NCBI RefSeq assembly: GCF_000003815.2
Contig: NC_049986.1
Coordinates: 17,289,542 to 17,353,541 of the forward strand
DNA: 64,000 bases
Origin: Branchiostoma floridae
Lineage: Eukaryota > Chordata > Leptocardii > Amphioxiformes > Branchiostomatidae
Reading direction: 5' to 3'
Shown here: positions 1 through 64,000 of the stretch, one piece after another
Numbering within the stretch: position 1 is the stretch's first letter
Layout: each line of letters begins with the position of its first letter
The notes under the pieces: model-generated
The model's database searches: none
Seen by the model: the letters and a program-made list of their open reading frames with translations, nothing else
Told to the model about the DNA's origin: nothing
Translations under genes and position numbers: made by a program

Positions 1-849
1 AAAGAACAAAAATTGTTGTTCGGTATGCTGTATTCTGTGTGTTCAGTTATCTGTTCAACCTTCCACTTAGATTTCATGATGAAGGCAACTTTTTCTATCA
101 AACGTTTTTTATCCGCACACTCGCATCAGTTTTGGGGGTTCCCAAAGGATGTCATCCATCAAATCAACATCGCCTAAAGAGTCTTTGGGTTGATGGATGC
201 TGTATTGATCCACTGTCCAAGTCAAGTTTAATGATGCTAAATAGAAAACTAAAGTTTTATCTCTAAAGTTTTAAGTCGTACCTAATAGCACGAACAAATA
301 AGCTTCTGAATTAATGACTTGTCTTAATGAGATGTAAATATACCCAAAGGATTTTACGTGTAATTAAAATCATAACAACTTTAATTGCAAGTGAAATGTA
401 ATAGGCTACAAATATACTCTAACGCATCACGTTGCGATGATTAGGCGTACAATTATCAATGTGTGCAAACAGATAAGTACTTTGAATGTGTGGAGTGAAA
501 ATAATCTTGATAGAGCTGGTATACATCAAACCTGCTAATTTAGACTTCTAGTGTTGCTCTTCCTTTCTCCTAGAGAATTTTCTCCCTTTATTGTTTCTGC
601 AATTTTAAGTGTATGGGACATTTTATTGTCAAACATACCAAACACATGTCTCAAACATGAATGTGTTTGTGTTCTAACTCTCTCAATAGTCTGATTTTTG
701 CATAAATCATGTTGTAGTGAGTTTTACAGTTATAGCTTACAGGCCTTTTAGTGTTGTACTCTCGGGTGCGCCACTAATGGTACATAGTCTCAAAGCTCAC
801 AGTTTTTCTTGAAGTTGACGAAGTGTTTGGCTTGATACCCCATTTCCGC
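1..849. other. GABBR intron, no exon recognised
   Basis: AT-rich sequence with no family-recognisable coding segment on either strand. It should be intron of the GABBR gene whose earlier exons are left of the window. Confidence 0.6.
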
Positions 850-1149
850 TATTTTGACTTGCTAGAGATATTCCTTCCTTTCCTTCAATGATCCTCAGGT
901 GTACAAAGAGAAGATAGAGATATTTCTTTACTTCAATGATCCCCAGGTGTACAAAGAGAAGATATAGATATTCCTTACCTTAAATGCTCCCCATGTTTAC
1001 AATGACAATGACAATGACAATGACAATTTTACAAAGAGATGTAGATATTTCTTGCCTTCAATGTACAAAGAGAGGGACCACAGGAAGAATAGCTGACAAC
1101 ATCAAGTCAAGTGGAGATATAGATATTCCTTGCCTTGAATGCTCCCCAG
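850..1149 (+). repeat. Tandem copies of a 3' splice site and exon start
   Basis: A unit of about 48 bases, of the form CTTCAATGATCCCCAG then GTGTACAAAGAGAAGATA, is repeated. Clear copies have their AG at 897-898 and 945-946; decayed copies follow near 990, 1026 and 1062; the functional copy is the acceptor and first 18 coding bases of the exon at 1150. Use of the clean upstream copies would run into TAG within or soon after the next unit. A short ACAATG run (about 1000-1027) interrupts the array. Confidence 0.85.
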
Positions 1150-1344
1150 GTGTACAAAGAGAAGATGTACGGGAATCGGCACGTGTGGTTTATCATCGGC
1201 TGGTACCCTGACAACTGGTACCAGAAGGTGGAGGAGAACGATGTGAACTGTACTGTGGACCAGATGAGAGAGGCACTGCAGGGCCACTTCACTACTGAGA
1301 TGACAATGAGATCCCTGGACGACACCCCCAGCTTTTCTGGACTG
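1150..1344 (+). CDS. GABBR: GABBR exon a, ligand-binding lobe
   Basis: Begins after CCCCAG with [14 protein letters not shown] and contains IGWYPDNWY and the NCTVDQM block typical of GABA-B receptors. Phase 0 at both ends; the donor is CTG|GTCAGA, somewhat weak. The acceptor and first bases of this exon are repeated upstream (see repeat at 850-1149). Confidence 0.93.
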
Positions 1345-4300
1345 GTCAGAAGTTTTCTTTAATCCAATGCGGTCAATTTTCGTCTTTATCTAAGACACTG
1401 TTATCTTTTGCTCGTACGTTTTATCCCCATCAGAGCCATTGTTTGATGTCCTGATTTTCAAATGTCTTCACAAGGCAACAAGTTATACCATATGTCAATG
1501 TGTTGGACATATGGTAATAACTTATTCCTATTTGATGTCGTTACAAGTACTGTACCACGTTGTTGTATTTTTTTTTCGTTCTGTTACATTACTACAATTG
1601 CTAGATCGGCATCAAGTTCAGGTTTTAAACAGTTCGATGTGATTTATTTTTCTTTCTCGCCTGTATATTATCAATACCATTCAGAACGTGTCACAATTCG
1701 ATGAGGAATTGTTGATCAAACTGAACAACAGCGACCCAAACGACACGCCAGGCTACCCGGAGGCTCCCCTGGCGTACGACGCAGTGTGGGCCCTGGCGCT
1801 GGCTTTGAACCAGACTATCACCAGGCTTACAGAGAAAGGAGTCAACGTGGGGCTGGACAAATTCACATATGATAATAGGTAAGAACAGTTTGTATCTTTA
1901 TTAGTTGTAACGTTTTAGTGACTTGATCTAAACTGACCTAAAAAAAGGTTATAGTCATTTTGAAGTTATTAAGGTTATCAAAAATATAACGTAAACATAT
2001 TCTTAATACTTACTGATACGGAAAAGCCTCGCCACAAGAATGTAACCATAAATACACATATAACTAATTATTGCTTTGTTATTTCAGTACAATATTCCGT
2101 GAATTCTACCGTGCCATGGACTCTACGTCTTTCCAGGGCGTCTCGGTGGGTGGCTGGTTATACATATGCGCATGAGTCTACTCTTTGATACAACAGGGCA
2201 CTGTAATTATAGTACTTTGCTCAAGGGGTGCCTTTTTCATCCATTTGGGACGAACCCAACATCTGTATGCCCGCCCTGTTGGACTACATCATTGTGTAGT
2301 GTTCAGTAACGTGCGGACGTCATGGGCACTAAATATTCTAACACTCGGCGTGCACCTCAACTCCGGATGTCTTTGATGTAACCTTCATAGACGTAGTTTT
2401 GGCTATTAATTCATGACCAGCTCATGTTTTTCAGCCGCACTTTATTCTGAGCTTGATGCTAAGATATGACCCTAATGACTGAGACTGGCATGTGCTTTAT
2501 TTCGTGCCATATCAGGCAATGAGAAACATTTTGGTCCTTGGTTGCAATTTTATCACGCGGCTCGATCAAAACAGACAGGTCCATAAGCCGAACCTTTGAA
2601 TTCCATCCGGGGTCTGCTGCACCTGACAGTGATATATCCCATTAAAGAGCATCGCTCTCGTGATCGGCATATCAAATATGAACTTGACGTTGGTTTGCTC
2701 TTGATCATGACATTGACACTTGAATGGAATGACCTCGTCGGTACATATTAATGTGCACGCTTACAGATGAATGAGTTTGTCAAAGTCAGACTGTCGTTGT
2801 TACTCCCTGCCCGTGGGTAGACAGTATAATCCCCCGCGACCCCAGCTTTATCCTCAGATGAGGTTAAACTGTTCTTGTCGTTTTTTAGCCCCGTCATGTC
2901 TCGGCGGCCCTTTGTACCAGCAGTTATCAGATATCAAAGGGAATAATTCATACGGTGGTTACGTGATGCTTTGAATCATACATCACATGTGTGCGTGTCG
3001 TGAGTCTGTTGCCATTGCCATAACCATAGCCCATGGTTGTATGTATATGGAGATAGAAGGCGAATATGTATAGTTAATATCTACAAACAGAGATACAGAT
3101 AAGTTTTACATGCTACCATTGTGGAGCACGCCATCTTAGATTTGTGATTAGTTCTATGCTGGGCACGTTAGAGTCAAATTCTCCTTGATCTAGGATCTCT
3201 CTATGGCTGTGATAGTCTTTATGTCCTATTGATTATGCGGGAGCTTGTGGTATAAGTACTTAGGTTTTGTATTAATGGTGACAGAATACTGCTTTAGAAG
3301 CATAAAGTTTCCATCCTTGATGTCCATAGCTAAAGTTGCTTGTTCAATAAATAAATCATAATCGGCTATGCATAAGGTTATCATGATACGTAAGCAAAAG
3401 TTCATATAGATAGTGTGGGTTCACACGTACGTTTATATTCAAGTCCGAATGAGGTCCGTAATGGGATTCTTTAATAGCCTTTACCAGGCTCCACGGGTCA
3501 CTGGAAAAAAGAGTAAACATTGAGCAAATATGCATAAAACATGTCAGAGTAGTTACTACACAAGTGTGAACCCACCCATGCAATGTACCTATTCCGTAGG
3601 CAAGCAAACTATGATAGATAGACATAGTCTCTGTGACACGCTGTCTGACTTTAATAGGTCCCTCGAAACTTCTTGCATGGTTGCGTACCTGTGTTCGGCG
3701 AATTTGGGCCCAAAGTATGCCAATCGCTTTTAGACATCATCGATCAAAGAAACTGTCTGCGAAGACAGTACATTGATCTATAGGGAGTCGTGTGTGTGAA
3801 AATAAAATTATATCATTGTATGCTCTGCATATGATATTAGATGATATGATATGATATATGATATGACATCATATGATATCATATGGTGTAATGTGATATG
3901 ATATGATATTTTATATGGTGTGATATGATATGGTATGTGATATGATATAGTCCGTTTCGTCTTTATGACCGACTTATCTTAATGTCTGTACCTGACAGGG
4001 CCCTGTACAGTTCCTGTCTACAGGAGACCGCCTCACTCTGACGCAGATCGAGCAGATGTGGGGTAGGTTATGGTTTTACTCCTCTGTAAACATGCGTCTG
4101 AGTATTGCAAGAATCGTTCATCTAGAAACATTTTAAATCCCTCTGTGTCCTTTCGAATGAATGAAACCGCAGCTATTGTGGCCCATTGCGATTAGGCCAT
4201 GCTGATTTCATTGTATGGATGACATCCTCTGGGCCCCCAAACGGGTGCGAGCATGGGAATAAAATTTACCTTTATTATGAGATATAAGTGATCAGAAAGG

Positions 4301-7300
4301 TTGTGCAATTGACTGAATACACAGAGTATGTTATAACAAACACTGGATTTTCTTTCACATCTTCTTTGACTTTGGGACTCTACCACATTAGTGGCCGTTT
4401 TACGATATTTTTGCAATCGATCTGCGGTATATATTTGCTGATTTTTCAGCTGCTTTGTACGATTTACAGTATAGCGGCTACCTTTGGGAAGGTATACGAC
4501 AGAAAACCGATGCGCGCGCGGATGTCATCCATATAATCAAATCAACATGGCCTTACAAGGCTCCTTGGTTTAGAAACAAAATAACGGATCAAAATGCTCG
4601 TAATCTCAGTTAGACAATCAATTAGTCATTGCACTTACGTCGGCCCATCAGCTAACGAAGGACGTTCCTGGTTACAATCTTGTCTACAATCAGCAATGCC
4701 CAACTAAACGGGTAACGGCAAAATCAATACTTGTGAGCCAATTAACAACAACACGATGTTTGGTACCGGTGTCTTACTTAAAACGTCTCTGGCACTCATG
4801 TCCAATGATTGTAAGAAAATTATCCCATACTACAACTCCTGTATTAGTTAGATAAGCCTTAAGTAAAGCTATAGAACTGTAGTTATGTAGATTCCATACT
4901 TTGTACCTCGTACAATATTGTTGTGCAATAAAGTTATTGTCATTATGAAATACTAGTAGTTTTCTCGTTTCACAAGAAACTGGTCATCATCATCAAGTGC
5001 TTCTAAACTGTGAGCACGATTATGTAAATCTAATTGTCATTTATGTCTACAGATGGACGATACTACAAGATCGGTTACTACGACAACAAAAATAACAACT
5101 GGACACTGAATCACAGCATCGTACGATGGAATGGTAGGAGTATAATCTTCAATATGTTGCAAATCTAACACTGTCAGCACAAGCTGTTGAATTTTCGTAA
5201 TTCCATTCTTCATTATGTATTACAATGCACTCTATACACATTTTCATAATCATTCCGTCCGAATGTCGTATCCTAAACTCTTTCATTCAATTCTATCCGT
5301 TTACATATTAATGAATAAATAGATTAATTGCAAATCTTCTTAAAGCAAATCCAGACCATAGCATGTCCAGCTCAAAAATAGAACAATGTAAGTTCTGCTG
5401 TAGCACCAAGGTCACATACCAGGGGGCCTAAAATCGATCTTGACCTTTGTCTTCCCAATCCCTGCCCACATACCAAATACCATCGTCATACATTCAGAGG
5501 TTCTAGAGTTATGCTGACCACAAATATACAGAGACACAAACAGACACACAGATAGACAGACAGACAGACAAACAGACACACCAATAACTTTTCCTCCATT
5601 TTTCATTGAGGTAATGATACCGAATCAATTGACCTGATGACTGTTCTGGCAGGTCCTCATCCGCCATATGACCGCACGCTGGTTGTTGAAGACTTGCGGC
5701 TGGTGTCCATGGAGCTGTATGTCGGCATGTGTTCCTCCGCTCTTGTCGCCATGCTGGCAGCGTTCGGCTGTCTGGTGTTCAACGTGCTGAACAGAAACGT
5801 TAGGTATGGCATTGGGGGAGCTAGGGAGCCTATTCAAGGTTAGAACGGTTAGGGCTTGAACAGGTCTTGTGAAGGCTACTCTGTCATGCTTTTATATGTA
5901 ATTAAGGTTCTAAGGGTTTATATGATAATTAGATTGTATATAATTGAAATAAACATTGCCATTGTCATTGTGATTTCATATATACCAGATGTAAATTGAT
6001 ATGGGGAAACTGAAGCCACTAGTAGGAAACCCTTACTGTCAAGTTTCAAGTGCAGATTCTGTTTTGTGGTATATTTGATTCAGACAGACTGGTTATTACG
6101 TAGTATGAAGAATAATACCGGAACATCAGCTCATAACTCGTATGTTCCGAATAAATATTATAAGCAAAACCGTGCATTTGTATGACTTAAAACAAGTCGC
6201 TCTAGATCTGTGCACTCAGATAAGTCTGTACTTACAGGTACATCACCATGTCCCAGCCGGGTCTGAACAACATCGCCGTGCTGGGCTGCATCACCTGCCT
6301 CTCGTGCATCTTCCTCTTCGGCCTGGACAACTCCAGTCTGTCTGAGGACCAGTTCACAGCTATCTGTCAGGTAAATCGCAAAACTGTTGAGCAGGTTTGT
6401 ATGGATAAGGTCATCGAGAGGGATGTACCAAGCCCCCTCTGAACTATGTCTTGTCATTGTCAACATTGTACAACAACAAAATGTGATTTGGTATACTTGT
6501 TTTAAGAAGAGGGAACGGAGGCATGTAAAAATAGTTGTTAACATATACAGCTTAAGATTTTTTGTTTATCCAGCTGTTCACTTGTAACACTACTTGTATT
6601 AGTATGTAGTCTTTAGTATTCCATGCAACACTATCGAATCATTCACTGCATTTAGTCCATATGGGCAAGAACATGCAAATCTTAAGATCATCATCAATTG
6701 TCATTGTCTATCAGCTTAGGTTTGTGAAAGTTAAACTCAACTTTTAGTATGTTGCCTTTATTACATTAGACTGTAACATGTTCTTGTTGCATGATATTGT
6801 CAGTATATGTGTACTGTGATATTGTGTGCTTTAAGGGCATGAGCATTCTGGACATCAGTGATGTTATATAAGCGCTAGTATAATGTTGCACCTTTGTCTC
6901 CTGTAGGCCCGGACGTGGGTACTTGTTGTTGGCTTCACCCTGGCTGTAGGATCGATGTTCTCCAAGATCTGGCGAGTTCACAGACTCACCACCAGGGCAC
7001 GAGAGGAGGACAAGGTCCAGTTCTCCGATGTGTTTTTTCTCGTAGAATATAGACTCTTGACATCTGTATCTTCCTGCATACATAATAGTTGTTCCCTCGG
7101 ACTTTTATTCCATTTTATCATACCCAATACATGATTTATACGGAAGAAAGGTAAATGAAACGTTTTTATATGATTGTAGAACAACAGAATGTATGCTGCT
7201 TATGTAAATGACGATAATACCTTGTTTATTGTAAACTACAGTGCAATTCAAGTAAACGTACTTTTGCTGCGTCATCACATGTTGAGCAAGCTTATTGGTA

Positions 7301-10300
7301 CGTTCATATCATTTCTTAGATCTTCATATGTTTTCCATATTGGGAATGACAACATAAACCACCATTGCTCCTGATGATTCCTTACAGGTAGTGGAGGCGT
7401 GGAAACTCTACGCTCTGCTAGGACTATTTTTAGCGGTTGACGTCATCATCATGACAGTCTGGCAGTTGACAAACCCCATGACGAGGTATGCTTTACAGAT
7501 AACATGTCATTCACAAAGTAGTATTTCAATGGTGAAAGGCAAATGCTACAAATCGCATGTCAATCATGCGATGGCATTTTGATCGAATGGCAAGGTCTTT
7601 AGGAGAGGTTGCTTCTCGGAATCCTACCTTATGAAGAAGACTGTATGGACTAAAACTGAAAGATAAAGAGGAATCTTAATTAAATCTGGGTTCTCCTCGT
7701 ATCCTCAATTTCTACCTTCGCCAAGAACGTTATATTTTCAATACCGTTTGTATGTCTGGCTGTATGTATCTGTTTGTGTGGACAGTATGATTTGAGTAGC
7801 GGTGGATGGATTCTCGTAGAATTTGTTGTGATGAGGGTCGGAAAAACGAAGGTCAAGTTCTATATTTGAACCCCTAGTAGTTTTCTGCGGTGCTGCAGCG
7901 ACTGCCTGGTGTTGATAACCCTTGTTGGTATACTATGTCAGGGTTTTTGAGCGGTGGATAGCTCTGGGGGATAAAAATGCTGTAGGTTTGAATCCTTGAC
8001 AGCTTTTTAGAATTCCAGGGGCTGACTTTGTTTCTTATGAATGTCATTTTCATCACTGTAGTTCCCCATTCCTAACTCTGTTTCCCGTTACCCTGTACGT
8101 AGGTATCTGGAGGAGTTTCCGCAAGAAGTGCCTGAAGGAAGCGATGACATCGTTATCCAGCCCAAACTGGAACACTGCACCTGTGACAACTTCACCATAT
8201 GGCTTGGTGAGCACATACATGTGTATACATTACTTTCTTTATCTTATATTATGTGTCTCTTTCCCTTCAACAGATTGATTGTTGTATGACGGATTTATTA
8301 ATTGATTTGTAGATAGATTGATTGATTTATTAATTGACTGGGTAAATACTTGCATATCTCCTGTTGTTACTACTAGCTAGCTGTCTCGTAGTTGTATATT
8401 TGCGTTGTGTTTTAGATACACTGATGTCTCCGGTGTTGACCTCTAGGTGTTCTGTACGGCTACAAGGGTCTCCTCCTGCTGTTCGGGGTCTTCCTGGCCT
8501 ACGAAACCCGTGACGTCAACATAAAAGACATCAACGACACGCGATACGTCGGAATGAGCATCTACAACATAGTGGTAAGTGAACCAAGGTATAGGGATGT
8601 CCCTGGTAGCAGCCTCACAGTTGAGTGAATACACCTTTCTTTGATACGCAGCGGGCATGATAGATAAAAAACAAGCCAATGTGGCAAACAAAAGACTGTC
8701 GATCATAATTTAGCAGTTAAACCAATGATGGCATGGCAAATAGCAAATCGACCAATTAGAGCATGGTTGCATATCTGTCAACTAATTTGCACTATTATGT
8801 TTTTATTTTCCATCTCTACTCTACTCCAAATTGCTACAGAAAAGACTCCAAATTGCTACATCTTTTCTATGCACAACTCTGCTTATAGTATTCATCATTT
8901 GATCTTATATTAGAATATTAGTATAGTTGAGGAGAAAAATTTACTGAATGGGATATGATTCTACAAATATTCTTTGTTTGTTTGCCTCATTGGCCTAGTC
9001 TTCATTCTGTCATGTCCGGTGCGTTAGAAAGGTGTAAGGTCGTGTAACTGGGAAAGCCCGGTCCAATTCTGGATCAGGAAATCTTGGTTGGGGCTGAACC
9101 CGTACCACTACAAGGGTACTGAACGAATGAATGAACCGCGGTATAAGCAAGAGGACTTCTCTATCCATGGTTTGTGTGGTTTTCTTGGCTGGTTGTCAGA
9201 TGACGTGACGACATTTCCCATCTTTTCATGTTCTTTTGCTTCATTGGCTGAGCTATCATTTGGGTCCGAATATCAAATAGGTTGACAAAAATGATAACTT
9301 GGATGGCAAGTACTTGATTTGATACCTAATGATAGACTGCCGTTGGGGTCAAGCACACTAATGTACTGTCCATGATTGTGTTGGCGCCCTTTGACAAGGG
9401 TTTTGTACTGATGGTGACTTGTGTGACATCTCCGATAATGACTGCCGATGATCATTAACTTGCACTATCTCATGATCGATGGTTCTGACGGGATCCGACC
9501 TAACACTGTCTACCAAGTCAGAATCGGTCAGTTGTCTTTCTCGTTGATAGAAGGATCCAGAATCATAGGTCTTCAGATCAGAATCTTTAATGTATATTTT
9601 ATACAGTAAGTGCAGCTGATTGTGACCAGTTAAGCCTTTGCAAGGTTGAAATGTCCCTCAGTTTTTTATCTCCCTCTGTGAATAGTTAATCCGACTGAAA
9701 GNNNNNNNNNNNNNNNNNNNNNNNNNNNNNNNNNNNNNNNNNNNNNNNNNNNNNNNNNNNNNNNNNNNNNNNNNNNNNNNNNNNNNNNNNNNNNNNNNNN
9801 NGACTGGAAAATCACTGTACAAAGTTGTTGTTTTTTGTACACGTATTCACAACTACGTATAACTTCACAAAAACGTATAAGTACCAATCACAGCCGACGT
9901 TTTGGAGACCGTCTAGATCTGTCACTTACTTACAGCAATACTGACTGGTTCTATTCCACATTGCAGCTTGGTGTCGCTGCTGTCCCAAACGTGACTTATT
10001 GCGGTTCCAAATGTATCGCTGCTGGACAATATTTATTTTTGTATACATGCCAGTGATTAATCTTGTACTGTCTTGTCGAGTGAGAGAAAATACCATATAA
10101 GATAAACCGTAGCGGTAGTGGGTTGCTACGAACTGTGGCTAGGGCATGGCATTGGAAGGCCAACCCATATCCCGCTCCCTCCGCTTGTACCTATCTTTAT
10201 ACCTGGGTGGCGCGATGGAGTTCATGTAAAGTGCCTTTCCCAACAATACGTCTAGCCAGGAATTGAACCCGTGACCTCTTGACCTCCTATCCACTAGCAA

Positions 10301-12371
10301 GGGCACACGGTATGAGATGAACTTGTACAGTTTGATGAGACATGCCGACTCTGCTGCCTCCCTCAGGTCCTGTGCCTCATCACAGCGCCAGTCACTATCC
10401 TCATCAGCAGCCAGCAGGACGCCACCTTCGCCTTCACGTCTCTGGCCATCCTGTTCTGCACTGTCATCACTCTCGGACTCATCTTCATCCCAAAGGTACA
10501 GGAAGGATCTAACAGATCCTTAAATCTTACTTAAATCTTACTTAGATTTCAGAGATTTTAGTACTGAATTAGAGTTTCTCGCCGACGCACCGTTCCCGGC
10601 CCTTTCCGGCTTGCTTTATTAACAACTAACAGTTTCTTATGATCTCAAACTTCTAACCATTCTTTAATTTACTACAGTACCACTACACCCCCTTCTCCTC
10701 ACCTTTTCTGCTACAAGATTTCGGCCTCACTGCGTTCTGCATGGCCGTCGATATGTTTGTACAACGAATAAATCTCCATTTACAGAGCAATTTAAAGACA
10801 TCACATGCCCCAAACCGCGAAGCTCTCTTGTGTTGTTTCGTGAATGATTATATAGTAATGACAATGATAAATATTTTACAATCGGTGTTTCCCCCACAGA
10901 TCATGAACTACAAACAGAAGAGCATAGAGGAGACGTCTCAGCCTCTCCAGGCCCCTGGAGTAACGCAAGAGGAGGAGGAGAAACAGAAAAGACTACAGGA
11001 GGAAAACGATACGATGAAGAAGCAGATAACACAGGTAAATGGTGGACCAATAATCGAAATATAGAAAAGAAATTCTACAGCTGTCCTTTTGACATTCTTG
11101 TTTTATCTGTCCATAACAGTTTTCAACAAATCTGTTTTGTCTCCGACTATGATACAGAAAGAGGAACGAATCCGTGAACTTCAGAAGAGTTTGAAAGAGC
11201 TGCTGAAAGAGGGACAGAAAATGACAAACACCTTCCTTGCGCCCCCTGGCGTCGGCAGACTGCAAGCCACCGGTAACAACTTCACTCGCCTCTCGGCTTC
11301 ATCGATGGCGTCATCAAGGTATGAAATAGCCTTATGAAAGGTACTTAACGAGAACGTTAAACACCTGTCAGAAGGACTTCGTTACTGAATACTGGGTAAC
11401 CTTCTGAATGACAAAAGAACACTAACCAGAGAACAGTCTGAGTGACATTGTAGTGCGCAGTCTCTGTCTAAGTGTTTTATGTCTGATACCTTACAGTGCC
11501 GTGCTGTCAAGCTAATAGTATGCTTTCAACGCTACAGAGGTAAAATAACACTAACTCCTACCAGTGAACAGAGCAACACTGTAGTGCGCAGTGTCTGTCT
11601 AAGTGTTTTATGTCTGGTACTTTACAGCGCCGTGTCAAGCTATGCTTCCAACGCTACAGAGGTATTCGAGGAAGTTTTGGACACCCCTCCCCCTAAGTAA
11701 GCACGGGCCACTTCCAAGGAACGTTTTGCAATGACATGTACAATATGCACCGTACAATACTTAAAAGTTCAAAGTTAAGCCCAAGAGAGCAAAAACTGCG
11801 GAAGATAAACTGCGGAACGCAAAATTGCCTTCTTTAGAAATAATGACCCACCCCCCACTACTATCTATCTTATACACGTGACCGCTAGGACCGCTAGGTT
11901 AAACGTGCCAAAAAATCTGTAACATACCGGTACTCATTACCGCCTGGTACCCATTATCGTCCACTTTGGGTAATGTCCGCATTTTCAATGGAAATTACGT
12001 ATACGTTTTGACTAAATCGGGCGACAATTAGACCGCAACTTTACCAACGTTAACCCCAATCCTGGCTGACCAATGGTTGGCATTTCTTAAGAATCCATTT
12101 CTCTAGATTGACCAAACTATGAGAAGATTATCCTTGCTTGGTAAAAGTGTTAATGTATATGTTTTCAACACCATGTCTCAGGGTCTCAAACATTTTCACT
12201 GTTATTTTTCCACCGTACTGTAGATATCGGGGGAAGGCACCTTCCATCAGCTTCGATGTTGGGAACGAGACCATCGAACGTGTGCCTGATCACGTGATGC
12301 TCCCCACAGTCAAGGTGACCTTGTCGGACGAACCGGCGGAAGATGGCGGCCAGTTCGAGTCTTTCTTGTGA
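1150..12371 (+). CDS. GABBR: GABA-B receptor subunit, 3' part of gene (16 exons)
   Basis: Class C G-protein-coupled receptor for GABA, acting at the plasma membrane as a dimer. Sixteen exons join in frame to 651 residues plus a TGA stop. In order they give the lower lobe of the Venus-flytrap ligand domain ([26 protein letters not shown]), a short linker, seven membrane helices, and a cytoplasmic tail with a coiled coil rich in Glu, Lys and Leu. The ligand lobe is closest to vertebrate GABBR1 (the EAPLAYD block is a GABBR1 signature), whereas parts of the membrane domain (IFLFGLD, RTW then WRVH) read more like GABBR2, so I do not assign the subunit firmly. The usual RSRR-type ER retention signal of GABBR1 is not seen after the coiled coil. 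A PPKY motif in the tail fits a WW-domain ligand. Upstream exons (signal peptide, upper lobe) are outside the window. Family certain, subunit type uncertain. Confidence 0.95.
1685..1878 (+). CDS. GABBR: GABBR exon b, ligand-binding lobe
   Basis: Starts [10 protein letters not shown] after an AG acceptor and contains the highly conserved [17 protein letters not shown] block, whose Glu is an agonist contact in mammalian GABBR1. Ends in phase 2 at a strong GTAAGA donor. Confidence 0.95.
2088..2145 (+). CDS. GABBR: GABBR exon c
   Basis: A 58-base exon after ATTTCAG. Completes Ser from the previous exon and reads [17 protein letters not shown], matching the conserved end of the ligand lobe. Donor GTGGGT, phase 0. 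Confidence 0.92.
2146..3998. other. GABBR intron with ATGAT microsatellite
   Basis: No coding segment seen. A run of ATGAT/ATATG units fills about 3826-3955, close to the following exon; the last about 45 bases before the acceptor are unique. Confidence 0.6.
3999..4062 (+). CDS. GABBR: GABBR exon d
   Basis: Reads [21 protein letters not shown] after CCTGACAG, followed by a GTAGGT donor, phase 1. It follows GVS of the previous exon exactly as in vertebrate GABA-B receptors. Confidence 0.92.
5053..5133 (+). CDS. GABBR: GABBR exon e
   Basis: Reads [18 protein letters not shown], the conserved KIGYYD strand just before the membrane domain. Phase 1 in and out. Confidence 0.93.
5400..5608. repeat. 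Dispersed repeat family R1, copy 1
   Basis: Reads from a GGGGGCC block through ATCGATCTTGACCTTTGTCT, a CCCACATACCAAATACC block, a GAGTTATGCTG block and an ACAGACAGACAG run. The same order of blocks occurs near 7740-7905, 32500-32775 and, inverted, 56150-56360, so this is a dispersed element. Confidence 0.7.
5653..5803 (+). CDS. GABBR: GABBR exon f, linker and TM1
   Basis: Contains [16 protein letters not shown] and the first membrane helix [19 protein letters not shown], then FNVLNRNVR. Ends in phase 2. Confidence 0.94.
6238..6370 (+). CDS. GABBR: GABBR exon g, TM2
   Basis: Reads [17 protein letters not shown] followed by [20 protein letters not shown], the second membrane helix and the loop ending in the conserved Cys (AICQ). 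Donor CAG|GTAAAT, phase 0. Confidence 0.95.
6907..7014 (+). CDS. GABBR: GABBR exon h, TM3
   Basis: Reads [20 protein letters not shown] then IWRVHRL, the third helix and following intracellular loop (GABBR2-like sequence). Phase 0; donor AAG|GTCCAG. Confidence 0.94.
7388..7485 (+). CDS. GABBR: GABBR exon i, TM4
   Basis: Reads [20 protein letters not shown] and [13 protein letters not shown]: the conserved WKLY entry to TM4. Ends in phase 2. Confidence 0.94.
7735..7910. repeat. Dispersed repeat family R1, decayed copy
   Basis: Contains TGTATCTGTTTGTGTGGACA, a GATGAGGGTCGGAAAAACGA block, AAGGTCAAGTT and CCCCTAGTAGTTTT in the same order as the 56150-56360 copy. Intronic. Confidence 0.45.
8103..8206 (+). 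CDS. GABBR: GABBR exon j, extracellular loop 2
   Basis: Reads [12 protein letters not shown], then [14 protein letters not shown], containing the loop-2 Cys that pairs with TM3 in this family. Phase 2 in, phase 1 out. Confidence 0.93.
8447..8574 (+). CDS. GABBR: GABBR exon k, TM5
   Basis: Reads [20 protein letters not shown] and [10 protein letters not shown]: fifth helix and third intracellular loop typical of GABA-B receptors. Donor GTG|GTAAGT, phase 0. Confidence 0.95.
9702..9801. other. Assembly gap (100 N)
   Basis: Run of exactly 100 N inside a GABBR intron; a scaffolding gap of unknown true length. Confidence 0.99.
10190..10310 (-). repeat. Possible tRNA-derived SINE fragment
   Basis: On the minus strand GGGTTCAATTCC (10259-10270) matches a pol III B box and GCTAGTGGATAGGAGG upstream is a weak A box. 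It does not fold into a standard tRNA as read, so a SINE head is more likely than a tRNA gene. Confidence 0.4.
10367..10495 (+). CDS. GABBR: GABBR exon l, TM6-TM7
   Basis: Reads [19 protein letters not shown], then [20 protein letters not shown]: helices six and seven with the family FxPK ending (FIPK). Phase 0 both ends. Confidence 0.95.
10900..11034 (+). CDS. GABBR: GABBR exon m, start of coiled coil
   Basis: Begins [14 protein letters not shown] after CCCCCACAG and becomes the charged coiled coil [19 protein letters not shown]. The coiled coil pairs GABA-B subunits and controls surface delivery in vertebrates. Confidence 0.92.
11158..11318 (+). CDS. GABBR: GABBR exon n, rest of coiled coil and tail
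   Basis: Continues heptads [19 protein letters not shown], then a Ser/Thr-rich tail ([14 protein letters not shown]). Ends in phase 2 at AAG|GTATGA. Confidence 0.9.
11419..11670 (+). repeat. Tandem duplication containing a GABBR exon
   Basis: Two direct copies of about 126 bases (about 11419-11544 and 11546-11670) share AACACTAAC, GTAGTGCGCAGT, CTGTCTAAGTGTTTTATGTC, the acceptor TTACAG and most of the exon. The second copy carries the open exon at 11628. Confidence 0.85.
11497..11539 (+). pseudogene. Decayed copy of GABBR exon o
   Basis: Preceded by CCTTACAG and followed by GTAAAA, so both splice signals persist. In the phase set by the exon at 11158 it reads SAVLSS and then TAA at 11513-11515, because of a CTG insertion and changes before TATGC. 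If included it would remove the last about 65 residues of the tail. Confidence 0.75.
11628..11696 (+). CDS. GABBR: GABBR exon o, tail
   Basis: Reads [19 protein letters not shown] then PPP, followed by a strong GTAAGC donor, phase 2. A decayed copy of this exon lies at 11497-11539. The next exon supplies the Tyr of a PPKY motif. Confidence 0.85.
   Translation, partial: RRVKLCFQRYRGIRGSFGHPSP
12224..12371 (+). CDS. GABBR: GABBR terminal coding exon
   Basis: Follows a pyrimidine-rich acceptor ending CTGTAG. Reads [20 protein letters not shown] and ends [10 protein letters not shown] with TGA at 12369-12371. Phase matches the preceding exon; no domain seen. Confidence 0.85.
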
Positions 12372-12402
12372 CACGTCTTGTGGTCGTTTTGTCTGCTACT
12401 TG

Positions 12403-12408
12403 AATAAA
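12403..12408 (+). terminator. Candidate poly(A) signal of GABBR
   Basis: AATAAA 32 bases after the GABBR stop codon. A short 3' UTR would follow; a longer one using AATAAA near 13076 is also possible. Confidence 0.4.
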
Positions 12409-14254
12409 GGAGGGAGGAATATCTTCAGGAGGTCCGGTTTTACAATTGAACCGATAGGACCTGACCAAAAGTAAGATATCTCGAAAATCAAACGACAGGG
12501 TGTTAGGAATAAGGAAAGTAAGGGCAGTAACAGTCTCTTAACTCTATCTTAACTATGTACTACTACAAGTGAAAAATCTATAAACGTATTGTACTTTTTT
12601 CTTTATATTATGAAATATTCCACATTGAGTCTGGTATTGGTAACTTAACTCGTGATATGTGAGATATGATATCAGTTAATCCTGGCTGTTACAAAAAAAT
12701 GTACAATATTGCTTTAAGTTCCACTTAGACAATTGTGGTTTGTTAGTTAGTGTTGACAGTGAAATGAATATGATATGTTATACTTGTCGTGTCAATACTA
12801 TTGAGTGAGTCTCTATAAGTATAACTGTTCTGTTAGTCCACGACTTTGACAATGTACAAATTTGTCAAGCTGTAATGATGTCTAAATCCGAAGCAATAGT
12901 TATCCGGTTAAAGTTCTCCTGTATCGATCATGAAAACTCACCTTTATAAGGTAGCAGATTGGAATTTCGCGTGCCTTTGATTGGTATCTAATGAATCCAC
13001 GGTATTTCGATTAGTTTCGTGGATGGTGTTTTCAGTGGACGTCATTAGAGAAAGTATCGCCAATTTCATTGCATACAATAAATTCATACACTAAAGAATA
13101 TGTGACTGTCATTTTGAGATCCCTAGGTATGAAAATCCCTAAGGAGGCTAGCGGCACCAGCTTTCGGATGGGATGCAGAATGGTTATTCCGTGTTGTCGG
13201 GAGAAGGTGCCTCAAGCAAGTTAAAAGCCTAGTAATTCTTCCCTGCAAAAGTATACTTAAGCAAGGAGGTTAAAATTCGGCTGCCCTATGNNNNNNNNNN
13301 NNNNNNNNNNNNNNNNNNNNNNNNNNNNNNNNNNNNNNNNNNNNNNNNNNNNNNNNNNNNNNNNNNNNNNNNNNNNNNNNNNNNNNNNNNGAAACGAACG
13401 AATACCGTGATCTTGATGTATCATGATTTCCCAACATTCGTGATCACTTAGCTTCAAAACTTATGCCCACCTTTTATTTTGGGCGCGCACGCATCAGTTT
13501 TAGGTTGTCCCAAGAGCGTCAAATCCAATTTGTATCAGTATCCAATTCGCCCCAAGGTTAGTGTCACTGCAATCACCAGTTTTACGACTTGATTTTGCTT
13601 TATTGTAAAGAAAGCATTAGAATACATCACAGTATTTCAGCACCGCTATATCCATTTCTGGGTCCGAACTCAACGTTGTTACGGTGATTGAGATATCCTA
13701 ATGTATTCTACTGAAACTGCAAGGTAATAGATCTAACGTTACATATTTGAAGATGCAAGTTCTCCATAGGACTCTGGCTACATATGGCAAACATGAAATT
13801 AACTGTACATACCAGTAGATCAGATGTTAAAAAGTATCTAACCCATAAATTTTAGTTTTGACATCGCAGTTGTGGATCTAATGATTCTCAGATTGACAGC
13901 TTGACCTATTATCTCATTATGTGTCAAACACATAACATTAGGTAGCATTCTGCAAAAGCCTCTTAAGCGTCTTGGTAGTTGACCATTTCCATTGCAACGT
14001 TTGCTGAATTTTCACATCATCACACATTTAAAATGATTTTTCTAATCTAAGTAACAAACACAATGCTTTAATGGCAAAGGATCAATACTTGACACACATT
14101 TCAACAACGTCAGCTTATCCCACAACAGGGCTGAAAAATCTTAATCTTATTGAATTGATAGTATTAAAATAACTATGCTGCTTGATGAAAATTGCAAATA
14201 GTTCGACTTATACATTTACCACATCAGTGCACTTTTGGAGCTACATCATACTGT
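12409..14254. other. Intergenic, convergent gene ends
   Basis: Between the GABBR stop and the stop of the minus-strand chimeric channel. AT-rich; holds a 100-N gap (13291-13390). TTTATT at 13599-13604 is a possible minus-strand AATAAA for the channel gene. No coding segment seen. Confidence 0.6.
13291..13390. other. Assembly gap (100 N)
   Basis: Run of 100 N in the intergenic space. Confidence 0.99.
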
Positions 14255-14750
14255 TTACCTGCTCAAATACCTGGTCAATGGAATGGCTGCCACGATGCTG
14301 ATGACGTACAGGATCAGACACAGCCTGTCCAGAACCTTCGCCAGCAAGGTGTAGTCGGACACCACCTCCTCGTTCTTTACTGCCTTGGTCAGCTCCTTCA
14401 TCTCGTTCTTCAACTCGGTGAACCTTTCGCCCATCTTCTCCGTTCCGATCTTCACGGCCTTGATCAGATCCTCGTTTCCTTTCCTCACCGTCCTGGTCAG
14501 CTCATTCTCTCCCGAGGATCCAGTGGACCTACGCCCTGTAGGAGGCTGAAACGCCCGTCCAATTATCCTGGATCTTCCACCACCCCACATCCACATTTCA
14601 GGGGCGCTTCTTCCATCCTTAGCCACCATGCCATTGTCGTCAAAGGCGATGGTCAGCTCTACGGCAGCGTGGTTGGTCAGGGGATCGTCACCGCCCGCGG
14701 TACCGGCGCTGGCTTGCTTGTCCTCCATGAGATCTCCCAGAAGTAATATC
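14255..14750 (-). CDS. Chimeric channel exon 16, cytoplasmic loop and M4
   Basis: Reads [20 protein letters not shown], a Gly/Arg-rich stretch, an amphipathic helix ([19 protein letters not shown]) and M4 [20 protein letters not shown], ending RYLSR with TAA at 14257-14255. The amphipathic helix before M4 is the MA helix of nicotinic receptors. Confidence 0.92.
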
Positions 14751-17700
14751 CTATGCAAATGTAAAACATTTTTACAAATGACGTTCCTCATTGTGCAAGT
14801 GTCTGCAAAGCATATCACAGCACTTGTGCGCCTGTAATTGGCCTAAGATTTCTCCATATCAGAAAGTGACTATCGAGATATTCCACATTTTCAGTCGTTC
14901 CTACGAAAACAAGGAATGGATTCAGTGACTCACTACGCCTTTGAATGTTTACGCTATCTTCAGAAGTTGCCATCAAAGGACCAGTAAGTAAGGCTGCAAG
15001 CAAAGGTTCAACTTGACGACTAAGACTGAAAGAAATACATCATCAAGAAGCTTAAGCGTCTTAAATGAATGATTTCATCATATGATTGGATACGACAGAC
15101 GAATTCAGTACCTTGCTGTGTAGCGGAGGAAAATAACCCTCGCCGTGGGAGACAGGCTCCCCTCTTTGCCGTGAATGAAGATGACGGCCATGGTGAGAAA
15201 GAGGAACAGTCCCATCAGGCCCATGCACACGATGATCAGCGTGGCTGGAAAATTACAGATGATAAATCCAGTAATAGCTACCAGAAATTTGACGAAATCC
15301 AATTCAAACGGAATGCATTTAATAATTGCTTGCAAAATGGTATGGTTAAATCAAATGTTTGCACTCACCGAAAAATGGTAGAGCTCCCTTGACAGGAATA
15401 ACGTCTGTAACAAACACAAGAGAGACGACCATAGACAGTTGAATGGTCACTCCGAAGGAGATCCGGTCTCCTTCTCCTATGGGCATGATGAAGGTGATGG
15501 TCATCAGCACAATCAGGATGATGCAGGGTCCAACAGTCGTGGCGATGTGGAATGTGGGGATCCTTGACAGTTGAAGAGAGAAGCACGCCTCCTTCTGATG
15601 TTTTGCGGAGGTCATATCCCTGCGGTACCATTCTCCCTCCGCTTTTGAAGGGGAGTAAGATCCACAAGGATGACGCACTTGTACATCTAATGCGGAGCTT
15701 TCCTCGTAGCATTCTGTAGTTATATTATATGTAGATATATACATCATCATCATCATCCAGGCGTGCTGGTTATATACACATGTGGTACATAGTAAGATGT
15801 ATCTAACGTCTATAAACGCTATACCAAAACGTCAAAGAAGTTTAGACATCCAGGTAATAAGATACGCCAAATAGCAATTACTCAAGCAACTGGATGTGAT
15901 TTGGAAAATCAACATGGGGACATCAGATTTTTCTAGCCTGAGTACCATCCTATTTNNNNNNNNNNNNNNNNNNNNNNNNNNNNNNNNNNNNNNNNNNNNN
16001 NNNNNNNNNNNNNNNNNNNNNNNNNNNNNNNNNNNNNNNNNNNNNNNNNNNNNNNTTTTTAGGGTAGGTAGTGTAAGGAGCCCGTTAGAAATCAAATGGT
16101 ACCCAGGCTAAGATTTTTCCAGTTGCTTGATTAATTGATACTTGGCGTCATACCAGAACATATTGCTACCAGATTTAGAGTCCTATGGAATATCCGAAAC
16201 ACTTACGTATTGTTTGCTCGATTGCCGTGGATGCAGAAAAACAGACTTCGCATTCCATGGTATCTGCGGGGAAGAGGAAGGGGTCAGCATCACACACGGT
16301 GGTGGTCAGCGTTTCCACTCTCCACTGTACCAGACCGGTGCTGCTCACACGCACCGGTACGTCCTTTGGTAGGCCTTGGTGGAGGGGGTTAGCACTGGAA
16401 CGTAGATCACAAAGAGATTCCTGTAACTTTTTATATTCGTTTGTTTGTACTGCATACCCAGTAAAACTGCCACTGAACAGTACAAGATGCATATCTGGAC
16501 AGATTTGCTTCACTCCCACCGGAATGGAACCTTACGCCTTTCCATTACTGAGGTGGGTACTTATACGTGTTCCCGGACCTCCATTTATGTTCTATCCTCT
16601 AACCAAAGCTAGGTACTCATTTTCACATGAGAGAAGTGCCTTTCTAATGGCCTGTCGGGGGTTTTAACATTGTCTCGATTTGTTTCAATTTTGCAACGCG
16701 TCTTGCTTTGGACAAGGAATTTTCCACCAGTCATAGGGGTTGAAACCTTGGCCAAGTAAGGCATACGCCTTTATCTTATAATGAAATAGATTTAATGAAT
16801 GCTTTAATTTATATCAATCTGGTTGATTGAACAAAGCCTTTCCACCTACTTCCTCTTGAGAGTGAATGCTGGGATCCAAATATCCTTGCCAGGAACGCTG
16901 AATGTCTCGATATCACCGTAATACTTTGGGTTCCACTTCAGCCTAGCGTCGTACCATGTCTAATAGGATAAAGATAATTACGTCTCAACAAAACTTGTTC
17001 TCCATGATCCAAAGGGACATAACTAGACATATAGACTACATGTAAAGACTTGAATATTTAGAACATTTATTTAGCCCTGAATAGTATTTTAGGACGTAAA
17101 GTGTGATAGCTGGAAAAGTTGTAATAACGTTTTTTCCGAAATAAGGGGCAAAAGATTGTGAATCGTAATTGTGAACGTCAGTCAATAGAATCCGTTGATA
17201 CGTGGCATGTGCAAAAACTGCCTAACGGACAACTACCTGTTACCGTGGTGTTGGAGGCGTTGATGATTAGTTTTCATGGTGACAGAGAACCATGAGCTCG
17301 AGCTCCTATTGGGTTGAATTTCATAGTACTAAATACTACTAAGCGCATATTGCTATATTTCCAAAAATGGTCTCCTGGCTTAGAGATCGACAGCCAGTGA
17401 CTGAGAGAAATTGTGTACCATAGGCTACATAGGCTGTGCAAACTTACGAAATCGATGATCAAAGAAGCAAGAAGCTGCTCCTTCTTTTCATCCTGAAATT
17501 TGAAACAAACAAAAATCATAGCATTAATCTTGTTGTGCACTGATGCATTTCAGCATCCATAATGATTTTGCTTATCAATAATATTCTTGGAAACGAAAAG
17601 GATCCTCAGATATGTAAGAAATAGTACTTACCAAGTTGACGATTTGTTCCACTTCCCCCCAGAAGTTGATGGTGACATTTTCGTCAGGTGCCAGACTCGC

Positions 17701-20700
17701 ACTGTAGGTCCCTAGTAGCTCCTTTTGCAGCCGTCGCTTATAGTTTACTAAACAGAGGGTGACCAAGCTTGTCAGAAAATGATGTCAAAATGTGATTCCG
17801 TACTGGTATAGCCTGACACGTTTTGCTATGAATTACAATGTGCGTAAGGAGCTTTTCTTGGGCACAGCAGCAATCTGTGGACAATGTTTAACCTAATTAA
17901 TGTCGCCTACATGTATGACAAAGATAGGAAATACGTGTGCAGAATAGCATACAAAAATGATCTCTGTCTTATTTACAGACGACTGGAGGAAAAACAAAAC
18001 AATGTGAATGACCTTTCTACGTCAAGAACTATTCTCAATGATACTTGAGTAAATGTGGAAACCGTGAGAAACCAGAATTAGAAAGTTTAAGGCAAGGACT
18101 AAACACCTGAACAAGTGGGCATGTGATATTCCCAGACGCCGGCGGACGAGGAGTTCCCCTGGCGGCACCTGACTTCCCGAGGATAACCGTACTCCAGCAT
18201 GTAGCCGTCGTTACACGTGTACGTCACCTTTTCTTCCAACAGGTAGAACCTCTTGCTCGGAGTTCTCTTGCCGTAGATTGGAGGCCCTCTGTCTGCACAG
18301 CTAACGGAATCTAAATGTAGTACAATAGAAACATTTTTATTTATTTTTTTTTTTTTTTATTCAGACATAGAGGACATAGAAGACAGACATAGTGGTGACG
18401 CACTCAAGACCACAGGTATGAACATTATATCACTATACATATATACAAAGACATAGACATAACTGAACTAAGCGAAATACAAAATTAAGGAAGATATAAA
18501 TAATACTAACATCAAGTTACCGTCCTCGGTTAAACAAAATGGCCGCTCCAGACCGGTAGGGTTACGGCAGTAGTTCTTGTCCAGGTTAGCCCAGGGGTAC
18601 TCTGCCTTGTAGTTATCATCTGACCACTCAAGACTCTTTGCCCCGGAAGTAGTTGTACTCCATGCTCCACGGTAGTTTGTGCCAGTGCCATGATAGCAAA
18701 CTGAGTATAAAGAAGTGAGCTACCTGTGGGCGAAAGAACCTGCAACCATTGTATTGCAAAACCGGTGGAAGACGAAATACATTTTTTTTCTAACTGCCTC
18801 TCCAATGACCAGGAAAGAAAGGAGTTATTTGAAGAGGTTTGCAAAAAACTCAAGGTTTGCAAAACACACAAAAATTTCGAAACGCTTACCGACGAAAACA
18901 AAACTATAAAGCTGTTGACGTCACATAACCCACTCATCATAGAAAAAGTGGGGTATTTCGTCTTCCACTGCTTCCAGAAAAGAAGTCAAACCCCAAATGC
19001 ATAGATTGTAGCTCTCAGCAGTCAATATCATTGTTAGAATAGTCACTTGTTTACACTTGTCACCATTGTTATCTATACCAAATTACTTTATGTATGTTTA
19101 CTATATCTTCTGTATGCTTTATGTTGCAATTAGCCCTCGGGCAAGAACTTGCAAATAAACTTCTATGTAGTAAAAAGAAGGAAAGACGACGGGAAATTGT
19201 TAACGTTACCTGCCACTAAAGCCACACTACCACATGACAGTCGCCTGGCGAAAAAATATTATTGCAGTTCTGACTCCCACCTTCCGTATCTTTCACTGCT
19301 GGTTCAGGGTTCCAACAGGCGTGCTGTGGTGACGGGAACAGCTCACATGGAGGCAGCAGGTCCCTCATCAGGGCTTCACTCATGCTGAACACTTCCTCAC
19401 ACCAAGAACGGCATGGCAGCAGCTGTCTTCCACTAATTAGGGAAAGAACTAAGCTCAATACCATTCGATGCATATCGTGAGGATATATATATCCAAGGAA
19501 GATTTAACCTCATTGATATGTCACAATGCGATGTTTTACGCGTACTTAAGAGCGAAGAAAACGAATACGTAGAGAATGAATGCCCCAATGGTTGATGGGC
19601 AACATTCCTTGATGACAAATAATTGATTCACGACCAGACGCGGACGCGGCTAGGTACGATATCATTACCCCGGATTCTTATCTATTCCAAGAAGATCTAC
19701 TGCCTACTGAGGGCAAAACTGCATCCGAAGGGCTGAATACTATAGAACTGACACCGGAACCAATGCATCGGATGGTGTTTAGCACTTTGGACCATGTCTT
19801 TCCTGTGGTACACCTTCTTCAGGAGATTTTTCCAGTAGATGTATTGGCTACTTACACGCATGAGGCCGTGATGTTTGAAGACGGACAGTGGTGAAGGTTC
19901 TCTTTAGTCACATTGCATCCTGGAAAAATTACAGTAGATACGAATTCTCGTAACTCCGGATGGTGTTCCCCCGCGATGCTGTAGGAACTGTTGAGAAGCT
20001 CCACGGCAGAGGAGTTCCGTATCTCCTCGGCTGTCGTCTGCTTCATCGGGTTCGGTAACATGGTGAGTCTGCTGTTGAGCTGGAAATCCTCGGGAATTCT
20101 CGAGCACACTGAAAAGTGAATCAAAAGGATTCCATGTTATTCGTCGACACGTCGGCTGATGCAACCTGAAGAAACAAGGCATTGACATTTTACCTGAAGG
20201 TAAAAGGAAGTGGAAAACACTTAAAAGTTTTAGACAGCATTCGCTGTCTTATGACACTTCGCCAGTATCAGAATGCTCTCTAGTGCAACTGCTGCATGGT
20301 CAAACTCAATATCAAGTTGTCAATTCTATTCATTGCTCGAATTCAGAAAAATAAAAGACCACCCGATTCTGGAGTTGATTTCATCTTTAAAGCACTAAAT
20401 TATGCATGCAACCAGAAGTAATTATAGGCACCGATGTGACTGACCCCATGATACGGTAACTTACCACATCTTTCCTCGTCGCTGCGGTCCGGACAGTCTG
20501 AGGTCCCGTCACAGCGTCTCCATGACAATATGCAGGTGTATTTGTCTGCACAGCGGAAATACCCAGGGGAGCACTTCACGATACCTGTGAATGGCAACAA
20601 TTTCTCATTAATGCTGTTTATTCTGCCACACCCAGGGATGTCCCTGTAGCTCAACTGGTAGCAGCCTCATCAGTTCCCGGATGTACTAATGCCAACAGTC

Positions 20701-23700
20701 GAATGTCATTTTGAGATCGCAGATCAGACTTATCGTCCGATCGATTTTCGTGTAATGTGACGGGGATATTAGCCTAACTATCTAACCGTTTTCCTCAACC
20801 TTCTTGACTGTATACATACACATACATAATGTTATATTTCCTAATTATAATCTTTTAAAAAGATAAAGTGACTGTAGGGAAAAAGACCTACCCGAGATAT
20901 GTACTTCACACAAGGTCAGTGTTCGGGAGGGTCCGGGAAGACGGACGCCTACGTAGCGCCCCTTCATCCCCTCACACGGGACGGAAATGGACGGCTGGCT
21001 CACGTCGATTTGATGGTCACCTCCACACTTGGGATTCGTGTGAATGAGCTCGGAATCTCCGATGTGGATGTTGAAGGGGTTGATTCGCTCCTGACAACAG
21101 TCCCCGCGGTTAATGATGATCACTCTGTAGATATCAAAGGCAATGCAATGGCACTTGTCAATAACTGATATATAAGTATTTGGAACACCGTATTAACACC
21201 CTATTTATTTATTTATTTATTGGTTTGGCTGCACCGAACACACAGCCAGGGCTGCCCAACTAGCCTATGGCTATTACAAAGGGCTAGCCCTGCTGACAAA
21301 CACATAAACAATACAGATTAAAAAAGAAGAACATTTGTATGTACATGGCAGGGTCCTCCCCAAAGGATGGAATAAGGGAGGTCCTCCACTATACTCCTAG
21401 CCCAGCTCCACTATACTACTTTTGAAATTTAGTGTTTCTTCCCTATTTTCTTGGTTAGTTTTGCTAAAATCAATGAAAATTCACAGATTTTTGTGCCAAG
21501 TGGCATCACTTTTCCAGTGGGCATTGTGACTATTGTCTGCAAAAACTTGTGAATGGGCTATGATCAAAACAATAGTCATTTTGCCACTTCACAACAATGG
21601 AATCACAATGATATATTATACTTGTAGTATTTGACACCTTCTGTCTTTGCAAAATGAACCCATTTACATGAAAGAGCAGCGTGTTGGTGCGGGTTATTTT
21701 TGCCAGCCCCTCCACTATACTAAAAAATTCTGGGGAGAACCCTGCACATGGTGTAGGATAACTTACATATCATCTAAAATGGAGTATATAACATCATATC
21801 ATCGACAACAATATTTGCAATGAGAGGTCAGGGTCTGTATATACACGTGTATGACTAATTTACCATGCGTAAGGGTTGCCTAGACATTCCCACAGTTTTC
21901 TTTTGAAAGAAAACCCTATATATAAAACCGGTAACACCCTATATCATTGTTCGCTTAGTTGTATTAGTAAGTATATGTATATTTATATGGGGGTATGGGT
22001 GCGTGGGGGTGTGTATAGGTGTATGTGTGTTGGAGGAGTTTGTGCATTTGTGTGTGTGTGCGCGCGTGTGAGTGTGTGCTGTGTCCCCTTGCATGCTTTT
22101 GTTTGTGCGGATTTTATGCTTATGGTATTCACACCAGTTGGATAACACGTTAATAGTTAGTTAACTGGCCACACATGACCTATCGTTGCACACCCATAAC
22201 GTACACATACCTGCCAACCATGTACGATTGACCCAGATCCACCCACCAGCTGGGATCAGCTTCCTGTAACGTCTGTGTACAGGAACCGGTGGACCCATAG
22301 NNNNNNNNNNNNNNNNNNNNNNNNNNNNNNNNNNNNNNNNNNNNNNNNNNNNNNNNNNNNNNNNNNNNNNNNNNNNNNNNNNNNNNNNNNNNNNNNNNNN
22401 GTCAGATGAGCTGCTAGATGTTGAGCTGTTTCCCAAGGGCGACATTTACACCTGTACCAGGCGAGAGGACGGTTAAGGTGCACTCTCACTGCACCTGCGT
22501 CAAGCTTGCGTAACTGCGGGGTTCGTTCGCTGCGTCACTGTTTTGTTATTTTCTCGGATTTTTTATAATTTAGATATTGCGTAATACGTACGGGTATGAC
22601 TTAGAAGACGACGAAATACACAAAAAGTAAGAACATTTGTTCTTTATCTCTGAAATTCGTTAAGTATCTTTCGAATTCCACAGTAACGCATGTGCGACCC
22701 AAGTGCAGTGAGAGTGCACCTTAGTGGCATTGCAACATTTACTGGTCTCCACTAAGCCTTCCGAAGGGGGTGCGGGGATCGTAGAATTCGGCAAAAAAAC
22801 GGGTAGTCCACGCTATCAAAGGTAAATGTTTCCCCACCCCTCTTAGTCGAAGAGTCTACCGTCCCCTGGGTGACAGGTTCTTAAGTATTAAGTAGAAACA
22901 GAATCGAACCTTACCGCAGGATGGCGCGTCACACCAGTCCCACCTCGTGCCGGGGTCCGTGGTGTAGCACCAGACTCTGGGTTCGCCGTCCGGATTCCGG
23001 CAGGCTGAGGTCTGCTCCAATCCGGAGGACGGGTAATTCTCGGGTGTCCTGCTGTGATCGTGCGGTGTCTGACTGTCCCAGCGTTGGCACGTCTTGCCCG
23101 TTTCGGTCACAGAAAATGTTCCTCGGTAGGATACCCCATTTCCTACAATACAGTCTAAGGCGAGGCCTCCGGGTACAAAATGGACAGATACTTTATTTTA
23201 AGTGCCGCTGTTGGAAGGAAAATAAAACTGCCTCGAACTCTCGACGTGGCTGGGCGGCTGCTCTGCGACCTAATATTTGACATATCCCTCAACGGATTGT
23301 ATAGAAAAGAAACCAATCTTTTTACACTTTCTGTGTCTTCTCAGTCACACTTTTACGTTTTGCATGATACACTAGTGCCCAGTGTGAAAGCGAAGAATAC
23401 ACATATCCTATTTAGGTCGCAGTGAGAGCGCAGCGCGTTCGCCGTCTAGTGGAAAGGGGGCCTAGCATACGTAATTTACAATGCGAAGTACAATTTGACA
23501 GTTGTTAGGATGTTGCTAGGTGCCTGGTTGTTGTCACCAATGGCAGCGACAACACCCGACCTCACTGATGCGTTACCAAAAGAATGCGGTCGCGCGATGG
23601 TAACAATATGATTACTATAAAAAAATTGTGGAAATATTTTGAACGTTCTGTCAAGTTTATAGATATTTCGCTGGTTGTGTAAAACTTTTGCAAGCATCTA

Positions 23701-25881
23701 TGATGTGGAATGATGATATTCATACGTCATCAGACGTATATTATTTGCCATTATTTACAATTATTTGTAACATTTTGGCACCCTAAATTCCTTTCACGTT
23801 AGAGTAGTCCAGCCCAAGTCACAGCAGGGGTAGTTATTGTCATTATTTACAAGTGGTCTCAATTCTTTATAGACATTTTCTAAGATATTTCACACTTCTC
23901 AATTATGTAAGCCTTTAGAAATATTCAAGACGTATGGAATATTATATTTCTACTAGGTTGTAAGTTATGGTAGCATTGTAGCATCATGCACATTTTGCAA
24001 CATTTGTAATGGTTCAGTGGGCTGGGCTAGGCGATTTATGAGCCAAATGATTGAGAGCGACAGTATACATCCTCACTGATGCATGCAAAAGGACCCGGTC
24101 GCATGATATCATATGATTACTATAATAATTACGCCGTTGCATACGATGCATCAATTCAAAACAAAAACTCGCTTTCGCAGTGTAGTGCCACAGGTCATCA
24201 TATTTTCAAACGACTTGCATTTCTGCGCGAGGCACTTTAAAACAAGGTGACAGGTCATCGGCTTGTCGGCTTGTCGGAACCAAAGGTTGAGACGTAATGA
24301 CGGAGATCGCGTGTTTGACGAGACACGAGAGCCACACCTCGAGCACTCTTAAGCCCCCTTTGCGATCGCGATGCGCTTTCACTGCGACCTAAATAGGATA
24401 TGTGTATCCTTCGCTTTCACACTGGGTATATCATACAAAATGTAAAAGTGTGACTGAAAAGACAACAGAACACACAAAGTGTTAAAAGACACGTTTCTTG
24501 TCTATACAATTAGTTGAGCGATACGTCAAATTTCAGATCGCAGAGAGAGCGCGGCGAGAGCGCCGTCCCAGTGGAAAGGCGGTATGACGGAGATCCCGTG
24601 TGTGATGAGAAAGGAAAGCCACATCTCGAGCACGTAAAGGTGGGGTCACACCTGCGTATATATTTACGTCCGTATGAGGCGCGCATGGGAGTATTTGCCT
24701 CCACCAGTCTCCACAGGTCGTTGTAAAAATAATACAAATTGGACAAACTTAAACAGGTAACATGTCGGACGAGTTAGCTGGGTCGCTAACCATACTTCTC
24801 GGTCAGCTAACTCATCTGGCATGTTATGTATCTATATTTGTCCAATTTGTACTATTTTTTCCACGACCCCCGGAGCCTGGTAGAGACTAAGAGCTTCATA
24901 CGCACCTCAAACGGACTTGAATATTTACGCATGTGTGACCCCACCTTTAAACTTTAAGCCCCCCTTTCCACTAGACTGCGATCGCGATGCGCTCTCACCG
25001 CGACCTAAATAGGATATGTGTATCCTTCGCTTTCACACTGGGTATATCATACAAAAGTGACTGAAAAGACAACAGATCATACAAAGTGTCAAAAGACTCG
25101 TTTCTTTTCTATACAATTCGTTTAGCGATATGTCAAATTTCAGGTCGCAAAGAGAGCGCGACGAGAGCGCCGTCCTAGTGGAAAGGGGGTATAAAAAGAA
25201 CCCACCACCGCACTTATCGAAAAGAGTAGGGGTTCATCTCTGTGTTTGTTGTTTGTTTGTTTTTGGTTAATTTAAGCCTTATGCTTTCCGGCTATATATA
25301 TACTAACGTCACATTTCCAAACTAGGGCCAGGCCGGGCTGTTTGTGGAAACGATGTATACGTAAAAATATACAGAAATAATGTCTTTTTACGTCGTGTGT
25401 AGTTTGATATCTTTTATATCATACCTTTCGTTCCCGAAAGCTGCCCGGCCGGGCCTCGGTTTGAAAACGTGACGTAAGCCGTATTACGCAACTTCAACGA
25501 TTACGAGGAACAAACAAAAATAAACAGGACTGTCTAAAAAGGGGGTCTAGCTAAGCTTCGGCCTGAGTGTACACTCCTGGTTAGCTATAGGCCTACGTCA
25601 CATTTCCAAACTGGGGCCCGGTCGGAAAGCTTTTGGGAACGAAAAGTATGATATAAAGGACACAAGATGAAAAGAGACTATTCGTGGGCATTATTTGTGT
25701 ATATTTCATGTATACGTTTCTATTTCTCGTTTCCACAAACAGCCCGGCCGGGCCCCGGTTTGAAAACCTTAAACAAATAAAGTGAAGTGAAAAAACGAAA
25801 ATAGACTTTGCAGGTACATTTCCTACCTGAGACAAACAGCACACAGCACGCGGCCCCAGCGACGACAAGCTGGCCTCTCAT
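14255..25881 (-). CDS. Chimeric multi-domain Cys-loop ligand-gated ion channel (16 exons)
   Basis: Sixteen exons join in one frame to about 1036 residues (one exon contains a gap). Order: signal peptide; kringle; F-type lectin domain over two exons; LDLa repeat; Frizzled-like cysteine-rich domain over two exons; cysteine-poor kringle; sushi/CCP; then a nicotinic-type pentameric channel subunit with 13-residue Cys loop, M1-M3, cytoplasmic loop with amphipathic helix, and M4 ending RYLSR-stop. The adhesion modules are bounded by phase-1 introns, the usual mark of exon shuffling. No stop, start or second signal peptide lies between the modules and the channel. M2 ([20 protein letters not shown]) has acidic residues at -1' and 20' and Leu 9', as in cation channels; no vicinal Cys pair in loop C. 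Predicted plasma-membrane channel with a large modular ectodomain; ligand unknown. The main alternative is two genes merged by the model. Confidence 0.85.
15112..15244 (-). CDS. Chimeric channel exon 15, M3
   Basis: Reads [20 protein letters not shown] then [12 protein letters not shown], the third helix and start of the cytoplasmic loop. Phase 1 in, 2 out. Confidence 0.92.
15369..15713 (-). CDS. Chimeric channel exon 14, loop C, M1 and M2
   Basis: Reads [33 protein letters not shown], then M1 [20 protein letters not shown] and M2 [20 protein letters not shown]. Asp at -1' (GDRIS), Leu 9' and Asp 20' predict cation selectivity. No CC pair in loop C. Confidence 0.93.
15840..16137. repeat. Inverted-repeat element with gap inside
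   Basis: Left arm ACTCAAGCAACTGGATGT, then GATTTTTCTAGCCTGAGTAC; right arm is the near reverse complement (GTACCCAGGCTAAGATTTTT, then CCAGTTGCTTGATTAA). The 100-N gap 15956-16055 falls between the arms. Part of the left arm also occurs at 53120-53180. Confidence 0.7.
15956..16055. other. Assembly gap (100 N)
   Basis: Run of 100 N in an intron of the chimeric channel gene. Confidence 0.99.
16207..16394 (-). CDS. Chimeric channel exon 13, Cys loop
   Basis: Reads [15 protein letters not shown] and the signature loop [15 protein letters not shown], with thirteen residues between the cysteines (FPAD in place of FPFD), followed by EVCFSAS. An alternative acceptor 24 bases upstream reads into a stop, so this start is chosen. 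Ends in phase 1. Confidence 0.92.
16850..16959 (-). CDS. Chimeric channel exon 12, loop A
   Basis: Reads [20 protein letters not shown] then [11 protein letters not shown]. TWYDxRLxWNP and the IWIP block are diagnostic; the Asp of the usual WxPD is Ala here. Ends in phase 2. Confidence 0.92.
17448..17492 (-). CDS. Chimeric channel exon 11 (45 bases)
   Basis: Reads [15 protein letters not shown], the strand that in nicotinic receptors reads DEKNQ then W. Short exon with TTTCAG acceptor and GTAAGT donor, phase 0 both ends; such a 45-base exon is typical of nicotinic receptor genes. Confidence 0.9.
17632..17747 (-). CDS. Chimeric channel exon 10, channel N-terminal helix
   Basis: Reads [20 protein letters not shown] then [15 protein letters not shown], matching the N-terminal helix and first strand of nicotinic-type subunits. 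Phase 1 in, 0 out, so the channel is joined to the sushi exon through a phase-1 intron. Confidence 0.88.
18107..18310 (-). CDS. Chimeric channel exon 9, sushi/CCP domain
   Basis: 204 bases, phase 1 to 1. Reads [37 protein letters not shown] and [10 protein letters not shown]: four cysteines and the Trp before the last Cys as in complement control protein modules. Confidence 0.93.
18521..18700 (-). CDS. Chimeric channel exon 8, degenerate kringle
   Basis: Reads [20 protein letters not shown], then [20 protein letters not shown] and FCLTED. Kringle blocks YRG, NYCRNP and FCLT are clear, but the second Cys is Ser (AKSLEW) and the exon ends before the last two cysteines, so the normal disulphide set cannot form. 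Phase 1 to 1, 180 bases against 240 for exon 2. Confidence 0.85.
18719..19172 (+). mobile_element. 5'-truncated LINE, 3' end fragment
   Basis: Encodes [26 protein letters not shown] and [13 protein letters not shown], the Cys/His segment and tail found at the C terminus of many non-LTR reverse-transcriptase proteins, followed by a short 3' UTR ending near TTGCAAATAAACTTC. Inserted opposite to the host gene, its 5' junction is within about 20 bases of the acceptor of the degenerate kringle exon. Confidence 0.7.
19281..19432 (-). CDS. Chimeric channel exon 7, Frizzled-like CRD second half
   Basis: Reads [20 protein letters not shown] then [19 protein letters not shown]. PCRSxCEEV is the most diagnostic block of Frizzled CRDs. 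Phase 2 in, phase 1 out at GAAG|GTGGGA. Confidence 0.85.
19856..20108 (-). CDS. Chimeric channel exon 6, Frizzled-like CRD first half
   Basis: Reads [20 protein letters not shown], then [14 protein letters not shown] and [16 protein letters not shown] and the FxxxxFPGC block resemble Frizzled cysteine-rich domains, although one or two of the ten Cys (for example FVS for FVC) are replaced. Several NxS/T glycosylation sites. Phase 1 in, 2 out. Confidence 0.8.
20465..20584 (-). CDS. Chimeric channel exon 5, LDLa repeat
   Basis: 120 bases, phase 1 to 1. Reads [14 protein letters not shown] then [19 protein letters not shown]: six cysteines and the calcium-binding DCPDRSDE block of LDL-receptor class A repeats. 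Confidence 0.95.
20630..20740 (+). repeat. Possible tRNA-like SINE fragment
   Basis: GTCCCTGTAGCTCAACTGGT then AGCAGCC resembles a tRNA 5' half with a pol III A box. The B box is degenerate (CAGTCGAATGTCA). A related GGGATGTCCCTGG then TAGCAGCCTCA occurs at 8596-8625. Confidence 0.35.
20892..21124 (-). CDS. Chimeric channel exon 4, F-type lectin second half
   Basis: Reads [20 protein letters not shown], then [30 protein letters not shown] and LTLCEVHIS. The RxDx4R segment (RGDCCQER) and the vicinal Cys pair are hallmarks of fucolectin domains. Phase 2 in, 1 out. Confidence 0.93.
21345..21750. repeat. Inverted-repeat element in intron
   Basis: GGCAGGGTCCTCCCCA near 21349 is mirrored by TGGGGAGAACCCTGCA near 21733, and CTCCACTATACT occurs at both ends. 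A non-coding element of about 400 bases. Confidence 0.5.
21960..22110. repeat. GT-rich low-complexity stretch
   Basis: GTGTGTGTGCGCGCGTGTGAG and GGGTGTG variants; simple sequence that produces spurious open frames. Confidence 0.8.
22211..22451 (-). CDS. Chimeric channel exon 3, F-type lectin first half (gap inside)
   Basis: After CTGGTACAG it reads GVNVALGK, the usual start of fucolectin domains; after the gap it reads [20 protein letters not shown] then SYMVGR. Between them SSTSSSSD, also expected, is in another frame, so there is a one-base-class discrepancy next to the 100-N gap, probably an assembly error. The His of the sugar-binding consensus (CTHT in relatives) is Gln here. Confidence 0.8.
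22301..22400. other. Assembly gap (100 N) inside coding exon
   Basis: Run of 100 N interrupting the F-type lectin exon. Confidence 0.99.
22475..22722. mobile_element. MITE-like element with perfect 20-bp terminal inverted repeats
   Basis: AAGGTGCACTCTCACTGCAC at 22475-22494 and its exact reverse complement at 22703-22722 enclose 248 bases without coding capacity. It lies 22 bases upstream (in gene direction) of the acceptor of the F-type lectin exon. Confidence 0.85.
22915..23154 (-). CDS. Chimeric channel exon 2, kringle
   Basis: Exactly 240 bases, phase 1 to phase 1. Reads [43 protein letters not shown] and [10 protein letters not shown]: all six kringle cysteines and the YRGT, CRNPD and WCYT blocks are present. 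Confidence 0.95.
23238..23463. mobile_element. MITE family B, inverted copy
   Basis: Shares with the copies at 24354 and 24959 the blocks GACATATCCCTCAAC, CTTTCTGTGTCTTCTCAGTC, TGCATGATACAC, GCGAAGAATACACATATCCT and the end CCGTCTAGTGGAAAGGGGG, in reverse orientation. Confidence 0.7.
24354..24592. mobile_element. MITE family B, copy 2
   Basis: GCGATCGCGATGCGCTTTCA then CTGCGACCTAAATAGGATAT through to CGAGAGCGCCGTCCCAGTGG. Non-coding. About 49 bases just before it (TGACGGAGATCGCGTG to CTCGAGCAC) are repeated just after it, so flank plus element form a tandem unit with the next copy. Confidence 0.75.
24636..24948. mobile_element. Foldback element C nested between two family B copies
   Basis: AAAGGTGGGGTCACAC at the left is exactly mirrored by GTGTGACCCCACCTTT at the right, with further internal pairing (AATTGGACAAA with TTTGTCCAATT). 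It splits the CTTTAAGCC junction seen before the other family B copy. Confidence 0.75.
24959..25189. mobile_element. MITE family B, best copy
   Basis: Starts CCCCCCTTTCCACTAGAC and ends GTCCTAGTGGAAAGGGGG; terminal inverted repeats extend about 47 bases with few mismatches. 231 bases, no coding. Confidence 0.8.
25306..25474. mobile_element. Foldback element F, copy 1
   Basis: ACGTCACATTTCCAAACTAG at the left is mirrored by GGTTTGAAAACGTGACGT at the right, with internal GGCCGGGC pairing. Confidence 0.65.
25595..25769. mobile_element. Foldback element F, copy 2
   Basis: ACGTCACATTTCCAAACTGG at the left and CCCGGTTTGAAAACC at the right; its interior corresponds to copy 1 in reverse. Both copies are in intron 1 of the chimeric channel gene. 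Confidence 0.6.
25827..25881 (-). CDS. Chimeric channel exon 1, signal peptide
   Basis: ATG at 25881-25879 opens [18 protein letters not shown], a classic short hydrophobic signal peptide, ending in phase 1 at CAG|GTAGGA. Joins directly to the kringle. Confidence 0.8.
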
Positions 25882-27263
25882 CCCTCTACAGGTCTGTCCG
25901 TCTCCGCTGGAGGAGTTTAGGCTTCGTTGCTCGCCTCACCACAGAAGAGCTCTACTTTAAACACAAGTAGTCCCTAATGCACACGCGTAGTTTCCGAGTT
26001 GGGAGTTAGTTCAATCTAACAAAAATTTCCGAGTTTGAAAAATCCACGCGACACAGACCGAGATGGCATTAAAAGCGCACACCCAAACTCCTGGAGACAA
26101 TCTACCTTTATGGCCAGACGTACCGCAGAATGTGTGTAGTATAAAATATTCAAAAGTCCTTTGAAGACCCCATCAACTTGATTGGTTTGCGTCACGGCTC
26201 ACGGGTTATTAGAATCCATAATCTATAACAGAATTGTTTTCTTCATCGTTATACCACACTGTACTTCATCCTAGTATAATTATTATGAATAATTGATAAA
26301 TACACTATAAAGATGTCATTGTATTTCACCTCCTTCGACGGCCTCTTTGTAAGAAGATATTGAACCCGCATAAAAGAGACACAATGGTTCTAGGTACAGC
26401 ATATTTATTTCTGGGATAGAACAGTAGAGATACAGGCACCCAACTTTGGCATATCGTACTGAAACATTAACGAAACCATGTTTACCCACCAGACGCATAA
26501 CTGTGTATAACATGCAAAAAGTACGACTTAGTTTGCCTTATTTTCGAGCAACATTTGTGTTTCTTTTACGTTTTCAGTAGGAAAATTTGATTTCATTTCT
26601 CATTCTTCTAACGCTAGGTAGGAAGCCTTGAAACAATATAATCGTTACAATTAACGACTTCCTGCAACCTATGATCCATTACTTACTAAGTCACGTCTTC
26701 TACCTGCATAACGGACAGCAGTGGATTGTTCATTCCTTGACAAAGACTAATGCTGTTCAGTCGAAAATTTGGGTGAGTCCAATTTTTATGTTGGACATTA
26801 CAGTTAAACTAGTCCAACAACTATCGTTTGTGTTTATTACGTACTTTATAAGGTGGTTCTATATATTCTCTATATTCTTTGATCTTAGGTCGGACTTTTG
26901 TAACCAATACTACATGCAACGTTATTTAAAATGTATACGTTGCTTGGAAGATGAAGGTATTCTTTCAGATCAAAGCCATAAATGATACTCTTATCGTTGA
27001 CAAATAACTTGACTAAGCTACAGAAATACAGTGGGTTGTCTCACGACTGGATGTTGCTTATTGCTGTCTACATCAGTATAATTGATTTTTTTAAGATTAA
27101 TGTTATCCTCAGTTGTCCTGGTGAAAAGTACTCAAATTTTGCACATGATTGGTTAAATGTTTGACATAGATGTCCGAGCTTTCCACAATTGAACGTTTTC
27201 TTTGAGCATTTTAAAACTGTGAAAGTTACATGTTACTATGTTGCATTTTTTAAAATCAGTGGT
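25882..27263. other. Intergenic: upstream of channel gene, downstream of LAMP
   Basis: 1.4 kb AT-rich DNA between two minus-strand genes. It must hold the promoter of the chimeric channel and the LAMP 3' UTR and poly(A) site, but I see no convincing individual signal. Confidence 0.5.
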
Positions 27264-27480
27264 TTAGAATTTCTGGTACTCGGACCTCTTTTTCCGGTAG
27301 AAGTAACAGGTGACGCCGAAAGCTATGATGACGAAGAGCGTGAGGCACACGGCCAGCGCGACGGTCCCTCCCGAGCTCCCGCCCGACGGGGTGTCGTCCT
27401 GCGGACACTGGTCAGTCTCCCCAAACTGTCCGTCACGACCGACGCCGAACGGCTGCGCTTCGAGCTCCGCAATCTTCATC
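27264..27480 (-). CDS. LAMP: LAMP exon 9, membrane helix and tail
   Basis: Reads MKIAELEAQPFGVGRDGQFG then helix VALAVCLTLFVIIAFGVTCY and tail FYRKKRSEYQKF with TAA at 27266-27264. The distance from helix to the terminal YxxF is about ten residues, as in vertebrate LAMPs. Confidence 0.93.
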
Positions 27481-30400
27481 CTGAAACACAAAACATTTAT
27501 ATTAGAGACCACCAGACAGATCAAGGAAATCAACCTGACTTTGACGCAGCAAAGTGAGTGGACATGAAACAAGGCTAGCTAACAGGAAGTGTCAGGATAA
27601 GCATGTGAGAAGTCTTTGAGAGACTCGAAATTATGACAATTCAGACAAACTAGCAGTGCAGCCAACAAGACATCAGTTAAAAGCTAAAGTGTACGAAAGA
27701 ATTGTAACTAATTATGATAGTAATAAAAGATCATAAGAGAAGGAAGGAAGGAAGGTCGGGAGATTTCACTGTTGTACCTTTTCCTCATCCTCATATCAAT
27801 TGAGGAAAACATTTGGAAACTCTAAGAGAAAGATTGAAATAAACAAATGTCAATTTTCTTATTAGTTGTTGTTTTTAACAGGTTAGCATGTACAATGAGT
27901 AAACGTACGTCACGTTGGTGTCCACCGGGATGACGGTGGGAGTGGCACACGTCAGGGCCCTGCCCACCTTCCCGTGGTAGGCGTCCACGGTGAGGTTAGA
28001 GGCGCGACCAGCCGTCCCACAGTCCCGGCACTCCGGAAACCCGTCCTCGTTCACCGTGTACTCCACCTGGATGTTGTTCAGCTTGAAGCTGGTACTGTCC
28101 GTCCCGATGTTTTTGGAGAATTTGATAGTTACCGTGTACCTGGAAGAAACAGTAACGCGTCAGTAATTGCTTTAAGTAATAATCTTGTATTTCGCTCCCA
28201 AGGTCAGCCCTTAACAATAGCCAATGGATAGTTGGGTTTGCTTGGCTGTACTGCCAAACAAATGAATAAACAGTGCATGCAGGTGATCCTTGCAAATTTG
28301 GCTCCATCATGAGAAAGACTTACTGTGAAACCACAAGACGTACCATTTGACAAATATATATGATTGATAATTGATAATTGATAATGATGGAATAGTTATA
28401 GACTGATAATTTCATAGGCGTTTGCCGAAAAGTTGATATCAACGCAATGTTAGAACTAGAAAGGCCGACATTTGCTTGAGAGCAAATACAGCATATTTCA
28501 GCCATACCCCTTCCCACGCAACATTGGACTGTTCCAAATCACCCCTGCGCAAAAATGGAACATCCTCTTAACAGTACATTATCCCCCAAAGTGGACTGGT
28601 ATTGTGAATTGATTCCAGGTAAAGACAGAGCTTGCTTCTATTTTTCAGAAAATGACAATAATCACACCTTCCATTCAGAAAATTTTCATCATGACTGAAA
28701 ATTGTTGAATGACTTCATGTAATGTCATTAACAATTTTCAGTACGGTAACTAGGCGTAAGTTTAAAAAAGTATAAGCTCCTTGTGATGTGGGTACATTTA
28801 TTATTGCAGTGAACTTTTTTATTCAAGTAGGGCATACGATTTAATAATTATCAAGCAGGTGCAGGTACTGTAGGAGCGTTTGTTTTCTTCAAGCTGTAAA
28901 ACTGTTAAACTGTTTTACTTTGTATGCAATCAACCATCGAGCCTATTCTTATTTTAGTTTAACAACTTCCTGCCAGACCCGGAAGATACGATTGAACCTT
29001 GTTCGAGGATTTATTTTCGTCTGTCTGGTCGGTCTGTTCATACCCTGGCGCTGAGAGTGTTTTATTGGGCTGAAACTCTGGCAGTTTAAAGTTACTTACA
29101 ATTTAAATGTTCAAAGTTTATGTCAAACAACAACAGCACTAGGAAATGTGGCCACTATAGACAGGTGGTCACTATAGAGAAAATGCAGATCTATTGACTA
29201 GGAGCCATACGTTACACATGATTTCAGTACACTGATCATTTAAATCATATAAACATTGCACAGGTAAGCCAATTGTTTAGATGTACAATTAAGTTCAAAT
29301 AATTCTGAAGAGAAATATTGATGAGAAAATAATCATTCTTGCCACTGTCTAACTTATAATTACGTATCAAAACTAAACGCAGATTTTCTAACTAACGCAC
29401 CTTTCGCCGACTTCATCAAAGGACCGCCGGCTATCAATCAAACACGGCTGTTGATTAGACTTAGAGTTTCAAACAGTCATGTGCTGTGTGCATGTTTTAC
29501 ATTGCTTGGACCTTCTTTCCTACAGCGGTGCTTCTACAAAATATTTAGACTGTAACACTGAGTCCCACATGTTTTATAGAATAGAATTTGACGCAGAACA
29601 GCGTTTTTTGCTGGGTATTTTTCTTGAAACATGTCCGTGGGAATATCAGCGAGGCGGCGACGTAGGGATATCAGACCGTCAACAAAAGTCGCACGGCGGC
29701 TAACGGCGCAGCGAAGATACTAGCGCTATAAATAAGCGCTTCAACTAAGGATGGCAACCCGTACAATATTTTTGTATACTGTTGAGCTAAGTAAAGTTTG
29801 TTGTTTATGAGGTTTTAGTTGTCTTTGAAGCTTTGACCCGAAATATTTTAAAGTCAAACTGCTGAAGAGAAGTAAGTTACTGCTACGATTATCGTAGATA
29901 TGGCCCTAAAAAACTGATAAAAGAAGCCTTCTCAATAGTCTAAAATGCAAGAGCTTCCGGGGGGGCTTCGCCCACCTGGGTCCCCCCCCACAGTGGCCCT
30001 GCCCCTGGACCCCGCCAGGGACATTCGGCGGCCCCCGGACCCCTGTCCGACGCTTTGACAAAATCCTGGCGAGAAGTCTGTACGGCCTGAGTCTTCAAGT
30101 TAACGTATTGTGTGGTCCCGCTTATAAATATTAATTAGCCTTCGCTTTCCTCTTCGCTGATTGGCTGAACCATTAATTGAATTAACTCTTCCTGCAGGCT
30201 AGACGCAGGTGCAGATGTCGGCTCTGTGGGGTGAACGTCCGAAAAGTCATGGCATGCCGCATGGAGAACGAAAGAAAACCAATTTCCCCTAAAAAAAGTG
30301 CTGTAATTAAGCCTTTTACAGTACTTTATGCCAAAAATTTTACTTGGATCATTTTACCAACTATATTATGCCTATCTATACCAAATGTTACTCATATATA

Positions 30401-33400
30401 ACATTTAACTATATATAACATATAAGTTATAAGTACTGTTGAACTCAGTAACGTTCAAGTTTGTTTTTAGTTGCCTTTGACGGTTTGACCTGAAATAGTG
30501 TTACGCTAAACTCCTGAAGAGAAGTTAAGTGACTGCTGCGATTATCATAGATATGCCCCTAAGAACTAATACAATATAAAGCCTTCTGAATAGTCTAAAA
30601 TGCGAGAGCCTTAGGCGGGCTTCGCTCCCCCTGGCGGGAACACTGCTATATACGGGATCATGAGGCCCCGCTTATGAATATTAATTAGCCTTTGGCCTCC
30701 TCTTCGCTGATTGGCTAGGTCTTTGATTCAATTAACTCTCAGGCTGACGCGCACAGGTGTGGCTCTGTGCGGGGTCACAGAAGGTCACGTCAGGAGGCCA
30801 AAAGAAAACAAATTTCCCCTCAGAAAAGTGCCAAAATTAATCATTTCAAAGTTGTTTATGTCAATAACTTGAATCTTGTTACCAAGTATCTAATGCCTAT
30901 CTATACCAAATTTCAGGTCATTTAATTGTAATACCAGGGTACAGGAGCCAAAAGTGTCCTTTTTTGGTCAAAAATTGGCCAAAAATCGCAAAAATAAGCA
31001 TTTTGTTGCACTGTACACCAAAAGTGTTATTGAATTTATATGAAGGGATTATCAAGGCACATCTGTGTCAAATTTCAGCTCATTCGGTTGCAATACCAAG
31101 GTACAGGAGCCAAAATTGTCCTTTTTTGGTCAAAAATTGGTCAAAAAATCGCAAAAATAAGCATTTTGTTGTACTGTACACCAAAAGTGTTATTGAATTT
31201 ATATGGGGGCATTATCAAGGCACATCCCTGTCAAATTTCAGCTCATTTGGTTGTAATACCAGGGTACAGGGGCCAAAATATACAGTTTTGGTCTAAAATT
31301 GACCAAAAAATCTCAATAAAATCATTTTAGAGGCAGATATGAAAAAAACTGAGAAAAAACCATCAAGGTATTGGCCCATTCTACCCCTGTGCCAAATTTC
31401 AGGTCATTCGGTCCAGGAACGGCGGAGATGAATCACTTTGAAGATTTGACAGGAGAAAGAAAGAAGAACTAGAGTTCCACGAACACATACCTTTGCCAAA
31501 TAAACCAGGTTTGTTATGTAGAATGATGTCTGCAGACAAATGCGTTACTCATTTCATTTTCTTTATAATTATATGCTTGGAGTTGGTTTATAAAATTTCG
31601 GCATTCATTATGCAAATTAGATCCCAAGTTACAATTAATTGATATCAAATTGTATCAAGCATTTCTTAAGCTATCAGCATACCAAAAATTATGATGATCC
31701 TTTGATCCATTCTCTTTCAAAGTCTTTAAATACACCTCTTACTCTCTTCCCTCTTTCTCAGTTACATATGTGACAACTTTGATGAAAGTACTATAATGGA
31801 ATGCAGTGGATTTATTAACTTTTCCTAATCAATTATGCAAATTACCTGTTTTTTTGCATAATAAGTATCACATTATATAAGTCTTCACTTGGGCTATCTA
31901 CATGCCAAAAAACATGACGATCCGTCAACACGTTCATATTTTCTCATTAATTATGCAAATGAGATCATCATTTGCATGATAAATATGTATTAACATTTCT
32001 CTCTTTCTCAGCTACATATGTGACAAGTTTTAAAGTCCTATCATGGAATGTAGTGAATTCATAAAATATCCTCATTAATTATGCAAATTAGCTGTTGATT
32101 TGCATAATTGGTATCTCATTATGTAGGTCTTCACTTACGCTACCTACATACCAAAAAACATGATGATCCGTCAACATGTTCATATTTTCTCATTAATTAT
32201 GCAAATGAGGTCATCATTTGCATAATTGATATCTATCGACATTTCTCTCCTTCCCAGCTACATATGTGACAAGTTTGAAAGTCCTATCATGGAATGCAGT
32301 GGATTTATGAATTTTCCTCATTAATTATGCAAATTAGCTGTTGATTTGCATAATTAGTATACCATTATGTAAGTCATCACTCATTCTATCTACATACCAA
32401 AAATCATGACGATCCGTCAACACGTTGTAGAGTTATTCTCGTCCAAAGTTTGAAAGGAAACCGGCGCCTGCAGTTCCAAAAAAGCCGCTAGGGGGCCCAA
32501 ACTCACAGCACTTACTCTCTGCCTCGAGGACTATCTACCACTCAAAAATCATGACCACAGCACGTCCAGAACACGAGATATAAAAAATTGAGTTTCCGCT
32601 GCAGTACCTTAGCAAGCCGCTAGGGGGCCCATTATCGAAGTTGACCTTCGTTTTCCCGACCCCTACCCACCTACCAAATATCATCGGGATCCATCCAAGG
32701 CTTCTCGAGTTATGCTGTTAACACACAGACACACAGACTCACAAGCCCAAAACATAACCTTAGCCATTCTGGCAAAGGTAAACATTACGAATACAATATA
32801 TTTCACCATACTATGTATGGCTGAAATATAATGATGCATGTCCATTTCACTTTACGAAAGTTTCGCTAGGTGGCGCTGACACCACACGAGGGTGCAAAGG
32901 TGGCTGTCAAACTACAAGTACCTGGTGATGAATCGATGAAGGTTAAACATCCAGGTAAGATTGGCGAAAGATGGCGGATGCTTTCTGAAACGTCTTACCT
33001 CTTCCAAAATCATGTACAGTTGCATTTGATCGTACAGTACTTGTTGTTGATATATGGGGATATTATCATAACATATTGAAAACAAAATTACTGTAATAGG
33101 ATTTCTTTCAACATCGGAACAAGAGGAAGCATTAGCACATGAACCTATACATTGGCTTACTGATCAATTGATAGTTGATTGATATATTAACTTACAAGTT
33201 GTCCCATGAGAGGACGAGGCTTGCGCTGTTCCCGGTAACCCCTGCGCATGTCCCCGAGGCGCCGATGTGGGGCGGCACGGTCAGGTCCGTCTGTTCTAAC
33301 GTGCCCCGTGTCGTGTAGTACTTCACTTTGAACTGGATACTGGCTTTTACTCTCATACACACCTGGGAAAACAGGCAGTGTGCATCAGTAATGAACAAAG

Positions 33401-36400
33401 TGACCTAGGATGGGGGACACTAAGAACAGAATAACAGCTAGTATATATCTTGCAGAAAGCTAGACAAGGCCTCCTAGCCCAGCCGGTCAATACGTTTTGT
33501 TAATGAATGATCTTTATTTGCATGTTCCTGCCCATGTGGGCTAAATGCAGCAAATCCCATGATGGGATACTAATAAATGTTAATAAATACGTAGTACCCG
33601 CGCCAATCGTGCAACAGTCAACCGTACTCGTACAAACATATCACCTTTAACAAAGGTTGCAACATACACTCGTATACGTATTTTCCGCGAACAAGTCAAC
33701 ATTAACATTGGAATCTATCAAGTTGGCGTATAGGTGATCTTGTAACATATCTATGGCTATGGAAACATTTCGAAAGGCAAGAAGCTGAATACATAACAAT
33801 ACTATTAAAAATACAGATGGAATATATTTCAATAGCTTGTGCATCTTTCTCTACCCTACTCACCATGCCACTGCTGTTCGTGACCTTCCAGTCGCCGGGT
33901 ATCGGCAGGGGCATGTAGGCGGTAGTTGAGGGGCCGGGAGGCCGGGGAGTTGTGGTCAGATCCTCGGAGCAGACTCTGGGCGCGCCGAACTTGTTGTCCT
34001 TCACCTCGAACGGCTGCAGCTGAACCCCGACGAAGTTCAACGTCGCGACGGTTCCGTCCTGTAAGGTCTGCTCACTCTGACACATGTAAGACTGTCCTAC
34101 CGGCGCGCTGAACTGGTCCTTAAGGTCGTTCATCGTGATGGTCTTCTGGGAGTCGGTCTCGTTGGCGTCTGGGAAGTCGTCTTGGGTCAGGTTGTAGTTA
34201 AAGACGAGGCCGCTGAGACTGAAGACGTTCCTGACCTTGGTGAAGACCAGGGCGAGTGTGTAGGGAGCCTGGTCATCAGCGCCTACAGGCCACCTCATAC
34301 TGGGCAACAGCAATATAACGTATATGATATAAGTTAAATGTACACAGTGTCTTAATTGCTGCTGTTCTAAACATATTTTAAAAAGCTTGACTTCTGTCGA
34401 TCATATATTTATCCGTTGTATTATACTTTATCACTAGATTTTTGTTCCACTTATTATTAGAAAACCTTATTTCTGTCAACAACACTGTTTGTTAATAAAC
34501 AATTTGTCCGACAAAATTGTGTACGTGCCTAGCCACTTGCGACCATTCCAAATTGTTAATTTGATGGACAGTCACACTCACGCGGCACAATCTCAATTTT
34601 GAGGGCCTGTGTGGGGGCCTGTAGTTCTTGCCCCGATATTCTATGATAGAAATCCATTGAGCACGTTAAGAAATTTACTCACAGAAGCGACGCCTCTCCC
34701 TGTCCGTTGTCACATTCGCCGCCCACGTCAGCGGACGGGGACAGCTGGAAGTCCGCTAAGTCCTCGTCCCCATCTCTGGAGTCGTACTGGATCTTGAACT
34801 GCAGACCGAGAGAAGCCAGGATGCACATGTTTCCCGAGTCGTCAGTCACGTTGAAGTGACCTGTCAAATGTATGTACACATGAGCAAAGGAAGGAAGGAA
34901 GGAAGGAGGGAAGGAAGGAGGGAAGGGAGACAGGAACGAAAACAGGAAGAACGGAGGGAGTAAGGGAGAAAGAAAAAGAAATAAGGAGGCGGAAGAGGGA
35001 AGAAATTAACGTTTGAAGTGAGGAAAGAAGGCATGATGGAAGAAATGAAGATATGAAGGAAGGAAGGATGGGTGGAAAGAAGGAAGAAATGAATGTATTC
35101 AGATGGGAATGAAGGAAAAAGGAAGGGATAGAAAGTGGGGGATGGAAAGGACTGAATACAAGTCCGAAATCCTGCTAAATACGCAGATGATGTTTCGTAT
35201 GTAGACCCTCCCAGATGAACAAATGAATGAAAAAAATTACTATAGCGAAATTGAATATCAAGCATACAAGTATATCTTTTGCGTTCATTCAGAAGTACCT
35301 TACCGACTGTGGGCGGTGGAAGCGGCGGGGCAGGCCGGGTGGTGGGGGGAGGTGTGGTGCCCGCGATGTCCTCCGGGCAGACTTTCGGCTCCCCGAACTC
35401 ATCTCCCTTCACTTCGAACGGCTGGAGCTGAACCCCCACAAAGTTGATGGTGGCGACGTTTCCCACCTGTATGGTCTGCTCGGTGCGGCACTGGTAGGAC
35501 TGACCTAGCGTATATACATATGGCAAGAAATTGGACATATTTGAACGCAACGCACTTCTAAACCCAACAGAAAACGTAACATAGAATGATATTGCACCCA
35601 AGGGAATTGGCCGATTTTTGAAACATTATTAGCTCTAATAGCAGGTGGTGTGTGTCTCATTAAGAAGTGATCATCAATGGACCAGAGTCATTAAGGGTTA
35701 GTGCTGTTGTTTTAAACATAACATAACACTGAATTCCCAAGGAAGACATGAAATGAACCCCTGGTGCAGGTCTTTTGGGGAGCGAACTGTAGATTGTTAG
35801 ATAACTGCAGATAGAACTATCTAAATTGATATCCTGTAGTTTTGTAAGGTTTTCTCAGACTGTTAGGGTTGGAAATGCCAATTATTCTGCAGTGTCCAAT
35901 ATCTTGCCACTACTGACAAATATCTCAGTGAAGCTGGAGGGCTGCATGAGCAACCTCCATGGAGGACCTCTGTGGAGCTCCTCCATGGAGGTTGCTCGTG
36001 CAGCCCCTTCTCTACTGACCTAGCGGCGCGCTAAACGTGTCCTGGATGTCGTGCTTCTCAATGGTCTTTATCGCGTTGGTCTCGTTAGCGTTGGGGAAGT
36101 CGTCCTCGGTCAGGTTGTAGTTGAGCACGATGTCGTTAAGGTGGAATTCCGAGGCTTGGGAGTCCTTCTTGAAGGACAGGGTGAACTGGTAGTTGGGTCC
36201 TTCATCGCTCAGCGGCCATTGGAGGCTGGGAAAGAGAGTAGTTCATCTGATATAAGTGCAACGACATCAACCGCACAAACGATTAAGATAACAGTGTAAT
36301 TTCTGTTCAAATCCAACAGGAGGGATTCAATAAACATGTAAGGAATTGAAGAATTAAGTAAGATATTATATAATATTTCCCTTTTCACGTCCGTACTACC

Positions 36401-38184
36401 TACAAAACTACCTCTGAGACTTGAGAACAAAGAAAAAGGCATTACTTATTGGATATAAATGGGCTTCAGGTGACTATGATATACTGCAATAACTTGGCAA
36501 ATAACTTATTATTATATAAAATAAGTCATGAAGACTCTTGCAGAAGACACAGATTCTTGAACGTTGAGAGGTGTTAGTTGGCTAGGATAACTTAGCAGGT
36601 AACTCACAGAATGGCTGCCTCTCCCTGACCGTTATCACAGTTGCCGCTGTCGTCTGCGTACGGAGAGAGCTGGAAGTCAGCCATGAGATCGTCGCCATCT
36701 TTGGACGTGTACTGGATCTTAAACTGCACACCCATGTGTACCAGGATGCACCGGATACCGGTGGAGGAGTCGCTGACGTTGAAACGTCCTACAGAAATGT
36801 TATGAATGAAAGAAAGGATCGATTGATTGACAAATATTCCAATCCATTTCTGTCAATTGAATTGTGGAAAAAAAAAGTAAAATGCTAGCCTCTACCAGGC
36901 TCCGTGGATCGGTGGTCTAATTGTAGAATTGGACAAATAGAGTCAATATTACTCTGGGGGAGTCGGCCGGCCAAGTTCGTGGTGCGTGAGGATAATGTTT
37001 CTACTTGACCGTCCGACTCCCCTTGCGTACTATTGACTCTATTTGCCCATTTTTTTACAATTAGACCACCGATGTACGGAGCCTGGTAGAGGCTAGCAAA
37101 ATGTTACTCTATTACCATGATCACATACTTCTGAAATATGGAAATCTCGTAGAGAACATAAAAACAAACAAACAAAAACATGCACGAAGTAGACGTAAGC
37201 GTAGGATATAGATAAATTGGCATTCAAAATGTGTACAAAGAGAGGTACTTTTAAGAAAATACCCCAACCTCCAAGTGACGAAATATTCCGTATACAGTAT
37301 TTGAAAAGTTTTGTCTGTGGTGAGTTGACAAATTCATTCTTTTGTAACCAAGTTCCTCGTGTTGAGCACACGTCTCTACAATACATATAAGGGTCCTTGA
37401 AATGAATTTGTTGCGAATATTCAAATTATTGCACATGTTGATATAACGTTACCACAGTGCGACGTACATAAACAACATGTACACCATACAGGATGTTTTC
37501 TACCAACACAGATGAACTTTCCTGCCAACATGTACACCTGTAGTGGTAGGTACTAAGTTTGTACCTTGACCAGCCCCATGATAAAGGGTCAATATCCGAG
37601 GGGTATGTTGACATGTCGCTATCAATACATTACATTGCACCAGAAGGCACCGTAGGTGGGGAGGGAGGGTGCTTGTGTCTCCGTCGTGATATTAAAAATA
37701 AATTGCTTTACTTGACTGTAGCTTTTATTGACTATTGTAGGACAGTATTTTTCGAGTATGCTATATGCACTAAGCAACTAAATGTAGCGAAATTTAATAT
37801 GGGTGATTTTCCACCCATTGAATAGGGATTGCTAGTCTGGTCGTCATACAGTGTTTCTTTATAACTTATAAATTTCGTTTACTATATTGCGAGTTAAGAC
37901 AGTAATGGGCTATAAAAGCAACTCTCACAGCAGTACCATCAAGAACAAAAACACCGGTTGCCGACCAACAATTACAGTTATTGTTAATAACAATGCTATT
38001 TAAGTGTCTTACCGATACTAGGAGGCGGCAGGGGAGGGGGAGGCAAGGTAGTGGTATCTGCGAGTTGTTCTGAAGCCGCCGGGTCATACCTGGGCATCAC
38101 ACCTGCTGTAGTCGTCCCAAGTACAAAGTACAGAAACAACAACGGCGAAAACAACGCCAAATGTCCTCTGGAACTTGCCATCAT
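27264..38184 (-). CDS. LAMP: LAMP-family lysosomal membrane glycoprotein with three LAMP domains (9 exons)
   Basis: Nine exons join in frame to 662 residues. Order: signal peptide and Pro/Thr stretch; LAMP-type luminal domain 1; hinge with TTPPPTTRPAPPLPPP; domain 2; hinge TTTPRPPGPSTT; domain 3; one membrane helix (VALAVCLTLFVIIAFGVTCY); short basic tail RKKRSEYQKF. The tail ends in YxxF, the Tyr-based signal that sends LAMPs to lysosomes. Domains 1 and 2 are close copies (FNVSDSS and FNVTDDS; GQGEA; NYNLT then DDFPNANET; FVGVQLQPFEVK), each with conserved Cys and many NxS/T sites, as expected for a heavily glycosylated lysosomal coat protein. Vertebrate LAMP1/2 have two such domains, LAMP3, LAMP5 and CD68 one; three is unusual. 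Domain 3 is more diverged. Confidence 0.9.
27909..28139 (-). CDS. LAMP: LAMP exon 8, domain 3 second half
   Basis: Reads YTVTIKFSKNIGTDSTSFKL, NNIQVEYTVNEDGFPECRDC and YHGKVGRALTCATPTVIPVD. Ends in phase 2 at GTGAC|GTACGT. Separated from exon 7 by a 5 kb repeat-filled intron. Confidence 0.85.
29790..30870 (+). repeat. Two direct copies of a 0.5-0.65 kb unit
   Basis: GCTGAAGAGAAGTAAGTTAC near 29862 returns as CCTGAAGAGAAGTTAAGTGA near 30512; AATATTAATTAGCCTT, CTCTTCGCTGATTGGCT and GAACAA/CAAATTTCCCCT blocks recur in the same order. The copies differ by several indels. Confidence 0.75.
30940..31290 (+). repeat. Tandem array, about 170-base unit
   Basis: GGTACAGGAGCCAAAA starts units near 30939, 31108 and (as GGTACAGGGGCCAAAA) 31263; each carries TTTTTTGGTCAAAAATTGG, AAGTGTTATTGAATTTATAT and TCAAATTTCAGCTCATT. 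Confidence 0.85.
31600..32440 (+). repeat. Tandem array, about 246-base unit, rich in ATGCAAAT
   Basis: CAGYTACATATGTGACAA occurs near 31760, 32009 and 32257. Each unit holds TTAATTATGCAAATTAG, a mirrored CATTTGCATAATTGATAT and CATGACGATCCGTCAACACG. ATGCAAA/ATTTGCAT octamers recur on both strands. Confidence 0.8.
32500..32780 (+). repeat. Dispersed repeat family R1, copy
   Basis: CCGCTAGGGGGCCC, GTTGACCTTCGTTTTCCCGA, CCTACCAAATATCAT, GAGTTATGCTG and ACACACAGACACACAGACTC in the same order as at 5400-5608. Confidence 0.7.
33196..33362 (-). CDS. LAMP: LAMP exon 7, domain 3 first half
   Basis: Reads VCMRVKASIQFKVKYYTTRG then GTCAGVTGNSASLVLSWDN, the diverged equivalent of exons 2 and 5. Phase 0 in, 2 out. 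Confidence 0.88.
33864..34299 (-). CDS. LAMP: LAMP exon 6, domain 2 remainder and hinge
   Basis: Reads MRWPVGADDQAPYTLALVFT, NYNLTQDDFPDANETDSQKT, QSYMCQSEQTLQDGTVATLN and FVGVQLQPFEVK. It corresponds to exons 3 plus 4 fused, that is, the intron present in domain 1 is missing here. Ends in phase 0. Confidence 0.92.
34683..34860 (-). CDS. LAMP: LAMP exon 5, domain 2 first half
   Basis: Reads HFNVTDDSGNMCILASLGLQ, FKIQYDSRDGDEDLADFQLS and GGECDNGQGEASL; a near copy of exon 2. Phase 1 in, 2 out. Confidence 0.92.
34875..35130 (+). repeat. Purine-rich GGAA microsatellite
   Basis: GGAAGGAAGG, GGAGGGAAGG and related runs fill an intron between LAMP exons 4 and 5. It makes a long open frame on the minus strand that is not coding. 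Confidence 0.85.
35304..35504 (-). CDS. LAMP: LAMP exon 4, domain 1 end and hinge
   Basis: Reads GQSYQCRTEQTIQVGNVATI, NFVGVQLQPFEVKGDEFGEP and KVCPEDIAGTTPPPTTR, then PAPPLPPPTV. Phase 1 in and out. Confidence 0.9.
35521..35609. mobile_element. Short relative of the 45-47 kb inverted-repeat element
   Basis: Begins TGGCAAGAAATTGGACATA and ends GCACCCAAGGGAATTGG; the same two blocks lie at the ends of the large element (45042 and 45178; inverted at 47130 and 47203). Only about 15 bases separate it from the acceptor of LAMP exon 4. Confidence 0.6.
35939..36005. other. Strong hairpin beside a LAMP donor site
   Basis: Arms GCTGCATGAGCAACCTCCAT and GGAGG pair with CCTCC and ATGGAGGTTGCTCGTGCAGC with one mismatch over about 28 bases and a loop of about a dozen bases. 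It starts about 14 bases into the intron after LAMP exon 3. Confidence 0.85.
36020..36225 (-). CDS. LAMP: LAMP exon 3, domain 1 middle
   Basis: Reads LQWPLSDEGPNYQFTLSFKK, FHLNDIVLNYNLTEDDFPNA and NETNAIKTIEKHDIQDTFSA. Ends in phase 1 at CTAG|GTCAGT; a strong hairpin begins about 14 bases into the intron. Confidence 0.9.
36608..36788 (-). CDS. LAMP: LAMP exon 2, domain 1 first half
   Basis: Reads RFNVSDSSTGIRCILVHMGV, QFKIQY and GNCDNGQGEAAI, with the two Cys of a LAMP half-domain. Phase 1 in, 2 out. Confidence 0.9.
36883..37098. mobile_element. Foldback element D
   Basis: TGCTAGCCTCTACCAGGCTC then CGTGGATCGGTGGTCTAATT at the left is mirrored by AATTAGACCACCGATGTACG and GAGCCTGGTAGAGGCTAGCA at the right; an inner pair (GACAAATAGAGTCAATA with TATTGACTCTATTTG) continues the stem. 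LAMP intron 1. Related blocks occur in element C at 24700-24890. Confidence 0.85.
37100..38012. other. LAMP intron 1 remainder
   Basis: AT-rich, with a short mirrored CAACATGTACAC / ACATGTACACC near 37475 and 37530. No coding segment seen. Confidence 0.5.
38013..38184 (-). CDS. LAMP: LAMP exon 1, signal peptide
   Basis: Two adjacent ATGs, then a hydrophobic run LFSPLLFLYFVLGTTTAG and a Pro-rich stretch TTLPPPPLPPPSI. Ends in phase 1 at ATCG|GTAAGA. Confidence 0.85.
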
Positions 38185-38983
38185 TAGCGATTGCTTCTTT
38201 GACGTGCGTTATCCAGACAGGGTAGGGTGTCCTCAGAAAAGAGACTAAGATGTAGTGACATGGAAAAGGAAAGGACGAGAGGAACGTAAGGGTCACCGGT
38301 CGACTTGAGCTGTGACAGGCGCGTGACCCAAGGAGTGTGGCTTGTGACGACACGGGAGTAGTTAGCGATCTCTTCTCACGTGGCTCGACATGACGGCTTT
38401 GTTGAAACAAGACAGTTTACATTGTGACTGGCTTAGCTATAAGGAGTATGTACGGACCAAAGGTCTCCGTTCTGTCAATCATGTGAATGATGTTTGTAAT
38501 TCCGTCATCCTCGGCGGGAAATTCGTACCACAGGCAAACCTGTACAGGTGGCCACAGCTACATAAGCACCACCTGGGCAATGTGGCTGCTTTTTGGTGAT
38601 ACCTTAGATAATTCCATTGACACATCATGTCAAAAGTGACCACTTATCTATATAGACCGGATTCTCTTTGGTCTCCATAGGAGTCTCCGAAGTAGTCTTC
38701 ATGGGTAGTTTTGAATGAACTATAGATTAAAGCATTTCTTCATAAAAAGTGAGAAAACGAATAACTCGCCATCTGGAATCCCTACACAGTCTTTTTATAT
38801 TGTGCATTATTAGAACATTCTTTGTAAATATAGATCTTTAATGAATAACATGTCAACCGGCACATTCTCCAGTTACATATGCCACTCCCAGACACACTCC
38901 TTTTGTAGATTTTTCCACCTAGTGATTGCATTGTCACTGACGTATTTGGCTCTCAGGTGTTTCTCACCTCAAAAATATGCAAA
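38185..38983. promoter_or_regulatory. Shared upstream region of two divergent genes
   Basis: About 0.8 kb between the LAMP ATG (38184, minus) and the ATG of the small candidate gene (38984, plus). Must contain the LAMP promoter and could act in both directions; no specific core element is recognised. Confidence 0.35.
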
Positions 38984-39719
38984 ATGAGCAATGCTTTTCA
39001 AGCCCACCACTGCGCAACTCGAACATTTGGTCTGCGTGCCCTGGACTCGACATCAGGAAACCCCATGTGTGAGGTGTGTTTTCCGACACGAAACCCGGGA
39101 TGCGGAAACCTGTGGCCAGAGCCTGAGAAAACCAACTTTGACAAGGTAAGTCTTTGATCTTGCTTCACCTTATTTCTTTAAGTCCAAGGTGTTCTGCGAC
39201 TAGTAACTTAAATGTTTTGATTTGACGCGTATATCGCCGCGGACAGCCAAGACTCTTGTGAGGACTGCCTCACCCTGGCGCGCACCATTCCAAGCTGAGA
39301 CTCTAGTAGCGTCGTCTCGGAGTCGCTAGTCAGAATTATTGGTCGCCTCTCGACATCATCTGATGGCGCTTAGGGGCTGAAATGGCTACAAATGATATAA
39401 GTCCCCCTCGCGTGTTTTCTCCTTTTTTTCAGCAGGCTTTGAGGCAGCTTGTAGGGAACCCATCGGTAAGTGTCTTAGCAACCCGTCTCATTACCATTTG
39501 ACTTTGTTTCCTAGTTGTATTCAGGCGTATGGTAAATTCGTTCAATTTCATGGATGCTTACTGCTAATCCCCAAGCAAATCCTACGGTACCATAAGATAG
39601 TATCAAAAGCCACCGAGGAGTTAAGTCGGTCTAGGAGTGTGTTTGACTACCGGAGACTGATGGCTCCCTTTGGCCAGCTGTACTCTTTAGCCAGCTTTGA
39701 TACTATCTTATGCCACTGA
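38984..39719 (+). CDS. Candidate small gene, unknown function (3 exons)
   Basis: Three phase-0 segments with good splice signals join to 129 residues: 38984-39145 (MSNAFQAHHCATRTFGLRAL, then NPMCEVCFPTRNPGCG and LWPEPEKTNFDK, donor GTAAGT), 39433-39465 (QALRQLVGNPS, donor GTAAGT) and 39525-39719 (AYGKFVQFHGCLLLIPKQIL, ending SFDTILCH and TGA). I do not recognise the family. The Cys spacing (CEVC, later PGCG) might hold a metal. The last exon contains a 17-base inverted repeat (CATAAGATAGTATCAAA near 39590, mirrored near 39698), so its end may derive from an inserted element. It could also be a transposon relic or belong to a longer transcript. Confidence 0.4.
39588..39716. repeat. Inverted repeat within candidate terminal exon
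   Basis: CATAAGATAGTATCAAA at the left and TTTGATACTATCTTATG at the right are exact reverse complements, about 125 bases end to end; outer bases also partly pair. Confidence 0.75.
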
Positions 39720-39806
39720 TAAATTTGCCTGGAGATTAGCTGACTACATATGATGCAGTGTCACCCTCTCGACACAGTGTCATCCTGAAGCATAACAAGC
39801 TTCACC

Positions 39807-40004
39807 ATGGCCCCGAACTTACGTAAGAGAAAACGTACACCTGCGAGTTCTGCGTCTACTTCTACTTCTGAAAACAAACATTCTGAGCCCGAGGAAGATG
39901 TCGTCACCATGTCCACAGTGAGAGAGCTTCTTGACGACCAGAAGAAGGACTTCACCAGCCTCATGGACCTCCAGGCGAAGAACTTCAAATCTTTTATTCA
40001 GACG
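39807..40004 (+). CDS. UBL gene exon 1
   Basis: ATG in good context (TTCACCATGG). Encodes RKRKR, a Ser/Thr stretch, EPEEDVV and the first coiled-coil heptads to SFIQT. Donor ACG|GTAATT, phase 0. Confidence 0.75.
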
Positions 40005-43000
40005 GTAATTAATTAATCAATCAATTGTCATTAACTTAATTGCGTTACAGCTGTAAGCTAAGGTATAAATATGGCAAACGGTTATTCGCAACAATCATGA
40101 ATGACTTGTATATTTCTAGTAATACGGAATACACTAATGATAAACACAACGATCTGCCAACCACTACACAAATTGCGCCAATATTACAGGTCATATTCTC
40201 CCAGTCAATATCCACGGGAGATGTTCCTGAAGATTGGAGAACAGCTAACATCGCTCCAATCTTCAAAAAGGGGGACAGAACCTTGCCATCAAACTATAGG
40301 CCGGTGTCTCTGACATCGGTCTGTGGTAAAGTGCTCGAACACATCGTGCACAGCCACATGATGAAACATCTAGACGCTCATGGCATTCTGTCCCCTGCGC
40401 AACACGGCTTCAGGAAGGGTCTGTCCTGCGAGAGCCAGCTGGTGCTTACCCTCCAAGACCTGGCCAAGAACATGGACCAGAACAAACAGGTCGATGCCGC
40501 GGTGCTTGACTTTAGCAAAGCATTCGATACTGTGCCACACGAACGTCTGCTGAGCAAGCTCGAGCACTATGGTATTTCTGGCCTCCTTCAGTCTTGGCTT
40601 AGGGCCTTCCTTACGGAGAGAACCCAGAGGGTTGTCTTTGATGGTGGAACATCTAAAGCTGTCAAGGTCACCTCTGGAGTTCCGCAGGGTACTGTGTTAG
40701 GCCCTCTGCTATTCCTGCTCTACATTAATGACCTACCCGATTCCGTAGACTCACATGTTCGACTGTTTGCTGACGATTGCTTGATTTATCGAACTATCAG
40801 CAAGCCTTCTGACGCACAAGGGCCGCAGTCTGACCTCGATGCGCTAACAGAATGGCAAAATCGTTGGCTCATGTCGTTCAACCCCTCTAAATGTCACATC
40901 CTCCATATCACCCGTAAAAAGCACCCCATCATAACTCAGTACTCCCTCTGTGGAGAAGCCCTTACCGGTGTTAAGTCCCACCCCTATCTTGGAGTACAAC
41001 TGTCCGACGATTTGCGGTGGGACACCCATATCAACCACGCCACTAGCAAAGCTGGTAAGGTCCTAGGAGTCATTCGGCGCAACTTGACCCATTGTCCATC
41101 TAGGGTCAAGGCCACTTGTTACAAAGCGCTGGTACGGCCTCACTTGGAATATAGTGCCATCGTCTGGGACCCGTACACCAACAAAGGGATACAGGCGGTG
41201 GAGGCCGTCCAGCGCAGGGCAGCCCGAGTGACCCTAAATGACTACCGGCAGACTAGCAGCGTGACACAAATGCTTTCAGACCTGCAGTGGCGCCCTCTCT
41301 CCGAAAGGAGGAGGAACGCCCGCCTCACCTTTTTCTATAAAGTAGTCAACAATAATATTAACATAGACGCCAGCAATATTCTGAAGCCTGCCCAAGGGCG
41401 CACCCGGGGTAGTCACGACTTCAAATATCAACACATTTTTGCACGCACCGATATCTACAAACATTCTTTTTTCCCACGCACAATTCCCGAGTGGAATGCC
41501 CTGCCTGGCACGGTTGTAAGCGCTCCCAACGTTGAGCACTTCCGTGCCAGGCAGGCGGCCTGCCCGCCCTAACCCGGGAGCCTCAGCTCCCCCCCCTACT
41601 TTTGCCCCTCGCGGGGTCATTTGGGGGTATCCTATGCAGATGCAGATGCAGATTGCAAATTCTTCACCAAAACGCACATGCAGTTTCAGAAAAAGTCGTT
41701 ACGGGGCTCAAGGCCAGGTCTTTCAGTGAACAAGAGCAATTTACTACTCCAATTTGTTAATTATACCGTCTTCAGATCGAAAGATGGTAAAAAGAAAAAA
41801 CAATGCATGCTTTTGATGTGTGCCTTTGGTGAACATTTTCCATGTAGGTGATGGAGACAACCAACAGGCGACTTGATGACATTATTCGTGATGTGGAGGA
41901 CGTCAAGGGAAGCCTGCAGAACTCACAAAGGGAGATTGTAGACCTGAAAGCATCGTCCGACCAGCATCATGGGAGAATCTCGGACATTGAATGGGAATTC
42001 TGTCAGCTCAGACGCGACATGAAGCTGCCACCACCAGGTGAACCAAACCCGTCACAGCAATTATTAAATACAATTTAGAAGTATCTTGCAAATTCTTGCC
42101 CGAAGGCTGATGAAAAGTAGCAAGAAAACACCATAAAAGAAGACAATGGCTTGTGATTTATCCAAAGGCTAATTATGAATCTAAACTTGTTAAATTTATC
42201 TGACTCATTTCTTTTTCAAACAATGGAATATGAAAGCGAAACTTTCCATTGAACATGAGCTCTGTAATTCTAGGATGAGTGTAGTTTTGTCTGTAAACAC
42301 GGAGGAATTAGGATGTGATTTCGTGGCTTCATGAAGTTTTACAGAACACTTCTTGTTCACTCGTAGTTTACATCAAGAGAGAACCTGCCAGCCCCTCTCG
42401 CCAAACGGCAGTGAAGGAGGAGGAGGACTCTGATACAGACGACTGGAGGGACATCTGGACAATCTATGTGCAGGAACTTTTCTCTGTGTACAGGCATGTT
42501 CGGGGAATTATCCGACTCCACAAGGTATTCACAACCTTTGATCACACGTCACATGTCATTGTATAAACTTTATATGACGCATTCGTATATATAAAGCCTT
42601 CTCACATAAGTCAGGACGCATGTGCGGCGCCAGGAATTCTAGTTAATATGTCAAAGGGTAAGGCCCACAAAAAGTAAACAGTCCTTGTCTTGACCATTGT
42701 TTTCGATTTGCATAACAACGTCCAGAAGGGTTTTGTTTTCTTTTTGTGGGCAGTTACCCTATGACATATAACCTAGAATTCCTGTCGCCGCACATTCGTC
42801 CTGACTAATGTGAGATCTAGAAGGCTTATTCATGACTTGTATTTGTCATTCTTGAATTCCCTTCGTCAAAAAGGTTATGTTCCGCGTATGAATGTGTATT
42901 TGTTCATGACCAATATTAGTCGAAAAGTCGGATCTTCGTGATGTTTGGTATACTGGTGGGTTTCGGCAACATGGAGAGACGATGAGATATCCAACGGTAC

Positions 43001-44841
43001 TGCAGTGGAACGTTCGGTTTTCATATCTCGTGTTCTGAATAGCAGTCTGAGCAGCGGTCTTGGTTTTTGAGTGACAAACATCTCTTGAGGCAGAGAGTAT
43101 AAATTGTGTAGGTTTGGTACCCTAATGTTTTTTCTTGGGAACTGCAGGTTTTTATTTGGTACTTTGGGAGAGAATAATTTAAGCATGGGTTACTGGATTT
43201 TCAATGTTCTTCTTTACTTGTACATTATGTATGCACTAGTCGTGGCTGTGGACATCTAACACTTGAATATTCCTGAAAGCATGACAATGGCCAATATGCT
43301 CTATTTTGATATCGGAGATGCCTGGTTCAAAACACGATATCATCCTGTCACTTAAGGTAAAATAAAGGGGTATACATGTACTTATGTTGGGGCATTGTGT
43401 TAACCACGGATAAACAGAGACGCAGTGAAAATGTTTTCTGGTCCATTGATGGTTTAGTGTATTTCTTTTTTTTCTCTTCAGAAAGCCACAGTGGACGAAC
43501 TGATACGAAAGGTGAGCGAAGGAAGAAACATGCCAATCCCGGAGATGCGTCTCATGTTCAAGGGCCGTTCACTCGAGTATGGCCAAGCGAAACATCTGTT
43601 CGACTTCAACATTCGAGACCTTGACACCATTTACCTTCTCAAGCGCCAGGTCAGCAATAACTCAACTAAACCTTCACCGACGTCCACCAACCAGCAAGAC
43701 CAGGAGGACACTGAGGACTCTGATGTAGATCTGGACAGTGACATCTGGCAACTTCATGTGAAAGAAGGATCTCAAATTCACCATGTTCACATCCACAAGG
43801 TATCTACCACTCGTTTCTTTACATGTAATTCGTGGTTGATTATATTGATCAATTATGAAATAATATTTGTTACTGCAATTTCAGTGATGTTGTAAAAGCA
43901 CACATATTTGTACACCAGCTACAGCAAGGAAGTCATATAGCTGTCATACAAATTAATTGAATACTCTAGTCAACATTGCAACATAGCCCATATATAGTCT
44001 TTACTGAGGCTGTGTAAGGGTTATTTTGGTGTCATGGATTCATCCTTGAGAACCCAAGTACGTAGTCTCCTCTGCCGGACTCTCTGTGGGCGTTTGCGTA
44101 ATAAGTTGTTGGGAGAGTGCGTCGCTGTGCGCGAGACTTCAACCTTCCCGGCATACATGTGTAATCCTTTCTCGGCATAAGAACCTTCCCGGTGCAAAAC
44201 CTTGCCACAATGTGTTGTAAATGATGGCGAATCTGCGCCCACTACGGAGGGCCAAATGTTGCAAAATTACACACATATACTGTACATGAATTTCACACAT
44301 ACATCAAGCCGCTTCAAACACACACACAACCCACCCCTCACAAACACAAGTTACGCCAATGACTAAAGAGAGGCCGACGGAGAATGCTATCACCTACGTT
44401 GAATACTCACAGGCTTCTTTCCTGCAGAATGCTACAGTTGATGAGCTGATCAGAAAGGTGAGCAAAGAGAGAAACATCCCTATTGGGGAGCTGGAGATCT
44501 TTCCCTGCCGTGGGGCCCATACCCTGAAGTACGGCCAAGGGAAACATCTGTACGACTATGATATTCAAGACGGAGACGAATTCTACCTCTTCCGCCACCG
44601 GTCAGAAGACAACGTCTTTAATGAGAAACCTCATGCCCTCAGCACGTGTGATGAAGACGAGAGTTTTATTGCTTCTGATCAGGATGAGGGTAGAGTCGTG
44701 TCCGTGATACGGTGTACCTACGCTGATATCTGGGGCTATGATCCGAATGCCGGTAGTGATCGCGAGCAAGGAGCTCCTTGTTCCGACATACCAGATATAA
44801 AGTTGAAAATTGATGCTGATGCCTCGTCGGATGATGACTAG
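39807..44841 (+). CDS. Coiled-coil protein with two tandem ubiquitin-like domains (5 exons)
   Basis: Five exons, all phases consistent, give 425 residues. N terminus MAPNLRKRKRTPASSASTST has a basic NLS-like patch and a Ser-rich acidic stretch. Exons 1-2 encode a long coiled coil (STVRELLDDQKKDF, then RRLDDIIRDVEDVKGSLQNS) that resembles ORF1 proteins of L1-like LINEs. Exon 3 has VYIKREPASP, fitting the SUMO consensus (hydrophobic-K-x-E), and an acidic run. Exons 3-4 and 4-5 each encode a ubiquitin fold cut at the same place: strand segment DIWTIYVQE or DIWQLHVKE, then helix (K/N)ATVDELIRKVS and RLMFKGRSLEYG or its relative. They resemble the UHRF1 ubiquitin-like domain (DTIxLLxRQ). No Gly-Gly end, so they are domains, not processed modifiers. 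The Asp-rich tail ends at TAG. A truncated LINE occupies intron 1. Role unknown; a nuclear adaptor is a guess. Confidence 0.8.
40150..41655 (+). mobile_element. 5'-truncated non-LTR retrotransposon (CR1/L2/Jockey-like)
   Basis: An uninterrupted frame ending at 41572 encodes a reverse transcriptase: PEDWRTANIAPIFKKGD, NYRPVSLTSVCGKVLEHI, HGFRKGLSCESQL, LDFSKAFDTVPHERLL, SGVPQGTVLGPLLFLLYIND and the catalytic FADDCLIY. The endonuclease and ORF1 are missing. The 3' end has a short ATGCAG repeat (41636-41652), typical of this group. No stop in about 470 codons suggests a recent insertion. Confidence 0.9.
41848..42037 (+). CDS. UBL gene exon 2, coiled coil
   Basis: After CATGTAG reads VMETTNRRLDDIIRDVEDVK then QREIVDLKASSDQHHGRISD; heptads continue those of exon 1. 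Ends in phase 1 at CCAG|GTGAAC. Confidence 0.78.
42367..42524 (+). CDS. UBL gene exon 3, SUMO site and start of UBL1
   Basis: Reads YIKREPASPSRQTAVKEEED, SDTDDWRDIWTIYVQELFSV and YRHVRGIIRLHK. The last segment supplies the first two strands of a ubiquitin fold. Phase 1 in, 0 out. Confidence 0.78.
42596..42825. mobile_element. Foldback element E
   Basis: GCCTTCTCACATAAGTCAGG, ACGCATGTGCGGCG and AGGAATTCTAG at the left are mirrored by CTAGAATTCCT, CGCCGCACATTCGT and CCTGACTAATGTGAG, AGAAGGC at the right; arms of about 80 bases. In an intron of the UBL gene. Confidence 0.85.
42860..43190. repeat. Decayed R1-type repeat
   Basis: ATGTTTGGTATACTGGTGGG, GGTACTGCAGTGGAACGTTC, CATATCTCGTGTTCTGAA and a GGAACTGCAGG end parallel the 56280-56480 copy. 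Intronic. Confidence 0.45.
43482..43799 (+). CDS. UBL gene exon 4, rest of UBL1 and start of UBL2
   Basis: Reads KATVDELIRKVSEGRNMPIP, EMRLMFKGRSLEYGQAKHLF and DFNIRDLDTIYLLKRQ, a linker rich in Ser/Thr/Asp, then DIWQLHVKEGSQIHHVHIHK. Phase 0 both ends. Confidence 0.82.
44428..44841 (+). CDS. UBL gene exon 5, rest of UBL2 and acidic tail
   Basis: Reads NATVDELIRKVSKERNIPIG, HTLKYGQGKHLYDYDIQDGD and EFYLFRHRSED, a close copy of UBL1, then an acidic tail ending KLKIDADASSDDD with TAG at 44839-44841. Confidence 0.82.
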   Translation, partial: NATVDELIRKVSKERNIPIGELEIFPCRGAHTLKYGQGKHLYDYDIQDGDEFYLFRHRSEDNVFNEKPHALSTCDEDESFIASDQDEGRVVSVIRCTYADIWGYDPNAGSDREQGAPCSDIPDIKLKIDADASSDDD

Positions 44842-45399
44842 TACAGTGGTATTCTGATATTCCCACAACGAGGTGTTGGCAATATATATGCCTGATAAAA
44901 CAAACCGTGTGTATGAAAATCCACATAATGTTACAGATAGGGTGGATACCGGTACAGAAAATTCAGGTCCAGGTACAGTCCAAGTCCAAAGGATCAGGTC
45001 CAGATCCAGACCTAATATTCTAATCGGTCCAAAACCAGTACTGGCAAGGAATCGGACATAGAAAAACATGACCCATTTCAGAACTTTACAAATAACTTTA
45101 CACACCGATGACCTAATCTCTTACACACGAATGACCAAACGCAGAAACATTACTGAACCCAAACGCAATGACATAACTGCACCCAAGGGAATTGCGCTCT
45201 CCGGAAAGAAAAGGAGGTTTTCTTCTAAACCTTAAGGCTAATCAATTACGCCGCTCTCGAAAAAGATTAATGGGAACATCTCAACTTTTCCACTTTACAC
45301 TTTATGGACGCCTTTTCCAACGCTTTTATTACAAGCACGCATGCCCCGAGAAACGAAAGAAGCTTCTTCCAACGCTGTGCTGTTTTCCAAATCTTACAC

Positions 45400-45755
45400 T
45401 TTACACTTTACAGACACGGCATCAGCTTAGCACACAAGCCCTGAAAAAATTCGAGGCTGTTTTTGGAAAGCTTACATTTACACTTTACAGACACGGCTCA
45501 TTGACAATGACCAACCACTCTCAGTGAAAAAACGGGGCTTTTTCCTAATCTTACACTTTACACTTTACAGACACGGCATCAGCTTAGCACACAAGCCCTG
45601 AAAAAATTCGAGGCTGTTTTTGGAAAGCTTACATTTACACTTTACAGACACGGCTCATTAACCACCAGGGTTGATTGACAAAAGCTAGCGACTATTATGA
45701 CCCACCACTCTCAGTGAAAAAAGGGGGCAGTTTTTCTAATCTTACACTTTACACT
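45400..45755 (+). repeat. Left-arm TTACACTTTACACTTTACAG array
   Basis: Units of TTACACTTTACACTTTACAG plus ACACGGC alternate with AAAATTCGAGGCTGTTTTTG and CACTCTCAGTGAAAAAA spacers, in at least four copies. Confidence 0.85.
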
Positions 45756-45855
45756 NNNNNNNNNNNNNNNNNNNNNNNNNNNNNNNNNNNNNNNNNNNNN
45801 NNNNNNNNNNNNNNNNNNNNNNNNNNNNNNNNNNNNNNNNNNNNNNNNNNNNNNN
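45756..45855. other. Assembly gap (100 N)
   Basis: Run of 100 N between the left arm and centre of the large inverted-repeat element. Confidence 0.99.
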
Positions 45856-46076
45856 GACATTGGGTTGCTCCGACTTTTGGGCGGTTCCGACATTGGGGCG
45901 ATTCTCTACATTGGAGTCATCTCGACATTGGGACGGCCTCGTCATTGGAAACTTCAGGTGGCGCCGCGGGAAGAATCTACGAGCAGACGCTGGGAGGGAT
46001 CCCAGACAACGTCTGCTTGGAGATCACACTGAAACAGACACTGCAGGATCTTTTCGGGGTCGAGTCTTTAAAGTGA
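45856..46076 (+). other. Non-repeat centre of the element, possible captured coding fragment
   Basis: First part is a run of about 17-base units (GACATTGGG variants, 45856-45950). Then, after an acceptor-like CTTCAG, a GC-rich stretch reads GRIYEQTLGGIPDNVCLEIT, LKQTLQDLFGVESLK and TGA in one frame. Its composition is unlike the AT-rich arms. I do not recognise the peptide. Confidence 0.4.
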
Positions 46077-46136
46077 AGTGTAAAATTGGGAAAACAGCCC
46101 TTTTTTTCTCAGGACCAGTGGAGTTTGCTAAGATAA

Positions 46137-46880
46137 TGCCGTGTCTGTAAAGTGTAAAGTGTAAGATTAGGAAAAAGCCCCGTTTTTTCACTGAGAGTGG
46201 TGGGTCATTGTCAATGAGCCGTGTCTGTAAAGTGTAAATGTAAGCTTTCCAAAAACAGCCTCGAATTTTCTCAGGGCCTGTGTGCTAAGATGATGCCGTG
46301 TCTGTAAAGTGTAAAGTGTAAGATAAGGAAAAAGCCCCGTTTTTTCACTGAGAGTGGTGGGTCATTGTCGCAAGCTTTTGTCAATCAACCCCGGTGGTTA
46401 ATGAGCCGTGTCTGTAAAGTGTAAATGTAAGCTTTCCAAAAACAGCCTCGAATTTTCTCAGGGCCTGTGTGCTAAGATGATGCCGTGTCTGTAAAGTGTA
46501 AAGTGTAAGATTTGGAAAAACAGCCTCGTTTTTTCTCAGGGACTGTGTGCTGATATAGCCGTGTCTGTAAAGTGTAAAGTGTAAGATTTGGAAAAAGCCC
46601 CGTTTTTTTCGCTGAGAGTGGTGGGTCATTGTCAATTAGCCGTGTCTGTAAAGTGTAAATGTAAGCTTTGGAAAAAGAGCCTCGAATTTTTTCAGGGCCT
46701 GTGTGCTAAGATAGCCGTGTCTGTAAAGTGTAAAGTGTAAGATTGGGAAAGGCCTCCATTTTTTTCTCAGCCTGTAATGTGGTTAATGAGCCGTGTCCGT
46801 GTAAAGTGTAAAGTGTAAGATTTGGAAATAGGCCTCTTTTTTTCGCTTGGCCTGTGTGCTTATGATAAAAGCGTCTGTAA
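46137..46880 (-). repeat. Right-arm array, inverted
   Basis: CTGTAAAGTGTAAAGTGTAA recurs about eight times with GCCGTGT before it, the exact reverse of the left-arm unit. Confidence 0.85.
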
Positions 46881-47221
46881 AGTGTTAAGTGTAAGGTTTG
46901 GAAATATTTCTTTTCTTGGGACCTCTGTTTTATGGGAGAGCCTGTGTCTGCAAGATGTAACTAATGTCTTTTTCTCGGAGCATTTCTCCGTTGTTGAACG
47001 CAGATTGTGGTATATAGATGACCCGTGCCTGAAAGATAAAATATGTAAGATTTGGTATAAAGACAACAATGTCAAGGACAGCATAAGAAAAGGAGGTTAC
47101 ATAACCTTTCAAATTAGTCTTGCCTAAACATTGAATTCCCTTGGGTGCTGTATTCTTCAGTGTAAAGTTATTTGTAAAGTTCTGAAATGGGTCATGTTTT
47201 TCTATGTCCGATTTCTTGCCA

Positions 47222-50005
47222 TATATATCCAAAACCCAGTCTACTGATGTTTTTCAGGTTCAGTATCTATGGACCGTCCAATAAGGAAAAAGAGCTTTGT
47301 ACCAGTACCCACCCCTAGTTACAGACCAGACAGATTCACACGTCACAACAGGGCACACTTTGTTCCAGATTCTTTACTTGTGTTTTTAGTCTTCTCTGTT
47401 ATACATACAGCAGGGTTGGATAAGGAGGCACGACTCCACAACAATCCTACAACTTATTCATAATTTCATAAGGGAATAATAATAATAATACCACAGCTTC
47501 CATTCACCTTGTAAGTCACAACAATAGAGATTATGTACATATTAATCCATCTACATCATGTGTCTGTTACGACTTAACGAACAAAAATTCTACATTTGTC
47601 ACGCACTAGAAAAAATACATTTCTTCACAAGTAGAGAAGTTGCAAGTTCAAAGTGTACATCTCTAAAGTAAGCCACTGTTATGTCTTGGTACATAACAGT
47701 GAATGGTGTAATTTTTTACATGTAGATGTACATTGTAAGCCTGTCGATATCAGCAATATCTTCCTTTTGCTTGTAGATGTACATGTATCCTAATACCTGA
47801 CAGCAGATATATCTATGTGCACAATAATTCTTCAACCAAATGCATGGTGATTGTTATGACATAGTGCTATTATGACAAGAATATAGCTGTATTTGAACAA
47901 GAGTTTATCAAGTATATGATGGTTGTCAATATTTTCCACAAAGATCTGAATCTGTGGTCCTGAAAGTTTCTTAGTGTGATGTACCATGGCACAGAGATGG
48001 TCTTTTCTGTTAACAAAATACATTTGCAACAAACATGAAAATTTTAACCTTAAGACTGTAGTAAAAAACCATGGCTTACGCATATAGACTCCACTATAAG
48101 TGTATGGAATCTCGTCTGGTTAGAAAACTGAACATAAGTTATAACTGAACTCTTCCCTTTCTTCAATACATATTATCAGTTCATTTCCTTTGCTTTGTCT
48201 TTTCCTAAAACAAGGTTGAACAGTAATCAAACAGAATGAAGAAAAAATGTGGCTTGTACGTAAACATGTTTCAAATTGATGGATTGGGCTTTGTAAGAAT
48301 TTGGATTACAGGTTCGCTAGCAAATGAAATAAACTGGTACATGTTTGACTTTTGATTCACAATGATATAGTTACACTTTGCACAATATTACAGGTGTGTT
48401 GAAACATAAGCTAACCCTATTTCATAAATGTGCTGGGAAGTTAAACAATCTAGTTCAATACTGTATGAAAGCTAGGCATATAAAGAACTGGTAATGAAAT
48501 CATTAAAATCATGATTACTTGCAATCAAGCTCAAGACCTCTTCTGTATAAGATCTGACGATAGGATTTAAAATTCGTAATCTGCACGACAAGTTCTAAAG
48601 CAGCTTCTTCACAACAACCTGCAACATTTTCCTTTTCAATTTACACACTACTTACTCTGTGGTTATAACTCAATGCTTGGCACTGCACATAGCCCTGTCA
48701 CAGTCTGCTCTCAGCCTTGCCATATTTACATACAAAAATATCATGAACAGACAGCATACAGGTAATATTGTAACTGAAGGCTGTAGATATCTTAGAAGAT
48801 CTCGGAAGAAAAAAAAAGGCTTCTTAACAAGTATGACCTTGTTAACTCCATAAGAATGAAAACTAGATTGGTATGCTCGACTTCTGGTTCTATTTGAAGG
48901 GTTTAAGTGGTGAAAATTACAAACCAGAGTAAAATTGACGTTGCCCATAGACACATTTATGTGAATATATCTGGTACTACAAAAGTTTTACAAACATACC
49001 TTTACAAAATTGGCAAGAAATGGTTATGATGTATGAAGAGCTATGCCTGTCTTTTTTTGGGAATACATCCCAAAATTATTATCATCTTTATAGACTTGGA
49101 ATCTTTAACGAAATCATTATGTATCCAGAGCACACTTTAAAAAGTAGAGATATTCACTACAAAGTTTTTGTCAGTAATTTTTTCCTGATTTGGAAGTAAG
49201 ATTGGCAAGATACGAAGGACAGCTCTACACCAAATTTTTCAGAGTTTTACAATCATTACAACACTAACAGCCACTACTGTACATCAACATAAAATACCTT
49301 TACATCTATTGATAATACTTAAATTATAATACAACTTTATCCTGAATATGGTTATATGTCACAGACACTATACAGAATTTTCAAACTCATTCAATGGCAA
49401 ATAATACAATAAACAAAACACAAAAACAGGCTTTAAGCTTCACACATTCCTAGTAATGCAACACACATTGTCCCTTCAAATTTCAACTTAACACTGAAGC
49501 CACACCAATTCTATTTGCTGACTCTCAGATTTTAAAACAACGTAATTCTAAACTGTGAGATGAAAAAACATCAGAGGGAAAAGTATGTGAATCTTGGAAC
49601 ACTCAGTTACAGGGAGTGGATATGGTTAGTGTTTCCGCCTGGCTCCGGTTTATTTTATAAAGTTTTGATAAATTATCATTTTGAATGCCTGAGGACCAAG
49701 GAAATACATATTGGTGTGGCCTACAACGGTAATCATGAAAAAATTACAATAAAAAACACACGCTGTACAGGCTTTACACCCACTCACTGTTTACTCTTTA
49801 CAATACGTACAGCCTTACATGATAATCTATAAGCCGCAGTGCACACATGAGTTAGGAGATGACTTTCTCCTTTTAACATAATGTAATGGCAAGTAAAAGG
49901 TGATGATGGCACTCTTTCCACTGGAAAACTTAACAATTGATCATGATCTTTTATAACTCTTCTTAAAGAAAACATGGTAAGTGAATCAAATATTGAAGGC
50001 AGCTC

Positions 50006-50036
<31 letters not shown>

Positions 50037-50052
50037 TCTATGTATCTGTACA
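47222..50052. other. Gene-poor stretch downstream of DDR
   Basis: AT-rich DNA; the right end must hold the DDR 3' UTR and poly(A) site. (AT)n at 50009-50031. No repeat element or coding segment recognised in 47470-49980. Confidence 0.5.
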
Positions 50053-50352
50053 TCATACTTCAGTGAGGAAGCCAATGTTTTTCCTCTGTAAGAACACACA
50101 CAGGTCCTCGAAGGTGGGCCTGCTCTCGGGCTCCTTCTTCCAGCACTTTCTCATCATGGCGTAGGTGTCGCTGGGACAGATGGCGGGCTGGGACAGGTGC
50201 ACCTGCCGCCCCTCGTCCTTGAAGAACTCTCCCGTGTTCTCGATGACCTGTTCGTCGCTCAGGTGGGCGTAAGGCTGCTCCTTGGCCAGAGTCAGGATCT
50301 CCCAGAGGGTCACTCCGAAGGCCCAGATGTCGCTCTGGCTGGTGAACTTACC
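50053..50352 (-). CDS. DDR: DDR terminal exon, kinase C lobe
   Basis: Reads [40 protein letters not shown] and [20 protein letters not shown], ending KNIGFLTEV with TGA. Confidence 0.96.
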
Positions 50353-53300
50353 CTGGGGGAGAAGGAGAGGGAAATATCGCATCAACTCTTCATTCTAAAC
50401 ATAATGTCTGGACTTAACTCCATTTTCAAGACATTGTGAGGAAAGGACATCTTGCTTCTCACTGACTCTTTTCAAGTTGCTTTCCATAATGCTACAGTCA
50501 AACCTGTACTACTGACCACCTCTGCATAAGATCAAATAGGCATTGTGACTTTCTATTGTTCCAAGAAATACGTTGCCATTGATCCAAATCCTGTCTATAA
50601 TGGCCACCTGTCTACTACTACTGTATGTCAAATTTCTACAAAAGTCCCTTGAATGGTCACAACTATGCACAGGTTTGACCTGGAATTCATCATGTTACCT
50701 GCTATGTATTCATGCTCCTGTATACATGTATGTACAACTATGACATATGCAGAGGACCCTATCTCAACTTTTCTTCAAAAGTCCCTTGAATGGTCACTAT
50801 ACATAGGTTGACTGGACTTCATCATGTTACCTGCTGCGTATTCATACTACTCTACAAACTATGACATATGCAGAAGACCCTTACCATGAGGATGCTCTCC
50901 CATGCCATCCACCTGATGGGCAGCACAGCGCGCCCCTGTATCCTGTAGTAATCGGCGCAGTACAGGTTCCGACTCATGCCGAAGTCTGCTATTCTCACCG
51001 AGTGCCTCGGACCAACCAGGCAGTTCCTGGTGGCAAGGTCGCGGTGCACAAAGTTCAAGGACGACAGGTACTTCATTCCTGATGCGATCTGAGCAGCCAT
51101 GTACAGCAGCGCCCCCAAGCTGTAAGAGAAGGTAATGCATGGTCAAACTCAGGAATGTAGTAAAGTAGTCCTAACAATAAACAGCTGTTACCTTAAATTA
51201 CGATTAGCTGTTCAACTAATGAAAGGGTGGCTGCATGCCCATCAGAATTCTTGCTTTCTACATTCTTTGGGCATTTTTATGCGTTGATGGAGGTGAGTAG
51301 GACAATGTGAAAGGCCTGTTGCATTTGAGCTTTTACTTGCTTTTCTTTCAGAACATAAAGATATAACTTCTACACAATGTGCTGGTTGTAGAGCAGTAAC
51401 TTGCAGAAGGATAACCAGTAACGCTAGAGTTAACTGTTTTGGTCTAAAGCATACCCTGGTACATCAAATGCATGTAAAAGCATGTCACACTGATAAAGGG
51501 AACAACAAAATTGCTCACGACTTACCCAAGCATGGGTGCATTTGAAGCCGAAGGAACAGCCCCCTCGAACTCGTGTTTGAAAAGGTACTGGTTCAGGTCT
51601 CCGTTCTCCATGTACTCAACGATCATGCACAGGGGCTCGTCCCGCGTGCACACTCCCAGCAGTCGCACGATGTTAGGGTCCCGCAGCCTCGCAAGGATCT
51701 TCACTTCCTTGAAGAAGTCAGTTCTGTATAGAAACATAAGACAGTGTTTCTCAAAATATCAAGGACAGTTGTTGTCACTCAAGGTATGAAAGGGACAAAA
51801 TGGACTTCTTAACTTTTGTACTCCACGCATGTACGAAAGCATATACTACACGTGTTTGCCAATTCCCTTTACTTTGTGATATTATACAAGTACATGGTAG
51901 CCTGCCCTGCGTAGTTCAGTGGTTGGCAGCCCTGCCTATGGCACTAGACGCTGTGGGTTCGATTCCGGCTGTGTCACTCGCACAACATGCACGCTACCAG
52001 AAAAAGTTGCAGTCCTTAGGGCGGGAAGTTAAGCTGTAGTCCACTGTTGATTGTGCTAGTCGTTAAGAGCTAGGGGAATTGACCTTAAATACTGTACATA
52101 GCATCTGTGGAAAACAAGCTCTTCAGTGAGTTAAAACTGGATTGAGATCACTTTCCTTTCCTTTTTTCCTTACATGTTAGGAGCAGTACATTAGTGTCTT
52201 ACCTGGCATTTTTGGTAGCATCTGGCCTGAGCATCTTCACAGCCACCAGTACAGGTTTGTCCTTGGTGTGGGTGAGGCAGAAGTCTCCCCCCACAAACTC
52301 TCTCATTCCTTCAGCTTCACACAAATGAACCTGTGGAATAACAATGGGCAAAGTCAGCTTGTCCAACTAGTTCAAACGTAATATGTGATACAATGTTCAG
52401 TGATACTAGTATGACAGAACCGATCACGAAAAAGAATCTATGATGACTTTTTCTGTCGCAAGACAGCTGAATCTTGCATGACACATTCAACTGTCAGCTC
52501 TTGTAGACCTTTAACATTACATGGGCTAAGACATACACTTGACTGTGCTTAAAAACTGCAGGTAACTACGGCAACAAGCCACACCCTCACCTCTCCAAAC
52601 TGGCCCTCCCCCAGCTTCTCCTGGAAGTGTAGGTTGTGTCGGGGGAACTCCGGAGGTGTTGACGTGGAGTACATGTCGATGTTGACGTTGGGGACCGCGT
52701 ACGTGTTGGTTCCTGCCACGCCCTGGATGTTGACGATCTCGGCCTCGGCGTAGTGCGGGATCTTGACGTTCGGGTTCGCTGCACAGAGGCTGAAGTCTGG
52801 TTCAGCATACACAGCATCACCTGCAATAAACAACAGAGGAAACCTTACAACATGTGTCACGTAACAATTTGATCATAGAAGGAAAAAAACACTCTGACTC
52901 TGAGGTACTCCCAAAAAGTTGCAACTTAGTGAATATTTTGAATATATTTTGAAGATATTTTTCAGATTGATACAGTTAAACCATCTCTGTAAAAACTATT
53001 AAATCACATTCTGATTTCCCAGTGATACCTGTATTGTCCTCATAAACATGTCAATAGCCACTGCAGGGAAACTAACATAATACATTTTTCTACTTCCTCC
53101 ACTGTTCTGTCGCTGATACATCCAGGTAATAAGATAAACCAGAAAGCAGTTACTCAAGCAGCTGGATATGATTTTGGAAACGGTCAGACAGTTCAGAGAA
53201 TGATCCGGTATCTTTTGACAGTGTCTTTCTGCTTTTTGCCGTTTCCTCCCCTGTTGTTTCCTCTCCTTACCTGAGTTCTCCCTGGACTGACTGACAGGAG

Positions 53301-56300
53301 CGGGCAGTGCGGGCAGGTCGGGCAGTTTCCTCAGGAAGTTGTGGGGCTCCTGGTACTCCGGGTCGTTGGGGCGGATGCGGTGGTAGCTCGGGTTGGCGTG
53401 GCGCACGCTCGGCTGGTTGTTGTGTCCGTTAGGCATGCATACGTTCAACGCTATGTGCTGCTCAAATCCTCTTGTTTCTGTATAAAAAAGGATAGCAATG
53501 TTGATTAGTACTTAGTACAACATAATGATACTTCAAAAACAAAAGTACCTATTATTTATATTAGTAATCTTTATTGATCGTCTTCATGCTAAATTAGCCT
53601 TTTGGCACAAAGATTGTATTGCTTACAAGGTTAGGCAGCAGGGAGAAAAATAAAAGTACTGGATAACTTCACTTTCTTACACACATAAGCTAAGTCTTTA
53701 CCAATAAGTAACAATCAACAAGGCAAATAGCTGGTGATTGGCCATTGAACCCTTGCAAGACAGGGAACAGACAATGATAAAATAGGCTGAATAAGCACTT
53801 TTTGAATGCTAATTTTGTTAGTTAACATTCAAGAAACAAATGAACAAAAATGTACCTTTTGGAGGCTTGGCCTTGGTCTTCCTCTTGTGTCTCCACAAGA
53901 TGAGCAGGATGACCACCATCAGGACAAAGATGATGGCCACCAGGATGCCCACGATGATGGCCACGTTGGGCAGGCCGCTCTGGCCGTCCACTTCTGTGAT
54001 GGACGTGTCCACTGTGGTCACTTCTGAAACAATGGAATGAACATAGACTGTCATTTTCATGTCACTAAATATGTCATATGACCTTCACATGCATCTTCAG
54101 TCTTTATTGGACTTCTACATGTACATTTGATGACGAAACACATTTTGACATACAATGTACATTTTCATGTCTTCTTTATATTTCAAAGTCTAAATTTCAC
54201 ATGACATTAGATTTCGTTTGTTTAAATGTATACAACATGAAAAGACACTTAGTCTTCTCTGTCTTACAATCATGTACAATACCTTTATGTGCCTCACATA
54301 ATAAACTTCTCAAGACACACACACATTACCTAAGACGACACAAGGACAGGCTAACACATACAATGTAATCTAGCAATGTGCCCCCTAGAGCTACAAACCT
54401 TTGGATTAAACACAAAGGACAAGTTGTGACATCATGTAAATATGTTAAACACATTACAGATAAAACTTAATCCACATTCCGTATATATAGTAACATGTGG
54501 CAATATGTCATGTCTGAGGTACATTTATCAACTGTCTTCTTGCTGACTTATTATAGGAAATTGTCATGTAAAATACCTCGAAGTTGGACAAGTGAACTTC
54601 ATGTACTTCAAAGTTTTAACAAAAGTTTACAATGGTTACAGCAGTTTGTCCAATCACATTATCATAGAGCCATTAGGTTACAACAGCCAGGCAAATTAAT
54701 GTCTTTACAACTAGTATCTAACTACAGTTAGGCTAGGGGGCCTTGCTTGAGGCAAGAGCAAACCTGTATCATTCCCATCTGCAGAAATCGCAGCAACAAC
54801 TGCAAACCAGGAAGAAGACAAGAAAATAAGCACTTGCTTTACCATGCAAGTCTGGCAACAGATGTACTGTTGAGATTTGCTTGGAAACTTCCTGGTGGCT
54901 GTTTTCCTTTCTTTAGTTTGTTTGTCTGTTTTGAGCTTGTACAAGCTGGCCAACACTATTTGAACAAATTTTCATCCTTTCGAAAATGCATGAAAAACAG
55001 TTTTTATCAGATAACAGAATAGAATACTGTACTGTTCATTTATAGATAATTCCTTTGAATATTGTTCATTACAACAAGCTTCTCTGTTTCTAAACCATTT
55101 GAATCAAAACTGATCACAGATCAAAAGAAAATAAAACAGCCAGGAAAGCTGCCAAGCTTCATCCTCAGTTTCACCTAAAAGCATTAATGATTAAACCTGT
55201 TCTAAAATCCTTTAGTACCTGTGTGGTCCGAGCCGTTAGGGTCTACGGTTGTGAGAGAAGTGGCGCTTCCGTCCATAACGATTTCCCCGTTCGGAATCTC
55301 GATGGGCAGAGGCACTGTCTCTGTCACAAGCATTGGATCTACATACTCTTCGTCAGTAAGGTGGCTGAAGTTGCCAGTCACTAGAGAGAGGAGAGACATC
55401 CGAGCTGGGTTATAGAACTACTAGCTAGTAGTTAAGCAAGAGAGGTTAGGAGCAAGGTAGAAGACTCCAACAACAGCAGGAGTCCAACATCTTGCCCCTA
55501 ACAAATCTTACATTGTTGTGAGGCTATGGCAGGAGAGAGGAGGGGAAAGTGGGATAGGGCATGTACCAAGGTGGCTACTTGGGTCAACAAGGGTTAAAGG
55601 GTAAATAATGATATATCATGCATCAATGCAAGCACCATTAATAAGATATGTTACAATCTAGCACAATATTGTCATCAGAAATAATGTGTCAAAAATGAAT
55701 ATCTGCTATGTCAAAATAAAAGCAGCATTGATGTCTCTGGTGTACTGAGGCCAAATATGACTGTCACATATCAAGAGCGCCACCTGTTGGATCTTACAAA
55801 AACTTCAAGTTGACCAAACCTTATATGAAATTTGTTTTGATCTGTATTTCTTTTGTGCCTTTTATGTCCATTTGTTGCTTACTTGATAAATATTTATGTA
55901 TTTACAAAGAAAAAAATGCACTGGATTTAATTTTAGCCTTTCTTTTTCAGTATTCATCAGAATTTGTCTTTTGTCAGTTACTCTCTGTGACCTACCTGAG
56001 TCAAAGGACACTTCACTAAAAAGCATCCAACTGTCGGCGTATGTAAAGCGGACCTTGAGAAACTTCCCAATGTTGTGATTCAAATTGATGGTCACCCATC
56101 GAGCACTGTATAGAAGAGAAAAAAGATCACAAATCAGATACTGTCATTACCTCCATGAAAAAATGGAGGTATAGTTTTGAGTGTGTCTGTGTGTGTGTCT
56201 GTGTGTGTGTGTGTGTGTGTGTCTGTGTGTCCGCATAGTGTGGTCAGCATAACTTGAGAATCTCTTGATGGACTACGATGATATTTGGTATGCGGGTAGG

Positions 56301-59300
56301 GGTTGGGAAGACGAAGGTCAAGGTCAATTTTGGGCCCCCTGGTGTGTGACCTTGGTACTGCAGCGCAACTTCCGGTTTTGCTATCTCGGTGTTCTGAACA
56401 TGCTATGGTCAAGATTTTTAAGTATTAGATAGCTCTTGTGCTCAGGAAAAAATGACATGAGTTTGGGCCCCCTAGCGTCTAGTTTTGGGATAGCAGGGGC
56501 ATTTTTGTCAAAAACTTCTGACGAGGATAACTCAAGAAGGGAATAGCGGATTTTCATGATTTTTGGTATGTAGGTACCTTAGACAATGTTGTACAAGATA
56601 AAATACTAATTATGCAAAATAGGAGTACATTTGCATAATTAATGAGAATATTCTATCATAGCAGTTTTTTCAATGTATCTCTTGTCCCGTACGTGATATG
56701 GTCGTGACATTTGGGTGGTAGATAGCTTTTAGCGTCATGACAAAGTGGGGCAAGTTTCAGTCCCCTAACATTCAATTGTGGAACTGCAGGGGCGTTTTTG
56801 TCAAGACACTCCAAAGAGCGATACTGCAGAAAGGAACGACGGATTGCCATCATTTTAGGCATGCAGGTAGCTTAGGCAAAGATGTTCATAATGATATACA
56901 TGTTATGCAAATGATGACTNNNNNNNNNNNNNNNNNNNNNNNNNNNNNNNNNNNNNNNNNNNNNNNNNNNNNNNNNNNNNNNNNNNNNNNNNNNNNNNNN
57001 NNNNNNNNNNNNNNNNNNNNNNNNNNNNNNNNNNNNNNNNNNNNNNNNNNNNNNNNNNNNNNNNNNNNNNNNNNNNNNNNNNNNNNNNNNNNNNNNNNNN
57101 NNNNNNNNNNNNNNNNNNNNNNNNNNNNNNNNNNNNNNNNNNNNNNGTCTGGCCTGAATAGGAACGTTCTTAGTCAATTGCATGAAATTTACGAAAGCTT
57201 TAAATTTTCATGGAGGTATGAGGTCGCCGAACTCTAGTTTACCCTGCGTTTGTCTGTGTGTGTGTCTGTGTGTCTGTGTGTAAACAAGATAACTCAAGAA
57301 CGGTCGGATGGATTGGTTTCATACTTGGTGTGTTGGTAGGGTGTGATGAAAGCTGGAAATGATTGGATTTGGGGCCCCCTAGCGGCTCCCCTTGGTACTG
57401 CAGCGCAACTTCTGGTTTTGCTATTTCGGTGTTCTGAACATGCTATGGTCACGATATTTGAGTATTAGATAGCTCTTGTGCTCAGGAAGAAGTGACATAA
57501 GTTTGGGCCCCCTAGCGTCTAGTTTTGGGATAGCAGGGGCATTTTTGTCAAAAACTTCTGAAGAGGATAACTCAAGAAGGGAACAACGAATTTTCATGAT
57601 TTTTGGTATGTAGGTACCTCAGACAATGTTGTACAAAATGAAATACTAATTATGCAAAATAGGAGCAAATTTGCATAATTAATGACAACATTCAATCATA
57701 GCAGTTTTTTCTATGTATCTCTTGTCTTGGGCGTGATATGGTCTTGAAATTTAGGTGATAGATAGCTTTTAGCGTCATGACAAAGTGAGGCAAGTTTCAG
57801 CCCCCTAACATCTAATTTGGGAACTGCAGGGGCGTTTTTGTCAAGACATTCCAAAGAGGATAACTGCAGAAAGGATTGACGGATTGGTATCATATTAGGC
57901 ATGCGGGTACCTTAGGCAAAGATGTTCATAATGATATACATGTTATGCAAGTGAGGACTTAATTTGCATAATTAATGAGGAAATTTGTATAATTCCATTG
58001 TTTGCAATAACTGGACTTCAATAAATGTAACGCATGTTAATTATGATAGGTGGAATATAAGCAGATACCAAATATGGTAATGAGGAACTTATTTGCATAA
58101 TTCATGTAAAAATTGCAAAACCGCTTTATGATTAATAATGGGAATTTTATAATTGTGACATGTGTATGTTTGTCAATGATGAACAACACCATGCATAAAT
58201 TATGTTAATGTCTTAGTCAATTGCATGAAATTTACGAAAGCTCTAAATTTTCATGGAGGTATGAGGTCGCCGAACTCTAGTTGTTTTAGTATTACGAGAA
58301 GATCCTTACTTTATATGATATTTGCATTTTCTTTCTCAACGAAACAAAGGTGCAATTTGATATACATGTATTACCTTTTATGCTGTACATGCTAAGAAAT
58401 GTTACCATACAGTAACTCAGTAAACCTTTGTCACTATTTCTGTTCTTTACTCCAAAACAAGGAAATCAAAGTAAAGAAGACCTTCCTACCTGTAGTTGTT
58501 AGTGTCCAGTATGTGCTTGTACACTATTGGCGTGCGGGAGTAGTATGTCCCCTCGATACTGAAGGATATCGTTGCCTCATCAAACACCTTTGCCTCCCGC
58601 AGGAAGAAGTTATTACAGTGGATCTTCATGGTGGTGAAGTTTCTCACGTTCTCAAACTCGAAAACAATCTCCACGGGTTTGGTTCCCTTGGTCGTGTTCT
58701 TCCAGCCAACCCACTCGTACCCGGTCCACATGCCACTGGCATCTAAGAGGAAGTTGTCGGGGCCGGTTATTCCATCGGTAAGCTGTCCCAGTCCGCTGTA
58801 CACGAGGGACGTGCTTTTCGCACCGTCGTAGGTGGCGTCGTTGACAAGGACGTCCCCGCGGCTCTGTCCAGGAGGCATGGAGTACGATACGAGGCCATCT
58901 ACGAAATGGTAAATGGTAAGTTAGGTTAGGACAAGTCCATACAAAAGAGCCATCTAGCAAGTGATGATGGAATTACATTGTCATTGCTAAGGCTTACAAA
59001 AGAGACATCTAGAGGCCTACAGAGGTACTCCATCTTTCTTGAGAATGTAACAACATTACTAATGAATATGGAAAATGCATACATGTACTCTGATAATCTA
59101 GCTTTCTTACAAGTTAGTTATGGTACAAGTGTGTCTATACATGTACAGGGTATATGTGTGCCTATACAATGTGACTTGACTATTGGAGTCACTCATCAAT
59201 AATAATCCAGTTTATTAGACCCTGAAGAATGCCGACATGCTACCCATTTTGCAACATTCTCACCGTTCCATTCGCAGCCGTACATCTCTACCCGCATGCA

Positions 59301-62281
59301 GACGGTCTGCGGCACGCCCGGGTCGTTACTGAGCGGGATGAAGCGGATGTGGTTCCCGATGAACGGCGGGTCAAGGTCACGCAACACTGGGGTCATGGAA
59401 TCGGTGTTCCCTTCCAAGAGCTGAGGAGAAAATGAAGAAACATTGGTCCCATCCCTTGATCAAGGCTACACATCCAGGCAAACGATGTCTAGAAACAAAT
59501 CAATATCTATAATTGGACAAATTATTTGATTACTTCCAGAAAGTTTTGAGCAATATCTATCACTCTTCAAATCTTTCTCCATCTTTTTCTGAGGCTTCAT
59601 CAGAAATCAACAATCCAATTTTTCCTATGAACATTCATGATCCTTATGGATATTGAACAAGTAAGAATATGAGGAACGTAAAATACTGCCTCGATACTTT
59701 AACTGCATCCATATTGTAAACATATCTAAAATGTAAAAAAAAAACGACTCTGGAAACCCCTTAAATAGCCTTTTCTAGTTAATCTAGATGATGATGATGA
59801 GTTAATCCATGTCATTTTGTTGACACAATAATTACGGAAACTTATGGAATTTGCCTGTGGTGTGGATCTATGGTTAGCTTTCTATTTCCAAAACTGACCT
59901 AGAACTAATTGCAAGAAGGTATGTGAAGGACTTGCTTTCTCCCAATATTTCCAGTGTTGACAAAACTTGCCAATAAATCCACCTGGACTAATCAATACAC
60001 ATACTTGTATCATCGAGCAGAAAAGCTCCAATTAGATAAAAACCCTAACCGTGCAGTTACAGCGACTAGACACACTGGTGCAATTCACAATGTAATTGAA
60101 TTAAGAGGATAAAACTAATTACACTAATTATGATCTGTTTAAGTTCCTTTGTCTGTATTTTCCAATACTGTGGGTGGGATACATAGGGCCTGGGAACATT
60201 CCTTAATTGTTCCACTTTGATAATCTCCTGAGAATAATTCCGTTAGGATTACTCCCGAAAAAATGGCAGCAGGATCAGTGTAAGATCTTTGTGTCATTGT
60301 TCTGTATTGAGAAACAGTTTCAAAGAATGTAAAATGACAGGAAATTGTTCGTTCACCAGTTGGTTTTAGAAGAGACACTTCCATTTCGTACAACCACCAC
60401 ACTCATTCATTCAAGTCTCAGAACTGTCCCAGGCAGTTGCTGTAGGTTGGGAAATTGAGGTGGCAAGATGCCTGTGAGAATGGATGGGGAACATCCTGGC
60501 ATCCCGGTTCACATGGGGACAAACTTCCTGCTGAAAATTCCTGGTACATGCCAAGGAAATGAGACAGATTCTTGGCTGTTGGAGTGTAAATGAAATTTCT
60601 CCATGATACTGTGTGTAGCTATGGATTCATAAGACTTTGTAAAGCTAGTAAATTAGTACTAGTATCGTAAGATAAACAAACCTCGTTGCCTGTCCTGTCC
60701 TTCCATCGTCTCCACACCTTCCCGTCCCGGCTGTACTCCAGTCGGAACCTGCGAGCGAACTCCCTCCCGATCCCCTCGTCGTACCTCCCCTGTACCGCCA
60801 CGATCGTGACGAAGCGCTGCGTGCGCATGTTGATCTGGAGGTACTCGTATGACTCGTCTGTGACCATGTTTCGCGGGCACCACGCGCCGTCACCCTCATC
60901 TTGTCTTAGTCTGTAAACGCAACAAAAAGAGTTCACTTGCAGTAAAAATGATTACATTTTGACAGAGGCTCCACATCTTTTTGAGAAAAAAAAGTTTGAA
61001 AACATTTTTCTTTACTCATCCCAAGGCAAAGGCACTCAGTAAGAACACTCCTCTTTTCCACATGGCCAGCTCTATCAGCAACTATGCAGCAGCACAAATA
61101 GTCAACTTATTTTCATCTAATTGCAGGATGAAAACAAAAGCTTTTAAACACTACAAAGGCTATCAGGAATTGCAGCCTCTTAGAATTCTATGTCAAGGGC
61201 AAAATCTGCTGCAACAAACTGAAGCAAAAGGAACGCAAGAAAATTAAAATGGAAAAGCCATTATGTGTTAGCATTGCCTTAAAAAAACATAAAATGTTGG
61301 CTTGTCTTAAAAGCGAAGTACAGCAAAGAGTAGGATTATCATGAAGCCATCTTCACATTGTCATTTTCAGTCACATCACATCAAATGCAATTAGTTCGTT
61401 ATTCTCAAACTCCACTCTTTGTAACGACCAAACCGGACAAATTTTGGGGTGCAATTTCTCTGGCGCCCGTCGGACTCACCTCCGGCGAGTTATGTAAGGT
61501 CTGGGGAGGTACACAGGACAGATACATAAGGAACAGAAGAGAGAGGAGAATCACACGTCAACACCAACCAACAAAGAGAAATCATGGATGGAATCATGCA
61601 TGAATTGTCTAAAAGAAAAATACATGAGCAATGAGACAAGTCTATAATATTCTATCATCATGCTGTTTGACTACAAAAGGAAGCAATTTTCGATCAAATA
61701 GCACAAAGATAGAACATTTCTCCGACTGTCTTATTGCATGTCTTTCCTGCAGACACAACAAAAGACACTTGTATGAATCTATGGCAAAATCATGAAGAAA
61801 GACAATCCAAGTCTGGAATGCCTTACAAATATTACTGTAAAGAGTGAGGAAATGTTCAAAGAAATGAGAGAATGAGGAAAGTTTTACCAGAAAGAAGACC
61901 TTTCAGAAGGAATTGTGTTAATGAATAATAGTACATATGGCATGGAATGGTAGAGAAATAACAGACCAGAGAGAAAGGAACAAGAAAGAGGGCCACTGGT
62001 ATATGAAACATAGAACTTTATTTTGATGCCTAACATTCTTCCAGGCTTATATCCAAGGCAGATCAAATCCTTGCAACATTTGCAAGGTGCATATTCACAA
62101 CTGTAGTTGATAAAAGCAGTACCTCCCAGAGAAACCATTTTCTCCAACATAACAGGATAACTATACTACACACCATACCTTGCATAGCTTGGACCAACTG
62201 TTTCGAAATGTGAGGAGCTTGCTGAGATGTCCTCGTCTGGGATTCTCTTGTCTTCCATACCCAGGGAATACCGGCATGTTG
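50053..62281 (-). CDS. DDR: Discoidin domain receptor tyrosine kinase (13-14 exons seen, 5' end missing)
   Basis: Collagen-binding receptor tyrosine kinase of the plasma membrane. Exons in order encode: discoidin domain ([49 protein letters not shown]), discoidin-like domain ([31 protein letters not shown]), a juxtamembrane Thr/Glu-rich region, one helix ([20 protein letters not shown]), a cytosolic segment with NPSY and several Tyr, and a full kinase: glycine loop [28 protein letters not shown], activation loop LYCADYY then GRAVLPIRW, to TGA at 50055-50053. Architecture and kinase are those of DDR1/DDR2, and amphioxus probably has one pro-orthologue. Start codon and signal peptide were not found up to 64000. 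Confidence 0.95.
50885..51119 (-). CDS. DDR: DDR exon, catalytic and activation loops
   Basis: Reads [51 protein letters not shown] and [16 protein letters not shown]. All catalytic residues and three activation-loop Tyr are present. Phase 2 in, 0 out. Confidence 0.96.
51526..51723 (-). CDS. DDR: DDR exon, kinase helix C and hinge
   Basis: Reads [40 protein letters not shown] and [14 protein letters not shown]. Phase 2 in, 2 out. Confidence 0.95.
51901..52075 (+). repeat. tRNA-derived SINE
   Basis: TAGTTCAGTGG (51912-51922) is a pol III A box and GGGTTCGATTCC (51956-51967) a B box at tRNA-like spacing, followed by a non-tRNA body with TTAGGGCGGGAAGTTAAGCT. The first 70 bases do not form a clean cloverleaf, so this is a SINE rather than a tRNA gene. 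In a DDR intron. Confidence 0.7.
52203..52330 (-). CDS. DDR: DDR exon, kinase VAVK
   Basis: Reads [20 protein letters not shown] then [16 protein letters not shown]; contains the ATP-anchoring Lys. Phase 0 in, 2 out. Confidence 0.95.
52591..52820 (-). CDS. DDR: DDR exon, juxtamembrane and glycine loop
   Basis: Reads [47 protein letters not shown] and [23 protein letters not shown] and TYAVP are DDR-specific blocks. Phase 1 in, 0 out. Confidence 0.95.
53118..53185. repeat. Fragment shared with the 15.84-16.14 kb element
   Basis: ACATCCAGGTAATAAGATA then AGCAGTTACTCAAGCAGCTG and GATATGATTTTGGAAA match 15845-15910 closely. DDR intron. Confidence 0.7.
53271..53477 (-). CDS. DDR: DDR exon, cytosolic juxtamembrane
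   Basis: Reads [29 protein letters not shown] and [21 protein letters not shown] matches the PTB-binding NPxY of DDR1; YHRI, YQEP are further candidate phosphotyrosine sites. Phase 1 both ends. Confidence 0.9.
53856..54023 (-). CDS. DDR: DDR exon, membrane helix
   Basis: Reads [18 protein letters not shown], helix [20 protein letters not shown] and [18 protein letters not shown]. Phase 1 both ends. Confidence 0.93.
54764..54799 (-). CDS. DDR: Possible 36-base DDR cassette exon
   Basis: TTTGCAG acceptor, then [12 protein letters not shown], then a weak GTTTGC donor. Phase 1 on both sides, so inclusion or skipping both keep the frame between the stalk and membrane exons. No family match; predicted only from splice signals. 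Confidence 0.35.
55219..55380 (-). CDS. DDR: DDR exon, extracellular juxtamembrane
   Basis: Reads [40 protein letters not shown] and [11 protein letters not shown]. Low-complexity acidic stalk with N-glycosylation sites. Phase 1 both ends. Confidence 0.85.
55996..56105 (-). CDS. DDR: DDR exon, discoidin-like domain end
   Basis: Reads [20 protein letters not shown] then [16 protein letters not shown], the conserved WxLxSEIxF ending of the DS-like domain. Phase 2 in, 1 out. Confidence 0.92.
56150..58280. repeat. R1-type elements in tandem with a gap between
   Basis: Two long direct copies: about 56345-56900 and 57395-57960 share TGGTACTGCAGCGCAACTTC, GTTTGGGCCCCCTAGCGTCT, GATAGCAGGGGCATTTTTGT and GTGAGGACTT-type ends; both finish with GAAATTTACGAAAGC, TCATGGAGGTATGAGGTCGC and CGAACTCTAG (57180-57235 and 58225-58280). 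The start (56150) has CCTCCATGAAAAAATGGAGG and a (TG)n run. 227 N separate the copies. DDR intron. Confidence 0.75.
56920..57146. other. Assembly gap (227 N)
   Basis: Run of 227 N, the only gap not of length 100, within the tandem repeat; probably a sized gap. Confidence 0.99.
58490..58898 (-). CDS. DDR: DDR exon, discoidin-like domain
   Basis: Reads [48 protein letters not shown] and [20 protein letters not shown]. Phase 1 in, 2 out. Confidence 0.94.
59264..59420 (-). CDS. DDR: DDR exon, discoidin domain end
   Basis: Reads [33 protein letters not shown] and [13 protein letters not shown], closing the domain with the MYGC block. Phase 0 in, 1 out. Confidence 0.94.
59421..60681. other. DDR intron
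   Basis: No coding segment or clear repeat seen; AT-rich. Confidence 0.5.
60682..60910 (-). CDS. DDR: DDR exon, discoidin domain
   Basis: Reads [32 protein letters not shown] and [20 protein letters not shown]. The collagen-binding loops of DDRs lie in this segment. Donor GAG|GTTTGT, phase 0. Confidence 0.94.
60911..62178. other. DDR intron
   Basis: No coding segment or clear repeat seen; purine-rich tract GGAAC/GAGAGAAAGG around 61930-61990. Confidence 0.5.
62179..62281 (-). CDS. DDR: DDR exon, discoidin domain start
   Basis: Reads [20 protein letters not shown] then [12 protein letters not shown]. First Cys of the discoidin domain. Phase 1 in, 2 out, so at least one upstream exon is required. 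Confidence 0.93.
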
Positions 62282-64000
62282 CTGCAGAGAAACAAGATAA
62301 TACATATCATTTAGTATCACTCTTCAATTATTGATGAACAAATTCAGTCTGTTAGTATGGTATGTATATGTACACAAAGGTTTTCTAGCTCTATTATGTA
62401 AAGTCTTTTAATATGGTAGTTCATGTGACTATTCTTTGTTGCTCATACACAAATTTGTGATCTCTTCAACAGAATAGGATGATGATATGTTCTTCACCTA
62501 TTTATTCTTATGCTTACAAGACAGAACTTCTTTTACTAGCTCCCAGGTATATATTATGTAAAATCTATTTATACATCAGTACTTCAGGTGACTCTTCTTT
62601 AAGCAAATATCGCTCATACTACTCATACACAAGCTTGCATGAAAGAACTTCTTTTTCCTGACCATTTCAGAGAAGTACTACCACTGCTGCAGCTATTTGT
62701 ACAGATGCTGTTCAAACAGTACTAATCCTGTTTTTCTTCTGGGATGTGGATGGTAGATCTACAACCCAGACTACCTGATCACGGCAACAGGAATTTATTT
62801 GCACAGACAGAGTCCTGAATGCCGTCCTTTCACTACATGGACCTTCAAGTTGGCTGGTTCTATTTTCTTTAAGATTTTGGGATGTCTGAAGGACCCTTCA
62901 GAACTCACAAGGCTGTGACTGCAGGAGGTGGGGCTCTGTTAGCTTAGGACAAATACTCCCAAGGACCACACAATATCTGCGTGACATGATCTTAATGAAC
63001 CAGGTGGGATTAGCCTAATCTCAGATAATCCAGCGAGATTAAAACCAACAATGGTCCAAGTTTTCTGGGAATATCCCGGGCCTGGAAATGTCTCCCTTAT
63101 AGATTATATGGAATCAATATTGATTACCGGTGGATTTCATTTTTTTTTAATCACTTTGGAAATTAAGACAATAGATAAAGCCATTGTTCTTTCAATGACC
63201 ATCTGGTACTGATAAAAATGCTTCTGTGAATGATTCATTATAAGATTTATCAAGCATTAGTTCTTGATGCCCAATGTTTTTCCAAACAACAGTCCCTTCC
63301 TTTCCTAATCTTTCTCCAGTCTGGTTGGCGGGACATTACAGTCTGACCACTGTACCCTGCTAGGTGCACACGTCACTCTTTGTTTAGACTATGCTATGGC
63401 TATTCAGGATAAAGCCATTCGGAAAAGGAAGTATGTTTCTTTTAACGTATAGTCAGAGTCTGTACGATTCACTGTTCCACCATTAGTGACAAAGAACATT
63501 TGTAAAACATCATATCACTGATGGTTTTAAAGTTTCATGAAAAATAAAATCATTGGAAGCTATAATTGGTCACAATTTAATGGCTACAAACACACCACAC
63601 ACCTTTATCTGTGCATGAGGATTTCGTAGAAAAACAGAAGAAATTCCTTATTTTGACAGACTGAGACCCTCTCCTCCCATCCTACACTGGACAGGATGTT
63701 TACCTGTTTTCACTGTTGTTTAGATAGAGGACCATACAGGTGAATCAATTCGTCATAGCTTTTACTCTTCAAGAATGATCAAAGGCTTTACAAGAACAGC
63801 AGATAACCTGTTTGTTGACAGTATTAAAATGCTAAAGAACTGGAAGTATTATAATACATGTAAGTGTTAGCATTTATCTAAAATGAAACAAAGCCCCCCC
63901 AAATCAAATATTCAACTCTTTCTTTTTAGAGGTTTGATATCGAATACGTTGTAGTGCTCATGACCTACGGACTCCGGAAGACATTTTTTTTCTGTATTAG
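62282..64000. other. DDR intron or 5' region, no exon recognised
   Basis: The discoidin exon at 62281 needs an upstream phase-1 exon carrying the signal peptide. I found no Met-led hydrophobic segment with a phase-1 donor here, so it is probably beyond the window. Confidence 0.5.

What the first reader, a model, noticed from the sequence alone, without database searches (positions are those of the whole stretch)
14255..25881. A Cys-loop ion channel fused to a kringle, F-type lectin, LDLa, Frizzled-like, kringle and sushi ectodomain
Sixteen exons close in phase from a signal peptide through six adhesion-type modules into a nicotinic-type channel with all four membrane helices. Pentameric channel subunits normally begin directly with their own ligand domain; I know of no described family with this module set. 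The modules are flanked by phase-1 introns, as expected of exon shuffling, and the channel N-terminal helix is itself entered through a phase-1 intron. A sugar, Wnt-like or matrix ligand could position or gate the channel; five copies would carry thirty extra modules around one pore.
Basis: partly seen in the sequence, partly recalled or inferred. Interest (0 to 1): 0.92.

Follow-up and report, generated by a model that had tools for sequence, protein, structure and literature searches.

The report
Ion channels wearing interchangeable recognition heads
In amphioxus (lancelets), one gene joins a nicotinic-type ion channel to a stack of extracellular binding modules, and it belongs to a large, little-described lancelet family in which the channel stays the same while the outermost modules are swapped.

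Summary
The fusion is real but not unique, and this copy is not intact as assembled. The minus-strand gene (25881-14255) has 16 exons: signal peptide, kringle, F-type lectin, LDLa, Fz-like, kringle, sushi, then a complete Cys-loop channel. Two claims fail: the first lectin exon holds an assembly gap and a frame break, and kringle 2 has lost its end. A second copy in the same genome (contig C256) is open from kringle 1 to the stop, 1,006 residues; between copies Ka/Ks is 0.13, with no amino-acid change in 325 codons from ligand domain to M3. All 120 rows are Branchiostoma. Of 138 proteins with the ligand domain, 124 have sushi directly before it. In DNA, 19 of 20 other top-ranked loci have sushi upstream on the same strand; 0 of 3 more distant channels do. 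A constant core carries 24 N-terminal variants among 74 proteins. The pore looks cation-selective; the acetylcholine site is lost. Best reading: lineage-specific channels with a constant effector and swappable recognition heads; gating by a head ligand is inferred. One paper names a possible member.

The parts
25827..25881 (-). exon 1: start codon and hydrophobic signal-like leader, ends phase 1
   Evidence: P0114 starts with a near-identical peptide
22915..23166 (-). exon 2: kringle 1 (six cysteines)
   Evidence: Pfam PF00051 91.3 bits
22211..22451 (-). exon 3: F-type lectin, first part; holds the N gap and a frame break in this assembly
   Evidence: intact on C256 4411-4582
22301..22400 (.). 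assembly gap (100 N); 29 bases lie here in the C256 copy
20892..21124 (-). exon 4: F-type lectin, second part, RxDx4R and vicinal CC
   Evidence: PF22633 56 bits; 3cqo FBP32; motif scan
20465..20584 (-). exon 5: LDLa
   Evidence: PF00057 38.3 bits
19856..20108 (-). exon 6: Fz-like CRD, first part
   Evidence: BLAST and profile match to Fz domains of relatives
19281..19432 (-). exon 7: Fz-like CRD, second part
18521..18700 (-). exon 8: kringle 2, truncated and lacking Cys2, 5 and 6 in this haplotype
   Evidence: PF00051 52.4 bits; intact on C256 7288-7500
18107..18310 (-). exon 9: sushi/CCP, four cysteines
   Evidence: PF00084 16.7 bits, below cut-off; relatives pass
17632..17747 (-). exon 10: channel N-terminal helix and start of the ligand domain, entered in phase 1
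17448..17492 (-). exon 11: 45-base ligand-domain exon
16850..16959 (-). exon 12: 110-base ligand-domain exon
16207..16394 (-). exon 13: Cys-loop C-x13-C with FP
15369..15713 (-). exon 14: end of ligand domain, M1, M2 pore helix
   Evidence: helices in a relative's model; identical 90-residue stretch on C256
15112..15244 (-). exon 15: M3 and start of the intracellular loop
   Evidence: relative
14255..14750 (-). exon 16: intracellular loop, M4, stop codon
   Evidence: PF02932 58.5 bits over M1-M4

Best explanation
This is a Branchiostoma floridae gene for one subunit of a pentameric, cation-permeable channel of the nicotinic/5-HT3 lineage. Phase-1 modules were inserted by exon shuffling into the phase-1 intron between the signal peptide and the channel. 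It belongs to a lancelet family with a constant stalk (LDLa, Fz-like, kringle, sushi) and constant channel, and a variable outer head (here kringle plus F-type lectin; elsewhere C-type lectin, CUB, MAM, GON, EGF, YWTD). Most likely mechanism: five subunits make one pore; the head binds a glycan or protein on a surface or in the matrix; binding captures the channel and shifts it towards opening through the stalk and ligand domain, because the acetylcholine pocket is no longer there. Shown here: gene structure, family, recurrence at other loci, purifying selection, pore residues, loss of the acetylcholine site. Inferred: pentamer, ion selectivity, ligand, gating, cell type.
For: Gene structure and domains. 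Second copy open for 1,006 residues and Ka/Ks 0.129 overall, 0.193 ectodomain part, 0.056 channel, 9 synonymous and 0 nonsynonymous changes over the 325 codons from ligand domain to M3. Family: 120 of 120 rows Branchiostoma by name and 120 of the 120 listed (of 125); order and constant spacing (102 of 125 spacings exactly 2 residues). Linkage read from DNA: 19 of 20; 3 of 3 second-group loci, 0 of 3 more distant channels. 42 TM-exon matches at 71-100% identity and 14 near-full-length ones at 53-63% in the genome. Pore: -1' Asp in 89 of 89, 9' Leu in 88 of 89. Acetylcholine-site positions replaced. Fold of a relative. Precedent: nAChR-derived chemotactile receptors of octopus (passages) and a bacterial channel with an added N-terminal domain (abstracts in listing).
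Against: No transcript, protein or current was seen. This haplotype carries a frame break and a damaged kringle 2. Models of this gene, P0114 and P0155, stop after the third ligand-domain exon. Of 22 ectodomain hits, 7 have no channel residues and 7 more only part of the ligand domain. The lectin's fucose-binding His is Gln here. Nothing shows that any head module binds a ligand or gates the pore.
Confidence: 0.55

Rival explanations
1. Cis-anchor: the modules do not gate the channel but hold or cluster it at a synapse or matrix site. They do in one chain what separate proteins do elsewhere: LEV-9 (sushi), LEV-10 (CUB, LDLa), NETO (CUB, LDLa), ROR/MuSK (Fz, kringle; recalled). Another subunit supplies the transmitter site.
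For: Sushi, CUB and LDLa proteins act in trans on ionotropic receptors (PMC9083331, passages). The constant stalk and loss of the transmitter site fit a structural subunit.
Against: Variable lectin, CUB and MAM heads over many loci fit recognition of varied ligands better than one fixed anchor. The same review says the LDLa domain of LEV-10 is dispensable for clustering. The ROR/MuSK link is recalled and not supported: a relative's Fz domain best matches sizzled/Frizzled, with no ROR or MuSK among 43 matches, and its kringle best matches plasminogen, ROR2 being 60th of the 60 shown of 116.
Confidence: 0.28
2. Two adjacent genes fused by prediction: a secreted module protein and a separate channel.
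For: A published warning of convergent prediction errors in lancelets. 7 of 22 ectodomain hits lack channel residues; 13 of 138 ligand-domain proteins have no module before it.
Against: Same order on the same strand at 19 of 20 further loci read from DNA and 3 of 3 of the second group; constant two-residue spacing; no leader-like frame in the intron before the channel. In 11 of the 13 bare models the ligand-domain match begins within the first 31 residues, as in cut-off models (no signal-peptide predictor run).
Confidence: 0.04
3. This haplotype is a decaying or null allele of a functional gene (not exclusive of the best explanation).
For: Frame break in the lectin exon and loss of 11 residues and three cysteines in kringle 2, both absent from C256.
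Against: The two missing bases sit beside an assembly gap, where sequence is weakest. The remaining 888 codons are open, and no nonsynonymous change separates the copies in 325 channel codons.
Confidence: 0.3
4. The channel half is an inert scaffold, chaperone or dominant-negative subunit.
For: Transmitter-site residues lost and four extra conserved cysteines in the ligand domain.
Against: Pore-lining positions are near-invariant over 89 sequences and unchanged between copies.
Confidence: 0.1

Closest known systems
Nicotinic acetylcholine / 5-HT3 receptor subunits
   Same: Cys-loop, ligand domain and M1-M4; cation-type M2 with -1' Asp and 9' Leu (numbering recalled). The 45- and 110-base exons resemble nAChR exons 3 and 4 (lengths recalled).
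   Different: Six added modules; the aligned loop A Tyr, loop B Trp, loop D Trp and loop C Cys pair are all replaced (loop names recalled). Amphioxus-specific nAChR expansions are already noted in PMC6354393 (passages), where 'kringle' does not occur; whether they include this family is not known.
Cephalopod chemotactile receptors
   Same: Lineage-specific expansion of nAChR-derived channels that no longer use acetylcholine (PMC11526382, passages).
   Different: I know of no added ectodomain modules in them (recalled); relationship not tested; ligand unknown here.
DeCLIC (bacterial pLGIC)
   Same: An N-terminal domain added before the ligand domain of a pLGIC (abstracts in listing).
   Different: Bacterial, another domain type (recalled); structures and Ca2+ effects reported there, nothing measured here.
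LEV-9, LEV-10, NETO
   Same: Sushi, CUB and LDLa modules acting on ionotropic receptors (PMC9083331, passages).
   Different: Separate proteins there; one chain here; no kringle or Fz named for them in the passages seen.
Branchiostoma architecture with Neur_chan_memb, 269420_PRF0 (Banyai and Patthy 2016, PMC4967905)
   Same: A lancelet-unique architecture containing the channel domain; possibly this family.
   Different: Listed in a supplementary table I could not read; modules and function not discussed in the section seen.

Membership tests
Cys-loop pentameric ligand-gated channel | Cys-loop of 13 residues with FP | tested here: met
   [15 protein letters not shown]; both Cys in 89 of 89 aligned sequences
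Cys-loop pentameric ligand-gated channel | Ligand domain and M1-M4 | tested here: met
   PF02931 103 bits, PF02932 58.5 bits; helices in a relative's model
Cys-loop pentameric ligand-gated channel | Pentameric assembly and conduction | not testable with these tools
   needs expression and recording
Acetylcholine-gated receptor (agonist-binding subunit) | Aromatic box and vicinal Cys pair | tested here: not met
   positions replaced in the alignment to nAChR alpha-4 (5kxi_A); the three commonest residues of the loop A, B and D columns over 89 sequences include no Tyr or Trp
Cation-selective pLGIC | Acidic -1' ring and 9' Leu in M2 | tested here: met
   Asp in 89 of 89, Leu in 88 of 89; selectivity itself not measured
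Fucose-binding F-type lectin | His plus RxDx4(R/K) motif (recalled) | tested here: not met
   RGDCCQER present, His replaced by Gln in window, C256 and P0114; 5 of 13 relatives' discoidin-like domains have His and RxDx4R, 4 of 13 lack RxDx4R altogether
Frizzled-type CRD | Profile match and ten cysteines | tested here: inconclusive
   no Pfam hit here; strong profile match to relatives' Fz domains that Pfam accepts; four of ten cysteines missing
Kringle | Pfam match and six cysteines | tested here: met
   kringle 1 yes; kringle 2 passes Pfam but has six cysteines only in C256, not in the window
Sushi/CCP | Pfam match and four cysteines | tested here: inconclusive
   four cysteines, but 16.7 bits against a cut-off of 20.7 and no hit up to E 0.01 for C256; of 10 relatives scanned 7 are above the cut-off, 1 at it and 2 unmatched

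The most novel reading that the evidence does not exclude
Lancelets carry an ionotropic counterpart of an immune or chemosensory receptor repertoire: dozens of channels with one conserved pore and stalk and shuffled lectin, CUB, kringle, MAM or GON heads, so that recognition of a surface molecule is turned directly into an ion current without a second messenger.
Probability: 0.3. Interest if true: 0.92.

Novelty: new variant of a known kind. Interest (0 to 1): 0.8.

Why it matters
Animal pentameric channels are textbook small-ligand receptors whose chains begin with their own ligand domain. A large family that keeps the pore, loses the transmitter site and gains shuffled recognition modules would be a new way to couple adhesion or pattern recognition to ion flow. 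It also gives a case supported from DNA at many loci, not only from gene models, in the dispute over whether lancelet domain novelty is real or a prediction artefact. The fusion links sushi, CUB and LDLa modules to a channel in one chain, where other animals use separate clustering or auxiliary proteins.

Tried and rejected
Two-gene reading: tested by linkage at other loci, spacing, and search for a start in the sushi-channel intron; rejected. 'Unique protein': rejected. Fz domain by direct PDB search of the window sequence: no hit up to E 1; settled through relatives. ROR or MuSK origin of the Fz-kringle pair: not supported. A kringle-2 end hidden in the intron: not seen in the three-frame reading; the stretch is replaced in this haplotype. 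Other family genes in the window: none found by tblastn with nine members at E 1e-3. Rooting of the tree failed (the chosen outgroup took in all 89 sequences), so only the local grouping was used. Literature: searches returned nothing; some searches gave 3, 4 and 1 papers; one search listed 20 of 52. In titles, abstract starts and passages looked up I saw no description of the family.

A sushi search and an Fz search of the whole genome did not complete, so I cannot say how many sushi or Fz exons lie without a channel. I fetched 23 of the 54 other best channel places (the 20 best-ranked of 40 in the first group, 3 of 14 in the second), not all.

Full report
What is there. On the minus strand, 16 exons run from a start codon at 25881 to a stop at 14255. 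They encode a hydrophobic leader, kringle, F-type lectin (two exons), LDLa, Fz-like domain (two exons), kringle, sushi and a channel of seven exons. All seven boundaries between modules, including leader to kringle 1 and sushi to channel, are phase 1; introns inside the lectin and Fz domains are phase 2; channel introns are phase 0, 0, 2, 1, 1, 2. From the assembly gap to the stop the frame is open for 888 codons including the stop. Pfam accepts both kringles, a discoidin-like domain, LDLa, ligand domain and membrane domain; sushi is below cut-off and Fz is missed. The lectin part best matches FBP32 in the PDB (3cqo, E 6.9e-38; a fucolectin, recalled).

The first lectin exon holds 100 N, and its front part reaches TAG in frame, so the exons do not all close in phase. 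Kringle 2 stops short at an alternative GT and lacks Cys2, Cys5 and Cys6, which leaves unpaired partners (kringle pairing recalled).

A second copy. The window lies at G000:C8:17289542-17353541 in a genome of 513,431,437 bases. The C8 and C256 contig lengths, 25,575,982 and 39,874, equal the contig lengths given for B. floridae proteins P0157 and P0155, and P0114 of B. floridae is 97.4% identical over 506 aligned positions. Contig C256 holds a copy, probably the other haplotype. Its 15 exons from kringle 1 to the stop read 1,006 residues with no stop inside; lectin and kringle 2 are intact. The first base of that frame was taken from the window's exon 1, because the signal exon was not found on C256, whose first base aligns downstream of it. 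Over 883 codon pairs, from the second part of the lectin to the stop and so without kringle 1, Nei-Gojobori Ka/Ks is 0.129 (32.5 synonymous, 14.5 nonsynonymous); ectodomain part 0.193, channel 0.056; ligand domain to M3, 325 codons, 9 synonymous and 0 nonsynonymous. This is one pair of sequences, but it points to purifying selection on both halves. The window's two missing bases lie beside the gap, so error or a null allele are both possible.

The family. A search with the channel part of the long protein listed 120 proteins, all named Branchiostoma. A profile search listed 120 of 125 above threshold, again all Branchiostoma, but scored only the 7,996 candidates sharing most words, and candidates are limited in length. 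Local profiles seeded from Pfam coordinates were run on the 155 distinct proteins of the two searches. Of 138 with a ligand domain, 124 have sushi directly before it, 1 has kringle and 13 have nothing; 113 have kringle-sushi-ligand domain, 93 also Fz, 79 also LDLa. Spacing from the preceding module is exactly 2 residues in 102 of 125. In 74 proteins with the whole core and membrane part, 24 N-terminal variants precede it, counting 'none' (11 proteins); 15 of the 24 occur once and some may be prediction errors. In a tree of 88 of the 120 proteins plus the window, the window sits in a group of nine sequences with support 0.98 that includes B. lanceolatum, B. belcheri and a hybrid assembly; the tree could not be rooted cleanly. 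So the group is probably older than those species.

Reading from DNA. In the genome, the M1-M2 exon matches 42 places at 71-100% identity (E at most 1.0e-29) and 14 near-full-length places at 53-63%, of 123 matches; shorter fragments of similar identity are not counted, and some places may be haplotype copies, as C256 probably is. I read up to 8.7 kb upstream of the 20 best-ranked of the 40 other places of the first group; they lie on eight contigs, nine of them on C16. Sushi lay upstream on the same strand in 19 of 20, kringle in 18, Fz in 17; the miss on all three has 7,778 N of 9,870 bases. Three of three loci of the second group show Fz, kringle, sushi, channel within about 6.2 kb; three of three more distant channel loci (31-38% identity, 6.4-6.7 kb read) show none of the three. 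The intron before the channel holds two ATGs, neither opening a leader-like frame by eye.

Evidence on the other side. P0114 and P0155 end after the third ligand-domain exon, and P0141 of a hybrid assembly after the fourth. Of 22 ectodomain hits, seven (P0157, P0158, P0160, P0161, P0163, P0164, and P0165, labelled partial) have no channel residues, one of them ending in an EGF-like stretch; seven more have only part of the ligand domain (P0114, P0141, P0149, P0155, P0156, P0159, P0162) and eight go on into the membrane part. Shorter secreted products cannot be excluded. There are no transcripts here.

Channel properties. Over 89 aligned sequences, M2 is near-invariant: -1' Asp 89, 0' Arg 88, 9' Leu 88 (prime numbering recalled). 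Against nAChR alpha-4 in the PDB alignment (5kxi_A), the Trp of loop D, Tyr of loop A and Trp of loop B are Ile, Lys and Ser, and the Cys pair of loop C has no counterpart (loop names recalled). Four further cysteines are conserved in at least 86 of 89. So it should pass cations and should not bind acetylcholine at the usual site.

Modules. The Fz domain of relatives P0080 and P0100 passes Pfam's cut-off, and the window-type profile matches theirs over 112 columns, hhalign probability 100 in a one-to-one comparison. By eye, the window type lacks the 2nd, 3rd, 4th and 8th cysteines, which are two whole disulphide pairs if Fz pairing is as I recall. The lectin keeps RxDx4R and the vicinal CC but has Gln for the fucose-binding His in window, C256 and P0114; of 13 relatives with a discoidin-like domain five have His and RxDx4R, and four lack RxDx4R, so that set is mixed.

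Structure. A relative, P0004 (kringle-LDLa-Fz-kringle-sushi-channel), modelled with 50 sequences gave mean pLDDT 70.4, pTM 0.45. LDLa to M3 is mostly 70-92, kringle 1 is below 50, and relative placement of modules is not reliable. The best folds in the PDB are muscle nAChR subunits, with 5-HT3A at rank 10.

How it works. Three introns are common to all vertebrate nAChR genes (section read, PMC6354393). That intron is the likely entry point for phase-1 modules (inference). A constant pore and stalk with swapped heads, many loci and a lost transmitter site point to recognition at the head coupled to the pore; an anchor is the main rival. Octopus chemotactile receptors show that nAChR-derived channels can become sensors (passages, PMC11526382). 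LEV-9, LEV-10 and NETO show that sushi and CUB/LDLa proteins can cluster or tune receptors (passages, PMC9083331). DeCLIC shows that an added N-terminal domain can occur before a pLGIC ligand domain (abstracts in listing).

What is in print. Searches showed me no description of the family. PMC4967905 (passages and one section read) names one Branchiostoma-unique architecture with Neur_chan_memb and warns of error convergence; its supplement could not be read. PMC6354393 (passages) notes amphioxus-specific nAChR expansions without the word kringle. PMC6071037 (two passages), PMC4284660 and PMC12373286 (term look-ups without a match) and PMC4795631 (two passages) do not mention it in what I saw. 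Subscription literature was not covered.

Noticed in passing
window 33705-35625 (-), with a possible membrane tail at 27264-27578 (-): Two ORFs match the LAMP luminal domain (PF01299); the 27.3 kb ORF ends in a hydrophobic stretch and short basic tail but had no Pfam hit.
   Followed up: partly
window 40040-41569 (+): Open 510-residue ORF with a reverse transcriptase domain (PF00078), probably a LINE-type element.
   Followed up: no
window 43458-43892 (+) and 44290-44838 (+): A ubiquitin-like domain (PF00240) and a second ORF with similar words but no Pfam hit.
   Followed up: no
window 58489-58920 (-): Exon-like ORF matching the DS-like domain of discoidin domain receptors 1/2 (PF21114).
   Followed up: no
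L013 1247-3648 against window near 23213: C256 carries about 2.4 kb absent from the window just upstream of kringle 1; the 1,247 aligned bases before it are 99.9% identical, against mostly 94-98% elsewhere (one 272-base stretch 83%).
   Followed up: no
window 18311-18520 against L013 7501-7683: The kringle 2 to sushi intron aligns poorly between the two copies, with the break at the exon's last codons: a local replacement.
   Followed up: partly
L032 5059: A membrane-domain-like match lies between the sushi and ligand-domain exons of a relative's locus; possibly a partial duplication.
   Followed up: no
P0050, P0069, P0074: B. belcheri models of this family carry a reverse transcriptase domain, and their ligand-domain matches are split.
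   Followed up: no
window 24957-25152 and 24362-24545: Both stretches match one place on C256 at about 81%, so the first intron seems to hold a dispersed repeat.
   Followed up: no
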